Assembly (NCBI GenBank): GCA_017557405.1
Contig: JAFYYV010000007.1
Coordinates: 1 to 53,873, forward strand
Direction: 5' to 3'
Source: Prevotella sp.
Lineage (GTDB): Bacteria > Bacteroidota > Bacteroidia > Bacteroidales > Bacteroidaceae
DNA length: 53,873 nucleotides
The position numbers and the translations under genes are program-made. The notes below the pieces were generated by a model. The model did not search any database, had not been told where the DNA came from, and saw only the letters and a list, made by a program, of their open reading frames with translations. Positions 1 to 53,873 of this stretch are shown here, piece by piece (positions within the stretch are counted from its first letter, which is position 1; each line of letters opens with the position of its first letter).

Positions 1-97
1 ATAATAAAATTATTATTATTACACTCAGTTCCATTTATACCCATCTATTCTTTCAGTTTGCAATCAAAAATCATTCGCGGAAAGGTGGAAAATCCTT

Positions 98-129
98 AAT
101 GTTATAATGTTATAATGTTATAATGTTAT
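98..129. repeat. 8-bp tandem repeat, four copies
   Basis: Four exact head-to-tail copies of AATGTTAT, followed by a partial unit. The repeat lies in the AT-rich stretch upstream of the GH8 gene. Bases 1-97 show no gene. Confidence 0.9.
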
Positions 130-261
130 ATTTTGGGGTTTTCTTCGACATTTGCCAATTCTTGGACAAATACGACTTGTGGGAGGTACTGCTTTGGCTT
201 TCATGTAACAAATTCAATAGATTTTGATACATAGGGAAACACGAGAATGGTTTTTGTTTTG

Positions 262-269
262 TATTTTTG
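262..269 (+). promoter_or_regulatory. Bacteroidota -7 element for the GH8 gene
   Basis: TATTTTTG matches the Bacteroidota -7 consensus TAnnTTTG and lies 24 bases before the ATG. I see no clear -33 TTTG at the expected spacing, so this is a moderate call. Confidence 0.45.
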
Positions 270-293
270 CCATCGGAAAACAAGAACTAAAAA

Positions 294-1709
294 ATGGAAA
301 TAAAGAAGACAATTGCATTGATGATGATTGCACTGACGATGAGCGCTGGAGCCAAGGCTTACACGCCGTGGAAGAAAGGTGGCTTTGAGACAGGGCAATA
401 TAGAAATGTATTTGTGGAAATGGGTTATGATCGGGCTGCAGTCGATGCAAAGTTGAAGGAAGTCTTCAACGATGTGTTCCGTGGTCCGAACAAGGTCTAC
501 TTCGAAGTGGGCGATTCTATGGGCTATGTGTCGGACATCAAGAACCACGATGTGCGCACCGAAGGAATGTCATACGGATTGATGGTGGCCGTCCAGTTTG
601 GTGAGAAGGACATCTTCGATCGTATATGGCGTTGGAGCAAGCATTACATGCAACATCAGGAGGGTTCTCGTGAGGGTTATTTCGCATGGAGTTGCCGAAC
701 CGATGGTACACGTAATTCCGCTGGAGCCGCTTCGGATGGAGAACTGTATTTCATCACAGCGTTGATTTTCGCCTCGAACCGATGGGGAGACAATACGGGT
801 ATTAACTATAAGGCCGAGGCACAGCATATCCTGAACTGTATCCAGCCGAAGGAGTACACACCTGAGGCACGTGGTGGCTTCGGTGGCTTTGGCGGTTTTG
901 GTGGAGGCGGTTTTGGCGGTGGTCAACAAGCATCCAACACCCAACAACAAACACCCACCACCCAGAAAATGTATCTCATCGACCCTGAGACGAAACTCAT
1001 CACCTTCACTCCCGATGGTTTCGGACAGCGCTTCACCGATCCTTCCTATCATATCCCTGCCTTCTATGAGGTGTGGGCAAAGTGGGGCGACGATGGTCGT
1101 TCTGATTATTGGATGGAGTGCGCAGCCAAGTCGCGTGAGTTCTTGCATAAGTGTGTTGACCAGAAGACAGCCCTGAATGGTGACCAATGCCAGTTTGACG
1201 GCTCTGAGCAGCAGGGCTTCCGATTCCCAGGCAGACCGCAAGGTCAGCAGCAGGGTGGGGCACCTCAGGCTCCTCCTCGCAACGGCAACAACAACTTCCG
1301 TTACGACTCTTGGCGCGTGCCTATGAATATAGCTTTGGATTACGAATGGAGTTGCAAGGATGGTGAATGGCAACGCTGGTATGGCGAGACCTTCCAGAAC
1401 TTCCTCTATAGTCAGGGCGTGGATACATTTATGGATCAGTTCCGCAAGGATGGCACCCTGCCCGAGGGTAATGAAATCCTTGGAGCCGGTGGTTTCCGCA
1501 AGCTTCGTCACAGCATCGGATTGGTAGCTACGGCTGCTGCGGCTTCGGTGATGTGTAGCCATGAGAAGAGTAAGGAGTTTGTAGATGCGCTTTGGAATGC
1601 CAAGCATGAACCGTTCGAAGATGGCTATTTCGATGCCTATTATGATGGCCTGCTTCGCTTGTTCGCCTTCATGCATCTTAGTGGGAATTATCGAGTCATT
1701 GGCAAGTGA
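294..1709 (+). CDS. GH8 reducing-end xylose-releasing exo-oligoxylanase
   Basis: Glycoside hydrolase family 8 protein with an N-terminal signal peptide (cleavage after about residue 22). The closest family type is the reducing-end xylose-releasing exo-oligoxylanase, which removes xylose from the reducing end of xylo-oligosaccharides. Motifs seen are TEGMSYG (general acid Glu90), SDGE (Asp148) and YDSWR (general base Asp338), the three carboxylates expected in this group. Two low-complexity inserts interrupt the catalytic domain: a Gly/Phe stretch followed by Gln/Thr-rich sequence at about 193-224, and a Gln/Pro/Gly/Asn-rich stretch at about 312-334. The fold should tolerate these as surface loops, but they are unusual. 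It is the first gene of the plus-strand xylan run. Periplasmic or surface location is inferred from the signal peptide only. Confidence 0.88.
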   Translation: MEIKKTIALMMIALTMSAGAKAYTPWKKGGFETGQYRNVFVEMGYDRAAVDAKLKEVFNDVFRGPNKVYFEVGDSMGYVSDIKNHDVRTEGMSYGLMVAVQFGEKDIFDRIWRWSKHYMQHQEGSREGYFAWSCRTDGTRNSAGAASDGELYFITALIFASNRWGDNTGINYKAEAQHILNCIQPKEYTPEARGGFGGFGGFGGGGFGGGQQASNTQQQTPTTQKMYLIDPETKLITFTPDGFGQRFTDPSYHIPAFYEVWAKWGDDGRSDYWMECAAKSREFLHKCVDQKTALNGDQCQFDGSEQQGFRFPGRPQGQQQGGAPQAPPRNGNNNFRYDSWRVPMNIALDYEWSCKDGEWQRWYGETFQNFLYSQGVDTFMDQFRKDGTLPEGNEILGAGGFRKLRHSIGLVATAAAASVMCSHEKSKEFVDALWNAKHEPFEDGYFDAYYDGLLRLFAFMHLSGNYRVIGK

Positions 1710-1762
1710 TTGACAATTTATAATTCACAATTCACAATTGACAATTCACAATTGACAATTAA
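1710..1762. repeat. ACAATTCACAATTG-type tandem repeat
   Basis: Degenerate tandem units of the form (A/T)CAATT(C/G)A run directly from the GH8 stop codon. A further short copy occurs at about 1930-1948. It belongs to the same style of simple intergenic repeat as the ATTGAACATTGAA runs elsewhere in the window. Confidence 0.75.
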
Positions 1763-1815
1763 GAAGTAACAATAGAGAAATCTCTAACTAATTATATTAT
1801 AAACAGGAAAAATAA

Positions 1816-1842
1816 ATGGATTTAGCAGTTTTTGATTTGTAG
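1816..1842 (+). other. Mini-ORF MDLAVFDL between GH8 and CE15
   Basis: Eight sense codons and TAG (MDLAVFDL), enclosed by the inverted repeat AAACAGG (1801-1807) / CCTGTTT (1850-1856) and followed by a GC-rich hairpin at 1861-1897. A near-identical mini-ORF (MDLLVFLNM) followed by a terminator occurs at 25441. Whether either is translated is unknown. Confidence 0.4.
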
Positions 1843-1860
1843 TTAGCAACCTGTTTGAAG

Positions 1861-1907
1861 GTCGGGTGCGATAGTGAAGCGTCTCTGTCGCCCCGACTTA
1901 TTTTATG
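1861..1907 (+). terminator. Hairpin downstream of mini-ORF, terminator or attenuator
   Basis: GTCGGG (1861-1866) plus GCGA pairs with TCGC plus CCCGAC (1888-1897), giving about ten base pairs with one bulge. It is followed by the T-rich stretch TTATTTTA. It lies inside the PUL run, so it may be a partial terminator or attenuator for the downstream esterase and GH3 genes. Confidence 0.55.
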
Positions 1908-1957
1908 GACTATTGAACAATGAAATATTAACAATTGACAAATAACAAGTATACACT

Positions 1958-3157
1958 ATGAAAAGACTATGTTTGGTGCTGGCCATGATGGCTGGTTTAT
2001 ATCATGTCGATGCACAAAGGATTCCCTTTGTCTATGAGGTGGAGAATACAGGAGCAAAGTTTGCAGCCCCTGCAATGCCAAGTGTGGACGCACTTCCTGA
2101 GGTGCGCACGTTGCCCAATCCTTTAGAATGGAGCGATGGAAAGGGCGTAGTGAAGAATTTCAGCGAGTGGTCGCGTCGACGCAGTGAGATTGCCGCTGAG
2201 ATTCAGCATTATGGTATTGGCACAAAACCCGCTGTTGAGTCAGGTTCTGTCTTTGCAAAGATGGTTGGTGACACACTGCTGGTATATGTCACGGTGAATG
2301 GGCGTACGCTCCCACTTCGTGCTACTATTAGTTATCCAAAGACAGGTAAGCCACCCTATGCATTGATGATAGGCACCAGCAATATGTCGTTGCCCAGGAA
2401 GCTTTTTGAGAACCGTCCTATTGCCATCATGAATTATCGTGAGTCACAGGTGAACGGTTATTCACAATTCCGTGCACAGGGCACTCGTGGAACATTTCCT
2501 TTCGACCAGCTTTATCCTGAGTTGAAAGACAATGGCGCCTATAGCGAGTGGGCGTGGGGCCTGAGTCGTCTCCTCGACGGACTGCAGCAGTTAGGTGCGG
2601 AGCAAACGAAAATCGATATGAAGCATATTGGTGTCACGGGTTGCTCCTATGCTGGTAAGATGGCGCTTTATTGTGGTGCCTTCGATGAGCGTGTGGCTTT
2701 GACCATTGCCCAAGAGCCAGGTGGTGGCGGTGCAGCCGCTTGGCGTGTGTCTCACGAGTTGACTTTGTCAGGAAAGAACTTAGAGGATCTCGACAAGACC
2801 GACTATCATTGGTTCCTCGAGAGTCAGAAGGAGAACTTCCATGGCGACAGTGTCTATCGTCTGCCCTACGACCAGCACGAGCTATGTGCAATGGTGTGTC
2901 CGCGTGCTTTGTTGTTGTTAGGTAATCCTGACTATGAGTGGCTGGCAGATAGTTCTATGCTTGTTTCTGCCAAGGCTGCCAAGAAGGTGTGGAATACTTT
3001 CGGTATCGGTGACCGCATGGGATGGTCGATTATGAACGGACATCCTCATTGTCAATTGCCCGAAATCCAATACCCAGAGGTGCAGGCTTTCATCGACAAG
3101 TTCCTGCTGGGACGTGAAGCGGACACGAAGGATGTATCCGTCTGCAAGTTACATTAG
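1958..3157 (+). CDS. CE15 glucuronoyl methylesterase-like alpha/beta hydrolase
   Basis: Secreted alpha/beta-hydrolase (signal peptide to about residue 19) of the carbohydrate esterase 15 type. This family cleaves the ester between 4-O-methyl-glucuronic acid on xylan and lignin alcohols. Seen in the sequence are the nucleophile motif GCSYAGK (Ser230), AQEPGGGG with the family Glu (253) and NGHPHCQLP, which supplies the catalytic His (362 or 364). The 399-residue length is typical. It sits between GH8 and GH3 genes on the same strand, which fits a role in opening glucuronoxylan. The mini-ORF and hairpin upstream leave a 248-bp gap. A xylan acetyl esterase is the main alternative, but the Glu motif favours CE15. 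Confidence 0.82.
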   Translation: MKRLCLVLAMMAGLYHVDAQRIPFVYEVENTGAKFAAPAMPSVDALPEVRTLPNPLEWSDGKGVVKNFSEWSRRRSEIAAEIQHYGIGTKPAVESGSVFAKMVGDTLLVYVTVNGRTLPLRATISYPKTGKPPYALMIGTSNMSLPRKLFENRPIAIMNYRESQVNGYSQFRAQGTRGTFPFDQLYPELKDNGAYSEWAWGLSRLLDGLQQLGAEQTKIDMKHIGVTGCSYAGKMALYCGAFDERVALTIAQEPGGGGAAAWRVSHELTLSGKNLEDLDKTDYHWFLESQKENFHGDSVYRLPYDQHELCAMVCPRALLLLGNPDYEWLADSSMLVSAKAAKKVWNTFGIGDRMGWSIMNGHPHCQLPEIQYPEVQAFIDKFLLGREADTKDVSVCKLH

Positions 3158-3167
3158 TATTATAATC

Positions 3168-3240
3168 CAACTTTAGCAAGTTGAAGTATAAAGGGTATAA
3201 AGGGGAGTGATAGGCTTAAACCCTTGAAGTTGAGCTTGCT
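3168..3240. repeat. Interspersed inverted-repeat element, short copy
   Basis: Begins with the hairpin CAACTT/AAGTTG right after the CE15 gene. It contains TATAAAGGG-TATAAAGGGGAGTGA and ends in CCCTTGAAGTTGAGCTTGCT, so its ends (AGCAAG/CTTGCT) are inverted. A longer copy is at 6826-7025, and a related sequence forms the 3' end of the sigma factor gene near 50883. The hairpin could also act as a weak terminator. Confidence 0.7.
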
Positions 3241-3258
3241 AGACTTCAGAAATAAAAT

Positions 3259-5847
3259 ATGAAGAAACTATTATTATCTCTGCTGATTTTTCAGGGTTCA
3301 TTGTTCACATTGAATGCGCAGACACTTCCTTATCAGAACCCGAACTTGAGTGCTCGGGAACGTGCTGTGGACCTCTGCTCACGCTTGACCTTGGAAGAGA
3401 AAGCCCAGTTGATGCTCGATGAGAGTCCTGCCATTCCACGCTTAGGAATCAAGAAGTTCTTCTGGTGGAGTGAGGCCCTGCATGGTGCAGCCAACCAAGG
3501 TAACGTCACAGTATTCCCAGAACCGATAGCTATGGCATCGTCATGGAATCCCGACTTGCTCTATAAGTGCTTCGATGTGGCTTCAACTGAATTCCGTGCC
3601 CAATACAACGAGCGCATGCAGCGTGGAAGTGGCGAAGATGAAAAATTCCATAGCCTTTCTGTATGGACTCCGAACGTCAACATCTTCCGCGACCCGCGTT
3701 GGGGTAGGGGACAAGAAACTTATGGCGAAGATCCCTATTTGACCAGCGTCATGGGTACACAGGTGGTGAAGGGACTGCAGGGACCGGAATCCTCGAAGTA
3801 TCGCAAACTATGGGCATGTGCCAAGCACTATGCTGTACACAGCGGTCCTGAATATACACGCCATACAGCGAACCTTACAAATGTATCGCCTCGTGATTTC
3901 TGGGAGACCTATATGCCTGCATTTAAGACGTTGGTGCAAGATGCTAAGGTGCGTGAGGTGATGTGTGCCTACCAGCGTTTGGACGATGACCCCTGCTGTG
4001 GTTCTCAGCGACTGATGCAGACCATTCTCCGCGATGAGTGGGGCTTTGATTATCTTGTGGTCAGCGATTGTGGAGCTGTCAGCGATTTCTATGAGTCGCA
4101 TAAGTCATCCTCCGACCCTGTTCATGCTTCAGCAAAAGCTACAATTGCCGGTACTGACGTGGAATGTGGCTATGGATATGCCTATCGTAGTATTCCTGAG
4201 GCTGTGAAGCGTGGACTCATTACGGAGGCTGAGGTCGACAAACATGTCATTCGCTTGCTGGAAGGTCGTTTTGACTTGGGTGAGATGGACGATCCCTCGT
4301 TGGTGGAATGGTCGAAGATACCTTATTCAGCCATGTCTACCAAAGAGTCAGCAAACCTTTCGTTGAATATGGCTCGACAGACGATTGTACTGTTGAAGAA
4401 TACGAACAATATCCTGCCCTTGCAGAAGAACAAGGAGAAGATTGCTGTAATCGGCCCAAATGCCGACAACACCCCGATGATGTGGGGCAACTACAATGGT
4501 ATGCCTAACCATACTATTACTATTCTCGATGGTATCAAGGCTAAGACGAAGAAATTCTTCTATGCTCAGGGTTGTGACCTGACGTATGATAAGGTGATGG
4601 AGTGTCTGATGGCCTCGCAGTGCAGCTTTGAAGGAAAGAAAGGTTTGAAGGGTACCTTCTGGAACAACCGCAGAATGGAAGGCAAGCCTGTCACAACACA
4701 GTATTATACCACGCCACTGGCTGTCACAACCTTTGGTATGCATAATTTCGCCCCAGGAGTACAACTCGAAGACTTCTCTGCCAAGTACGAGACCGTTTTC
4801 ACTCCCAAGGAGGCTGGTGAGTATGTGGTGAACGTGGATGGTTGCGGACATTTTGAACTTTATATCGATGGCGTGCAGAAGTTCCGTCATCACATTTGGC
4901 GTACCACACCTAACCGTGTGGCCATCCAAGCTGAAAAGGGCAAGAGCTATAATATCGAGGTGCGTTTCTCGCATATCCATACCTATAATGCAAACTTGGC
5001 CATCAATATCGCCAAAGAACATCCCATCGACTATCAGCAGACGATTGCTCAGTTGAAGGGAATTGACAAGGTTATCTTCGTGGGTGGCATCTCTCCTGCT
5101 CTTGAAGGAGAGGAGATGCCCGTGGAGATAGATGGATTCAAAGGTGGCGACCGTACGAACATTGAACTGCCGAAAGTGCAGCGCGACTTCTTGAAGGCAT
5201 TGAAGGCTGCAGGTAAGCAGGTTATCTTCGTCAATTGTTCGGGTTCGGCCATTGCGTTCCAACCTGAGATGGAAACGTGTGATGCCATTGTGCAGGTATG
5301 GTACGCAGGACAAGAGGGAGGCACCGCTGTGGCAGATGTGCTGTTTGGTGACTACAATCCCAGTGGCAAATTGCCCGTTACGTTCTACAAATCGAGTGAG
5401 CAACTGCCCGATTACGAGGATTATTCGATGAAGGGACGCACTTATCGTTATTTCAACGACCCGCTGTTTGCCTTTGGCTATGGTCTGTCGTACACTTCGT
5501 TTGAGATTAAAAATGGAAAATTAAATATTCAAAATGACGGAAGCGGAACTCTTTCTGTAGATGTGGCCAACACTGGTAAGCGTGACGGAACGGAGATAGT
5601 CCAGGTTTACATTCGTGATGTTTCCGACGCAGAAGGTCCTTTGAAATCACTGCGCGCTTTCCAACGCGTTGACGTGAAGGCTGGTCAGACAGCAAAGGCT
5701 GTGTTGCAGTTGACACCGAAGTCGTTTGAGTTCTTTGATACTGAGACCAACACCATGCGAATCAAGCCTGGTAAGTATGAGATCTTCTATGGTAACAGTT
5801 CGCGAGATGCTGATTTGAAGAAAATGACATTTAATTTATCATTATAA
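3259..5847 (+). CDS. GH3 beta-xylosidase/beta-glucosidase with PA14 domain
   Basis: Secreted 862-residue family 3 glycoside hydrolase (signal peptide about 1-20). The order is an N-terminal TIM-barrel-like domain with AKHYAVHSGPE and the nucleophile motif VVSDCGAV (Asp270), then the alpha/beta sandwich domain (from about residue 395). That domain is interrupted by a PA14 module at about 455-590 (KGLKGTFWNN to EVRFSH). A fibronectin III-like C-terminal domain follows at about 755-860. The family releases terminal beta-xylose or beta-glucose, and xylosidase is favoured by the neighbours. It starts 101 bases after CE15, and 20 bases separate its stop from the next gene. No broken motif was seen. 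Confidence 0.88.
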   Translation: MKKLLLSLLIFQGSLFTLNAQTLPYQNPNLSARERAVDLCSRLTLEEKAQLMLDESPAIPRLGIKKFFWWSEALHGAANQGNVTVFPEPIAMASSWNPDLLYKCFDVASTEFRAQYNERMQRGSGEDEKFHSLSVWTPNVNIFRDPRWGRGQETYGEDPYLTSVMGTQVVKGLQGPESSKYRKLWACAKHYAVHSGPEYTRHTANLTNVSPRDFWETYMPAFKTLVQDAKVREVMCAYQRLDDDPCCGSQRLMQTILRDEWGFDYLVVSDCGAVSDFYESHKSSSDPVHASAKATIAGTDVECGYGYAYRSIPEAVKRGLITEAEVDKHVIRLLEGRFDLGEMDDPSLVEWSKIPYSAMSTKESANLSLNMARQTIVLLKNTNNILPLQKNKEKIAVIGPNADNTPMMWGNYNGMPNHTITILDGIKAKTKKFFYAQGCDLTYDKVMECLMASQCSFEGKKGLKGTFWNNRRMEGKPVTTQYYTTPLAVTTFGMHNFAPGVQLEDFSAKYETVFTPKEAGEYVVNVDGCGHFELYIDGVQKFRHHIWRTTPNRVAIQAEKGKSYNIEVRFSHIHTYNANLAINIAKEHPIDYQQTIAQLKGIDKVIFVGGISPALEGEEMPVEIDGFKGGDRTNIELPKVQRDFLKALKAAGKQVIFVNCSGSAIAFQPEMETCDAIVQVWYAGQEGGTAVADVLFGDYNPSGKLPVTFYKSSEQLPDYEDYSMKGRTYRYFNDPLFAFGYGLSYTSFEIKNGKLNIQNDGSGTLSVDVANTGKRDGTEIVQVYIRDVSDAEGPLKSLRAFQRVDVKAGQTAKAVLQLTPKSFEFFDTETNTMRIKPGKYEIFYGNSSRDADLKKMTFNLSL

Positions 5848-5867
5848 ACACATTAAAAACAAGTAAA

Positions 5868-6824
5868 ATGAAAAAGGTTCTATTATCAACGTTATTGTGC
5901 GGTCTGTCGATGGCAGTCTGTGCACAACCAGGTGGCGGTTTTGGAGGCTTTGGTGGCTTCCAACAACAGACAAAACTTGAGACTTCACAAGAGTGGAAGG
6001 ATGTCAACTATGCTGGCGATGACCAGGCGTTCCACAATTGTGACATATATCTGCCCAAGAAAGAGGCAAAGAGCTATCCTGTGGTGATTCACATCTATGG
6101 CAGCGCATGGTTCAGCAACAGCAGCAAGGGCGCTGCCGACTTGGGTACCATCGTGAAAGCTCTGCTTGACGCTGGTTATGCAGTGGTATGCCCCAACCAC
6201 CGTTCCAGTATGGATGCCAAGTGGCCTGCCCAGATTCACGACATCCGTGCCGTCATCCGTTTTGTTCGTGGTGAGGCCAAGAAGTACAAGTTCGACACAT
6301 CATTCATCGCCACAAGTGGCTTCTCTTCTGGCGGTCACCTCTCTTCTGTAGCTGCCACAACCAGTGGTATCAAGCAGACAAAGGTGGGTGTTGTTGACAT
6401 TGATCTTGAAGGATCAGTCGGCAATTATCTGAAAGAGAGTAGCACTGTGAATGCAGCCTGTGACTGGTCTGGTCCTGTGGATTTGACGGCAATGGATTGC
6501 GGTGAAGGTATGAAGATGGGTGAGAATAGTCCCGAGGATGTGCTGTTGGGTTCGAAACTTTCTCAGGAGCCTGACAAGTATCGCAGTCTGAGTGCAACAA
6601 ATTATGTTGACAAGAAGAATCCTCCCATCATCATCTTCCATGGTGAAAGAGACAACGTGGTGCCTTGCTGCCAGGGTAAGATGTTCTATGAGCTGCTGAA
6701 AGCTGCCGGTGTCAAGACCGAAGCCACCTTCGTTCCTGAGGGAGGCCATGGTATGGGCATGTATTCTGAGGAGAACCTCCAGAAGATGGTTAGCTTCTTG
6801 GATTCTGTCAGAACGAAAAAGTAA
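5868..6824 (+). CDS. Secreted carbohydrate esterase (alpha/beta hydrolase)
   Basis: Secreted alpha/beta-hydrolase of 318 residues (signal peptide about 1-19). A GGGFGGFGGFQQQ stretch at about 22-34 forms a low-complexity N-terminal extension. Seen are HIYGSAW (oxyanion-type loop), GFSSGG with Ser153 as nucleophile, HGERD (acid) and EGGHGMG (His), a complete triad. Related PUL esterases remove acetyl or feruloyl groups from xylan, and the sequence alone does not decide which. Its position as the last gene of the GH8-CE15-GH3 run supports debranching of arabinoxylan. An inverted-repeat hairpin begins two bases after the stop and may end the transcript. Confidence 0.8.
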   Translation: MKKVLLSTLLCGLSMAVCAQPGGGFGGFGGFQQQTKLETSQEWKDVNYAGDDQAFHNCDIYLPKKEAKSYPVVIHIYGSAWFSNSSKGAADLGTIVKALLDAGYAVVCPNHRSSMDAKWPAQIHDIRAVIRFVRGEAKKYKFDTSFIATSGFSSGGHLSSVAATTSGIKQTKVGVVDIDLEGSVGNYLKESSTVNAACDWSGPVDLTAMDCGEGMKMGENSPEDVLLGSKLSQEPDKYRSLSATNYVDKKNPPIIIFHGERDNVVPCCQGKMFYELLKAAGVKTEATFVPEGGHGMGMYSEENLQKMVSFLDSVRTKK

Positions 6825-6825
6825 G

Positions 6826-7025
6826 CTTCAACTTTCGCAAGTTGAAGTATAAAGGGTATAAAGGGGAGTGAAAGGGCACGTAGCGGCCTGCGGCCTAAAT
6901 GAAAGATGAAAAATGGTCTAATGTCTAAACTCCTAGACTCCAAACTCTTTTGTAAGGCATACGCCCCTTTAAACCCTTCCACTTCTCTTTAAGCCCTTTA
7001 AACCCTTGAAGTGGAGCTTGCGAAA
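6826..7025. repeat. Interspersed inverted-repeat (MITE-like) element, long copy
   Basis: Starts with the perfect hairpin CTTCAACTT-TCGC-AAGTTGAAG (6826-6847) and contains TATAAAGGG-TATAAAGGGGAGTGA. It ends with AAACCCTTGAAGTGGAGCTTGCGAAA. The ends TTTCGCAAG (6833-6841) and CTTGCGAAA (7017-7025) are perfect inverted repeats of nine bases. No ORF lies inside. It sits between convergent genes. Confidence 0.7.
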
Positions 7026-7030
7026 CAATA

Positions 7031-7067
7031 AAAGGTGAAGAGCAGAATGACGCTCTTCACCTTTTTG
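7031..7067. terminator. Bidirectional terminator between esterase and aldo/keto reductase
   Basis: AAAGGTGAAGAGC pairs with GCTCTTCACCTTT across an eight-base loop and is followed by T-rich sequence on both strands. It lies between the convergent esterase and reductase genes. Confidence 0.85.
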
Positions 7068-7087
7068 TATTCCTTAATGCTGATGCT

Positions 7088-8440
7088 TTATTTCCCTTTT
7101 AATGTTTCCACGATACGTGCCATCTGGTTGGGAATACGTATTTGTTGTGGGCATTTCGGTAAGCATTCCTCACAATCTTGGCATTGATTAGCCCATTTCT
7201 TTTGGTCATCCAAAGCTTTCTCGTAGCCTTCCATGAATTTCTGCTTGCGCTCGGCAAAGTCGGCGGCAGTCTTTTCGGGAAGTGGCAACAGATGTTCGGT
7301 AACAGCCTCGTTGTAATAGGCGAAGTTGCCTGGAATATCTACACCGAAGGGGCAGGGCATACAATATGCGCATGTGGTGCAGGGGATTGTGGGGAAGCCA
7401 GCCATCTGGTCGGCAATCTCTGCCAATAGCTTGTTCTCGGCCTCAGTGCAGATTTCGAGTGGTGAGAATGTCTTCACGTTCTCTTCCAAATGGTCCATGC
7501 GGTTCATTCCACTCAATGTCGTGAGGATGTTCGGATAGGATCCCACCCATCGGAATGCCCAACGAGCAGTGCTGTCATCTGGTCGGACAGCCTTCATCTT
7601 GTCGGTCAACTCTTGTGCCATGCGTCCGAAGGCTCCTCCACGAAGAGGCTCCATCACTACGCATTGCACTCCTGTCTTCTCGCTTTTATTATACAGATAT
7701 TCGGCATCGGCATCCGATCTGCGGCCTCCACGTATGGAGGCGTGGCGCCAATCGAGGAAGTTCATTTGTATCTGGCAGAAGTCCCAATGGTACTCATCCT
7801 GATGGTCGAGCAGCCAGTCGAAGTCGCGCACATCGCCGTGATAGGAGAAACCAAGATGTTTGATACGTCCTGCTTCGCGCTCTTTCAATAAGAAGTCCAA
7901 AATACCATTGTCGAGGAATCGTCCCCTGAGTGAGTCCATGCCGCCACCGATGCCATGTAGCAAGTAATAGTCAATGTGATCGACTTGCAATTTCTCGAAC
8001 GACTGCTCGTACATTCGTTTCGACTCATCGTAGCTCCACAGGCGTCGGTTTTGGTTCGACATCTTCGTGGCAATGAAGTATTTATCTCTCGGATAACGAG
8101 AAAGAGCATTACCCGTAAGCACCTCCGACTGTCCACCCATATACATAGGAGCCGTGTCAAAGTAGTTCACACCGTGCTCAATAGCGTAGTCCACCAATTG
8201 GTTTACTTCTTCTTGATTGTTAGGTAGTCGCATCATGCCGAAGCCTAAGAGTGAGATCTCTTCGCCCGATCCATGTTGCACGCGATAGGTCATGCGGTTG
8301 TTAGCAGTTTTTTTCTTTTTCTTGTCATCAGCCAACACGTTCAGTGGTTCCAGTGCCATTAGGGCCACTGCCGAGCCCGTCCCGACGCCAAGGCGCCGCA
8401 AGAACTCTCGTCGGCTCATGTTTTGTTTTTTCTCGTCCAT
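7088..8440 (-). CDS. Aldo/keto reductase with C-terminal 4Fe-4S ferredoxin domain
   Basis: Predicted oxidoreductase. The start at 8440 (MDEKKQNMSRREFLRR) gives a Tat-type twin-arginine signal followed by a hydrophobic stretch. The longer frame up to 8536 only reads through a palindrome. The aldo/keto reductase barrel shows NYFDTAPMYMGG (Asp, Tyr), FIATKMS (Lys) and YYLLHGIGGG (His). The C-terminal part carries cysteine clusters CTTCAYCMPCPFG and CQDCEECLPKCPQ, which should bind two 4Fe-4S clusters. It lies downstream of two GH43 genes on the same strand, separated by a large hairpin. Its substrate is unknown, and a role in sugar oxidoreduction inside the PUL is inference. Confidence 0.8.
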   Translation of the reverse strand: MDEKKQNMSRREFLRRLGVGTGSAVALMALEPLNVLADDKKKKKTANNRMTYRVQHGSGEEISLLGFGMMRLPNNQEEVNQLVDYAIEHGVNYFDTAPMYMGGQSEVLTGNALSRYPRDKYFIATKMSNQNRRLWSYDESKRMYEQSFEKLQVDHIDYYLLHGIGGGMDSLRGRFLDNGILDFLLKEREAGRIKHLGFSYHGDVRDFDWLLDHQDEYHWDFCQIQMNFLDWRHASIRGGRRSDADAEYLYNKSEKTGVQCVVMEPLRGGAFGRMAQELTDKMKAVRPDDSTARWAFRWVGSYPNILTTLSGMNRMDHLEENVKTFSPLEICTEAENKLLAEIADQMAGFPTIPCTTCAYCMPCPFGVDIPGNFAYYNEAVTEHLLPLPEKTAADFAERKQKFMEGYEKALDDQKKWANQCQDCEECLPKCPQQIRIPNQMARIVETLKGK

Positions 8441-8496
8441 ATAGTTTTTGTTTAAAGTTAAGTTAAGTATTTGTCGTAAAGGTAGATTGTTTAGAG

Positions 8497-8552
8497 AATT
8501 TGCCGCCACCCTGCAACTCGCTGTAGTTGGTTGCATAAGGTGACGGCAAATT
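8497..8552. repeat. Large hairpin between GH43 and reductase genes
   Basis: AATTTGCCGCCACC (8497-8510) pairs with GGTGACGGCAAATT (8539-8552) with one mismatch. An inner TGCAAC/GTTGCA stem lies between. On the minus strand it is not followed by a U-run, so it may be an intercistronic processing or stability hairpin rather than a strong terminator. Confidence 0.8.
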
Positions 8553-8564
8553 GATTATTTCCAA

Positions 8565-10028
8565 TTAATGGTTACGGAAATTCCATTTGGAATTGTCGCT
8601 TCCAAAGTCATATTCTGCGAGAGTAGGAGTGGAGTCGCCAGCTGAATAGAGGCAGTAGTGCTTGTTGATACCTTCCTTGCCGGGAATGACCTTCGGCATG
8701 ATGCGGAATGTACCATCAGTGAGTTGTTCGATACGCCACAACTGTTCGTCAGCACCAGTGAAGGCGGGCACGGTAGTCACCTCTAAATCAGCCGTGGCTG
8801 CCAATGCACGCTCGGTACCGTCGATGGTAATCTTGAAGTATGGACCACCAAGATAGCCCTCGCCCTCTGTAGGCTGAACGTTCCAACGCTGCCAAGGACG
8901 GAACATGTAGTCGCCGATGCGAGCGGGGATGTTACCCTCGGGCCAGCCACCCTTCACCTCGTCCAACGTTTGGTTGGGAACGGGCTGTGGAGGAGCAGCA
9001 TTTGCCTGTGGTCTGCCACCGAATCCACCGAATCCACCAGCACGGGCGACATTCATGCGAACGAAGTCGACAGCCAATTCCAGAGCATAGCCACGGCGCT
9101 CGCTCTCAATCTCGAAGACGCCACCCTTGAATTGTTCGCCACCAACGGGCCAACCATTCTTCCAAAGCAGGGGACGAATGGCCAATGTAGAGCGGCCACC
9201 CATATCGAAGTCAGCCTCCCAGTGGAAAGACATGACCTCTACGCCCTCGTCAATGATAGTACGTCCGAAGTGTCCAGCACCCGTCTTGCGGTCGCCAGCG
9301 GCAATCACCATCTTACCGCCACCATGATACATGTCGCGGCCAACATTGTCAATATACGGGCCTTCTGGGCTCTTGGAACGACCTACAACGATGTTATAGG
9401 TAGAGTTCACACCATCGCAGCAGGTGCCGTGGGTGCCGAGCAGATAGTACCATCCATCGTTGTAGATAAGGTCGGAGGCTTCACAGTCGATAGCGATGTC
9501 CTTCTCCTTGTTGCCACCCTTACGGAAACCAGTAGTGGGGTCGAGCTCGATGAGGCGGATGGTGCCGAAATAGGTGCCATAGCTTACCCACAGACGACCT
9601 GTGGTAGGGTCGAGCATGATACCTGGGTCGATGGCGTCCTGGTCTTCCATACCATCGGAGGAGCATACCTCAACGGCTGTACTCCACTTGAAATCGGGAG
9701 ATTTCGGGTCGAGCGTCTTGTTCCACATCGTCAGGATGCGGCCGCTATGACCACCACCTAAGCCACCACCTGTGGCTCCATAGATGCAAAGATAACGGTC
9801 ACCAATCTTGATCATATCGGGGGCTGCACCGCCACCAGGGCGCTCAGCGCCACTGTGCCAGCTCCAGCCATCTTCGGAGATGAGTCCTCCGCCGCCGGTG
9901 CCGAATGTATAGTACTTGCCTTCGCACTCGGCGATGGTCGAGGGATCGTGTATGAAGGGTTCGCCAACTTGGGCGTTTGCGGTGGTTGCCAAAGCAAGTG
10001 CCGCAAGGATGCTATGTAGTTTTTTCAT
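8565..10028 (-). CDS. GH43 family glycoside hydrolase with C-terminal beta-rich domain
   Basis: Secreted 487-residue protein (signal peptide about 1-20) with the five-bladed GH43 pattern. Seen are IHDPSTI (Asp28, base), DAIDPGIM (Asp134) and CEASDLIY (Glu183, acid). Residues YYLLGTHGTCCDGVNSTYNI resemble the arabinan/arabinofuranosidase branch of the family. A Gly-Phe-Gly/Pro/Ala-Gln linker (about 330-352) joins a C-terminal domain of about 130 residues (ending FGSDNSKWNFRNH) that looks like a ricin-type or accessory binding domain. It starts one base after the upstream GH43 stop, so the two are co-transcribed. Arabinofuranosidase or xylosidase activity cannot be told apart by eye. Confidence 0.82.
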   Translation of the reverse strand: MKKLHSILAALALATTANAQVGEPFIHDPSTIAECEGKYYTFGTGGGGLISEDGWSWHSGAERPGGGAAPDMIKIGDRYLCIYGATGGGLGGGHSGRILTMWNKTLDPKSPDFKWSTAVEVCSSDGMEDQDAIDPGIMLDPTTGRLWVSYGTYFGTIRLIELDPTTGFRKGGNKEKDIAIDCEASDLIYNDGWYYLLGTHGTCCDGVNSTYNIVVGRSKSPEGPYIDNVGRDMYHGGGKMVIAAGDRKTGAGHFGRTIIDEGVEVMSFHWEADFDMGGRSTLAIRPLLWKNGWPVGGEQFKGGVFEIESERRGYALELAVDFVRMNVARAGGFGGFGGRPQANAAPPQPVPNQTLDEVKGGWPEGNIPARIGDYMFRPWQRWNVQPTEGEGYLGGPYFKITIDGTERALAATADLEVTTVPAFTGADEQLWRIEQLTDGTFRIMPKVIPGKEGINKHYCLYSAGDSTPTLAEYDFGSDNSKWNFRNH

Positions 10029-10029
10029 T

Positions 10030-12153
10030 TTATTGTGCTTTGATTGTATAGTTCTTTACTGGGTTACCTTTCTCGTCAAGGAAGCGGACGCAGAAGTCGC
10101 TCATGCCGGGGCCGTTGATGACGGCACCACGCAAGATGTTGCGACCTTTCTTCAGTGTCAGACGGGATGACATGGCGTCGTCCTTTACCATACGGCGGTC
10201 GCCACTGAGCAGCAGAGTCTCTTCACCATTCAGCCACCACATGGAAGCTGAGTTGGAGCCTACAGCCAAGCGTACGTTCTCGATATCTTCGTCACAGTCG
10301 ATGATGGTGACGGCCCAGAAGAGGACGCCATATACTTTTTCTCCCCACTTCTCGGCAAAGCGGAACAGCTTCACATTGAAGTTCTCGCTGTCAAGGGCGT
10401 GCCAGGTAAGGTTCTGCGTGACGGTCTTCACTTCGGGCTGTGCTGGTTGCTGCTGGCCACCGAAACCACGGCCGAAACCTGCAGGAGCCTGTTCCTGCTT
10501 GAACACAGCCTTGACCTTCTGGCCGTTCTTCGGCACGATGGTCTGCTGTCCCTTGAAGTATTCGCGGTTGAAGTGCTCGCGCAAATAGCTGTCGGTAAAT
10601 ACAGTATTACCGCTGTTAGGCTTGTCGATAGGCTCCAAGAGCAACCAACGATGGATGAATCCTTCATCGTCGGGCTTTGCAGATGGAGTGGTGACTGCTG
10701 AGAAGTACTTGGGACGATTCTTGAACTGTACCCAGTCTACGCTGACAGCTCCCTCGCCTTCGTTGGTGATTACCAAGTCGGTGACACCCTTCGGCATGTA
10801 TTCCAATGTAGCAGTTTGAGTGAGCCACTGGTTACGCATGTCGCGGCGCATACGGCCCATCATAGGCATACCGCCTCCAGCACCACCACCTGCAGGTGGT
10901 TCAGGAGGTCTCACTGTCATCTTGATACGAGCAATGACCTTACCCTTGGCGTTTCCTTCACGGATGCAGAACTCAGTATCGTCGCTAGCCTTGGCGTTGA
11001 TAATCAGATAACCATCGGCCATGTTGCTGAAGTCAACATCGGCATATCTGAGCCAACTGCCCTTGGTTGGCAGGGTGGCGCAGTCGCCGCTGAAGGCACG
11101 AGTGGTATCTACATGTTCGGTGGTCACACCTTCTGCAGCCTCGCTGTAGCGGTCAATCTGAATCTTCTCAGTAGCTTGGTTGATACCTACGCCACGCATG
11201 GTCTCCTTCACCTCTTGGATGGTGCCATCTGCATTGAACGCCAGCTTCTCGATGCACACCGAGCGGCGCTTATCGTCCTTCGGCGAGAAGAAATTGGTGT
11301 GGTAGAACAGATACCACTGTCCCTTGTAGTTGATGATACTGTGGTGGTTGGTCCAGCAGCCATTGGGATGTTCGGCCATGATCAGACCTTTGTATTCGTA
11401 TGGTCCCATCGGATTCTTACTCATGGCATATCCGAGGACTTCAGTGTTCTGTCTCACATAAGGATAGGTCAGGTAATAGTTGCCGTTGTACTCGAAAGCG
11501 AACGGACCTTCAGCCTGACGATTGGGCAGACCTTGGAGGCAGTTGACGCCAATCATTTCCATCTCGCGATTACCAAACTTGACGGTTTCCTTTGGGTTGT
11601 CGTCGGCGAGTTCCTTCATGTTCTCTTTCAACTTGGCGCAACGTCCATTGCCCCAGAAGATGTAAGCGTTGCCGTCGGATGCCAGAAGAACGCACGGGTC
11701 AATGCCATTGACGCCCTTGATGGGTTCCGGTTCAGGAATGAACGGCCCCTCTGGATTGTCTGCGATAGCTACACCAACAGCGAAGCCGCCTCTTCCTTCA
11801 GCAGGAGCAGACGGGAAATAGAAATAGTACTTTCCATTCCTGTAGACACAGTCAGGTGCCCACATGGAATAGGAATTAGGTCTCACCCAAGGCACTTTGT
11901 TTTGTGTAACAATCATGCCGTGGTCGGTCCAGTCAGTTAGGTTTTCAGAAGAGAAGACATGATAGTCTTCCATGCAGAACCAGTCCTGACGTTGTCCTTC
12001 AGGAGGAAGGATGTCGTGCGAAGGGTACAAGTACACCTTATTGTTAAATACGCGCGCAGTAGGGTCAGCCGTGAATTGGTCACGAATGACAGGGTTCTGT
12101 GCCATGCCCAGCATTGGGATGAATAGGCAAATACCAATAAGTTTTTGTTTCAT
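10030..12153 (-). CDS. GH43 glycoside hydrolase with CBM6-like and extra C-terminal domain
   Basis: Secreted 707-residue multidomain enzyme (signal peptide about 1-19). The GH43 blade motifs are FTADPTARV (Asp30), GIDPCVLL (Asp152) and AEGPFAFEY (Glu215), and HHSIINYKGQWYLFYH is typical of the family. Residues about 335-485 look like a CBM6-type beta-sandwich, interrupted by a GGGAGGGMPMMGRMRRD stretch. Residues about 500-707 form a further beta-rich domain with a GFGRGFGGQQQPAQP insert. It is the first gene of the minus-strand run and is divergent from susC. Arabinofuranosidase on arabinoxylan is the likely role by family and context. Confidence 0.82.
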   Translation of the reverse strand: MKQKLIGICLFIPMLGMAQNPVIRDQFTADPTARVFNNKVYLYPSHDILPPEGQRQDWFCMEDYHVFSSENLTDWTDHGMIVTQNKVPWVRPNSYSMWAPDCVYRNGKYYFYFPSAPAEGRGGFAVGVAIADNPEGPFIPEPEPIKGVNGIDPCVLLASDGNAYIFWGNGRCAKLKENMKELADDNPKETVKFGNREMEMIGVNCLQGLPNRQAEGPFAFEYNGNYYLTYPYVRQNTEVLGYAMSKNPMGPYEYKGLIMAEHPNGCWTNHHSIINYKGQWYLFYHTNFFSPKDDKRRSVCIEKLAFNADGTIQEVKETMRGVGINQATEKIQIDRYSEAAEGVTTEHVDTTRAFSGDCATLPTKGSWLRYADVDFSNMADGYLIINAKASDDTEFCIREGNAKGKVIARIKMTVRPPEPPAGGGAGGGMPMMGRMRRDMRNQWLTQTATLEYMPKGVTDLVITNEGEGAVSVDWVQFKNRPKYFSAVTTPSAKPDDEGFIHRWLLLEPIDKPNSGNTVFTDSYLREHFNREYFKGQQTIVPKNGQKVKAVFKQEQAPAGFGRGFGGQQQPAQPEVKTVTQNLTWHALDSENFNVKLFRFAEKWGEKVYGVLFWAVTIIDCDEDIENVRLAVGSNSASMWWLNGEETLLLSGDRRMVKDDAMSSRLTLKKGRNILRGAVINGPGMSDFCVRFLDEKGNPVKNYTIKAQ

Positions 12154-12200
12154 TTTGTTAACATTTTAGTTGTGTTATTCTTTTCCTTCTTTTCTTTTTG

Positions 12201-12208
12201 CAAATATA
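12201..12208 (-). promoter_or_regulatory. -7 element for the GH43 run
   Basis: Read on the minus strand this is TATATTTG, an exact TAnnTTTG match, 48 bases upstream of the GH43 ATG. No exact -33 TTTG is visible at 19-21 bases. Confidence 0.5.
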
Positions 12209-12269
12209 TATAAAAAAGGTGGAAACCATTTCACACTTTGTATCATTCTATTGGGAAAAGTGAAAGTTT

Positions 12270-12285
12270 TGTAATGTTTGTTACA
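12270..12285. promoter_or_regulatory. Inverted repeat TGTAA-N6-TTACA, candidate operator
   Basis: A perfect inverted repeat, TGTAA-TGTTTG-TTACA, lies midway between the divergent GH43 and susC promoters. That position suits a shared regulator site. The binding protein is unknown. Confidence 0.4.
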
Positions 12286-12336
12286 TTCAAAAAAGTAAAT
12301 GAAACAAATGGCCACGTCTTTTTGGAATGTTAAAGG

Positions 12337-12344
12337 TATCTTTG
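12337..12344 (+). promoter_or_regulatory. -7 element for susC
   Basis: TATCTTTG matches TAnnTTTG. It lies 98 bases before the SusC start, leaving a leader of about 90 nt. The nearest TTTG (12321-12324) is closer than the usual -33 spacing. Confidence 0.5.
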
Positions 12345-12442
12345 CATCGTGAAAATGCGTGAATGCGCGAATTAAGGTATTAAACCGAGAAATAAACACC
12401 TAAATACAACAATCTAAATTCTAATTAATTAATTTTCAAAGT

Positions 12443-15400
12443 ATGTGGAATTTTAAATTACTACAAAAGCCATTGGCTTTATTGTTCCTGCTCTGTTTGT
12501 TCCCAATGGGAGCTCTGGCTCAGGGCCTCGTAAAAGGAACGGTAAACGATGAAGCTGGTGAACCGATCATCGGTGCTACAGTGAAAGTGGATGGCACATC
12601 TGCAGGTACCATTACCGATTTCAATGGTAACTTCAGTGTCCAGGCCGCTTCTAATGCCACATTGAGCATTTCCTACGTGGGTTATGTTCCCCAGCAGGTA
12701 AATGTGGGTGGCAGAAGCAACATCGCCATTACCTTGGTAGAGGACAACACAACGTTGAACGACGTGGTTGTCATCGGTTATGGTACGATGAAGAAGAAAT
12801 TGGTGACCGGTGCCACTGTTCAGGTGAAAGGTGATGAAATTGCCAAGCTGAACACCACCAACGCCCTTGAGGCTATGCAGTCGAGCTCTCCTGGTGTACA
12901 GATCACCCAGAGTTCTTCACAGCCTGGTAAGAGTTACAATGTTTACATCCGTGGTAAGGGTACTATCGGTGATAATACCCCTCTCTATGTGATTGACGGT
13001 GTAGCTGGTGGTAACCTCGATGGCATTAACCCGAACGACATCGAGAGCATCGACGTGCTGAAGGATGCTGCTTCGGCTGCCATTTATGGTGCCCGTGCTG
13101 CAAACGGCGTTATCCTGGTTACTACTAAGCAGGGTAAGGCTGGTAAGGTTGAACTCAGCTACAATGGTGCTATCGGTTGGTCAAACGTTTACAAGCGTCC
13201 ACAACTTCTCAATGCTCAGCAGTACATGACCATTTTTGATGAGTACAACTTCAACTCTAATGGTGCTAAGATTGATTGGGCTTCTTATGTTCCACAGGAC
13301 ATTCTCAACAAGGTTGCTAACGGTTGGGAAGGAACTGACTGGTGGGATGTGTTCACCAACAAGAATGCTGTGCAGAACAACCATTCTGTAACCTTGACTG
13401 GTGGTACTGATCGTTCTAAGTTCGCCATGTCCTACACCTATACTGGTAACGAAGGTATCATGGGTGCTGATCAGGCATCATTCTACAAGCGTCACACCAT
13501 TCGTGTCAACAGCGACCACGTGCTCTTGAAGGCAAAGGACTTTGATGCCATTACCATCGGTGAGAACATCTCTATCGGTTATAACAAGAGCCACGACCTT
13601 GCTGAGGATGGTATGTATTGGAGCTATATCCACAGTTTGCTCCAGACTGTTCCCCTCGTGCCACAGTATGCAGACAATGGTGATATCTATAATTATCAGG
13701 ATTACTATGGTAATGTGACTTATGGTCAGGGTTGGAATCCTTCTATGTTCTACAACCCATGGGAGAACCTCAGTAAGGGTGGTTGGAACTCTATGGCAGA
13801 GAGCCGCAATATCAATGCTAGCGCTACAGCTTTTGCTGTCATCCAGCCTATCAAGGGTCTGAGATTCCGTTCTCAGTTCAACTATAACTGGAATGCTGGT
13901 GGATACCGTAACTATTCAGAACCACGTGCTCCGGGTGAAGGTACAGCCATCGCGAAAACATATGGTGTAAGCCAGAACGCTTGGTTGAGTTCTAATTGGT
14001 CTATTGAGAATACGCTTACTTATGATCTTCCTATTATTTCTGGTCATAAGATCAGCGCCATGGTAGGTCAGAGCTACCAGAGCACTGCATGGAGCTTTAA
14101 TGTCGGTGGAAACAACAGTGTCGCTTGGGGCGAGCAGCTCGCAACGCTGAAGGGTTGGGATTCTGCATATCTGGATAACATCAAACTTGCAGATGTTACT
14201 GTAGCTGGTTTGTCTGGTTATCCCAATGACGAAGAGTATCTTGCTTCTTGGTTCGGTCGTGTGACTTGGGACTGGAATGAAACCTATATGGCTACTGTCA
14301 CCATGCGTTATGACGGTTCAAGTATCTTCGCCGACGGTCACCGTTGGGGTTGGTTCCCATCTGTATCTGCAGGTTGGGTAGTTTCCAACGAGCCTTTCAT
14401 GGCAAGCACTAAGAGCTGGATGGACTTCTTGAAACTCCGTGCATCTTGGGGTCAGAACGGTAACAACCGTATTACCAAGTACCAGTATCTTGCTACAATT
14501 GCTCTTTCGGGTAAATATAACGACAGTGGCTACAAGTTTGGTTCTGACTTGGCTACTTCTACTGCAGGTATCCCCAATACAGGTGCTTACGCTAACATCG
14601 TGCCTAATCCCGACCTTACTTGGGAGACCTCTGAGCAGCTCGACCTTGGTTTCGATGCTCGTTTCCTCAACAGTCGTTTGGGCTTGACGTTCGACTGGTA
14701 TAAGAAGACCACAAAGGATTGGCTCGTCACTGGTCCGCAGATTGGTATTATGGGTACCAACCCAGCTTACATCAATGGTGGTGACGTCCAGAATACTGGT
14801 ATTGAGCTCGCTCTCACTTGGAACGACCGTATTGGCAAGGACTTTAGCTACAATGTAGGCGTTAACCTTGCTACCAACAAGAATGAGGTAACCCGTATCG
14901 CCAACGAGAACCACTATATTGCTGGTGCAGGTAATGTCATCTCACAGGGTACAGACTATGTCTCTCGTGCTGAGGAAGGCCATCCCATTGGTTACTTCTA
15001 CGGTATGTCATATAGCGGTATCTGGCAGAATCAGGCACAGATTGACGCTGCACGCTTGGCTGGTAAGGCTGTCCTTGACGACGCTAAGCCTGGTGACTGC
15101 ATCTGGGACGACTGGAATGGTGATGGTGTGATTGTTGGTAAGGGCGAAGGTGCTGGTACCGACAAGCATGAAATCGGTAATCCTAATCCCGATGTGATGT
15201 TGGGTATCAACCTCGGTCTGAATTATAAGGGCTTTGACTTCGCTGTAAACGGTGCTGGTGCATTTGGTATGCAGGTCATGCGTTCTTACCGTTCATTCGG
15301 TGATGATCCCGATGAGAACTACGACACCTCTATCTTGAACCGTTGGCATGGTGAGGGAACCTCAAACACAATGCCGCGTATTTCAAATAATGGTCACCCG

Positions 15401-15682
15401 AACACCATTTGGGTATCTCAGCGTTATGTGGAGGATGCTGACTACTTCAAGATCAAGACCGTAACTCTTGGTTACGACTTCAAGCGTATCTGGAAGACTA
15501 GTCCGTTCCAGCAGCTCCGCTTCTATGTTCAGGTTCAGAACCTCTACACCTTCACTGGTTACACCGGTCTCGATCCTGAGGTTGGATCAACAGGTGGTGA
15601 TAGAAACTGGGCATCCGGTATCGACCTTGGTCTTTATCCGCCAGCTCGTACTTTCTTGGTTGGTGCAAGCATTAAATTCTAA
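12443..15682 (+). CDS. SusC/RagA family TonB-linked outer membrane transporter
   Basis: TonB-dependent outer membrane transporter of 1,079 residues with a signal peptide (ending about residue 26, MGALAQ). A carboxypeptidase-regulatory-like domain follows (about 27-100: GTVNDEAGEPIIGATV, GTITDFNGNFSV). The plug domain (about 110-230) carries PLYVIDG, ESIDVLKDAASAAIYGARAANGVILVTTK, both classic SusC signatures. The remainder is the 22-strand barrel ending in a short hydrophobic-aromatic strand (FLVGASIKF). With SusD it imports oligosaccharides, here probably (arabino)xylo-oligosaccharides by context. It is 20 bases from susD. It is the anchor gene that defines the locus as a PUL. Confidence 0.95.
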   Translation: MWNFKLLQKPLALLFLLCLFPMGALAQGLVKGTVNDEAGEPIIGATVKVDGTSAGTITDFNGNFSVQAASNATLSISYVGYVPQQVNVGGRSNIAITLVEDNTTLNDVVVIGYGTMKKKLVTGATVQVKGDEIAKLNTTNALEAMQSSSPGVQITQSSSQPGKSYNVYIRGKGTIGDNTPLYVIDGVAGGNLDGINPNDIESIDVLKDAASAAIYGARAANGVILVTTKQGKAGKVELSYNGAIGWSNVYKRPQLLNAQQYMTIFDEYNFNSNGAKIDWASYVPQDILNKVANGWEGTDWWDVFTNKNAVQNNHSVTLTGGTDRSKFAMSYTYTGNEGIMGADQASFYKRHTIRVNSDHVLLKAKDFDAITIGENISIGYNKSHDLAEDGMYWSYIHSLLQTVPLVPQYADNGDIYNYQDYYGNVTYGQGWNPSMFYNPWENLSKGGWNSMAESRNINASATAFAVIQPIKGLRFRSQFNYNWNAGGYRNYSEPRAPGEGTAIAKTYGVSQNAWLSSNWSIENTLTYDLPIISGHKISAMVGQSYQSTAWSFNVGGNNSVAWGEQLATLKGWDSAYLDNIKLADVTVAGLSGYPNDEEYLASWFGRVTWDWNETYMATVTMRYDGSSIFADGHRWGWFPSVSAGWVVSNEPFMASTKSWMDFLKLRASWGQNGNNRITKYQYLATIALSGKYNDSGYKFGSDLATSTAGIPNTGAYANIVPNPDLTWETSEQLDLGFDARFLNSRLGLTFDWYKKTTKDWLVTGPQIGIMGTNPAYINGGDVQNTGIELALTWNDRIGKDFSYNVGVNLATNKNEVTRIANENHYIAGAGNVISQGTDYVSRAEEGHPIGYFYGMSYSGIWQNQAQIDAARLAGKAVLDDAKPGDCIWDDWNGDGVIVGKGEGAGTDKHEIGNPNPDVMLGINLGLNYKGFDFAVNGAGAFGMQVMRSYRSFGDDPDENYDTSILNRWHGEGTSNTMPRISNNGHPNTIWVSQRYVEDADYFKIKTVTLGYDFKRIWKTSPFQQLRFYVQVQNLYTFTGYTGLDPEVGSTGGDRNWASGIDLGLYPPARTFLVGASIKF

Positions 15683-15702
15683 TTCGAGACAATATTATAA
15701 TT

Positions 15703-17628
15703 ATGAAGAAATATATTTTATCATCGTTAGCTGTTCTTTCTGCAGCAACCTTGTTTACATCCTGTAACGACATGCTGGATACTGATCCGCGTGTGACGGA
15801 GATGACCTCGGCTACATTCCCAGGCAAGCCTGCAGATGTCGAGGCGTTGAATGCAGCTACCTACAGTATCATGAGTACGTTGGGTGGCGGAGATAATAGT
15901 GATTGTTTGAATAACATTTTCTTCTGGTGGAGTTGTATGTCAGACGACTGCTATGGTAGTGGCGGCCTGCAAGACTATATGCCTAAATCAATGCATCATT
16001 TCACAATGTCGAATGCCAATCAGTATGAATATGACTGGATTCTTCTCTATGGTGGTGTTGCACGTGCAAACAACCAGATTGAAACCATCGACAATGTGCC
16101 TTGGACCGATGCTGAAAAGGCTCAGCGCAATCAGCTCCTCGGTGAGGCTTTCTTCATGCGTGGCCTCTACACCATGTGGCTCACCCAGATGTATGGTGAC
16201 ATTCCTTTGGTCACTTCTACTCTTATTACTGATGAATCGTATCAGCAGGTTAGCGCCGAGGATGTCATCTTCCCGCAGATTATCGCTGACTTCGTTTCTG
16301 CTAAGACTCTCATGACGACCAATAGAGCCAATGGTTCAGGTCATGCTGACAAGTACAGTGCCGAAGCATTCATGGCACGTGCATACATGTTCTGGGCAGG
16401 CTTCTACAAGGGAGTTGGTGAACTTGCTACTGGTTCTGCTCCTGCCATTGAGTTCAAGAACCGCAACGGCGAGGCTATCGAACAGGAGGGCTTAAACGTG
16501 TCTTCTATTTCCAAGGACGACATCGTCAATGGTTTGAAGGACATCATTAACAATGGTGGCTACAAGCTCTGCGAGGACTTCCGCTCACTTTGGCAGTATT
16601 CCAACAGCTTCCTTTGGGATGAGGCACACGATGATGCAGGTCATGCTTATCCATTCATTGCTGACATGAAGCGTGAGAACTGCTTCGACCAGCCTGGTAT
16701 GGGTAACGGTAACACCGAGGAACTCTTCCAGATTCAGTTCATGAATGCCTCCGGTTGGAACATCGGTGGTACATATTGCAACCCGCGTATGTATTCTAAC
16801 TACCTCTCTTGCTTCTGGGGTCTTCGTAATGGTGCCTCCAACCAGAATGGTGACCGTAATCTGACTTATCCGTTCAACCAGGGTTGGGGTCAGGGAACTC
16901 CTTCGTGCAACCTCTGGGATGATTGGACAGAAGCTGAGACTAAAGGTGGTTATACTGACATCCGTAAACTCGGTTCTATGATTGACCTCGACAACGAGCT
17001 TTCGGGTTATACTTATGAGAAGGACGACTGTGAGGAGTCTGGCTATTCTGTCAAGAAGTACGCCGATGTGAACCTTGACGCTTGCGGAGCTAACAACGAT
17101 ACTTGGTGGACTCAGTGTGAGGGCTATACCGCTCCAGGTTCTCTTGGCAACAGTATGCAGGGTGACCACTTCGAGGATTTCTACCTGATGCGTTATGCTG
17201 ACGTTCTTCTGATGATGACCGAGCTTACTGGTGATGCCCAGTACATGAACCAGGTTCAGAAGCGTGCTGGTGTTCCTCAGACTCCTTACTCTTTGAAAGC
17301 CGTCCAAGACGAGCGTCGTTGGGAGTTTGCATTTGAGGGCCTGCGTTTCAATGACATGCGTCGTTGGACCGGTAAGGATTGTAAGAACAGCGAATATGCT
17401 CCTAAGGCTTTGCAGGCACAATCTGGCAAACAGGTTGTCTGCCTTGGCCAAAAGGGTGCCAAGCGTTCTCTGCAACACATGACCTGTTCTTGGACTGAGC
17501 GTTACAAGGCTACTAATGGATTCTTGCCTAAGCCTCAGAACCAGATTTCTCTACACAATGGTGGATTGGAGCAGAACCCAGGTTGGGACACTGCAGACCC
17601 CAAGACACAATATAAAGCACTTTATTAA
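15703..17628 (+). CDS. SusD/RagB family glycan-binding lipoprotein
   Basis: Surface lipoprotein of 641 residues. The lipobox is LFTSC (Cys21) and the following sequence NDMLDTDPRVTEM is a typical SusD start. TPR-rich helices include GEAFFMRGLYTMWLTQMYGDIPL (about residues 148-170), and the C-terminal RRWEFAFEGLRFNDMRRW motif is a SusD/RagB signature. SusD proteins cap the SusC pore and bind the glycan. The gene follows susC by 20 bases and precedes a third lipoprotein by 21 bases, so the three should be one transcript. Confidence 0.95.
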   Translation: MKKYILSSLAVLSAATLFTSCNDMLDTDPRVTEMTSATFPGKPADVEALNAATYSIMSTLGGGDNSDCLNNIFFWWSCMSDDCYGSGGLQDYMPKSMHHFTMSNANQYEYDWILLYGGVARANNQIETIDNVPWTDAEKAQRNQLLGEAFFMRGLYTMWLTQMYGDIPLVTSTLITDESYQQVSAEDVIFPQIIADFVSAKTLMTTNRANGSGHADKYSAEAFMARAYMFWAGFYKGVGELATGSAPAIEFKNRNGEAIEQEGLNVSSISKDDIVNGLKDIINNGGYKLCEDFRSLWQYSNSFLWDEAHDDAGHAYPFIADMKRENCFDQPGMGNGNTEELFQIQFMNASGWNIGGTYCNPRMYSNYLSCFWGLRNGASNQNGDRNLTYPFNQGWGQGTPSCNLWDDWTEAETKGGYTDIRKLGSMIDLDNELSGYTYEKDDCEESGYSVKKYADVNLDACGANNDTWWTQCEGYTAPGSLGNSMQGDHFEDFYLMRYADVLLMMTELTGDAQYMNQVQKRAGVPQTPYSLKAVQDERRWEFAFEGLRFNDMRRWTGKDCKNSEYAPKALQAQSGKQVVCLGQKGAKRSLQHMTCSWTERYKATNGFLPKPQNQISLHNGGLEQNPGWDTADPKTQYKALY

Positions 17629-17649
17629 TATTTTATATTAAGAATCAAT

Positions 17650-18396
17650 ATGAAAAAGATATTATTTTTGTTTTTTGCCGCAGCATGTGTGCTAATTGCT
17701 TGTGATCCTGTTTCTGAGGATATCAGCAATGCCGGTCACATCACTCTTGACGAGCTCAAGGCGAAGACTACTGTCTCTGTTGACAAGGCAGCCGATGGCC
17801 AGAACGGCAACGTCATTTCCTGTGAGACTTTGGCTCCAGTTAATGCGAAGTGGAATATTGGTGGCAAGGAATTCGTCGGTAATTTTGCCAAGAAGAAGAT
17901 GAAGAAAGGTGATTACACCGTCCTTCTGACTGCTATTTGCGCTGATGGTACCGAGCTGACAGCAGAATATCCTGTTTCTTGCCAGGTAATTACCGACGAG
18001 CTTCAGAAGTTCTATATCTATGGTGAAGATCCTACAACGCAACCGCCATTCCAGCCCGGTGCTTGGAATGCAGCAGCCATGCGTTTCAGTGATAGCGAGG
18101 GTCAGAATTTCCCATATCTTACTGATGAGATTTATTGGGGCTTTAAGACTCTTATCATAGATGTTTCTGATGCCACTGACGATTTGGACGTAAGAGTAAT
18201 GTCTGGTTGGTGGGACAACTTCAATGCTGATGGCAGTGAAACACATGTGCACTGGAATTCAGGTTTGAATGAGCTTCAACTCACTGAGGACATTGCTAAA
18301 ATTTGTGCAAAAGGTAATGATGGTAAAAACCACGACCTTCAGTTCATGGTCATTAATGGTTCATGTACCGTCAATTCCGTTTACTATGAGGAATAA
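17650..18396 (+). CDS. PUL surface lipoprotein, SusE/SusF-position
   Basis: Lipoprotein of 248 residues (signal peptide with Cys18, LIACDP). The sequence is beta-rich, with an Ig-like N-terminal part (about 30-115) and a C-terminal half rich in Trp/Tyr/Phe (MSGWWDNFNADGSETHVHWNSG), as expected for a glycan-binding module. No firm family is recognised. Its place immediately after susC-susD matches the SusE/SusF or surface glycan-binding protein position, so a binding role is inferred from context. A strong terminator follows 30 bases after the stop. Confidence 0.7.
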   Translation: MKKILFLFFAAACVLIACDPVSEDISNAGHITLDELKAKTTVSVDKAADGQNGNVISCETLAPVNAKWNIGGKEFVGNFAKKKMKKGDYTVLLTAICADGTELTAEYPVSCQVITDELQKFYIYGEDPTTQPPFQPGAWNAAAMRFSDSEGQNFPYLTDEIYWGFKTLIIDVSDATDDLDVRVMSGWWDNFNADGSETHVHWNSGLNELQLTEDIAKICAKGNDGKNHDLQFMVINGSCTVNSVYYEE

Positions 18397-18425
18397 TCAT
18401 TCCTTATCGGTATAATTTAATAATA

Positions 18426-18455
18426 GGCTGACTCAATCAAATGAGTCAGCCTTTT
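18426..18455 (+). terminator. Terminator of the susCD operon
   Basis: GGCTGACTCA (18426-18435) and TGAGTCAGCC (18442-18451) form a perfect ten-base stem with a six-base loop, followed by TTTT. The arm contains an ATG (18441) that would extend the next ORF, but that start is rejected in favour of 18468. Confidence 0.9.
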
Positions 18456-18467
18456 ATAGCAAAAAAA

Positions 18468-20276
18468 ATGATAAAGAAAAGCAAACTATCCGGAGTTATC
18501 CTCTATGGAAGTCTGTTGGCTTTCATCTTATTTACCGCATACATATTACACATCAATCAAGAGGTACTCTATACGGCACACGACCGTTCTGCATTCGTCT
18601 TTGGAGCGCCCTTCTACCATACGCTCCTGTCAAAACCTTTCGGCTTGATGCGGTATGTGGGTGCTTGGTTCACACAGTTCTTCTATCATCCTGCCTTAGG
18701 TGCTGGTGTACTGGTGGCAATTTGGATACTGATATTCTATGTGGGTGCCAAAGCATTCCGGTTGCAGGGCAGTGCCACGGCACTGATGCTCCTGCCGATA
18801 GCCTGTCTGCTTACGTCAGTTGTCGATTTGGGGTATTGGATCTATATTCTCCCCTTTAGAGGCTATTGGTTCTCGCAGTCCGTCGGCTATCTTGTCATGT
18901 TGCTGCTGTTGTGGGCAGCACGTTGCACCCCACGAAAATGGCATCTTGTTTGGTATCTTTTGGGTATTTGTATCTATCCTGTGTTGGGGTGGTTTGCCTT
19001 GCTTTTCGTTTTATGTCTTGCGCTTATAGATAAACCTACGTGGCGTGAGTATCTAGGCTTTGTTCTACTTCTCTTTACCGCCAGTATTTGGCATACTCAG
19101 TTTTATACGCACCTGAGATCCGACGATGTGGTGATGGCTGGCTTTCCTCGTTTCAAGACTATACTCGACAATGTTGACCATCTTTCCATCCCATTCTGGA
19201 TACTTGGTGCTGTCTCTGTGCTTATTCCACTGTGTGGTAGGAGTCTTATGAAAGGCTTCTCTAACCGATGGGCGAAGTGTGGCGTTGCAATCGTTCCAGT
19301 CTTGTGTACCATTGCAGGCGTCATTTTCACCTCGATGCTCATGTTCCACGATAGGAACTACATTGACGAGATGCGCATGGTGCGCCATGCCGAGGACGAC
19401 AATTGGAAGGAGATCCTCCGTCTGGCGGAGGAGAATCAGAAACCTACCCGCACGATAGTATTTCTCAAGAATATTGCCCTGATGAACGAAGGAGGCCTGT
19501 TTGACCGTTCGTTCAAATTGAGTAACGACGCCGTCAGTATTAACAATCCCGATTCGCTCCATATCACCCTTTTGGAGATTGCTTCACCGTTGGTCTATTA
19601 CAACTATGGTATGATGAACGAGGCTATTCGACTGAATTTCGAAAATGGCATACAATATGGTTTCTCGCCCTTCTTATTGAAGACACTTTCCCGCTGTGCC
19701 CTGGCTGTGGGAGATGAAAAACTGGTGGAACGCTATACTACCATATTACATCATCATCCATTTTACAAGAACTGGCAGCCAGCCCCGGTCACAGCAAAGA
19801 TCAAGGAACTGCAGAGAGCCTATCCCGACGAACTTACTGGCATTGAGAATAGCGACAGTTATATTGTCAATACCATCAGCCTTTGGTCTGATACCATCAG
19901 CAAGGTGGCTTCAGAGCAGGCTATGTTCTATTCCATGATACGCTGCGACTCCCGTCGCTTCTGGGCATCGCTGCGCAACTATGTGAAGTCACACATGGAC
20001 GAGGAGTTCCCCGTGCATGCACAAGAGGCCTATATACTGTATATGGACAAGGCTCCAGAAGAGAAACGTATTATGCTCCCCATCAGTCAGACAGTCTATG
20101 ACCGCTATAAAAAGTTCTGGGAAACTCTTGAAGGTCAAGCAAAGCCTGGTATGACAATCGAGCAGATCGGTGAGAATACACGTAAGGAATTCGGGGACAC
20201 TTACTGGTGGTACAACCTCTTCGGAAGAAAATTCTTTATCGTAGAGCGCAATATTGGTCATGAAGTTCAATCGTAA
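18468..20276 (+). CDS. Polytopic membrane protein with helical C-terminal domain (DUF6057-like), copy 1
   Basis: Membrane protein of 602 residues. The start at 18468 (MIKKSKLSG) is chosen because the earlier ATG lies in the terminator stem. About eight to ten hydrophobic segments fill residues 8-300. The C-terminal half (about 310-600) is soluble and helical, with short repeats such as EAIRLNFENGIQYGFSPFLLKTLSRCALAVGDEKLVERY that look TPR-like. It resembles what I recall as DUF6057, and no function is known to me. It begins a four-gene operon of two membrane-protein/CxxCH-lipoprotein pairs; the next start is seven bases after its stop. The C-terminal domain could dock the partner lipoprotein, but that is inference. 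Confidence 0.75.
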   Translation: MIKKSKLSGVILYGSLLAFILFTAYILHINQEVLYTAHDRSAFVFGAPFYHTLLSKPFGLMRYVGAWFTQFFYHPALGAGVLVAIWILIFYVGAKAFRLQGSATALMLLPIACLLTSVVDLGYWIYILPFRGYWFSQSVGYLVMLLLLWAARCTPRKWHLVWYLLGICIYPVLGWFALLFVLCLALIDKPTWREYLGFVLLLFTASIWHTQFYTHLRSDDVVMAGFPRFKTILDNVDHLSIPFWILGAVSVLIPLCGRSLMKGFSNRWAKCGVAIVPVLCTIAGVIFTSMLMFHDRNYIDEMRMVRHAEDDNWKEILRLAEENQKPTRTIVFLKNIALMNEGGLFDRSFKLSNDAVSINNPDSLHITLLEIASPLVYYNYGMMNEAIRLNFENGIQYGFSPFLLKTLSRCALAVGDEKLVERYTTILHHHPFYKNWQPAPVTAKIKELQRAYPDELTGIENSDSYIVNTISLWSDTISKVASEQAMFYSMIRCDSRRFWASLRNYVKSHMDEEFPVHAQEAYILYMDKAPEEKRIMLPISQTVYDRYKKFWETLEGQAKPGMTIEQIGENTRKEFGDTYWWYNLFGRKFFIVERNIGHEVQS

Positions 20277-20283
20277 GAAAACA

Positions 20284-21792
20284 ATGAAAAGATATATTCT
20301 TAATGGCATTTGCTTCCTAGGAGCTTTGTTGCTCTTGTCGTGTGGGCATCATCCCTCTGTACCCTCTGATGCCTCTGCGTCCTCAGAGCTACCACCTATC
20401 TTCCCCGATTATTGCGATGTCACTGTGCCTTGCAACATTGCACCACTCAACTTCATGCTGCCAACTGACCAGTACGAAGAGTGTGTGGCACGAATCACTA
20501 CTCCTGATGGTCAGCAACAGACCTACGGCAATGGCGTGAAGGTGCAGATGCCCGAGGAGGAATGGCACACTATACTCGATGCCTCCAAGGGTAAAAGTAT
20601 CAAGGTAGAGGTATGGGGCAAGAAAGAAGGTAAATGGCAGTCGTTCAAGCCGTTTGAGATACATGTAGCCAATGAGCCTATTGACGAATATCTGTCGTAC
20701 CGACTCATTGAGCCGTCGTATGTCGCATGGAGTTTTATGGAGATTGCCCAGCGCAACCTCACCACTTTTGAAGAGACGCAGATTTTCAACAACGAGATTA
20801 CCAGTAATGATTGGAAAAAGGGGCAGTGCGTCAACTGCCACAGCTACCAGAACTACAAGACCGATAACATGCTCTTCCATGTGCGTCTCTCTAATGGTGG
20901 TACCGTTATTGTGAACGATGGAAAGATTTCGAAAGTGGATTTGAAGCGCGACTATACCATCTCTGGCGGCGTCTATCCGGCATGGCATCCTACCGCCAAG
21001 CTGATAGCTTTCTCGACCAACAGAACACGTCAGGTATTCCATACGCTGAATCCCAACAAGATTGAGGTCTACGATGAGGCGAGCGACATGATCCTCTATG
21101 ACGTGGAGACCGACTCGGTGAGCATCGTGAGCAACGATTCCACGCTGTTGGAAGTGTATCCTACTTGGTCGCCCGATGGCAAATATCTCTACTACTGCAA
21201 GTCTGTCCCGCTTCCTGAAGAGATGCGCGACAAGGATATCAGAACTACCTATCCGAAAATACAGTACAATCTCGTTCGACGTTCGTTCGACGTGGCTACG
21301 CATGTCTTTGGCGATGAGGAATTGGTCTATGATGCTGCATCGGACGATAAGAGCGTCACGTTGCCACGCATCAGTCCCGATGGTCGCTATCTGCTATTTG
21401 CTTTGGGACAGTATGGCTGTTTCCATAGCAGGCATCATGATGCCGACATAGTTTGTATCCCGATGGACAAGTACACAGGAACTGCCCTCACTTGGGAAAC
21501 TTCTTCGCCTGTTGATCTCACACTCCTTAACAGCAAGGACTATTCCGACAGCTACCCCTCATGGTCGAGCAACGGCCATTGGATTATGCTTGCCAGTCGC
21601 CGCGACGATGACAATTTCAGCCGTGTCTATTTTGCTTATTTCAACAACGGGAAAGTAGAAAAAGCTTTTCTCATGCCGCAGGAAGACCCCGAACTGCATA
21701 TCAGTCTCCTGAAGAGCTACAACCGTCCGGAGTTCATGGTTGAACCTGTCAAAATCAGCGTAGAAGAATTCAGCCGGGTATTTGACAAATAG
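20284..21792 (+). CDS. CxxCH-containing PD40/TolB-like lipoprotein, copy 1
   Basis: Lipoprotein of 502 residues. The start at 20284 gives a clean signal peptide with lipobox LLLSC (Cys20). An N-terminal beta-rich domain (about 40-140, with VTVPCNIAPLNFML) precedes a single haem-type motif CVNCHS (Cys182, Cys185, His186). WD40-like/PD40 repeats then follow (YPAWHPTAKLIAFSTN, YPTWSPDGKYLYYCKS, LPRISPDGRYLLFALG, YPSWSSNGHWIMLASRR), as in TolB-type propellers. A c-type haem is possible, but one CxxCH does not prove it. The gene at 23261 is a clear paralogue with the same layout. It is tightly packed between two related membrane-protein genes. Confidence 0.78.
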   Translation: MKRYILNGICFLGALLLLSCGHHPSVPSDASASSELPPIFPDYCDVTVPCNIAPLNFMLPTDQYEECVARITTPDGQQQTYGNGVKVQMPEEEWHTILDASKGKSIKVEVWGKKEGKWQSFKPFEIHVANEPIDEYLSYRLIEPSYVAWSFMEIAQRNLTTFEETQIFNNEITSNDWKKGQCVNCHSYQNYKTDNMLFHVRLSNGGTVIVNDGKISKVDLKRDYTISGGVYPAWHPTAKLIAFSTNRTRQVFHTLNPNKIEVYDEASDMILYDVETDSVSIVSNDSTLLEVYPTWSPDGKYLYYCKSVPLPEEMRDKDIRTTYPKIQYNLVRRSFDVATHVFGDEELVYDAASDDKSVTLPRISPDGRYLLFALGQYGCFHSRHHDADIVCIPMDKYTGTALTWETSSPVDLTLLNSKDYSDSYPSWSSNGHWIMLASRRDDDNFSRVYFAYFNNGKVEKAFLMPQEDPELHISLLKSYNRPEFMVEPVKISVEEFSRVFDK

Positions 21793-21797
21793 ACTAG

Positions 21798-23225
21798 ATG
21801 AAGCAATTTCGTATTTTCACTTTTAGCTCTTCACTATTCACTGGCGAAGCGCTGTGCACGCTCCTTTTCGGTGTGGCGGTCTTTTTGTTTTTCGGATTGG
21901 CCTATCCGCATCATCTGCATTATCAGGAGCAATTCCAGCTTTTCCTTTTCGACAGTAACTATGTGTGGGAGGTTGTTAAACTACCAGGTGGCGTAGCCGA
22001 CCTGCTGGGACGCTTCTGTACTCAGTTTTTCCTGTATGCTTGGGTGGGGGCTTTTATCATTGCGGTTCTACTCTCGGCTGTGCAACTGCTGACGCTCAGC
22101 ATGTTCAATGTTCAACGTTCAACGTTCAATGTTCAATGGTTCTATGCTCTGAGCTTTGTGCCTTCGTTCCTACTTTGGCTTTTCCTGCTCGACGAGAATG
22201 CGTTGTTGGGCGGAGTCTGGGGCGTTCTGCTCACACAGATTGCTCTTTGGGCGATTCTCCAGTTGCCAGACGGATGGGTGCGCCGCATCCTGGTGATTGT
22301 CGCCTTTGTGGCACTCTATTGGATAGCCTGGGGTGGTAGCCATTACTACCGTATCCCGAACACCTTCCCCACGCTGCTCTATGCGGCATGGTTCTCTGCC
22401 ATCATCATCCCGCTTGTGATGTGGCTTGTTGTTAGAAGTAAGAAGTCAGAGAATGCTCAGAAACAGAACAATTCCCTCTTACCTCTTATCTCTTTTGCCT
22501 TGGTTTCAGTCGTTTTTGGAAGTATCATTTGGAAAAACGCCAATTTCAAAGCAGAAAAGGTGATGCAATATGACTTCATGGCCCGCCATCAGCAATGGAA
22601 TCGCATACTTGCCACCGTCAGCACTGAGAAACCAAACAACCAAATCGGTGTGACGGTACAGAATCTTGCATTGGCGATGCAAGGCCAGCTCGTCAACCAC
22701 CTATTCGATTATAACCAGAACGGACTCCTTGGGCTCTTGCCTGATGTTCAGAGCGATGCGACCAGTCCATTGCCTACAGCAGAGGCGTTCTATCAGTTGG
22801 GTATGATTAATGTAGCCCAGCGAACTGTGTTTGAGGCTCAGGAAGCGATTCTTGACTTCCAGAAGAGTGCCCGATGCTATAAACGATTGGCACAGACCAA
22901 CCTGATCAACGGCGACTACGAGGTGGCTCGCAAATATCTCTCAGCGCTACAAAAGACCCTCTTCTATCGTGAATGGGCCAATGAAACTCTACCGTTGTTG
23001 GGAAATGAGAAGGCAATTGCTCAGCATCCCGAATACGGACGTCTGCGCCAGTCAGCCTACAAGGAAGACTTTTATTTCAGCGACCATGTGACCCCCGAGA
23101 TGCTCGAAAGCCTCTACGACCGTAACAAAGATAATCGCTTAGCCTATCAATATTTGTTGGCTTATTATATGCTGACAGGCGATCGCGAAGGCTACACCAA
23201 ACGATTATTGATCATTGAACATTGA
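21798..23225 (+). CDS. Polytopic membrane protein with TPR-like C-terminal domain (DUF6057-like), copy 2
   Basis: Membrane protein of 475 residues with the same plan as the gene at 18468. It has about seven hydrophobic segments in residues 18-245, then a soluble helical C-terminal region (about 260-475) with TPR-like pairs (AEAFYQLGMINVAQRTVFEAQEAILDF, RLAQTNLINGDYEVARKYL). Residues MFNVQRSTFNVQ (about 102-113) are encoded by an in-frame ATTGAACATTGAA-type repeat, and residues around 212-235 by TTAC/CTC simple repeats, so repeats have invaded the coding region between membrane helices. Its 3' end also runs into the same repeat (LLIIEH). It starts five bases after the upstream stop. Confidence 0.75.
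   Translation: MKQFRIFTFSSSLFTGEALCTLLFGVAVFLFFGLAYPHHLHYQEQFQLFLFDSNYVWEVVKLPGGVADLLGRFCTQFFLYAWVGAFIIAVLLSAVQLLTLSMFNVQRSTFNVQWFYALSFVPSFLLWLFLLDENALLGGVWGVLLTQIALWAILQLPDGWVRRILVIVAFVALYWIAWGGSHYYRIPNTFPTLLYAAWFSAIIIPLVMWLVVRSKKSENAQKQNNSLLPLISFALVSVVFGSIIWKNANFKAEKVMQYDFMARHQQWNRILATVSTEKPNNQIGVTVQNLALAMQGQLVNHLFDYNQNGLLGLLPDVQSDATSPLPTAEAFYQLGMINVAQRTVFEAQEAILDFQKSARCYKRLAQTNLINGDYEVARKYLSALQKTLFYREWANETLPLLGNEKAIAQHPEYGRLRQSAYKEDFYFSDHVTPEMLESLYDRNKDNRLAYQYLLAYYMLTGDREGYTKRLLIIEH
22101..22139. repeat. ATTGAACATTGAA-type repeat inside a coding region
   Basis: Five head-to-tail units of the form GTTCAA(T/C). This is the reverse complement of the intergenic runs at 23214-23254 and 47581-47625, and here it encodes residues FNVQRSTFNVQ in frame. 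Confidence 0.85.
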
Positions 23226-23254
23226 AGATTGAACGTTGAACATTGAACATTGAT
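23211..23254. repeat. ATTGAACATTGAA-type repeat at a gene boundary
   Basis: Tandem (A/C)TTGAA units span the stop of the membrane-protein gene and the gap before the next lipoprotein gene. Confidence 0.85.
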
Positions 23255-23260
23255 TATGCA

Positions 23261-24787
23261 ATGAAACGGATTTTATATACACTTCTCACCTCTTACCTCT
23301 TACTTCTTACCTCTTCCCTCTTCGTCGCTTGCGACGAAAAGGTTAGCGATGCAAAGCAGGAGGTCGAGCTGCCACAGATCTATCCCGACTACGTTGGGGT
23401 CACCATACCCGTAAATATCGCTCCTCTCAACTTCTGCATGGCTGATGAGGAAATGTTGCGTATTGATGCCGTTATTACGGATAGACACGGGAACAATCTG
23501 CACAGCCAAGGAGATGAAGCGGTTGACTTCGATATTGATGATTGGCGTTCGTTGCTCAGTCAGAATCGTGGAGACTCGCTCAGCATTACCGTTTCCGCCA
23601 AGTTTGCCGATGGTTGGCACACCTATCGTCCTTTCTCGATTTACGTCAGCCCAGACAGCATCGACTATGGCATCTGCTACCGTTTGATTGAGCCAGGCTA
23701 CGAGGTGTGGAGCAAGATGGGCATTTACGAACGCGATCTCTCCTCGTTTGATGAGCGTGCGTTGATTGAGAACACACAGTTCGAGGGTTGTGTCAACTGT
23801 CATAGCTTCAATCGCGGCAATCCTGCCGATATGAGCCTGCATATCCGTGGTCCGCATGGCGCCACGCTGCTACGGCATAGCCCCTCCTCGTCCCTCCCCA
23901 GTAGGGAGGGTGAACTCACGGCTTACAATACCAAGACCGATCAGACGATCGGCTTTTGTGTCTATCCCTACTGGCACCCATCGGGCCGTTATATTGCTTA
24001 TTCAACCAACTCAACGAGTCAGTTGTTCCATAGTGCCGACAGCAATCGGGTGGAGGTCTTCGATACAGCCTCCGACCTTCAGGTCTATGACGTCGAGAAA
24101 AACGAATTGTTGCTTACGCCCCTTCTCAAGCAGGATTCGATTTATGAAACCTATCCCGTTTTCTCGGCCGATGGTCGTTCTCTCTATTTCTGTGCCGCCC
24201 GTGCACTCCCAGAGGGAAGCCACCAACTCGATTCCATCCACTATAATCTCTACCGCATTGATTTCGATCCCGCAACGGGTAAGTTCGGCAGCAGTATAGA
24301 CATCATTGTCGATGCTCAGGCTCAGCACAAATCGATATCCTTCCCTCGTCCTTCCTACGACGGGCGTTTCCTTTGCTACACACTTTCCGACTACGGACAG
24401 TTCAGCATCTGGCATCATGAAGCCGATCTCTATCTGCTCGACCTCGCTACAGGACAGAGCCGCCCCATGGATGAGGCAAATTCTGAAGATACGGAATCGT
24501 TCCACAACTGGAGTACCAACTCGCGTTGGCTCGTGTTGAGTTCACGTCGCGATGATGGTCTTTTTACGCGTCCCTATTTCTGTCACATTGATGAAAAGGG
24601 TGTTGTCAGCAAGGCGTTTATGCTGCCGCAGCGGAATCCGCGACGTTTCTATCGCGATCGTTTTCTTTCCTTCAATGTGCCCGATTTCATTATTAGTCCC
24701 ACTCGTTTTGATGGCCATCAAGCCAGTCGAATCATCAACGATGAGTCTCGCAAGAATATGGGTGTGCGCAAAGACAACACTCTTTGA
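23261..24787 (+). CDS. CxxCH-containing PD40/TolB-like lipoprotein, copy 2
   Basis: Paralogue of the lipoprotein at 20284. The start at 23261 is preferred over 23243 because it removes repeat-derived residues. The signal peptide ends at LFVAC (Cys24). Shared landmarks are PVNIAPLNF, CYRLIEPGYEVWS, the haem-type motif GCVNCHS (Cys177, Cys180, His181), YPYWHPSGRYIAYSTNSTSQLFHSADSNRVEVFD, and FHNWSTNSRWLVLSSRRDDGLFTRPYF. Residues RHSPSSSLPSREGE (about 205-218) are absent from the first copy and are encoded by a GC-rich palindromic repeat. Much of the signal peptide (LLTSYLLLLTSSL) is encoded by a CTCTTAC simple repeat. It is the last gene of the operon, and a terminator follows. Confidence 0.78.
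   Translation: MKRILYTLLTSYLLLLTSSLFVACDEKVSDAKQEVELPQIYPDYVGVTIPVNIAPLNFCMADEEMLRIDAVITDRHGNNLHSQGDEAVDFDIDDWRSLLSQNRGDSLSITVSAKFADGWHTYRPFSIYVSPDSIDYGICYRLIEPGYEVWSKMGIYERDLSSFDERALIENTQFEGCVNCHSFNRGNPADMSLHIRGPHGATLLRHSPSSSLPSREGELTAYNTKTDQTIGFCVYPYWHPSGRYIAYSTNSTSQLFHSADSNRVEVFDTASDLQVYDVEKNELLLTPLLKQDSIYETYPVFSADGRSLYFCAARALPEGSHQLDSIHYNLYRIDFDPATGKFGSSIDIIVDAQAQHKSISFPRPSYDGRFLCYTLSDYGQFSIWHHEADLYLLDLATGQSRPMDEANSEDTESFHNWSTNSRWLVLSSRRDDGLFTRPYFCHIDEKGVVSKAFMLPQRNPRRFYRDRFLSFNVPDFIISPTRFDGHQASRIINDESRKNMGVRKDNTL
23281..23322. repeat. CTCTTAC/TTACTTC simple repeat encoding a signal peptide
   Basis: Degenerate units CTCTTAC, CTCTTAC, TTCTTAC, CTCTTCC encode the hydrophobic core of the lipoprotein signal. 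Similar units occur at 22434-22450 (reverse complement) and 22473-22496 in the preceding gene. Confidence 0.75.
23881..23915. repeat. GC-rich palindromic repeat inside lipoprotein copy 2
   Basis: CCCTCC...GGGAGGG inverted arms. Related sequences lie at 32594-32626, 49858-49890, 49926-49964 and 50773-50801. Here the element is in frame and lengthens the protein by about eleven residues relative to its paralogue. Confidence 0.65.
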
Positions 24788-24814
24788 TTAGATTAGTTGA
24801 TCAAGCATAAAAAA

Positions 24815-24849
24815 CCCTTTGGATCATTTGTCCATTGGGATTTTTTTTG
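24815..24849 (+). terminator. Terminator of the DUF6057-like/CxxCH operon
   Basis: CCC-TT-TGGA pairs with TCCA-TT-GGG, leaving a small internal loop, and is followed by A and eight T residues. Its T-run overlaps the spacer of a promoter reading onward. Confidence 0.65.
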
Positions 24850-24857
24850 TATATTTG
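24827..24857 (+). promoter_or_regulatory. Consensus promoter with no gene downstream
   Basis: TTTG (24827-24830), a 19-base spacer and TATATTTG (24850-24857) match the Bacteroidota consensus exactly. The predicted start near 24864 opens on a nested inverted repeat rather than a gene. Confidence 0.65.
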
Positions 24858-24861
24858 CAGC

Positions 24862-25034
24862 GTCAAAACATCATAGGACAGGCTGGGTTTTCTCCCTGTT
24901 TTATTGTAAGAAAACCAGAGTTGTGTTTTGACAAAATGTCAGCTATCATGTAAGCTTGCTACAGCATATCTCTAAGGCGCTCAAAGCATAGCTCTGAGGA
25001 GGTCAAAGCATACATGTAGGAAAATCGGACGATA
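24862..25034 (+). other. Structured intergenic element: nested inverted repeats and 22-bp array
   Basis: GTCAAAACA (24862-24870) pairs with TGTTTTGAC (24924-24932), and inside it GGTTTTCT (24886-24893) pairs with AGAAAACC (24909-24916). Then come units starting AGC(A/T) exactly every 22 bases (24941, 24963, 24985, 25007; a degenerate fifth at 25029). CATGTA/TACATG inverted arms sit at 24947 and 25011. A five-codon ORF (MSAIM) begins at 24936. The element could be a non-coding RNA or a protein-binding array. From 25035 to about 25375 I see only AT-rich sequence and no credible gene. Confidence 0.55.
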
Positions 25035-25377
25035 AGTAAAAAATCTCAACAAATCGGTTGTTTAAATCGGTCTTTTGCTTTACAATTTGTCACGAAAAAC
25101 GTCTTTTTGCTGACATTTTGATTTTTCGAATTTCTTCTTTTTTGCTTGTCTTTCTATTTCTTCCTGTCTGTTTTGAGTTCTTTTCGTTTTTGTGTTCCTA
25201 CAATAAGCGAAATTTCATTTCGGAGTCTGTGGCGTTCGAATCGAAGAAAATTGCTGTAAGAATAGCAAAAAATCTATGATTTGTAACATAAATTTGCGAA
25301 AATGAAAGATAGTAAGTGTTGATACAAAAAAGAAAAATTATGAAACACATCGTATAATTAATTTGCATCAAAAGTAT

Positions 25378-25385
25378 TAATTTTG
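25378..25385 (+). promoter_or_regulatory. -7 element upstream of the MDLLVFLNM mini-ORF
   Basis: TAATTTTG matches TAnnTTTG, with a predicted start near 25392. No exact -33 was found. Confidence 0.4.
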
Positions 25386-25391
25386 CATCGT

Positions 25392-25540
25392 GAAAAATTG
25401 ATTTCATCGTCAGAATGAAGCGATGGGTCAAAATCAGGATATGGATTTATTAGTTTTTCTCAATATGTAGTTATTACTTAGGTATACATTGTTAGGTATT
25501 ATTTTAGAAGTGCCGCGTCGTGATGACACGGCACTTTTTG
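25392..25540 (+). ncRNA. Candidate small RNA/mini-ORF transcript with own terminator
   Basis: A region of about 150 nt with a -7 element, a hairpin (TTGA...CATCG / CGATG..TCAA, 25398-25431) and a nine-codon ORF MDLLVFLNM (25441-25470). It also holds two TTAGGTAT direct repeats (25478, 25492) and an intrinsic terminator. No plus-strand gene follows, so it is a stand-alone unit. The mini-ORF resembles that at 1816. Expression is unproven. Confidence 0.4.
25507..25540 (+). terminator. Terminator of the candidate small transcript
   Basis: AGTGCCG-GTC pairs with GAC-CGGCACT, leaving one mismatch, and is followed by TTTTTGTTTTTT on the plus strand. The minus-strand side is less U-rich, so the plus direction is favoured. 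Confidence 0.75.
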
Positions 25541-25545
25541 TTTTT

Positions 25546-25836
25546 TCAATAGACTTTGACTTCGGAAATGACGAAAGAACCTACTGCTTCGTTGAGTCGT
25601 TTGACAAGTTGCGAGCGCATCATGGAAAGATCGTGTCGCAACGAAGGGTTGTTGATCTTCACGAAGAGCGTTTGGTTCTTGATGTGTTTCTCTTCAGTAT
25701 AGCGTTCTACAGTCGGACCTACAACTTCAGCCCATGCATCGATGAGTCGTTTTTGCAAGAGGGGAGTTTCCAGTCCTCCTTCGCGAAGGAATTTGCTCAA
25801 CACTTCGTCGAGCGATTGCACTTGCCGTTTAAACAT
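25546..25836 (-). CDS. DUF721/DciA-like protein
   Basis: Small protein of 96 residues of the DUF721 family, related to the bacterial helicase-loading factor DciA. Seen are the N-terminal helix (VQSLDEVLSKFLREGGL), a WAEVVGPTVERYTEEKHIKNQTLFVKINNPSLRHDLSMMRSQL core typical of the family, and a C-terminal beta strand. Its ATG lies inside the end of recF (8-base overlap), so the two are translationally linked. Co-location with recF supports a role in DNA replication or repair. The helicase-loader function is known for DciA and inferred here. Confidence 0.8.
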   Translation of the reverse strand: MFKRQVQSLDEVLSKFLREGGLETPLLQKRLIDAWAEVVGPTVERYTEEKHIKNQTLFVKINNPSLRHDLSMMRSQLVKRLNEAVGSFVISEVKVY

Positions 25837-26947
25837 CAGTCGCCTCCTTTCTTTCTGTGATCACTCCGTTCTCCACCGAGAAGAGTTTGTAGTCGGTGGC
25901 TCCGTTCTGCAATATCTGGTCCAGATGGTCGCGGTTGGTGTCGGTGATGAATATCTGTCCGTAGTTGTCGCCTGACACCAAATGGACAATTTGCTCCACT
26001 CGATTGGCGTCTAGCTTGTCGAAAATGTCGTCGAGCAGTAGGAGAGGAGTGGTTTTTGACGAAGTACGCCCAAGGAACTCAAACTGCGCTAATTTCAATG
26101 CGAGAACGTATGTTTTGTGTTGTCCCTGACTCCCTTCGCGCTTCATCTGGTAGCCATCAATCAACATCTCGAGGTCGTCGCGATGTATTCCATGTAAGGA
26201 ATAACCTACAGCGCGATCTTTATAGCGGTCGCGTTGAATGACGTCGAGTAGCGGACCACGTTGGCAATGCGAAGTGTAGCCCAATGAGACCGTCTCTTTA
26301 TTGGATGAGATTTTCTGGTAGATTTGTTGGAACAAGGGTATCAGTTCTTTCACAAAAGCATCGCGTTTGGCGTAGATCACCTCTCCGTGTCGAGCCATCT
26401 CTCGCTCCCAAATATCCAATAATGCGGCGTCGGGCTCATCTTCCTGTTTCAGCAAAGCGTTTCGTTGCTGCAAGGCTTTGTTGTAAGACGTGAGAGCCTC
26501 AATATATGCGTGGTCGTATTGCGAGATGACAATGTCCATCAACCGGCGGCGCTCCTCGCTGCCTCCCTCGATGAGCAAAGTGTCGGCAGGTGAGACGAAG
26601 ATCAGCGGAATGAGTCCGATATGTTGCGAGAGTCGCTTGTATTCCTTCTTGTTTCGTTTGAAGTGCTTCTTGGTTCCTCGCTTCATACCGCAGTAGATGT
26701 GCTCTTCATCTCCGTTCTCGTTTTGGTAGTCTCCCTCCAGCACAAAAAAATCTTGTTCGTGGGTGATGATTTGCGAATCGATGGGATTGTACGCGCTTCG
26801 GCAGAACGACAGATAATAGACAGCGTCCAGGAAATTCGTCTTGCCCTCACCGTTTTGTCCGATGAGGCAATTCATCTTGGGCGACATCGTGAGATTGGCC
26901 GCTTGGATGTTCTTGTAATTGACGATGGAAATGTTCTTGAGGATCAA
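25829..26947 (-). CDS. recF: DNA replication/repair protein RecF
   Basis: SMC-like ATPase of 372 residues that helps load RecA at single-stranded gaps together with RecO and RecR. The N-terminal Walker A is GQNGEGKTN (about 30-38) after MILKNISIVNYKNIQ, a typical RecF opening. RecF-type LIFVSPADTLLIEGGSEERRRLMD lies at about 114-137, and the C-terminal Walker B is LLLLDDIFDKLD with the following family motifs GQIFITDTNRDHL. Length is normal. It is the first gene of a two-gene transcript with the DUF721 gene and has a consensus promoter immediately upstream. Confidence 0.95.
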   Translation of the reverse strand: MILKNISIVNYKNIQAANLTMSPKMNCLIGQNGEGKTNFLDAVYYLSFCRSAYNPIDSQIITHEQDFFVLEGDYQNENGDEEHIYCGMKRGTKKHFKRNKKEYKRLSQHIGLIPLIFVSPADTLLIEGGSEERRRLMDIVISQYDHAYIEALTSYNKALQQRNALLKQEDEPDAALLDIWEREMARHGEVIYAKRDAFVKELIPLFQQIYQKISSNKETVSLGYTSHCQRGPLLDVIQRDRYKDRAVGYSLHGIHRDDLEMLIDGYQMKREGSQGQHKTYVLALKLAQFEFLGRTSSKTTPLLLLDDIFDKLDANRVEQIVHLVSGDNYGQIFITDTNRDHLDQILQNGATDYKLFSVENGVITERKEATDV

Positions 26948-26970
26948 TGTTCCAGCCTTTAAATTCGATG

Positions 26971-27001
26971 CAAAGTTACGTGTTTATTCATGAAAAGCAA
27001 A
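26971..27001 (-). promoter_or_regulatory. Promoter of recF
   Basis: On the minus strand: TTTG (27001-26998), 19 bases, TAACTTTG (26978-26971). This is an exact consensus match, 23 bases before the ATG. Confidence 0.75.
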
Positions 27002-27016
27002 AAAAAAGGCAAAAAA

Positions 27017-27048
27017 TTTCAGTATGTGCAATAAATTCAGTAATTTTG
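27017..27048 (+). promoter_or_regulatory. Promoter of the TPR-protein/ribH operon
   Basis: TTTC, 20 bases, TAATTTTG (27041-27048). The -33 has one mismatch. It is divergent from the recF promoter, with interleaved elements. Confidence 0.6.
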
Positions 27049-27121
27049 CAACGCTTTATGGACCATCCGCAAAAACGGACGGTTTATGGTGGAAAAGAAA
27101 AATTGAAAAAACAAATAAATA

Positions 27122-27829
27122 ATGGCAAACAAAAAACAAAAGCAGGAAGCCCTCGAAGTTGCTGAGGCCCTGAACAAATCGGAAGCATTCTTCAATAAGA
27201 ACAAGAATGCCATCATCATTGCAGTGGTTGTCCTTTTGGCACTCATTGCAGGTATCTTCATCTATAAGGAGTACGTGTCTGGTCCGCGTGAGGAAAAAGC
27301 CAGTACCGCTCTGGGACGTGGTCAGGAGTATTTCAATGCTGAGCAGTTCGACAAGGCTCTCAATGGCGATGGTGCCAACTATGCTGGTTTTGCAAAAATC
27401 GCCAGCGACTATAGCAGCACCAATGCTGGTAACTTGGCCAACCTCTATGCTGGATTGTGCCAGGCTAACCTTGGCAAGTGGAAAGAGGCCATTGCCTATC
27501 TGGAGAAATTCTCAACTACAGGCGACGATATGGTCAGCCCTGCCGCTGTGGCTGCTCTTGGTAATGCTTATGCTCACGTGAACGAACTCGACAAAGCCGT
27601 CAGCACTCTGAAGAAAGCTGCCGACATGGCCGATAGCAAGGGTAATGAGGGTGTGAACAACAGCATTGCTCCCACCTTCCGTCTGCAGGCTGCCGAGATT
27701 TTGGAGTCGCAAGGCAAGAAGGACGAGGCGCTGAAGATCTATCAGGACATCAAGGCCAAGTATACGAATTCCGGACTAGTTCAGAGCCAGGAAATCGACA
27801 AATACATTGAGCGCGCTTCTGTCAAATAA
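27122..27829 (+). CDS. Membrane-anchored tetratricopeptide-repeat protein (YfgM-like)
   Basis: Protein of 235 residues with one membrane helix (about 29-50, AIIIAVVVLLALIAGIFIY) and a periplasmic TPR region. Helix pairs include GNLANLYAGLCQANLGKWKEAIAYLEKF, AAVAALGNAYAHVNELDKAVSTLKKAADMA and LQAAEILESQGKKDEALKIYQDIKAKY. The layout resembles YfgM, a Sec-associated chaperone-like protein of Proteobacteria, but that function is inference. The gene is 23 bases upstream of ribH and shares its promoter, a pairing often seen in Bacteroidales. Confidence 0.78.
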   Translation: MANKKQKQEALEVAEALNKSEAFFNKNKNAIIIAVVVLLALIAGIFIYKEYVSGPREEKASTALGRGQEYFNAEQFDKALNGDGANYAGFAKIASDYSSTNAGNLANLYAGLCQANLGKWKEAIAYLEKFSTTGDDMVSPAAVAALGNAYAHVNELDKAVSTLKKAADMADSKGNEGVNNSIAPTFRLQAAEILESQGKKDEALKIYQDIKAKYTNSGLVQSQEIDKYIERASVK

Positions 27830-27852
27830 TCTTCTATAGATAGTTTTTTACT

Positions 27853-28329
27853 ATGGCGACAGCTTTGCACAATCTCTCCGAATATGACTTCAGTAAGATT
27901 CCTGATGCCAGCAACATGTGCTTCGGAATCGTGGTGGCCGAGTGGAACCCTGAGATAACAGGGGCATTGCTCGATGGAGCCGTCAAAACACTTGAGGCTC
28001 ATGGCACGCTGCCCGAGAACATCCATGTGAAGACGGTTCCTGGAAGCTTCGAACTCATCTATGGAGCTCACCAGATGTGTCTGAATGGCGGATATGATGC
28101 TGTCATCATCTTGGGATGCGTCATTCGCGGAGAGACCCCTCACTTCGATTACATTTGTCAGGGTGTGACCTATGGAATCGCTCGACTGAACTCGAGAAGT
28201 GAGATTCCTGTCATCTATGGATTGTTGACAACCAACGATTTGCAACAAGCCAAGGATCGTGCAGGTGGAAAGTTGGGAAACAAAGGCGACGAGTGCGCTA
28301 TTGACGCCATCAAGATGGCAAAGTTCTAA
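27853..28329 (+). CDS. ribH: 6,7-dimethyl-8-ribityllumazine synthase
   Basis: Lumazine synthase of 158 residues. It condenses 5-amino-6-ribitylaminouracil with 3,4-dihydroxy-2-butanone 4-phosphate in riboflavin synthesis. Clear motifs are VAEWNPEIT (N-terminal substrate loop), [11 protein letters not shown], and [14 protein letters not shown] with the active-site His. [27 protein letters not shown] is also typical. Length is normal for the cytosolic capsid-forming enzyme. It is the second gene after a TPR protein, and a terminator follows 26 bases after the stop. No FMN riboswitch was seen. Confidence 0.95.
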
Positions 28330-28355
28330 AGAGATTTCGCTGTCGGAACCAAATA

Positions 28356-28386
28356 AAAAGTGGGTCAACTTAGGTTGGCCCACTTT
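28356..28386 (+). terminator. Terminator of ribH
   Basis: AAAAGTGGGTCAAC and GTTGGCCCACTTTT form a 14-base stem with one G-U pair and a short loop. The U-run continues as TTTTG. Confidence 0.9.
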
Positions 28387-28420
28387 TGTTTTCTATTGTG
28401 TTCGGGTTGTAATCAAATTG

Positions 28421-29035
28421 TTATACGCCGTCTTCGTCGTAATCGTATTCTGCTTCATCAACAGGTTGTTTGTTCTTATCAGTAGGCTGTACATCACCGA
28501 CAGTATCCATTTGCGTGTCTTTACTGATCTTGATGTCGCCAAACCGTGAGACTTTCAACACCAAAGGCACGTATTCGTCGCTGTTCTTGTCGGGTGAACC
28601 CACGCTGGCAGCAAACAATAGGTTGTCGCCTTCAGCCTTGTCGAGCACAATACCCAGCAGAGCGCTGTTTTTCTTGTAGATGTCATCTACGTACGAGATG
28701 AAGTCTTGTTTTGAGAACGTGCGGTTGAAAAACTCAGAACCGTCTTGGCGTATGACACGCACATAGATCTTGTTGTCGTAGTATTTGTTGCCTGTCCCGT
28801 CGTCAACAAGGGGTAGGGTGGTGTCGGCTTTGCGTTCTACAGCCACTTTATATGTTGCGCCCACCCATTCCACATCGACAGTTTGGTTGTAGTCGCCAAT
28901 CTTTTGAGTGGTCTTGGGTTCGACTTTCTCCACGGGCTTCGAGATGATGATGTCGTTCGAAGGTTGCTTCTCCTTACATGAAACGAATGTGCCAGCCAAG
29001 ATGCCAGCCATCATGAGTGTTTTTATTTGTTTCAT
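28421..29035 (-). CDS. Lipoprotein of unknown function (DUF4738-like)
   Basis: Lipoprotein of 204 residues. The start at 29035 (MKQIKTLMMAGILAG) gives a signal peptide with lipobox TFVSC; the longer frame adds nothing useful. The mature part is beta-rich (IYVRVIRQDGSEFFNRTFSKQDFISYVDD, LLFAASVGSPDKNSDEYVPLVLKVSRFGDIKI) and ends in an acidic tail (DEAEYDYDEDGV). It resembles lipoproteins I associate with DUF4738, a tentative match with no known function. It is monocistronic, convergent with ribH, and has a consensus promoter. Confidence 0.65.
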   Translation of the reverse strand: MKQIKTLMMAGILAGTFVSCKEKQPSNDIIISKPVEKVEPKTTQKIGDYNQTVDVEWVGATYKVAVERKADTTLPLVDDGTGNKYYDNKIYVRVIRQDGSEFFNRTFSKQDFISYVDDIYKKNSALLGIVLDKAEGDNLLFAASVGSPDKNSDEYVPLVLKVSRFGDIKISKDTQMDTVGDVQPTDKNKQPVDEAEYDYDEDGV

Positions 29036-29060
29036 TTGTATTGATGATTTAATTCGACGG

Positions 29061-29091
29061 CAAAGATACAAAAAAAGTCAGAAAAAACAAA
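29061..29091 (-). promoter_or_regulatory. Promoter of the DUF4738-like lipoprotein
   Basis: Minus strand TTTG (29091-29088), 19 bases, TATCTTTG (29068-29061). This is an exact consensus match, 25 bases before the ATG. Confidence 0.75.
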
Positions 29092-29120
29092 AAGCACCTC
29101 CTGATTTCTCAGGAAGTGCT
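29087..29120 (-). terminator. Terminator of the Gly-rich secreted protein gene
   Basis: On the minus strand AGCAC-TTCCTGA pairs with TCAGGAGGTGCT and is followed by TTTTTGTTTTTTC. The U-run overlaps the -33 box of the next promoter. Confidence 0.8.
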
Positions 29121-29224
29121 GTTACCTAAATACCCTCTAACGTCCTATTGAGTTCTCACACGATAATAATTAAACTCAATTATGAAATGTTGAGAACTAG
29201 TTTAATCTTTATTGCTGTGGGATT

Positions 29225-29779
29225 TTAGAAGCCACCGCCGCCGAAGCCGCCGCCACCCATTGGCATTCCGCCTCCGAAGCCGCCGCCACCAAATCCACCT
29301 TGTGAACGCTGTTGCATGCGCTCCATACGCTGTCGCTGGGCTTTCTCATACTTCTTGTATTGGGCTTCGGTGAAGATCTTCTTCAATTCGCCAGTGTAGG
29401 CTTCCTGGTTTTCTCTCATTTCCTTCATGCGAGCTTCCATCTGCTCTCTGCTGGGGCGCTCACCGTTACCCATCTGGGGCGCATTGCCACCACCATTGGG
29501 ACGCTGGCCGAATCCGCCGCCACCACCGGGGCGTTGTCCACCGCCTCTTCCACCGCGCATACCTCCCATGAAAATCTTACCGGAGTACTCGGTGTTCAGT
29601 TTCAGCAGTTGCTCTGCTTGCTCTTGGTTGAGTCCATAATCTTTGACCATCTGGTCGGTCTGTTGTTTTATCATTTCTGTTCTGTCGACCTCTGGACGTT
29701 GTCCATTACCTTCGTTCTGAGCCATAGCGGCTGTTGACATAATCATCATTGTGGCAAGTGCCAATGTTGTTTTTTTCAT
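29225..29779 (-). CDS. Secreted Gly-rich Spy/DUF4890-like protein
   Basis: Secreted protein of 184 residues (signal peptide to about residue 20). A helical, charged region with DYGLNQEQAEQLLKLNTEY and MKEMRENQEAYTGELKKIFTEAQYKKYEKAQRQRMERMQQR resembles the Spy/CpxP-like or DUF4890 helical proteins of Bacteroidota. It is split by a Gly/Arg/Gln/Pro stretch (about 72-102) and ends in a Gly/Phe/Met-rich tail (about 160-184). The composition echoes the inserts in the PUL enzymes. It lies alone between two terminators or promoters. A periplasmic chaperone role is inference. Confidence 0.65.
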   Translation of the reverse strand: MKKTTLALATMMIMSTAAMAQNEGNGQRPEVDRTEMIKQQTDQMVKDYGLNQEQAEQLLKLNTEYSGKIFMGGMRGGRGGGQRPGGGGGFGQRPNGGGNAPQMGNGERPSREQMEARMKEMRENQEAYTGELKKIFTEAQYKKYEKAQRQRMERMQQRSQGGFGGGGFGGGMPMGGGGFGGGGF

Positions 29780-29917
29780 AACTCTTTGGTTTTTAATGTT
29801 ATTGTTTATTGTTCCTTTGTTTTAGTCGCAACTAATGATATGATGCAGATTCGCACAGAAAGTTTAATCAAATCGCAAAAAAAACATCAAAAGGCTACGA
29901 ATTTGACATATTTTTGT

Positions 29918-29925
29918 TATCTTTG
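29918..29925 (+). promoter_or_regulatory. -7 element for the DUF4230 pair
   Basis: TATCTTTG matches TAnnTTTG, 54 bases before the chosen ATG. The -33 is not clear. Confidence 0.5.
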
Positions 29926-29979
29926 CCCCTAATATTAACAATATGAAAGGTAGAGGTGGACGGTTTCGTCTTCTTTGAT

Positions 29980-30675
29980 ATGAAAATGAAGAAATTGGCT
30001 TTCATCTGTTTGGTTGTTCTTATGTCTTTCGGGTCGTGCATGGATCAACCTTTTGGCGACGATGGTTCTTCAGAACGCATCGACACCATTCCCATGATGG
30101 TCATGCAGATACAGAAATGCTCTCGACTATATAGTGCTGAGTATCAGTTGCATAAAATCATCACATATCACGACAGCCGCAAGTTGAAGGGCTCTATCTT
30201 GAGCCAGGACTTCCACTTTGATCTTCCATTAGGAAAGCGCAAGATTGCCATTCCCCTTGAGGCCACTGTGAAGGCTTATATCGATTTTGCCGACTTCTCC
30301 GAGAAGAATGTTTCCAGACGTGGCGATAAGATTGAGATCATCTTGCCAGACCCCAAGGTGGTTCTCACCAGCACGCGTATCAACCATGAGGAAGTGAAAC
30401 AATATGTGGCTTTCCTGCGACGAAACTTCAGTGATGAGGAACTGACTTCCTATGAACATGAGGGGCGCGAGGCCATCATTCAGGAATTGCCTCAGTTGGG
30501 CATCATCGAGATGGCTCGACAGAGCGCTGCCAGCACTTTGATTCCCATGATTGAGCAGATGGGGTTCAACGAAGGGGATGTGAAAATCACTTTCCGTAAG
30601 AACTATTCGGTTAATGACTTCAAGACTTTGCTTGATAACACTTTAGAAAATGGCAACAAGAAAGAACAAGAATAA
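29980..30675 (+). CDS. DUF4230 lipoprotein
   Basis: Protein of 231 residues, starting at 29980 (MKMKKLAF) to give a lipoprotein signal (SFGSC). DUF4230 features seen are CSRLYSAEYQLHKIITYHD, the KIAIPLEATVKAYIDFADFSEKNVSRRGDKIEIILPDPKVVLTSTRI block (about 80-130) and the C-terminal TLIPMIEQMGFNEGDVKITFRK. The family is widespread but has no settled function. Its end overlaps the start of the next DUF4230 gene by 26 bases, so the two are translationally linked and may act together at the envelope. Confidence 0.78.
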   Translation: MKMKKLAFICLVVLMSFGSCMDQPFGDDGSSERIDTIPMMVMQIQKCSRLYSAEYQLHKIITYHDSRKLKGSILSQDFHFDLPLGKRKIAIPLEATVKAYIDFADFSEKNVSRRGDKIEIILPDPKVVLTSTRINHEEVKQYVAFLRRNFSDEELTSYEHEGREAIIQELPQLGIIEMARQSAASTLIPMIEQMGFNEGDVKITFRKNYSVNDFKTLLDNTLENGNKKEQE

Positions 30676-31357
30676 ACGTAATACGCAGTCGGAACCCACA
30701 CTTGATGACATTTTTGCAAGTGTTGTGGGAATGCTTGGTGGTTTGTCCAAGCGTGTTTTGATATTCATCGGGGCATTGGTTGTGTTGTTGATCCTGGGCG
30801 TCTTGTTGTTCTTCTGGCTCGGTCGCCACACTGATATATCCCTTGTGGACGAAGGTAAATTGACTTTGTCACCCACACAGATCAAGTCGATGGAGGCTAT
30901 TGGCGAATGGGAGTTTCTTTCCATTAGCAATGAAGAGATAGTGGATACCGTTCGTCATGGGTTCTTTGGCGATGACGAACTGGTGCGCATTTATTATGGA
31001 ACATTGCGTCTAGGCATTGACATGCACGATACGCAAGAAGGGTGGATTAGCATGCAAGGCGACACGGTGACAGCCATTCTTCCTCCCATCAAACTGCTTG
31101 ACAGTAATTTCATTGACGAGGCTCGCACCAAGTCGTTCTATGAAAATGGCAATTGGAGTCAAAATGATCGCGCGGCACTTTATCGAAAGGCCTATCGCGT
31201 GATGTTGGCTCGGTGTATGAACCGTAAGAACATAGAGTCGGCTGAGCAGAATGCCTCCGCCCAGTTCTATCAGTTGCTGCGTTCGATGGGTTTTGAGAAC
31301 ATTCGTATCCGATTCTCAAACGCTTCCAACGATATACATCAATCACTCAATCCCTAA
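30650..31357 (+). CDS. DUF4230 membrane protein
   Basis: Protein of 235 residues with one transmembrane helix (about 36-58) after a basic, Asn/Lys-rich N-terminus. The remainder matches DUF4230 by pattern: GEWEFLSISNEEIVDTVRHGFFGDDELVRIYYGTLRLGIDM, GDTVTAILPPIKLLDSNFIDEARTKSFYENGNW, and QFYQLLRSMGFENIRIRF. It is a divergent paralogue of the gene it overlaps. Neither has a known activity. A short (CATCACCCA)-type repeat follows at about 31360-31388. Confidence 0.75.
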   Translation: MATRKNKNKRNTQSEPTLDDIFASVVGMLGGLSKRVLIFIGALVVLLILGVLLFFWLGRHTDISLVDEGKLTLSPTQIKSMEAIGEWEFLSISNEEIVDTVRHGFFGDDELVRIYYGTLRLGIDMHDTQEGWISMQGDTVTAILPPIKLLDSNFIDEARTKSFYENGNWSQNDRAALYRKAYRVMLARCMNRKNIESAEQNASAQFYQLLRSMGFENIRIRFSNASNDIHQSLNP

Positions 31358-31418
31358 TCCTATCACCCAACACCCATCACCCACTACCTATATATATAAT
31401 AAGGTGTAACGAATCAAC

Positions 31419-32846
31419 ATGGAGACTTTGAACGATTTCCTTTCCCAACTTTCCACCCTCTTATGGGGATGGCCAATGATTATTTTGTTGCTTGGAACAC
31501 ATTTGTTCTTGACCATCCGCTTGCGATTCCCACAACTAAAACTGATTACCGCCATCCGCCTTTCTGTACGTCCCGATAGCGAAGCCAAAGGCGATGTATC
31601 ACAGTTTGGCGCCTTGGCCACAGCCTTGGCAGCCACCATTGGTACGGGCAACATCATCGGTGTGGCAACGGCGGTGGCATTGGGAGGACCAGGTGCTGTG
31701 CTATGGTGCTGGCTCACGGGTGTCTTTGGCATCTCCACGAAATACGCCGAAGGGTTGTTGGCCATCAAATATCGAGTGAAGACCGCCGAAGGAAAAATGC
31801 TCGGAGGTCCCATGTATGCGCTCGAACGAGGATTGGGATGGACGTGGTTGGCCATTCTTTTTGCCATCTTCACGGCATGTGCATCGTTTGGTATAGGCAA
31901 CACCGTGCAAGCCAATGCCATTGCCACGTTGTCGCGTGAAACTTACGGATTGTCTCCCTACATCGTAGGTGCTTTTGTATGCGCACTCACGGGTGCTGTC
32001 ATCTTGGGAGGCGTGAAGGCGATTGCCCGCGTCTGCACCATGTTGGTGCCTTTCATGGCTTTGTTCTATGTGTTGGGTTGCCTTTATATCCTTGTTGTCA
32101 ACAACCATTATCTTTGGCCTGCCATCCAATTGATTTGTCAATCGGCTTTTTCGCCACAAGCTGCGGGTGGAGGATTCGTAGGCACCACAGTCATGATGGC
32201 GGCTCGTTTTGGTATTGCACGCGGACTTTTCAGTAATGAGTCGGGTATGGGCTCGGCTCCCATTGTTGCCGCAGCAGCACAGACGCGCAATCCTGTACGT
32301 CAGGCGTTGGTTTCATCCTCGGGTACCTTTTGGGACACGGTGGTCATCTGTGCCCTCACGGGATTGGTCATCGTCTCCAGCATCATCGCCTATCCCGACA
32401 TCTCTTACAACGATGGAGCTGCATTGACAAAGGTGGCGTTCAGTAAGATTCCCTACGTAGGTGCACCCCTGTTGACGTTCGGTTTGCTCACATTTGCTTT
32501 CTCCACCATTCTCGGATGGAGTTACTATGGCGAACGGGCAGTAGAATATCTTTCCCTGAAGTTCGGTAGACATTCATCATCTAGCGACCAGATCCCACTA
32601 CAGGGGGGGCATAGGGGGGCCAAAAGTACTCCAACCTCCATCATCACCTATCGTGTGCTTTACATCGTGGCTGTCTTTGTGGGAAGCGTGGCCAATCTGC
32701 AGATTGTTTGGAATCTGGCCGACTGCATGAATGCCTTGATGGCCATTCCCAACCTCGTCTCACTGCTCCTGCTAAATGGCGTCATCGTGCATGAGACACG
32801 AAAATACCTCTGGCGCAATCGGCTCGATCACGGTATGGAGGAGTGA
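31419..32846 (+). CDS. AGCS family sodium:alanine/glycine symporter
   Basis: Integral membrane symporter of 475 residues of the alanine-or-glycine:cation symporter family. About ten to eleven hydrophobic segments are visible. Family signatures include GDVSQFGALATALAATIGTGNIIGVATAVALGGPGAVLWCW, GISTKYAEGLLAIKYR, GPMYALERGLG and FGIARGLFSNESGMGSAPIVAAAAQT. In the loop before the last two helices, residues RHSSSSDQIPLQGGHRGAKS (about 383-402) are unusual and are encoded by a GC-rich repeat. It is otherwise intact, and appears to be monocistronic and convergent with the cyclo-ligase gene. Confidence 0.9.
   Translation: METLNDFLSQLSTLLWGWPMIILLLGTHLFLTIRLRFPQLKLITAIRLSVRPDSEAKGDVSQFGALATALAATIGTGNIIGVATAVALGGPGAVLWCWLTGVFGISTKYAEGLLAIKYRVKTAEGKMLGGPMYALERGLGWTWLAILFAIFTACASFGIGNTVQANAIATLSRETYGLSPYIVGAFVCALTGAVILGGVKAIARVCTMLVPFMALFYVLGCLYILVVNNHYLWPAIQLICQSAFSPQAAGGGFVGTTVMMAARFGIARGLFSNESGMGSAPIVAAAAQTRNPVRQALVSSSGTFWDTVVICALTGLVIVSSIIAYPDISYNDGAALTKVAFSKIPYVGAPLLTFGLLTFAFSTILGWSYYGERAVEYLSLKFGRHSSSSDQIPLQGGHRGAKSTPTSIITYRVLYIVAVFVGSVANLQIVWNLADCMNALMAIPNLVSLLLLNGVIVHETRKYLWRNRLDHGMEE
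32594..32626. repeat. GC-rich repeat inside the AGCS symporter gene
   Basis: CCCACTACAGGGGGGGCATAGGGGGGCC is an in-frame insert in a loop-coding region. Its style matches the GC-rich elements at 23881, 49858, 49926 and 50773. Confidence 0.55.
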
Positions 32847-32865
32847 AGATAAAATGATGGATGAT

Positions 32866-33396
32866 TTATAGTACTTCGTCCATTGTGATGTCGTTCGCAT
32901 TGGTGGGTACATGTTCCACCTTTTGGAAGTCGAAGCACAATCCTAGTTTGTAGGCATGAGGTAGGAGGGGAAGGAATCGGTCGTAGTAGCCACGTCCGCG
33001 TCCTAGTCGATGTCCTTCTGCATCGAACGCCATGCCAGGTATGACAGTGAGTTCTATTTGGTCATAATCATTAAAAGGTTCCCCTATTGGTTCCATGATA
33101 TTGAAAGGTCCTATATGTAGGTCGTCAGGACTAGCATAGCGCCGTAGCATCATGTTGGTTTTGTCTGTGACAACAGGCAGTAGCACGGTCTTACCTTGTG
33201 CAACTAACAAGTTGAGAGCCTCATGAGTATCCACTTCATCGGGCAGAGAGTGGAACATCAAAATGGTTTGCGCTGATTGAACGCGCGGATGTTGAAGTAG
33301 TTCTTGTATACGAACAAGCGACTGTTCGGCCAAGGTTTGCTTGTCGAACAGTCGCTTCTTTGCGCGTATGATTTCCCTTAGTTCGCTTTTCTTCAT
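32866..33396 (-). CDS. 5-formyltetrahydrofolate cyclo-ligase
   Basis: Enzyme of 176 residues that converts 5-formyl-THF to 5,10-methenyl-THF using ATP. Seen are the N-terminal MKKSELREIIRAKKRLF, the FHSLPDEVDTHEALNLLVAQGKTVLLPVV core, and the signature PGMAFDAEGHRLGRGRGYYDRFL, which includes the ATP-binding GRGxGYYDR motif. Length is slightly short but complete. It lies six bases downstream of the Ctp protease gene on the same strand. Confidence 0.93.
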   Translation of the reverse strand: MKKSELREIIRAKKRLFDKQTLAEQSLVRIQELLQHPRVQSAQTILMFHSLPDEVDTHEALNLLVAQGKTVLLPVVTDKTNMMLRRYASPDDLHIGPFNIMEPIGEPFNDYDQIELTVIPGMAFDAEGHRLGRGRGYYDRFLPLLPHAYKLGLCFDFQKVEHVPTNANDITMDEVL

Positions 33397-33402
33397 CGCA
33401 TA

Positions 33403-35130
33403 TTATGAGCGGGCAATATACTTGAAGTTGCGATAGAGGTCGGTTTCGATGTAACGGATACCAGCTCCTTGCGCCACTTTCTGCCTCTTTTGCTCAGTCT
33501 TTTGTTGTTCTGGCTTCACAGGGAAGGATGCGTTTTCCTTGAAAACCTTCAACGCTTCTTTGATGACAGGGTCATCTTGGTTCAGGTATTGGTTCCAAGA
33601 GTCCTCGTCGAGCATATTGTAGATGATGCGGCTGTGGATGTATCGCTCGAGCAGTTTATGCGATTTCATGATCATCAGATTGCGACGTTTCAATCCGTGG
33701 CCATCTGCATAAACGGCAAACTTCTCCACCATGTTTTGTTTGGTCAAATAATCGGCCAAGCGAGACATCTCCTTGAAATTGTTGAGCTTGAGACGGTTGT
33801 TGTCGGTGTATGTGTAGGCAAATTGCAGGATGAGTCCGCTCATCGACGCTTGTTTGTAATAAGATGTCATATCGGTGGTATCCTCGGGTACGAAGATGTC
33901 AGGCGTGATGCCGCCACCACCGAACACTTCGCGTCCTATGCCGGTATGGTAGGCTGGTCCTGTGTGCTTAATGCTATCTTGGTTGAAGAATTCACCATGC
34001 TGGTATCGCGTCATCAAGTCTTGTTCGTAGTTATCATCTTTACCCATTTCGTAGGGCTTTTGGATGCAACGTCCTGAAGGTGTGTAGTATCGGGCGATGG
34101 TCAGCCTAATCATCGAACCGTCGTTGAATCCGATCTGTTGCTGAACGAGTCCTTTTCCGAAAGAGCGTCGGCCGATGATGGTGGCACGGTCATTGTCTTG
34201 CATAGCACCTGCAAAGATCTCGGAAGCCGAAGCAGAACCTTCGTTGATAAGAACGATGAGTGGAAGTTTCTGATAACTTCCATGTCCGTTTGAACGGTAT
34301 TCCTGTCGTGCCGACTTGCGTCCTTCTGTATATACAATGAGTTTATTGCGTGGTAGGAACTCGTTGGAGATTTGAATGGCTCGGTCGAGATAACCGCCTG
34401 TATTATCGCGCAAGTCGATGATGAGGTTATTGAATCCTTCTTCGGAGAGTGCAGCCAATGCCACCAATAGTTCGGCATAGGTTGTTTCACCAAAGTTCTT
34501 GATGCGGATGTATCCTGTCTCTTCATCAATCATGTAGGTGGAGCTGATGCTTCGCTGGGGAATCTCGCCACGAGTGATGGTAATGTCTTTGACATCTTTG
34601 TGTCCATAGCGCATGATTCCGACCTTGACTTTTGTGTCCTTGGGACCTTTTAGTCGGTGCATGGCTTCTTGGTTGGTACATTCTTTTCCAACGAACAGTT
34701 GGTCGTCGATGGTCACGATTTTATCGCCTGCCAATAGCCCAGCACGTTCTGCGGGACCATTTTTGATGACATTTTGCACATGAATGGTATCCTCGCGAAT
34801 GGTGAATTCAATACCTATACCAGAGAATGAACCTTTCAGGTCGTCGTTGGCGGTCTGCACGTCTTGCTTGCTGAGATAAACCGAGTGCGGGTCAAGTTCG
34901 GCAAGTATTTGTGGAATGGCGTTTTCCACCAATGAATCAATATTGACGGTGTCCACATACTGGTCGTCGATGATATGTAGTAGATTATTGAGTCGGTTGC
35001 TGCCCGAATTGATGATGTTGAGCCTATTGCCTGAGAAATGGTTGGCATAGAAACTCCCAATGATGATGCCTATGACAACGCATAGGGTCAACAAGATGGG
35101 CATGTAACGGTTTGACTTATTCTGATTCAT
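33403..35130 (-). CDS. S41 family C-terminal processing peptidase
   Basis: Serine protease of 575 residues with one N-terminal membrane anchor (about 10-28). It has a PDZ domain (about 95-185, SGIGIEFTIREDTIHVQNVIKNGPAERAGLLAGDKI) and the S41 catalytic core. NEGSASASE contains the nucleophile Ser301 and SFGKGLVQ the general base Lys326. Members cleave C-termini of periplasmic proteins. A C-terminal extension (about 440-575) is common in Bacteroidota. Its ATG overlaps the end of the upstream fusion gene by 14 bases. The alternative name Prc would be less apt. Confidence 0.92.
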   Translation of the reverse strand: MNQNKSNRYMPILLTLCVVIGIIIGSFYANHFSGNRLNIINSGSNRLNNLLHIIDDQYVDTVNIDSLVENAIPQILAELDPHSVYLSKQDVQTANDDLKGSFSGIGIEFTIREDTIHVQNVIKNGPAERAGLLAGDKIVTIDDQLFVGKECTNQEAMHRLKGPKDTKVKVGIMRYGHKDVKDITITRGEIPQRSISSTYMIDEETGYIRIKNFGETTYAELLVALAALSEEGFNNLIIDLRDNTGGYLDRAIQISNEFLPRNKLIVYTEGRKSARQEYRSNGHGSYQKLPLIVLINEGSASASEIFAGAMQDNDRATIIGRRSFGKGLVQQQIGFNDGSMIRLTIARYYTPSGRCIQKPYEMGKDDNYEQDLMTRYQHGEFFNQDSIKHTGPAYHTGIGREVFGGGGITPDIFVPEDTTDMTSYYKQASMSGLILQFAYTYTDNNRLKLNNFKEMSRLADYLTKQNMVEKFAVYADGHGLKRRNLMIMKSHKLLERYIHSRIIYNMLDEDSWNQYLNQDDPVIKEALKVFKENASFPVKPEQQKTEQKRQKVAQGAGIRYIETDLYRNFKYIARS

Positions 35131-37645
35131 TTGTGTCTGGATTGATATATATTAATTCAATATTGGCTCTTTTCAAGAGTTTGATACCGTCATCAAGTCT
35201 GTATTTTTCTCCATAGACCACTCGCTTGATGCCAGCTTGGATGATGAGTTTTGCACATTCAATACATGGCGAGGCTGTGACATAGAGTGTGGAACCATCG
35301 CTGTTATTGCTGCTTCGTGCTAATTTTGTAATGGCATTTGCTTCAGCATGCAACACATAGGGCTTTGTCAGTCCGTTGTCATCCTCGCAAATATTCTCAA
35401 ATCCACTAGGGGTTCCATTGTAGCCGTCGCTGATGATCATCTTGTCTTTCACGACAAGTGCTCCCACCTGCCGACGTTTGCAATAGGAATTCTCCGCCCA
35501 AATGCGAGCCATACGCAAATAGCGCTGGTCGAGCAGTTGTTGCTTTTTCTTCCTTATGTCTTCTTCTGTTTCTTTGATTCCGTTTCTTTCCAACAAGGCG
35601 TCAATGGTAGGTTCCTGTCCTCGGAAACGCTTATAGAGAGTCATCGGGTGCTCTGTTCCGCCTTTCGAGAGGATATTATCACGGAAACTCTGGGCTGTAG
35701 CTTGGTCGAAGATGCCATTTTGCTTGAACACACTGAATGCGTCTGCATCGAGCACTTCTGCCCATTTGTAACTATAATAGCCTGCAGCATAACCTCCTGC
35801 CATGATATGTGAGAATTGAGTGGTCATGCAGGTATCGGGCAGTTGTGGCGAGATGATAGCTTTTTCCCAGGCATGTTTCTCGAAGGTGATGATGTCCTCG
35901 TCGAATTTATCGCTCAAAGTATAGTAGGCCATATCAAGCAGTCCGAAACTGACTTGTCTCAGACATCCATTTCCTACCATGAAGTTGCGGCTTCTGACGA
36001 TGCGGTCGATGAGTTCATCAGGTAATGGCTCACCTGTTTGATAGTGGAAGGCGAAAGTGCGTAGGAACTCCTTCTCGATGGCGTAATTCTCCATGAATTG
36101 CGATGGAAGTTCGACAAAGTCCCACCAGACATTGGTGCCACTGAGGCTTTCAAAGTGGGTGTTGGCGAACATGCCGTGCAGAGAGTGTCCGAACTCATGG
36201 AGGAAAGTCTCCACTTCACCCAACGTGAGCAGAGCGGGATTGTCATCGGTAGGTTTCGTGAGATTCATCACAACGCTGACATGTGGGCGAACATTCACAC
36301 CCTTATGATCGATCCATTGTCCTTGGAACTCGGTCATCCAAGCACCACCCTGTTTGCCTTTGCGTGGGTGGAAGTCGGCATAGAAGACTGCCAAGAACGA
36401 ACCATCGCGGTCGAAGACCTCGTAGACTTTCACATCCGGATGGTAAACGGGTATCTCATGATTCTCCTTGAAGGTGATACCATAGAGACGATTGGCCAGG
36501 CCGAAGACTCCATCGATGACTTTGGACAGTTGGAAATAGGGGCGCAACATCTCGGCATCGATGTTGTATTGCTCCATTTTCAGCTTGTGTGAATAGAATG
36601 CGGTGTCCCACGGCTCCATCTTGAAATCTTCGCCCTCCAAGCGTTTGGCGATGGCTTCAACCTCCGCATTCTCTTTGATAGCTGTTGGCTTGTAAGCGTC
36701 AATCAGGTCGTTGAGCAGTCGATATACATTTTCGGTGTTGCTAGCCATACGGTGCTGCAACACGTAGTCAGCGTATGTCTTGTAGCCTAACAATTGTGCG
36801 ATTTCGCGTCGCAGATTGATGAGGCGTTTGCAAATTTCCAGGTTGTTCTCGTCGTTGTCGTGAATACCCTTCGTATTTCGCGCCATATACATCTGTTTGC
36901 GCAATTCACGTTGGGTGCTGTATGTGATGAATGGAGAATAGCTGGGATAGTCGAGCGTGAAAATCCAACCTTCTTCGCCAGCCTCTTTTGCTGCTTGTGC
37001 AGCAGCTTCGCGGGCAGTTGGAGGCAGACCGTCGAGTTGAGCCTCGTCGGTGATGTGTAGCTTGAAGGCCTTGTCCTCCTTTAAGAGGTTTTGTGAGAAT
37101 TGAAGGGAAAGGATACCAGCCTCCTCGGAAAGGGCGCGTAGGCGTTCCTTGTCTTCATCGTTGAGGAGAGCTCCACTACGAACAAAGCCGTCGTAGGCAT
37201 TGTCGAGCAACATTTGCTCCTCTGCATTGAGAGGACGATGATGCTCATAAACGTATTTCACACGTTCGAACAGTTTTTTGTTCAAACGTATATCGTTGGC
37301 ATGTTTGGTCAATATGGGGCTCATTTTTTGAGCCAATGCGTCGAGGTCGTCGTTGGTCTCAGCACTCAGCATGCACGAAAATGCATTCGATACACGACTC
37401 AACAAGTCATAATAGCCTTCGCCCTTTTCGTTGTCTACTCTGGCAATGGTGTTTTCGAATGTAGGTTCAGCTGGGTCGTTGACGATTTTGTCCGTCTCTT
37501 CGTCGTCACGTCGAATGCCTTCCATAAAGGCTTCCTCATAGTCTTCAGTACGTATACGATTGAAGGGCACGGTGTCGTGCGGAGTATTGTATGGCTCAAA
37601 AAAAGGATTCTTTCTTTGTTCTTTCTCTTTCATTTTTTCATTCAT
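35117..37645 (-). CDS. M3 peptidase (dipeptidyl carboxypeptidase-like) fused to dCMP deaminase
   Basis: One continuous frame of 842 residues. Residues about 1-690 are a complete M3 metallopeptidase with HEFGH (483-487) and a downstream zinc-ligand Glu in VELPSQ (512). Residues about 700-842 are a complete deoxycytidylate deaminase with RRQVGALVVKD, HAEANAI (His766, Glu768) and SPCIECAKLI (Cys794, Cys797). In related genomes I expect these as two adjacent genes, and here no stop separates them. The junction reads RNGIKETEEDIRKKK (about 688-702). It might be a true fusion, a stop-codon loss or a sequencing error. Peptide hydrolysis and dCMP to dUMP conversion are unrelated reactions. The next gene overlaps by 14 bases. 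Confidence 0.85.
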   Translation of the reverse strand: MNEKMKEKEQRKNPFFEPYNTPHDTVPFNRIRTEDYEEAFMEGIRRDDEETDKIVNDPAEPTFENTIARVDNEKGEGYYDLLSRVSNAFSCMLSAETNDDLDALAQKMSPILTKHANDIRLNKKLFERVKYVYEHHRPLNAEEQMLLDNAYDGFVRSGALLNDEDKERLRALSEEAGILSLQFSQNLLKEDKAFKLHITDEAQLDGLPPTAREAAAQAAKEAGEEGWIFTLDYPSYSPFITYSTQRELRKQMYMARNTKGIHDNDENNLEICKRLINLRREIAQLLGYKTYADYVLQHRMASNTENVYRLLNDLIDAYKPTAIKENAEVEAIAKRLEGEDFKMEPWDTAFYSHKLKMEQYNIDAEMLRPYFQLSKVIDGVFGLANRLYGITFKENHEIPVYHPDVKVYEVFDRDGSFLAVFYADFHPRKGKQGGAWMTEFQGQWIDHKGVNVRPHVSVVMNLTKPTDDNPALLTLGEVETFLHEFGHSLHGMFANTHFESLSGTNVWWDFVELPSQFMENYAIEKEFLRTFAFHYQTGEPLPDELIDRIVRSRNFMVGNGCLRQVSFGLLDMAYYTLSDKFDEDIITFEKHAWEKAIISPQLPDTCMTTQFSHIMAGGYAAGYYSYKWAEVLDADAFSVFKQNGIFDQATAQSFRDNILSKGGTEHPMTLYKRFRGQEPTIDALLERNGIKETEEDIRKKKQQLLDQRYLRMARIWAENSYCKRRQVGALVVKDKMIISDGYNGTPSGFENICEDDNGLTKPYVLHAEANAITKLARSSNNSDGSTLYVTASPCIECAKLIIQAGIKRVVYGEKYRLDDGIKLLKRANIELIYINPDTNESE

Positions 37646-37745
37646 ACTCGTACAATCGCGAATTATGATGCAAATTTAGTAAAATTCTCACACATAGAAT
37701 GTTACGATGATATATTTTTAACGTATATTACATGAAGAAGACCCT

Positions 37746-38417
37746 CTACATGATGAGCTTCTCCATTGCGGGAATGCTGATGACGCCTCGACGTAGTTGG
37801 ATGAGTCCTTCAGCCTGCATCTGGTTGAGCGCACGCGAAATCTCCAATCGACTGTCATTGAGTTCGTCAGCCAGTCGTGTCATCTTGATTTTCAACAGTT
37901 TCGGTCCTGCAGGACGCAGGCAATGCGATTCCACGAAAGCGATGATTCGCTTTTGCAAGTTGTTAGCTGCGGGATGCCAAAGTCGCCGTTGATGTTTCTG
38001 GCTTTGTGTGGAAAGGATGTTGAGGAGGTTCAATCGAAAAACGTAGATGTCAGCCAACTGGTTCACTTCGTGTTTGCCCAATGCCAAGAAATTGCATGGA
38101 GTAATGGCGCGGAATGTGCGGGTGTAACGTTGTGTCAGTCCGAAGAAACACTCAGGTTGTATGATGTCAGGCGCCTTCATCTGTTCAATGATCTCATATC
38201 CATGATCATCAGCCAATGCCGACACTTCAAGTTGTCCGTTGAGCAGGAAAAGCAAATGGTCGCAAGTGTCTCCTTCGGTGATGATAATGGTACCAGCATC
38301 GAATTTGTGGAATCCAAATGGCGTCTGTCCGACCGCTGTTGTCAGATCGGCCATGCTCATGCCTTGGAAAAGGGGTAGTTCGAGCAATCGTTCGTATATA
38401 TTGGAGTTGCTTTCCAT
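37746..38417 (-). CDS. Crp/Fnr family transcriptional regulator
   Basis: Regulator of 223 residues with an N-terminal cyclic-nucleotide-binding-like beta-barrel (about 10-125, GTIIITEGDTCDHLLFLLNGQLEVSALADDHGYEI). A dimer helix follows, then a C-terminal winged helix (about 150-218, MTRLADELNDSRLEISRALNQMQAEGLIQLRRGVISI). Cys residues are few and no Fnr-type cluster is seen, so it is not an obvious oxygen sensor. The ligand is unknown. It lies 35 bases downstream of apbE on the same strand. Confidence 0.88.
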   Translation of the reverse strand: MESNSNIYERLLELPLFQGMSMADLTTAVGQTPFGFHKFDAGTIIITEGDTCDHLLFLLNGQLEVSALADDHGYEIIEQMKAPDIIQPECFFGLTQRYTRTFRAITPCNFLALGKHEVNQLADIYVFRLNLLNILSTQSQKHQRRLWHPAANNLQKRIIAFVESHCLRPAGPKLLKIKMTRLADELNDSRLEISRALNQMQAEGLIQLRRGVISIPAMEKLIM

Positions 38418-38452
38418 GTTTTCTTACCTTTGGATTTTGCGACCTTAGTCGT

Positions 38453-39472
38453 TTATTCTATTATCTTGGACTTCATTGATGGTGAGAACCAAACAGCATT
38501 TTCTCCATTCTTATCGGAATAGATGAAATAGGCCATTAGTTCGGGATGCTTGTCCAGCACTTTACATGCCTCATCCAATCCCAATACCATAAACGATGTA
38601 GCATAGGCATCGGCAATCGCGCAGTTGTTGGCTAGGACTGTAGCTGAAAGGATGTTGTGCTGAACCGGATGACCAGTCTTGGGGTCGATGGTATGGGCGT
38701 ATTTCTTTCCGTTTTTGTAATAGAAATTGCGATAATTGCCACTTGTCGCCATTGCTTTGTCGGTCACATTGAGAATGGTTTGCAGTTCCTGGTTGACGCT
38801 CAAACTATCATCGGTGGGCTTGGTCACTCCAATCTTCCAAGGCAGCCGTTTCTCGCTGATGCCACTTGTAACAACCTCGCCTCCAATCTCAATCATGAAG
38901 TTCTTAACATCGCGAGAACGCAATAACCTAGCTACCACATCGCTCCCATAACCTTTGGCAATAGCCGAACAATCGAGCATGATACGAGGGTCTTGCTTAA
39001 CGATTATCCCGCCTTTCAAGTCGATTTTCTTGAATCCAATGATAGAGAGCAGACTGTCAACGGTTTGTTTCTCGGGCATCTGTCCTTGTTTGAAACCAAA
39101 TCCCCATGCATTGACCAATGGAGCAACAGTGATGTCGAATGCGCCACCAGTCTCTTCAGAAACCTTTTTGGCAAGCTCGAATACCTCGATGAACATCCTG
39201 TCTGGTTTTACAGGTTCATTGCGGTTAATCTTGGAAATAGTCGATTGCTCGTTGAACATGGAAAGAGACGCGTCAACTTGTTTCAACACAGCCACTATTT
39301 CCTCATTCAAGTCCTTGTCGCTTTGATAGGTGATGTTGTAGACAGTGCCAAAGATGAATCCTTGATTGTGCTGATAGGGCGTGTTTTGCTGTTGCCGGAT
39401 GATGAGCACCGAACCGACAACGAGCAATACCAAGAAAGGCACTTGCCAGATGAGTTTCTTCTTATTTGCCAT
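38453..39472 (-). CDS. apbE: FAD:protein FMN transferase (ApbE)
   Basis: Protein of 339 residues with an N-terminal membrane anchor (about 8-25) and an ApbE domain. It attaches FMN covalently to Thr residues of target flavoproteins, such as RnfG or NqrB/C. Seen are GTVYNITYQ, MFNEQSTISKINRN, GGAFDITVAPLVNAWGFG, LDCSAIAKGYGSDVV (metal/FAD site), GGEVVTSG, and HTIDPKTGHPV with ADAYATSFMVLG, the full family set. It overlaps DUF6048 by 11 bases. Its flavoprotein target is not in this window. Confidence 0.93.
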   Translation of the reverse strand: MANKKKLIWQVPFLVLLVVGSVLIIRQQQNTPYQHNQGFIFGTVYNITYQSDKDLNEEIVAVLKQVDASLSMFNEQSTISKINRNEPVKPDRMFIEVFELAKKVSEETGGAFDITVAPLVNAWGFGFKQGQMPEKQTVDSLLSIIGFKKIDLKGGIIVKQDPRIMLDCSAIAKGYGSDVVARLLRSRDVKNFMIEIGGEVVTSGISEKRLPWKIGVTKPTDDSLSVNQELQTILNVTDKAMATSGNYRNFYYKNGKKYAHTIDPKTGHPVQHNILSATVLANNCAIADAYATSFMVLGLDEACKVLDKHPELMAYFIYSDKNGENAVWFSPSMKSKIIE

Positions 39473-40196
39473 TCTTTATGTCTTTCTTTTTAGGTTGTTT
39501 TGCTCCACCAAGTTCGAAAATCACGTTGAAAGTACCTCCCAACCGTGTTCTTCCCGATTTACCATATCCAGGAACATACCAAGCGTTCCCCACATAGCCA
39601 TCGTCATGAGCCAGACGACGTTTATAGCGCACACTCCATCCCAATCTGATAGGACCCCATATCTTTGCATCGACACCACCGACGAATTCCAACCAATGGT
39701 AGTAGCACTCCACGTCTTTAGCCTTGAACTCAGCCGTCTCGCCCCAATGCGGGTCGGTTACACCTGGGCAGAACAAATCGAATTTGTATGAGGTGTATGC
39801 GTATCTGAATCCGCCATATAATCGATTGATGTCGTGCTTGTTTTTCATCAAGTTGAGATCCAATCCCACACGCCCATACGGGGCGGAAGTCTTGTAGGAG
39901 AGTCTTGTGGCAGCATCCTCAGCATCGGCCTTGCCCAATCCCAGTTCAAAGATGGGGAAGTATTTGTCTTTCAAATTCACTCTCAGCGCAGCCTCATATT
40001 GTCCATAGCTGCTGACAGCCATTTGAATCAAACCAACCATATCAGCCGACACCGCAACCCCTCGAAACAAGGCAGTGGTGTCCTTTGCTTCGGGCAAGAG
40101 TTTTGGCGTCTGGGCAAAGGCTCCCAATGGCAATAATGCCAACAGGCTATAGGCTAAGAACCTTGAAATATATTTCGAAGTGCGTCTTTGAATCAT
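39462..40196 (-). CDS. DUF6048 outer-membrane-type protein
   Basis: Secreted protein of 244 residues (signal peptide to about residue 28, GAFAQ). The mature sequence is beta-rich, with alternating patterns (EAALRVNLKDKYFPIFELGLGKADAED, YGRVGLDLNLM, LYGGFRYAYTSYKFDLF, IRLGWSVRYKRRL), suggesting a small outer membrane barrel. It matches what I know as DUF6048. Its ATG lies 50 bases inside the end of the DUF6452 gene, and it overlaps apbE, so the three are tightly coupled. Function unknown. Confidence 0.72.
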   Translation of the reverse strand: MIQRRTSKYISRFLAYSLLALLPLGAFAQTPKLLPEAKDTTALFRGVAVSADMVGLIQMAVSSYGQYEAALRVNLKDKYFPIFELGLGKADAEDAATRLSYKTSAPYGRVGLDLNLMKNKHDINRLYGGFRYAYTSYKFDLFCPGVTDPHWGETAEFKAKDVECYYHWLEFVGGVDAKIWGPIRLGWSVRYKRRLAHDDGYVGNAWYVPGYGKSGRTRLGGTFNVIFELGGAKQPKKKDIKNGK

Positions 40197-40689
40197 CGTA
40201 GGTCACGTTTCTGTTCTTAATGACAATAGAGTCGATGCCATGATGGGTGTAGCGAATGCTTTCAATGTGGTGGAAATAGTCAGGATTGCAATCGATGGAC
40301 TCAAAATGGGGAGTGTCTTGTTTTTTGACGGTCACAGTGTCAATGATTGTCATCCCACCCGATGTGCTGCGCTTGAAATACAGCACGTCTTCAGGTCGAT
40401 TGTAGCTCATAGGCAGCATGAAACTGTCCACCTCAGTGATGCTGTTGATGAGGTCTGGGTCGCTGCCGTCCAGCTTGTCGGTCGAAATGGTGAGATAATC
40501 CGTCAGATTGCTCACATTGCCCGCCAATTTGTATTTGGAGTAAACGAAATTGTTGAATGGGCAGTCGATGGTGGAGCATGAAATGAGGAATGCAGCCTGA
40601 AAGATGACGAGTGCCAAACCGAGCCATCGCCAACTCTTTCCTACGCATTCATGCGTTTCTGGCATATTGTATGTTTCCGGATTTTTCAT
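40147..40689 (-). CDS. DUF6452 lipoprotein
   Basis: Lipoprotein of up to 180 residues. The start may be 40689 (MKNPETYNMPETHEC) or 40665 (MPETHEC), and the lipobox is LISCSTIDCPF in either case. The mature part is beta-rich (YLTISTDKLDGSDPDLINSITEVDSFMLPMSYNRPEDVLYFKR, THFEIYFKVLSL). It pairs with DUF6048 in an overlapping arrangement of 50 bases, and its start codon abuts the GT2 stop codon. The two probably form an envelope pair. Function unknown. Confidence 0.7.
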   Translation of the reverse strand: MKNPETYNMPETHECVGKSWRWLGLALVIFQAAFLISCSTIDCPFNNFVYSKYKLAGNVSNLTDYLTISTDKLDGSDPDLINSITEVDSFMLPMSYNRPEDVLYFKRSTSGGMTIIDTVTVKKQDTPHFESIDCNPDYFHHIESIRYTHHGIDSIVIKNRNVTYDDSKTHFEIYFKVLSL

Positions 40690-41643
40690 TCAGATGGTCT
40701 TCTCAATCTGGTATTCATTCCTGTTGGTTGACGAGCGGCTGATGAGGTCGCCCAAGAAGCCGGCAAGGAAGAGTTGTGTTCCGATAAGCATGGTGGTCAA
40801 AGCGATGTAGAACCACGGAGACGATGTGATGAGTCGCTGAGGGATGTCGTTCGCCAGGCAATACAGCTTGTCCACGCCTAATGCGACCACCGAGATGAAT
40901 CCGATGAGGAACATGATGGTGCCCAAGAATCCAAACACATGCATGGGCTTTTTGCCGAATGTCCCTAAAAACCACAAGGTGATGAGGTCGAGATAACCAT
41001 TGACAAAGCGGTTCAATCCCATGAATTTCGACTTACCGAATTTACGTGCTTGGTGTTGCACCACCTTCTCGCCAATCTTGTCGAATCCAGCATTCTTGGC
41101 CAGATAGGGAATGAAACGATGCATCTCGCCGAACACCTCAATGTTCTTCACCACTTCGCTGCGATAGGCTTTCAGTCCGCAGTTGAAGTCGTGCAGATTT
41201 TTGATGCCGCTCACCTTGCGAGCCGTCGCATTGAACAGCTTGGTAGGAAGAGTCTTCGAGATGGGGTCATAGCGCTTCTGTTTATAGCCGCTCACAAGGT
41301 CATAACCATCCTCCTTGATCATGCGATAGAGCTCGGGAATCTCGTCGGGCGAATCTTGTAGGTCAGCATCCATCGTGATGACCACATCGCCTTTCGCCTC
41401 CTTGAATCCACAATACAGTGCAGGGCTTTTTCCGTAGTTGCGGCGGAATTTGATACCATGAACGTTGGGCGATTTGGCGCTCAGTTCTTCGATGACCTCC
41501 CACGACTTGTCGGTGGAGCCATCGTTGACGAATATCACTTCAAACGTGAAATTATTCTGGTTCATCACGCGCTCAATCCATTCGAAGAGCTCGGGCAGCG
41601 ATTCATCCTCGTTATAGAGAGGAATAACAACTGAAATGTCCAT
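40690..41643 (-). CDS. GT2 family glycosyltransferase (dolichol-phosphate-mannose-synthase-like)
   Basis: Membrane-attached family 2 glycosyltransferase of 317 residues. The GT-A domain shows VVIPLYNEDESLPEL, VIFVNDGSTDKSW, FRRNYGKSPALYCGF and ITMDADLQDSPDEIP (DxD). Two C-terminal membrane helices (about 230-255 and 267-290) place it with DPM1/ArnC-like enzymes that transfer sugars onto polyprenyl phosphate. It lies 15 bases downstream of the DUF4199 gene. The substrate cannot be read from sequence. Confidence 0.9.
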   Translation of the reverse strand: MDISVVIPLYNEDESLPELFEWIERVMNQNNFTFEVIFVNDGSTDKSWEVIEELSAKSPNVHGIKFRRNYGKSPALYCGFKEAKGDVVITMDADLQDSPDEIPELYRMIKEDGYDLVSGYKQKRYDPISKTLPTKLFNATARKVSGIKNLHDFNCGLKAYRSEVVKNIEVFGEMHRFIPYLAKNAGFDKIGEKVVQHQARKFGKSKFMGLNRFVNGYLDLITLWFLGTFGKKPMHVFGFLGTIMFLIGFISVVALGVDKLYCLANDIPQRLITSSPWFYIALTTMLIGTQLFLAGFLGDLISRSSTNRNEYQIEKTI

Positions 41644-41658
41644 TGTTTCTATATTTTT

Positions 41659-42192
41659 TTATGAATTTCGTATGATGTTGGCCTTGCGGGCGCATATGGC
41701 AGAGATAGGGATGCTGAGGAAGAATCCCACGACGAAGTTCTGCATCATGAAAGTGAAAGCCCACTGGATGGGGCTCATGCTTCCCATCATGTCTATCGTC
41801 TGCTTCATCTCTTGGGTGCTGATGCCATATTTCTCATAGATAGGGCCGATGGTGTTCATCGATTCGTTCAACATGCCGAAGAACCGACCTTGGTCCAGAT
41901 ATCTGAAATAGATGAACTGCGCGAGGGCGAACACCAACGAAGCGTAAACGAACGTGTAAAAGCTGTAGGCCAGTCCACGACGCATAGAGATGACGCCATC
42001 GAGCGCATAGTCGCGGAATTTGCAGAGCCGCCAACCCACGAAGAAAGGTGTGAGAAAGGCAAGCAGATTGCCCATCAAAGAGCCAGGAGACGCAACGATG
42101 AACGCGAAACTGGCAATCCATATCAGTGAGAGAAAGAAACCATCCTGCCGCGCGAATGCTTTCAGTTGCGCGAGGTCTTCTTTTTTTATCAT
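41659..42192 (-). CDS. DUF4199 membrane protein
   Basis: Membrane protein of 177 residues with four hydrophobic segments (about 20-60, 70-95 and 145-170) and a polar loop (about 105-140, GRFFGMLNESMNTIGPIYEKYGISTQEMKQTIDMMGSMSP). It matches DUF4199, which in Bacteroidota often lies directly upstream of a GT2 gene, as here. It is the first gene of a five-gene minus-strand run ending with apbE. Function unknown. Confidence 0.8.
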   Translation of the reverse strand: MIKKEDLAQLKAFARQDGFFLSLIWIASFAFIVASPGSLMGNLLAFLTPFFVGWRLCKFRDYALDGVISMRRGLAYSFYTFVYASLVFALAQFIYFRYLDQGRFFGMLNESMNTIGPIYEKYGISTQEMKQTIDMMGSMSPIQWAFTFMMQNFVVGFFLSIPISAICARKANIIRNS

Positions 42193-42218
42193 TTCAATTC
42201 TTCTATATTATTATTCGG

Positions 42219-42226
42219 CAAAATTA
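42219..42226 (-). promoter_or_regulatory. -7 element for the DUF4199-GT2 operon
   Basis: Minus strand TAATTTTG, 26 bases before the ATG. The -33 position has GTTG at 22 bases, a weak match. Confidence 0.45.
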
Positions 42227-42364
42227 CAAATAATAATTGATATATGTCCAACAGATAATTGATTATTTGCATTTTCGAGGATGTTTTTAATGCTTGGAAA
42301 CAAAAAGCAAGTTAAAAACTGCTAATTATTCACGTCTCATGTGCTTGTTTTGTTTTATTTGTGT

Positions 42365-42372
42365 TACCTTTG
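42365..42372 (+). promoter_or_regulatory. -7 element for SRP RNA
   Basis: TACCTTTG matches TAnnTTTG. It lies about 23 bases before the 5' stem of the SRP RNA. Confidence 0.55.
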
Positions 42373-42395
42373 CACCCGCTTAACGCGAAAAAACA

Positions 42396-42493
42396 TGGGC
42401 AAGTCCTGTACGGCCAGCTCCCTCGGAATCCTCCAGGACGGGAACGTAGCAAAGGTACTTGGTTGTAGCGGCGCGATACAGACAGCTTGCCCA
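42396..42493 (+). ncRNA. ffs: Signal recognition particle RNA (small bacterial type)
   Basis: About 98 nt. The ends TGGGCAAG (42396-42403) and CTTGCCCA (42486-42493) pair perfectly. The apical part contains CCAGGACGGGAACGTAGCAA, matching the conserved GGAA-loop/Ffh-binding region of bacterial SRP RNAs. It is short and lacks an Alu domain. A tRNA gene begins three bases later. Confidence 0.9.
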
Positions 42494-42496
42494 CCC

Positions 42497-42570
42497 GCCT
42501 CTTTAGCTCAGTTGGCCAGAGCACGTGATTTGTAATCTCGGGGTCGTTGGTTCGAATCCGACAAGAGGCT
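42497..42570 (+). tRNA. tRNA-Thr (anticodon TGT)
   Basis: Acceptor GCCTCTT pairs with AAGAGGC. The D arm is GCTCAGTTGGCCAGAGC, the anticodon loop is TTTGTAA with TGT at 42531-42533, and the T arm has GGTTCGAATCC. CCA is not encoded. It lies three bases after the SRP RNA. Confidence 0.97.
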
Positions 42571-42576
42571 CGCCCG

Positions 42577-42616
42577 AAAAGGATTGTCCACAATGGTTGG
42601 TCAATCCTTTTTTTTG
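42577..42616 (+). terminator. Terminator of the SRP RNA-tRNA unit
   Basis: AAAAGGATTG (42577-42586) pairs with CAATCCTTTT (42602-42611), and T residues continue to 42615. Confidence 0.85.
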
Positions 42617-42679
42617 TTTTGTATCTATGGTCGTATGGATGCCTTGATGGCCGTTTTTCAGGCGTTTTAGAAAAAGATT

Positions 42680-42706
42680 TGAGGGCAGCCAAATGGACCG
42701 CCCTCA
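42680..42706 (-). terminator. Terminator of the slyD-aroC transcript
   Basis: TGAGGGC and GCCCTCA form a seven-base stem. On the minus strand it is followed by AAATCTTTTTC. It lies 120 bases after the aroC stop. Confidence 0.65.
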
Positions 42707-42827
42707 ACCAACACAAAAACTAAACTAGACTTAACTAAACTAACTTGGGATTTTCTCAAACCCCCTTGTTGTCGTTGCAAATATACAGATTATTTTAATT
42801 CCTGCATCATTTTAAATGTTAAAAAAT

Positions 42828-43907
42828 CTATTTTGTAGATGATTTTAATACTTTTATAGGCAAGTTTTGAAGAAATTCGTCCAAAATGACGATAGCTGCC
42901 ATTGCTTCGACGATAGGCACAGCACGTGGCACCACGCACGGATCGTGCCTTCCTCTTGCCTTCAATTTGGCTGGATTTCCCTCCAAATCAATGGTCTTTT
43001 GCTCTTGCAAAAGGGTAGCGACAGGTTTGAACGCCACACGGAAATAGATGTCTTGTCCGTTGCTGATGCCTCCTTGAATGCCTCCGCTGTGGTTCGTCGT
43101 TGTCCCTTCTGGAGTAAAAAGGTCGTTCTGTTGGCTTCCACGTTCACAAGCTCCGTCGAATCCTTCGCCATACTCAAAGCCTTTGGCGGCGTTGATGCCG
43201 AGCATAGCATATCCCAGTCGGGCGTGGAGTTTGTCGAATTCAGGTTGTCCCAATCCCACAGGGCATCCTTTGATGACGCAGGTGATGACGCCTCCGATGG
43301 TGTCGCCCTCGGCTTTCACAGCAGTGATGAGTGCTTCCATCTCTTTGGCTTTCTCGGCATCCGGACAACGCACGATGTTGTTCTCGGCCTCGTCGATGTT
43401 GTAAAGATGATAGTCGCGGTCGAGTTTGATATCACCCACTTGCGACGTATATGCCTGGACGCTGATGCCCAGTTGCTTGAGCGCCAGTTTGGCGAGTGCT
43501 CCAGCCACACACCGACTGATGGTGATGCGGGCCGATGAACGTCCACCGCCTCTGTGGTCGCGAATGCCGTACTTATTATAATAGGTGAAATCGGCATGCG
43601 ATGGGCGGAACAGACAACGCATGTTTTCGTAGTCCTGCGAATGTTGGTTCTGGTTGCGCACGATGAAGCCGATAGGGCAGCCCGTGGACTTACCCTCGAA
43701 GATGCCGCTGAGGAATTCCACTTGGTCGGCCTCGTTGCGTCCAGTCGTGATATGGCTTTGTCCAGGCCGCCGTCGGTTGAGCTCGGCTTGCACGAACGCC
43801 TGGTCGATCTCGATGCCGGCAGGCATACCGTCCACCACGCCGCCGATGGCCTCGCCATGACTCTCGCCGAAGGTTGTCAGTTTGAAAAGAGTGCCGAATG
43901 TGTTCAT
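42828..43907 (-). CDS. aroC: Chorismate synthase
   Basis: Enzyme of 359 residues catalysing the last shikimate step, 5-enolpyruvylshikimate-3-phosphate to chorismate, with reduced FMN. The start at 43907 ([18 protein letters not shown]) is the family start; the longer frame runs back into slyD. Signatures are [68 protein letters not shown], and [11 protein letters not shown]. Length is typical. It lies 25 bases after slyD, which suggests co-transcription. Confidence 0.96.
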
Positions 43908-43932
43908 TGTTCGTTGCGTCTTAGCTGGTTGG

Positions 43933-44550
43933 TTATTGATGATGAGGGCATTGGTGCTTGCCACAGCCTTGTGCGTCATCGCTCTCGCTTTTTCCGCACT
44001 CGTGGTCCTCATCGCATCCACCACCGCCGCATCCACCGCATCCACCACATCCGCTGGTCAGTTGTTTGATGAGGTTCATCACCTCGTCGTTGGTGGCTTC
44101 GCGCGACTCCACGATGGTTCCTTTGAAGTTGAGGCCTTTGCCTGCCCACGGATGGTTCAAGTCGACCGTCACATTCTCGTTGTCGATGTCCATCACGATG
44201 CCGTTGAAGTGCTGACCCTCTTGGTTTTGCAAGGGGATGATGGCGCCCACGAAGCAATGCTGGTCGTCGAACTTGCCGTCAACGAAGAACGTCTCGCGTG
44301 GAATCCTTGCCACAGCCTCGTCGATGTATTCGCCGAATCCTTGCTGGGGAGTCAACGTGAAATCGAAGGTGTCGCCCGTCTGTAGCGGGTAGATGTTGTT
44401 TTCGAATTCCTTGTGAGTAATGCCGAATCCGCTGATGAACGAGAAAGGCTCCTCGGCCGTCACTTGTTGCTCCTTGTGTGCCGTTCCGTCTTCGTCGATG
44501 GTGAAGAGTTCATAGGCTACGGCGATGAATTTGTTGGGTTGTTGTTCCAT
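43933..44550 (-). CDS. slyD: SlyD-type FKBP peptidyl-prolyl isomerase
   Basis: Protein of 205 residues. The start at 44550 ([16 protein letters not shown]) is the family start. It has an FKBP domain with an IF (insert-in-flap) chaperone domain (about 65-135, [20 protein letters not shown] and [29 protein letters not shown], a SlyD signature). A Cys/Gly/His-rich metal-binding tail follows (about 168-205, CGGCGGCGGGG to [11 protein letters not shown]), as in nickel-binding SlyD. It folds proline-containing peptides and may store or deliver nickel. It has its own consensus promoter and precedes aroC by 25 bases. Confidence 0.92.
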
Positions 44551-44585
44551 TGTCGTTATATAAAAGTATTTGTGTATTCGTGCTG

Positions 44586-44618
44586 CAAAGATACGCAAAA
44601 AAAATGAGAATCTGCAAA
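44586..44618 (-). promoter_or_regulatory. Promoter of slyD-aroC
   Basis: Minus strand TTTG (44618-44615), 21 bases, TATCTTTG (44593-44586). Confidence 0.7.
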
Positions 44619-44702
44619 AAGTGCCAGATATTCGCAAAATGGTCGAAATTTTGATGTAGGTCAAAAAAGAGTGTCATTTTTCCAATTATTCCGCTTCAAG
44701 TG

Positions 44703-44733
44703 CTTGCCGTATTGGAAAACGTTTGTAATTTTG
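44703..44733 (+). promoter_or_regulatory. Promoter of the small secreted protein gene
   Basis: CTTG, 19 bases, TAATTTTG (44726-44733). The predicted start is near 44740, giving a leader of about 95 nt. Confidence 0.65.
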
Positions 44734-44779
44734 CACCGTCGAACAACGACAAAGGATAACATTTTAATTAAACGCTAGC

Positions 44780-44839
44780 ATGCGCCGCCGCCGAAAAGAG
44801 GTTCCGGCCATGTTTAAAAAAAGAAAGGTAAAAAGATGA
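44780..44839 (+). CDS. Polybasic upstream ORF overlapping the next start codon
   Basis: A 19-codon ORF, MRRRRKEVPAMFKKRKVKR, whose TGA overlaps the ATG of the next gene (ATGA at 44836-44839). Eleven of 19 residues are Arg or Lys. It occupies most of the leader after the promoter. An ATGA overlap implies translational coupling, and polybasic stretches can slow ribosomes. Whether it is translated is unknown. It is too short for ordinary gene finders. Confidence 0.45.
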   Translation: MRRRRKEVPAMFKKRKVKR

Positions 44840-45198
44840 AAAAGATTGTTTTGACTATTGTGGCAATGCTTAGCATGACTATGGCATTTGCCGGTGAGAC
44901 GAGTGCTAACGATGCAGAGAAGCTGAAGGCTTACGACATGACGGTCGACTATACCCGTCTGGCTGTCTGCCTGGGTCTTTGCCTCGACCAGATTAGTGCC
45001 GTCAAGGAGATCCACGACACGTTCTGCGAGAACATGAAGGAAGTGGCCTTGCTGCCCGAGGACGAGCAGCAGGAGATGTTGAAGAAAGTGTTGGATGTCG
45101 ATATGCGCTACATGAGCTACGTTCTCGAGCGCGACCAGTATCGCAAGTATCTGATGCTCATCAACGTGACACTCAACAATCGTGGATTGCTGAAGTAA
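44836..45198 (+). CDS. Small secreted helical protein of unknown function
   Basis: Secreted protein of 120 residues (signal peptide to about residue 19, AFAGE). The mature chain is charged and helical (AEKLKAYDMTVDYTRLAVCLGLCLDQISAVKEIHDTFCENMKEVALLPEDEQQEMLKKVLDVDMRYMSYVLERDQYRKYLMLINVTLNNRGLLK) with three Cys. The pattern, with a conserved-looking DQYRKYLMLINVTLNNRG ending, resembles other small Bacteroidota periplasmic proteins of Spy-like helical build, but I recognise no family. It is monocistronic, with a strong terminator and a polybasic uORF. Confidence 0.7.
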   Translation: MKKIVLTIVAMLSMTMAFAGETSANDAEKLKAYDMTVDYTRLAVCLGLCLDQISAVKEIHDTFCENMKEVALLPEDEQQEMLKKVLDVDMRYMSYVLERDQYRKYLMLINVTLNNRGLLK

Positions 45199-45230
45199 GA
45201 AAGCAAGAGAGAGAATTGTTTTAACAAAGG

Positions 45231-45283
45231 GACCGCACGGTTTCATCTTCCCAGCGAGGATGTGCCGTGCGGTCTTGTTTTTT
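45231..45283 (+). terminator. Terminator of the small secreted protein gene
   Basis: GACCGCACGG (45231-45240) and CCGTGCGGTC (45265-45274) form a perfect ten-base stem with a 24-base loop, followed by TTGTTTTTTG. Confidence 0.88.
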
Positions 45284-45346
45284 GTGGGTTTTCTTGCATA
45301 TCTCGTTTTTTTTCGTTTATTTTGCATCATTGTTATGATGACCGAA

Positions 45347-47584
45347 ATGAAAACCATCCACGATATGCCGCGTGTGTTGCTCGTTGCATTGCTCCTGTTC
45401 ATGGGCGTTGTGCAGGCCGATGCCCAGCGTGCCGACTTCTCCAAGTTGTCGCCGCGTTTGCGCATGATGCTCATCGACCAACAGCCCGCTCAGAGCTTGA
45501 AAGCAAAGGCGAAGACGGCTGCGAGGGCGAAGAATGCCGATGCTTCCCGCGAGCGCCACGTGTGTGCTTTCATTCGTCTTACGACTGATGGCGAGGAGGT
45601 GCTGGAGGCCAATGGTTGCCGCAGTCTGGCTCGATTTGGCGATATCCACATCGCCGACATCCCCGTCAGCCGCCTGTCAGCGCTCTCGTTGGACAAGCGC
45701 GTCTGTCGCATAGAGGCCGAGCGTGGCACACACGCGTTGATGGACTCTACAGCCCTGCAGATCAATGCGCTGCCCGTCTATGCAGGAAAGGCGTTGCCCC
45801 AGCCCTACACGGGAAATGGCGTGGTGATGGGCATTGTGGACATCGGTTTCGACCTCACGCATCCCACTTTCTACGATTCCTCCTGCTCGCGCTATCGCAT
45901 CAAGCAGCTGTGGGACCAGATATCGCCCGATACCATCGGCAGTCCTTTCTATGTCGGACGCGAATACACCACCGAGGAGGAGCTGCTTTCCCTCGGGCAT
46001 AGCTACGACGGACTCATCCAGACGCACGGCACCCATACGGCAGGCATCGCCGCCGGAAGTGGCTACGACAGTCCTTATCGAGGGATGGCTTTCGAGAGCG
46101 AGCTCTGCCTGGTGGCCAATGCCACTACCAACGACAAAGAGCTCATCGACTCCACCGAATACGAAAAATACACCTATGCCGTCGATGCACTCGGCTTCAA
46201 ATACATCTTTGACTATGCCGACAAGGTGGGCAAACCTTGCGTCATTTCCTTCAGCGAGGGTAGTCTGGAGGATTTCGAGGGCAACGACCAGCTTTATTAT
46301 GCCATCCTCGATAGTCTGACCGGTCCTGGCCGCATCCTCGTGGCATCGGCGGGCAACTCGGCACAGGAACTGAACTTTATGCACAAGCCGGTAGGGCAGG
46401 AGAGTGCGGGCATCTTCATCGGCTCCAACTCCGATGCCGCCTATGTGACGTTCAAGTCGGCTGAGGCTTTCGACATGCGGTTCGTGCTCTATTCCGCCAA
46501 CAGCACCGACACATTGCTCCTCTCGTCCAATCGTTTTGAGCAGGCCGACTCCGTCTACACCGATTCCCTCTTCATCGGCGACCATCCCTACCATTTCTTT
46601 GCTGTGCGCTATCCGTCGTGCTTCAATGCCGACGAGCAGTGCTACGACATCTATATGCAGACGATGGGGCGCTTCGGACGCACCCACGAGGTGTCGCTCG
46701 AGGTTGTGGGCAAAGATGCCGATGTCGAGCTCTACAAGGTGATGGGTGGTTTTGAGATTCATTCGCGCAACGCAGCCCTCTGCGATGCCGACAACACCCA
46801 CTGCATCCACAGCCCGTCGAGTGCGCCGTCGGTCATCTGCGTCGGAGCAACATCCTATCGCACGCAGTTCACCAACTACAAAGGCGAGGTGCAGGTTTAC
46901 GACCAGGGTGTCAATGGTCGTCGAGGCGATTATTCCTCCGTTGGACCTACCTACGACGGACGCATCAAACCCGATGTGATGGCGCCTGGCACAAACATCA
47001 TCTCCGCCTATAGCAGCTACTACATCGAGCATAAACCCGATGCGCGCGACCTGAATAGCGACATCCAGCATTTCGACTTCCGCGGGCGCACCTATGCGTG
47101 GAACAGCAATGCAGGCACATCGATGTCCACGCCTGCTGTGGGAGGAGCCATTGCCCTGTGGCTCGAGGCAAATCCCAACCTCTCGCCCAGCGACATCATC
47201 GACGTCTTCTCGCGCACCTGCACCCACTACGATGCCTCGCTCAGCTATCCCAACAACTACTACGGCTACGGACAGATTGACGTCTATGCCGGACTGCTCG
47301 ACATCCTCGGCATCAGTGCCATCCGCGAGGTGTCGTCCACGCCGTCTGCCGCTCGCATCTGGATGTCCTCACAAGGCGAGCTTCGTGTGTCGTTGCCCGA
47401 GCCTTCCAACAGTCCGCTCACGCTCCGCCTGTTCGCCCTCAACGGTCAGCAAGAGGCATCGTTCACGTTGCCCTCAGGACAGAGCGAATACACCCTCTCC
47501 GTCGCCCTCCCGCGTGGTGTGCATGCCGTCCAACTCGTGGGAGACCGGCGCTACGCCGGGTCGGCAATCGTGCGATTGCATTGA
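45347..47584 (+). CDS. S8 subtilisin-family serine protease
   Basis: Secreted protease of about 745 residues. The start at 45347 (MKTIHDMPRVLLVALLLF) gives the cleanest signal peptide, and 45335 or 45338 are possible. The triad is visible in GIVDIGFDLTHP (Asp), HGTHTAGIAAG (His) and NAGTSMSTPAVGG (Ser). A large insert between His and Ser (about 240-500) holds beta-rich sequence. The C-terminal LRLFALNGQQ to LPRGVHAVQLVGDRRYAGSAIVRLH looks like a type IX secretion sorting domain, which fits export in Bacteroidota. It ends in ATTGAACATTGAA repeats. GC content and codon choice look higher than in neighbours. Confidence 0.85.
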   Translation: MKTIHDMPRVLLVALLLFMGVVQADAQRADFSKLSPRLRMMLIDQQPAQSLKAKAKTAARAKNADASRERHVCAFIRLTTDGEEVLEANGCRSLARFGDIHIADIPVSRLSALSLDKRVCRIEAERGTHALMDSTALQINALPVYAGKALPQPYTGNGVVMGIVDIGFDLTHPTFYDSSCSRYRIKQLWDQISPDTIGSPFYVGREYTTEEELLSLGHSYDGLIQTHGTHTAGIAAGSGYDSPYRGMAFESELCLVANATTNDKELIDSTEYEKYTYAVDALGFKYIFDYADKVGKPCVISFSEGSLEDFEGNDQLYYAILDSLTGPGRILVASAGNSAQELNFMHKPVGQESAGIFIGSNSDAAYVTFKSAEAFDMRFVLYSANSTDTLLLSSNRFEQADSVYTDSLFIGDHPYHFFAVRYPSCFNADEQCYDIYMQTMGRFGRTHEVSLEVVGKDADVELYKVMGGFEIHSRNAALCDADNTHCIHSPSSAPSVICVGATSYRTQFTNYKGEVQVYDQGVNGRRGDYSSVGPTYDGRIKPDVMAPGTNIISAYSSYYIEHKPDARDLNSDIQHFDFRGRTYAWNSNAGTSMSTPAVGGAIALWLEANPNLSPSDIIDVFSRTCTHYDASLSYPNNYYGYGQIDVYAGLLDILGISAIREVSSTPSAARIWMSSQGELRVSLPEPSNSPLTLRLFALNGQQEASFTLPSGQSEYTLSVALPRGVHAVQLVGDRRYAGSAIVRLH

Positions 47585-47668
47585 ACATTGAACATTGAAG
47601 ATTGAACATTGAACATTGAAAATTATAAAATTAAAAAATTAAACAATTATAAAATTAAATAATTAACC
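47581..47668. repeat. ATTGAACATTGAA repeat followed by ATTATAAAATTAAA repeat
   Basis: Several ATTGAAC/GATTGAAC units, then degenerate AATTATAAAATTAAA units, fill the whole gap between two genes. Confidence 0.85.
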
Positions 47669-48682
47669 ATGAAATCAAAACGGACTCCTATGTATATCGT
47701 GTTAGCGTTGGTGGCCATCGTGGCGATGGTCTTCGGCATCAAAGCCTATGCCAATAGTCAGAAAGTGCCTACAGGGCCTCTGAAGTTTTACGAGTTCCAT
47801 CTCGGAGGGGGCATGAATCCCTTCGACGAAGCCATCTTCCATCTGCGCTACGACGAGAAGACCCACCAGCCGTTGCTCACGCTGAGTGGCGACTGTCAGG
47901 GCGAGCGCATCACGTTCGAGGTCACTCCCGATGTCTTTGACCGCTGTGCCGAAATCATCAAGGAGCATCGTCTCTATCGCACCAAAGGCTACTATAAGCC
48001 TCGTTTCGAGGTGCTCGATGCACCGTCGGCAAACTTCCACTTCGGCTTCGAGGGCTCCGACGAGTGGTATTCAGGCAGTGGCGACTGGCCGAGCGACATC
48101 AGCAAGGGTGTCAACGCTGTCAACACCTACCTCCATTCGCTGAAGGGCGACCGCAAGGCGGAGGGGCATGTGGACCGCATCTATGGGGGCGACGACCTTC
48201 CTGGACGCCATTGGACCGATGGCTATTGCAACCTCACCACCACCAACACCGATGCCTCCGAGCTGAAACAATATCTGCGCGCGCTGTCCGATAAGGAGAA
48301 CCCCGACGACATCCGCTCGGGAATGGGCTATGAGCGCTTCCACGAGGGCGACCAGCACTACATCCTCATCCACGACTACAACTACAATCAGCATCGCCTC
48401 TTCTATAGCTTCGATGGCAAACCCGAGTCCATTCGGAAGATGGCTGAGGAGCACATCGCAGCCCTGCGCGCCTCAAAGCCAGCGGCTGGTGAGCGTTGGA
48501 CGATTGTCAACGAGCGGTTCCTCAGTCAGCCCATGCTCGACCAGCTCAACCAAGAGCAACTCAAGCAGATGCAGGGCGACATCCGACAGATTCCGCTAGG
48601 CGACTACGGCAGCATGACCCGCATGACGGATATTGGGCAAGTGAACTTCGAACTGCTAAGCGCAGTTATAAGTGAAAAGTGA
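47669..48682 (+). CDS. Membrane-anchored protein of unknown function
   Basis: Protein of 337 residues with one N-terminal membrane helix (about 8-26) and a soluble region. It is rich in aromatic and His residues (FYEFHLGGGMNPFDEAIFHLRYDEKTHQPLLTLSGDCQGERITFEV, FHFGFEGSDEWYSGSGDWPSDISKGVNAVNTYLHS, DQHYILIHDYNYNQHRLFYSFDGKPE). No family or catalytic motif is recognised. It stands alone between repeat-filled gaps. Envelope location is inferred from the anchor. Confidence 0.65.
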   Translation: MKSKRTPMYIVLALVAIVAMVFGIKAYANSQKVPTGPLKFYEFHLGGGMNPFDEAIFHLRYDEKTHQPLLTLSGDCQGERITFEVTPDVFDRCAEIIKEHRLYRTKGYYKPRFEVLDAPSANFHFGFEGSDEWYSGSGDWPSDISKGVNAVNTYLHSLKGDRKAEGHVDRIYGGDDLPGRHWTDGYCNLTTTNTDASELKQYLRALSDKENPDDIRSGMGYERFHEGDQHYILIHDYNYNQHRLFYSFDGKPESIRKMAEEHIAALRASKPAAGERWTIVNERFLSQPMLDQLNQEQLKQMQGDIRQIPLGDYGSMTRMTDIGQVNFELLSAVISEK

Positions 48683-48715
48683 AGAACGAATAGTGAATAA
48701 TCGGATTATTATTTG

Positions 48716-48723
48716 TACTTTTG
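48716..48723 (+). promoter_or_regulatory. -7 element for the TlpA-like gene
   Basis: TACTTTTG matches TAnnTTTG, 31 bases before the ATG. No clear -33 was found. Confidence 0.5.
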
Positions 48724-48754
48724 CACACTGAACTATTAAAACAATGAGGAAACG

Positions 48755-49840
48755 ATGCAGAGAATATTTGCTTTAGTGGCTTTGATGATTGCCGCAGTGC
48801 CTTCGATGGCGCAAGTGAAATATAACGTCAGTGGAACATACACGGCGAATGGCAGGACGGTCTATCTGCTCGATCAGTTGACGGAGAAGGCTATCGACAG
48901 CACGGTGGTTGCCGACGGCAAGTTCTCATTCACGGGCTCTGCCGCCCAGGATGCCCTGCTCGCTGTCCAGGCAAAGACGAGAAAATGGCAGACGCAGTTC
49001 TTCAACGACGGTACGCCTGTCATCGTCAACATCAACGACAGCACGCTGAAAGGCTCACCGCTGAACGAGCGCCTGACGAAGCTTTTCGTTGAGATGGACT
49101 TGCCGCGCAGGAAGATGCATCAGAAGACCGCCAACATGACCGAGGCTGACATCATGGCGCATCAGGACGAGCTGGTGGACGAGATGAACAACGTGATAAC
49201 CGCTGAGCTCGCCTTTGCCAACAAGGTGTTCAAGGAGGAGCGCAATTCGCTCATTCCTGTGGCCTTCAGCGGCTATTATTTCTTGGACCAGGGCGTGGAG
49301 GAATACGATGCGCTGGTGAAGGAGGGCGTGGTGTTTGCCGCCCATCCCTATCTGAAGTACACCAGAGACGAGGTGGAAGCCCTGCTGAAGCCGAAGGACA
49401 GCCCGAAGAACGACTTCATCGGACAGCAGTACACCGACCTCGAGATGGCCGACCCCGACGGCAAGATGCATAAGATCAGCGAGCTCGTGGGCGAGGGCAA
49501 GTATGTGCTGGTGGATTTCTGGGCTTCGTGGTGCGGACCTTGCAAGGCTGAGATGCCCAACGTGCTCGAGGCTTACAACAAATACCACGCGAAGGGCTTC
49601 GAGGTGGTGGGCGTTTCGTTCGATAACAAGAAGGATTCTTGGGTGAAGGCTGTCGCTCAGCTCAACATGCCGTGGCTGCAGATCTCCGACCTGAAAGGCT
49701 TCGAGTGTGCCGCCGCCCCCATCTACAAGATTGATGCCATCCCCGACAACATCCTCATCGACCCACAGGGCAAGATCATCGACCGCGCCCTACGAGGTAA
49801 GGGGTTGCACCTTAAACTTGAGCAGCTGCTTGGCAAATAG
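48755..49840 (+). CDS. TlpA/ResA-like thiol-disulfide protein with DUF4369-type N-terminus
   Basis: Secreted protein of 361 residues (signal peptide to about residue 19). A DUF4369-like beta domain (about 20-110, VSGTYTANGRTVYLLDQLTEKAIDSTVVADGKFSFTG) and a helical linker (about 110-215) precede a thioredoxin-fold domain (about 220-361). Its VDFWASWCGPCKAEMPNVL holds the CxxC redox pair, and AIPDNILIDPQGKI has the cis-Pro. It should reduce or exchange disulfides in the periplasm. The C-terminus is intact. This family is common in gut Bacteroidota. Confidence 0.88.
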   Translation: MQRIFALVALMIAAVPSMAQVKYNVSGTYTANGRTVYLLDQLTEKAIDSTVVADGKFSFTGSAAQDALLAVQAKTRKWQTQFFNDGTPVIVNINDSTLKGSPLNERLTKLFVEMDLPRRKMHQKTANMTEADIMAHQDELVDEMNNVITAELAFANKVFKEERNSLIPVAFSGYYFLDQGVEEYDALVKEGVVFAAHPYLKYTRDEVEALLKPKDSPKNDFIGQQYTDLEMADPDGKMHKISELVGEGKYVLVDFWASWCGPCKAEMPNVLEAYNKYHAKGFEVVGVSFDNKKDSWVKAVAQLNMPWLQISDLKGFECAAAPIYKIDAIPDNILIDPQGKIIDRALRGKGLHLKLEQLLGK

Positions 49841-50028
49841 TTTATAAGTTATCAGGAGCCCCCTCCCTACCTCCCCCAAAAGGGTGAGGCTACCGAAACC
49901 ACTCCGAATGTTGAGGTTTTTAAATCTCCCCTCTCTACGGGAGAGGGGGCGGGGGGTGAGGCTCTCATCCTTCATCCTATAATAGTTTATAAGTTTATAA
50001 GTTTTTAAGTTTATAAGATAAAATCCCA
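49841..50028. repeat. Repeat-filled intergenic region: TTTATAAG units around GC-rich palindromes
   Basis: TTTATAAG units at 49842-49852 and 49984-50018 flank two GC-rich elements (49858-49890 and 49926-49964; the second has CCCCTCTCTACGGGAGAGGGG). No gene was seen. Confidence 0.7.
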
Positions 50029-50811
50029 ATGAACATCAAACTACACACACCAAAGAGTCTGAAGATGGGCAGCGGAATGGCTTCGATGAAGCAATTCCTG
50101 TTGTCGCTGCTCGCCACCACCGTATCCATCGCGCTCACGTTCGGCACAGCCGCCATCATCGACCACAACAAGAAACAGAGTGAGAAGCGCGAGATTGTCA
50201 TGATGGTGATGTACGACATGTACAACTCGCTGAAATCCATTGAGAAGGCCGACTCGATGATTCATCAGTCGATGGAAGTCCAGCGGCAGATAGCGGAAGA
50301 CACGACCCGGTTTGAGACGCTTCGTTTCCAATTGATCCATCTGATGCCGAAGGCTGAATACACCGAGACCACAGAGCGCATTTTCTCGTCAAGCATCGAG
50401 ACCATCAACACCGTGGGCAACGTGCTTTTCACCGAGAATGTAGCCAAGTTCTATCAGAATCGTCAGATGTATATGACGCAGGTCTGCGACTCAGTGTTCA
50501 ATGAAATAACCCGGCAATTACCATTCTCTACCCTCAAGGGCGCACTCGATTTTCAATACTTGGCGTATGCCCTGATAAGCAATGAAGTCCTGAAGGATCT
50601 GCAGCGTCTGTATGCCCAGTGCAAGCAGATGATGAATGTCACTGATAAACAGATGGAAGCTTATCGGAAAGAAAGAGAGCAGATAGAAAAGGGTATGACC
50701 GAAACCGATGAAGCAACTGACTCGACCATGAACAAAATCATGGAAAAACAAGAAGAGATAGAAAAACTGAAGGCCTCCCCAAGCCCCTCACAAGGAGGGG
50801 ATGTTGATTAG
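50029..50811 (+). CDS. Membrane-anchored coiled-coil protein of unknown function
   Basis: Protein of 260 residues with one N-terminal hydrophobic helix (about 21-45, FLLSLLATTVSIALTFGTAAII). A long helical region follows with heptad-like patterns (KSIEKADSMIHQSMEVQRQIAEDTTRFETLRF; CKQMMNVTDKQMEAYRKEREQIEKGM; MNKIMEKQEEIEKLKAS). No known domain is recognised. The last residues SPSPSQGGDVD are encoded by a GC-rich palindromic repeat (50773-50801) rather than ordinary coding sequence. The stop may therefore have been supplied by the repeat. Confidence 0.6.
   Translation: MNIKLHTPKSLKMGSGMASMKQFLLSLLATTVSIALTFGTAAIIDHNKKQSEKREIVMMVMYDMYNSLKSIEKADSMIHQSMEVQRQIAEDTTRFETLRFQLIHLMPKAEYTETTERIFSSSIETINTVGNVLFTENVAKFYQNRQMYMTQVCDSVFNEITRQLPFSTLKGALDFQYLAYALISNEVLKDLQRLYAQCKQMMNVTDKQMEAYRKEREQIEKGMTETDEATDSTMNKIMEKQEEIEKLKASPSPSQGGDVD
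50773..50801. repeat. GC-rich palindromic repeat at a gene's 3' end
   Basis: GCCTCCCCAAGCCCCTCACAAGGAGGGG has CCTCCCC-like and GGAGGGG-like inverted arms. It encodes the last residues of the coiled-coil protein. The same style occurs in 23881-23915 and 49858-49964. Confidence 0.6.
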
Positions 50812-50882
50812 CTATATTGGTCAATTAATCGTGAAATCGTGAAATAGTCCAATAGTTGAGGCTATTGTCCCTTTACGCCCCA

Positions 50883-51542
50883 TCACTCCTCTTTAAGCCC
50901 TTTATTACTTTTGCGCAACTTGCGCAAAGAATTGTCGCGAATCTGCCTCACTCTCTCCCGTTTCAACCCCATGTCGGCGGCAATCTCCGCCATCGTCTGG
51001 TGGGGCATGCCGATGCCGTAGAATCGGGCGATCACCTGTTTCTCGCGCTCGTCCAGCATCTCCATACCCCTCGCGAGGTTCACGCCCAGACCTTCCAGCT
51101 CAATCTGAGCGTCCGCCTGAGGAGAGTTCACATCCTCCAGCAGGCTCGACAGCGTGTAGGCGTTCTGGCTGCCCGCAGGGATGGGAGCGTCCATCGACAC
51201 CAGGTTCGCCTGCTTCTTCAGCGCCGCCTCGATGCATTTCCTGATGTAGGGAGCGGCGAAAGCCACGAACCGTTTGCCACCGTTCGCCTTGAACTTCGTG
51301 GCAGCCTTCAGCATCCCCACGTTGCCCTCGCTCACCAGGTCGTCCATCGACAGCGCCCCGCCGGCATACTGTCGCGCCACAGCCACCACATACCTCAGGT
51401 TCGCCGCCGCCAGCTCGTTCGCAGCCTCGGCGTCGCCGTTGGCTATCCTCTCCGCCAACGCCCTTTCCTGTTCGTCGCTCAGCAGGTCGTTCCCGCCTAT
51501 ATCCTTCAAGTAGATGTCAAGGTTTTTCTGATTGTTGTTCAT
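50883..51542 (-). CDS. Short sigma-70 family factor, region 3 reduced
   Basis: Sigma factor of 219 residues of the RpoD type. Region 1.2 (LDIYLKDIGGNDLLSDEQERALAERIANGD), region 2 (ANLRYVVAVARQYAGGALSMDDLVSEGNVGMLKAATKF) and region 4 (LDEREKQVIARFYGIGMPHQTMAEIAADMGLKRERVRQIRDNSLRKLRK) are clear. Between them, IRKCIEAALKKQANLVSMDAP lacks the roughly 50 residues of region 3.0/3.1 expected in a housekeeping RpoD. It is therefore shorter than the primary sigma and is a likely alternative sigma. The last residues NKGLKEE and the stop match the AAAGGG-TAAAG-GGAGTGA repeat found at 3181 and 6845. No anti-sigma gene is adjacent. Confidence 0.82.
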   Translation of the reverse strand: MNNNQKNLDIYLKDIGGNDLLSDEQERALAERIANGDAEAANELAAANLRYVVAVARQYAGGALSMDDLVSEGNVGMLKAATKFKANGGKRFVAFAAPYIRKCIEAALKKQANLVSMDAPIPAGSQNAYTLSSLLEDVNSPQADAQIELEGLGVNLARGMEMLDEREKQVIARFYGIGMPHQTMAEIAADMGLKRERVRQIRDNSLRKLRKSNKGLKEE

Positions 51543-51562
51543 GATTCCAATGGTTTTATTTG

Positions 51563-51570
51563 CAAAGTTA
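51563..51570 (-). promoter_or_regulatory. -7 element for the sigma factor gene
   Basis: Minus strand TAACTTTG, 20 bases before the ATG. No clear -33 was found. Confidence 0.5.
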
Positions 51571-51610
51571 ATGATTTCTTCTTAATTCCGAAGAATTTTT
51601 CCACTTTTTC

Positions 51611-51641
51611 TTTGCCACTTCCCCGTTTTTCACTATTTTTG
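51611..51641 (+). promoter_or_regulatory. Promoter of the fimbrillin-like lipoprotein
   Basis: TTTG (51611-51614), 19 bases, TATTTTTG (51634-51641), an exact match. The ATG is 27 bases downstream. Confidence 0.75.
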
Positions 51642-51668
51642 CCAAAAGGAAACTCTAAAAAGCATATC

Positions 51669-52556
51669 ATGAAGAAAACAAAAACATTCATCGTTCTGTG
51701 GGCGCAGCTATTGATGCTGACGTCGTGTGAGAAAGCCGTTTTTGACGACCCGCAGCCCGCAGATACAGATAGGACGGTACATGTCGAGTTCTGCGTGACT
51801 CAGTTCGAGGAGATTCCCTTCTCGGTGTTCAATAGCGATACTCGTTCCACGGTCGATGTCTCACAAGTCTGTTCGCGCATCAATCTCGCCCTTTTCCGCG
51901 ATGGAGCGAAGGTGAAAACGGTGAACCAGCTCTCCACCGATGAAGGTTTTGGTCGCGTCAGCCTCGATTTGGCTGAAGGGGACTATCAAGTGGTTGTCAT
52001 TGCCCATAGCGGCTCTGGCACCGCTACCATCACCTCGCCCGAGGAAATCAAATTCCCAGATAACAAGGTTACCGACACCTTCTATTATTATACGCAACTG
52101 ACGGTCGAGCAAGATATGACGGTCGATATGCTCCTGAAGCGGGCTGTCGCCAAGTTCCGCCTTGTCACCACCGATGCGATACCCCAGAATGTGCAGCAGA
52201 TGAAATTCTATTACACTGGAGGCAGCAGCACGTTCGATGCTGTGACGGGCTTTGGTTGCAAGGATTCACGACAGACAGAATATCGCAGTGTCACCTCCGA
52301 GATGGTGGGCAAGCCCGGACAATTCGAGGTCTATACATTCCCTCACGCCACCGAGGGAAAGTTGAAGATGACCATCACGGCCCTCGATGCATCGGGTGGG
52401 GAACTCTGTCAGCGCGTGTTCGAGGACTTGCCTGTCAAGCTCAACCAGATCACCCAATACACGGGTGCGTTTTTCGAGGAGACCGCTGCTTCCGGAGCCG
52501 CTGTGTTCACCTTGATGGCCGAAGACAATTGGACGCAGCAGGATTACACTTTCTAA
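51669..52556 (+). CDS. FimB/Mfa2-like fimbrillin-family lipoprotein
   Basis: Lipoprotein of 295 residues. The start at 51669 gives lipobox LMLTSC (Cys20). The longer frame reaching back to 50856 merely crosses the antisense sigma gene. The mature part is beta-rich, with patterns typical of Bacteroidales fimbrillin-like proteins (VHVEFCVTQFEEIPFS, RINLALFRDGAKVKTVNQ, VSLDLAEGDYQVVVIAHSG, VDMLLKRAVAKFRLVTTDAIPQNVQQMKFYY). A surface fimbrial or anchor role is inferred, as no other fimbrial gene lies beside it. The next gene follows 33 bases later. Confidence 0.72.
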   Translation: MKKTKTFIVLWAQLLMLTSCEKAVFDDPQPADTDRTVHVEFCVTQFEEIPFSVFNSDTRSTVDVSQVCSRINLALFRDGAKVKTVNQLSTDEGFGRVSLDLAEGDYQVVVIAHSGSGTATITSPEEIKFPDNKVTDTFYYYTQLTVEQDMTVDMLLKRAVAKFRLVTTDAIPQNVQQMKFYYTGGSSTFDAVTGFGCKDSRQTEYRSVTSEMVGKPGQFEVYTFPHATEGKLKMTITALDASGGELCQRVFEDLPVKLNQITQYTGAFFEETAASGAAVFTLMAEDNWTQQDYTF

Positions 52557-52589
52557 TGTTGGTTTCATTCCACGAAATGCCATAAAAAC

Positions 52590-53552
52590 GTGCTGAGTGT
52601 CCTGCTTTCCAGCTTCCTGACGTTTGTGTCGCTCAATTGTGAGAATCTGTTCGATTGCCGGCATGATTCGTTGAAGAACGACATCGAGTGGTTGTCAGAT
52701 GGAGACAATCATTGGAATCCTACACGTTATTGGCGCAAGCTGAACAACATCGGTCAGGAGATTCTTGCTTGTGGCAGCCTCACCCCCGAAGCCGAATTTC
52801 AGGAAGATGTGGGGAAAATCCCCGATCTCGTGGCACTCTGCGAGGTGGAAAACGATTCGGTTCTCTTCGATTTGACGCGCCGTTCGCTTCTGAGAAACGC
52901 CCGCTACGAATTCCTCTCCACCAACAGCCCCGACCCGCGTGGCATTGATGTCGCTTTGCTCTATTCCCCTTTCTCTTTTCAGCTGTTCCATCATTATTCG
53001 CTTCGCGTGGAACCTTTGCCCGACATGCATCCCACGCGCGACATCCTTTATGCTTGCGGCCGTATCATCACGGGCGATACGCTGCATGTTTTCGTTGTCC
53101 ACGCACCCAGCCGCTCAGGAGGTGAACATTCCACGCGCCCCCATCGCATGCAAGTCGCCCGCCGGCTGTGTCAGTCAATCGATTCCATTCGTGCGCAGAG
53201 TCCTCAGGCGTGGGTGGTAGTGGCAGGCGATTTCAACGATTTCGGTGATGCACCCAGCCTCAAGGAGTTGCGGAAGGCGCCGATGACGGAAGTCTCCTTA
53301 GAGGCTCGTGGGCGGAATGGTGCTGAAGCCACCTATCGCTTCCAGGGTGAATGGAACATGCTCGATCATGTCTTCGCTTCGGCTCCCCTCGCCAACCGAT
53401 TGCATGACGCATGCATCTTCGATGCTCCTTTCCTTCTTGAGCCCGACGAGACTTATGGTGGCGTGAAGCCCCGCCGTTGCTACACTGGTCCCCGCTACCA
53501 GCCGGGTTTCAGCGATCATTTGCCCTTGGTGGTTCGTTTCAGTTTGGAATAA
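52590..53552 (+). CDS. Endonuclease/exonuclease/phosphatase family protein
   Basis: Protein of 320 residues of the EEP superfamily (GTG start at 52590). Seen are SLNCENLFD (N-terminal Asn/Glu metal site), DLVALCEVEND (Glu), DPRGIDVALLYSP, HVFVVHAPSRSGGE, VVVAGDFNDF (catalytic Asp/Asn), WNMLDHVFAS and FSDHLPLVVRF (Asp-His pair). This is the full set expected for the fold. The N-terminal LSVLLSSFLTFVSLNC is hydrophobic enough to be a signal or anchor. A secreted nuclease or phosphatase is possible, and the substrate is not given by the sequence. It likely shares a transcript with the preceding lipoprotein gene. Confidence 0.88.
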   Translation: MLSVLLSSFLTFVSLNCENLFDCRHDSLKNDIEWLSDGDNHWNPTRYWRKLNNIGQEILACGSLTPEAEFQEDVGKIPDLVALCEVENDSVLFDLTRRSLLRNARYEFLSTNSPDPRGIDVALLYSPFSFQLFHHYSLRVEPLPDMHPTRDILYACGRIITGDTLHVFVVHAPSRSGGEHSTRPHRMQVARRLCQSIDSIRAQSPQAWVVVAGDFNDFGDAPSLKELRKAPMTEVSLEARGRNGAEATYRFQGEWNMLDHVFASAPLANRLHDACIFDAPFLLEPDETYGGVKPRRCYTGPRYQPGFSDHLPLVVRFSLE

Positions 53553-53580
53553 GCAATCCCTTCACAGGGGTGCTTGTTTG
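53551..53580 (+). terminator. Hairpin after the EEP gene
   Basis: AAGCAATCCC pairs with GGGGTGCTT, leaving one bulge, and is followed by GTTTGGG and further T-rich sequence. It is a weak terminator candidate. Confidence 0.5.
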
Positions 53581-53632
53581 GGTGGTTTTTCATATCTTCG
53601 CAGACGTGGATGGTTGAGCTTGATTGATACCA

Positions 53633-53664
53633 CAAAGATACAAAGAAAATCTGATACCTCCAAA
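53633..53664 (-). promoter_or_regulatory. Consensus promoter reading back toward the EEP gene
   Basis: Minus strand TTTG (53664-53661), 20 bases, TATCTTTG (53640-53633), an exact match. The only downstream ORF is a small one (53593-53516, beginning MKNHPNKHPCEG). Confidence 0.6.
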
Positions 53665-53725
53665 TTTCGAGGTAAAAAAACTTTACAGAAATATCTATGT
53701 GAGGGCAAGTTTTTTTTGAGATAAT

Positions 53726-53755
53726 GTGACTTTGTGACATGTGACTTTGTGACAT
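53726..53755. repeat. 15-bp tandem repeat, two copies
   Basis: Two exact copies of GTGACTTTGTGACAT. The rest of the end (53756-53873) is AT-rich and shows no gene. Confidence 0.85.
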
Positions 53756-53873
53756 TAAGGAGGTTCCATATTTCCAACATGCAATTTTGGTTATGGATTG
53801 AAAGATTTATAGGGGCTAAGGAATATGGAGTGTAATATTAGTAATTTTATTATAATATATAATATATATTATA

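Follow-up and report, generated by a model that had tools for sequence, protein, structure and literature searches.

Gene organization of the locus

The window, i.e. the whole stretch of 53,873 nucleotides of Prevotella sp. DNA that was analysed, carries four genes (18468–24787) downstream of a xylan-type utilization locus. The features that are discussed below are the following.

294..12153, strand not assigned, remaining part of the xylan-type locus: GH8, glucuronoyl esterase, GH3, feruloyl esterase (BD-FAE), aldo/keto reductase and two GH43 (Pfam)
12443..15682, forward strand, SusC-like TonB-dependent transporter, conserved upstream neighbour (Pfam)
15703..17628, forward strand, SusD-like lipoprotein, conserved upstream neighbour (Pfam SusD_RagB)
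17650..18396, forward strand, SusE-position lipoprotein ('CDP' type, our label), conserved upstream neighbour
18426..18457, forward strand, hairpin followed by a T run, located after the SusE-position gene and before M1; it may act as an attenuator or terminator
18468..20276, forward strand, M1, DUF6057 membrane protein of 602 aa (if translation starts with the ATG at 18468)
20284..21792, forward strand, L1, lipoprotein with an N-terminal IAPLNF domain and a six-bladed TolB-like propeller, CVNCH at residues 182–186
21798..23225, forward strand, M2, DUF6057 membrane protein of 475 aa, short at the C-terminus
23261..24787, forward strand, L2, paralogue of L1 with CVNCH and PD40

The intergenic gaps between the four genes M1, L1, M2 and L2 are 5 to 35 bases long. 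The packed alternation of membrane protein and lipoprotein genes noticed in the preliminary description is thus present, and it is not a chance arrangement since the source genome holds five such pairs. An extra in-frame ATG upstream of M1 (18441) lies within the hairpin. M1 and M2 scored 248.2 and 445.9 bits, respectively, with the Pfam profile PF19529 (DUF6057), which is far above its curated cut-off of 29.8 bits, and PD40 was the sole Pfam family to reach its cut-off in L1 and L2. As had been claimed, L1 and L2 each contain a single CxxCH motif (together with a lipobox) and can be aligned over nearly their full length (36% identity over 488 residues, E 6e-106), sharing the motifs IAPLNF, YRLIEP, CVNCH and YPxWHP and the SRRDD region. 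The likeness of M1 to M2 found by blastp is weak (23% over 194 residues, E 2e-9), which means that the two membrane proteins are much more diverged from each other than the two lipoproteins. The best match of M2 to PF19529 stops at position 490 of the 569 positions of the profile, and second DUF6057 copies shorter than 500 aa were found in 16 of 29 loci of the window type (defined below).

Pairing of the lipoprotein with DUF6057

The source genome (3.56 Mb in 54 contigs) encodes five lipoproteins of the family, each directly 3′ of a DUF6057 gene. A further DUF6057 gene is short and stands alone, and a single weak lipoprotein match of 11.9 bits was left out. In a set of 99 Bacteroidales genomes, chosen at roughly one genome per family, full lipoproteins (>300 bits) and DUF6057 proteins above the cut-off were found in the identical 12 genomes. 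Two lipoprotein matches, one in G070 with 97 bits and a second match of G062 with 84.5 bits, and a DUF6057 match below the cut-off (G082) were left out of this set. In the co-occurrence check suggested in the preliminary description, the lipoprotein was present in 67 of 121 genomes of the source family, and all 67 carry a DUF6057 match. DUF6057 matches, many of them short and weak, occur in 106 of the 121 genomes.

Gene neighbourhoods were read in relatives from named genomes, taking the best 80 of at least 593 stretches; the lipoprotein family is larger than the loci read. The titles of 78 of these 80 loci name Bacteroidales groups. Records titled Roseburia sp. (L055) and Clostridium sp. (L099) carry a Bacteroidales-type module and are likely to be mislabelled or contaminated bins. 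Lipoprotein frames were read in 78 loci, two loci (L066 and L071) being without one since an antisense ORF had been kept there. After one lipoprotein shorter than 440 aa had been left out (111 to 110), a full-length DUF6057 gene (430–760 aa) was found to end at most 150 nt before the start of 98 of the 110 near-full-length lipoproteins on the same strand. The sequence distances of the partners correlate with r=0.93 (103 pairs, including the five pairs of the source genome), and none of 2000 shuffles of partners within locus or genome reached this value. The gene pairing therefore defines a real and widespread two-protein module. The proposal of a paired envelope system holds in this respect, but DUF6057 also occurs alone.

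A solo DUF6057 branch adjoining the gene of a branching-type enzyme was found in the source genome, G221 and G180. Its members lie behind a YhcH-like gene (recognized by eye) and the branching-type gene (9039–10187 of contig C13 of the source genome, L019; L103:4622–6436; L120:8864–10681). Unlike M1 and M2, they have no lipoprotein next door, and this context recurs across different genera. The enzyme in L103 (G221), the only one for which Pfam was run, was assigned to alpha-amylase/CBM48. The full-length DUF6057 of G221, a genome without a match to the haem assembly family PF01578, was considered as an exception to the haem reading discussed below and was dismissed as a member of the solo branch; no lipoprotein was found in the 11.5 kb around it, nor in the whole genome at E≤1e-60.

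Association with glycan and peptide utilization loci

Loci of the window type are our own grouping of 35 loci (L020–L053 and L086), four of which are cut by contig ends. Of the 31 loci with enough sequence, 30 have SusC and SusD genes ahead of their first DUF6057 gene, L049 being the locus without SusC/D, and the SusE-position lipoprotein is also present in 29 loci of this type. This lipoprotein of the window (17650..18396) gave no match to a Pfam family at E≤0.01. The hairpin at 18426–18457 was not listed by a generic terminator scan. In 18 of 30 cases (29 loci and the window), the SusE-position gene is followed by a hairpin with a T run at a distance of at most 150 nt; because the hairpin recurs at this place in relatives, it looks like a part of the usual layout, and it plausibly lowers expression behind SusC/D. 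The strong terminator of the preliminary description is thus real as a hairpin with a T run, but the separation of the module from the xylan locus that had been read from it did not stand: the conserved SusC–SusD synteny indicates that the module is more than a bystander of that locus.

In g10, a different genus of the family that is likely Bacteroides, the pair sits in a mannan-type locus, where it lies behind SusC–SusD and beside GH26 and GH130 genes (L115 and L116); genes for an epimerase and a sugar symporter are also found in L116. GH26 also follows the pair in L118 (genus g104). A separate group with S9 peptidase comprises 24 of the 80 named loci (the best 80 of at least 593 stretches). 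Nine genomes supplied 19 pair regions, 14 of which had a SusD or CAZyme marker, versus 5 of 21 control stretches (p=0.004); four of the 19 regions overlap those that supplied the query proteins, and 10 of 15 regions had a marker when these were dropped (p=0.017). SusD itself was near 7 of the 19 pair regions, all from other genomes, and five of the 19 had neither SusD nor a CAZyme marker nearby. The controls include a region (G187) that had been selected as a pair region but turned out to contain no pair, and two of them overlap by about 1 kb. The two-protein envelope module is thus real and widespread, and it is tied to glycan (and peptide) utilization.

Proteins with a C-terminal Ribonuc_L-PSP (Rid-type) domain adjoin the pair at L109:2052–3167, L115:13178–14293 and L110:201–1223, and L110 also contains a DUF4369 protein. 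The aldo/keto reductase of the xylan-type locus in the window (7088–8536, reverse strand) has a 4Fe-4S domain.

Conservation and predicted fold of the lipoprotein

The sequence C[IVM]NCH was present in all 111 lipoprotein frames read (from the best 80 of at least 593 stretches). In the wider alignment, CxxCH was found in 99 of 100 rows, nine of which had been chosen by a filter requiring the motif, although every lipoprotein match at their loci had it anyway. Homologues without CxxCH, which the preliminary description had named as evidence against its proposal, are therefore confined to a single case in the close and wider samples together. This lone member has lost C182, C185, H186 and H384 and retained H199 and H235, which is compatible with a haem-binding role of the motif and with a metal site or disulphide alike.

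AlphaFold2 gave a confident model of the lipoprotein, a TolB-like six-bladed propeller in which CxxCH is located on a strand of the first blade and is extended at residues 181–188 (the model is haem-free). A lipobox was recognised in 83 of the 110 lipoproteins. Two or more acidic residues after the lipid-bearing cysteine were found in only 9 of these 83, compared with 29 of 30 SusD and 27 of 27 SusE-position proteins, and on account of this rarity the family lipoprotein probably stays in the periplasm.

The DUF6057 membrane protein

The AlphaFold2 model of DUF6057 was also confident and consists of a membrane domain and an alpha-solenoid, which begins at about residue 296 in M1. A Foldseek search with M1 gave no match at E≤0.001; the best structural matches of the membrane domain were GT-C enzymes, all of them weak. 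A conserved acid in the first external loop, as in GT-C, was absent (position 32 is acidic in 58 of 86 sequences and position 39 in 48 of 86). We place the protein tentatively in the inner membrane with the alpha-solenoid on the periplasmic side.

Distant PD40 propeller proteins with CGNCHS are encoded by L131:1–2259 and L132:668–2416, and beyond the PD40 and TPR types no Pfam family scored above its cut-off in either. The protein of L131 combines the CGNCHS propeller and C-terminal TPRs in a single chain, from which comes the idea that the solenoid of DUF6057 may dock the propeller of the lipoprotein and that the pair may form a physical complex.

Association with the haem c assembly gene

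The source genome encodes NrfA and a PF01578 (CcsA-type) protein; the gene of the latter adjoins a ResB-like gene (recognized by eye). In the 121 genomes of the family, PF01578 scored above the cut-off in 65 of the 67 genomes that have the lipoprotein versus 39 of the 54 that lack it (p=1.1e-4 by Fisher's test and P=0.0003 by permutation within genera; the genomes are related, so that these values are indicative only); a match below the cut-off in G125 was scored as absent. The 39 positive genomes without the lipoprotein show that the assembly gene serves other proteins too. The association was also seen in genomes without NrfA (52 of 54 with the lipoprotein versus 21 of 36 without), and all 31 genomes with an NrfA match had PF01578, which is the pattern expected of a true client. 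The denser family sample was used because the trend in the order-wide set (12 of 12 genomes with the lipoprotein versus 68 of 87 without) had not reached significance (p=0.12). Two draft genomes of one genus (G116 and G130) encode CxxCH lipoproteins and gave no PF01578 match; with the CcsA protein of a congener as the query, no convincing match was obtained in either, the best one having E 0.1.

The CxxCH motif of haem c proteins usually sits in a turn. The binding of haem or a metal proposed in the preliminary description is accordingly met by mixed evidence: the distribution of PF01578 lends indirect support to haem bound by the lipoprotein, but G116 and G130 and the extended conformation of the modelled CxxCH speak against it.

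Possible function of the pair

The explanation that we prefer, although we put it somewhat below an even chance, is that the pair is a periplasmic two-protein accessory complex of glycan (in one group peptide) utilization loci and that its CxxCH most likely carries c-type haem. DUF6057 would be an inner-membrane protein whose transmembrane part is GT-C-like and whose alpha-solenoid lies in the periplasm, and the lipoprotein would reside in the periplasm with CxxCH on the first blade of its TolB-like six-bladed propeller. The haem would most likely be attached to CxxCH by the CcsA-type assembly system and the solenoid would dock the propeller. Such a complex might handle or sense imported oligomers downstream of SusC/SusD, or perform a redox step on them. 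A more far-reaching version is possible but doubtful: the innermost strand of the TolB-like propeller would contain a haem c or metal centre, the propeller would be docked on a membrane protein that derives from GT-C enzymes and has a periplasmic solenoid, and the whole would be a new kind of redox or sensing complex with which anaerobic gut Bacteroidales supplement their systems for the utilization of hemicellulose, mannan and peptides.

The same complex may do without haem if CxxCH and the conserved H199, H235 and H384 bind a metal ion close to the axis of the propeller, or if the cysteines form a disulphide. The residues lost in the motif-less member fit this as well, but the association with PF01578 and the form of the motif (C[IVM]NCH is a classical motif of haem c proteins) make it rather unlikely. 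Alternatively, the pair could be a purely structural, TolB-like tether or scaffold from the inner membrane to the periplasmic lipoprotein, which would organise the utilization machinery and in which CxxCH would be structural. We regard this as improbable in view of the near-absolute conservation of CxxCH in both alignments and of the scores with the NCBIfam equivalog of TolB (27.8 and 25.4 bits against a cut-off of 343 bits). Finally, DUF6057 might be an active GT-C-type transferase acting on a periplasmic glycan or protein, with the lipoprotein as its substrate receptor; this is the least probable of the alternatives, at a very low level.

The pair was also compared with known systems. DUF6057 differs from GT-C glycosyltransferases such as ArnT and STT3 in that it is without a conserved catalytic acid in the first loop. 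L1 shares the six-bladed propeller fold with TolB of the Tol-Pal system but differs from it as a lipoprotein with CxxCH and a DUF6057 partner, and the gene neighbours of the pair are DUF6057 and the genes of the locus. The family lipoproteins resemble c-type cytochromes as exported proteins with a conserved CxxCH. In the alpha subunit of hydrazine synthase, the haems lie outside the propeller; a comparison with PDB sequences at E≤1 did not list this protein (5c2v_A). The galactomannan locus bacova_02087-97 of Bacteroides ovatus comprises SusC, SusD, a SusE-position protein, GH26, a phosphorylase, an isomerase and a symporter (PMC5217682). For bacova_02091, GH36 has been named. This locus is similar to the mannan-type loci of the pair in its SusC/SusD/SusE-position, GH26 and sugar-handling genes, but the roles that we found named for 02088-02097 include no such pair. 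In agreement with the statement that no function had been described, we found no description of DUF6057 or of the pair in the open-licence papers searched; PMC11107044 gave no match to the terms used and PMC8631079 one passage that is unrelated.

The usual account of a glycan utilization locus names SusC/D, binding proteins, enzymes, a regulator and a sugar transporter of the inner membrane. It leaves unexplained the conserved envelope pair with a near-invariant CxxCH that lies beside such loci in common gut and rumen bacteria. If the haem assignment is true, redox chemistry or haem supply would be tied to the use of fibre in anaerobes.

Repeats near the pair

Near matches to the heptamer TTGAACA occur 21 times in the window versus 2.3 expected. 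They form arrays at 22103–22136, 23208–23255 and 47581–47621: one within M2, one spanning the end of M2 before L2 and one elsewhere. The stop codon of M2 falls within such an array, and the repeat at the end of M2 is a possible cause of the shortness of this protein, but second copies of less than 500 aa are also found in 16 of 29 window-type loci. Downstream of L2, about 690 bases (24800–25490) with 67% A+T and no clear gene contain TCAAAGCATA twice.
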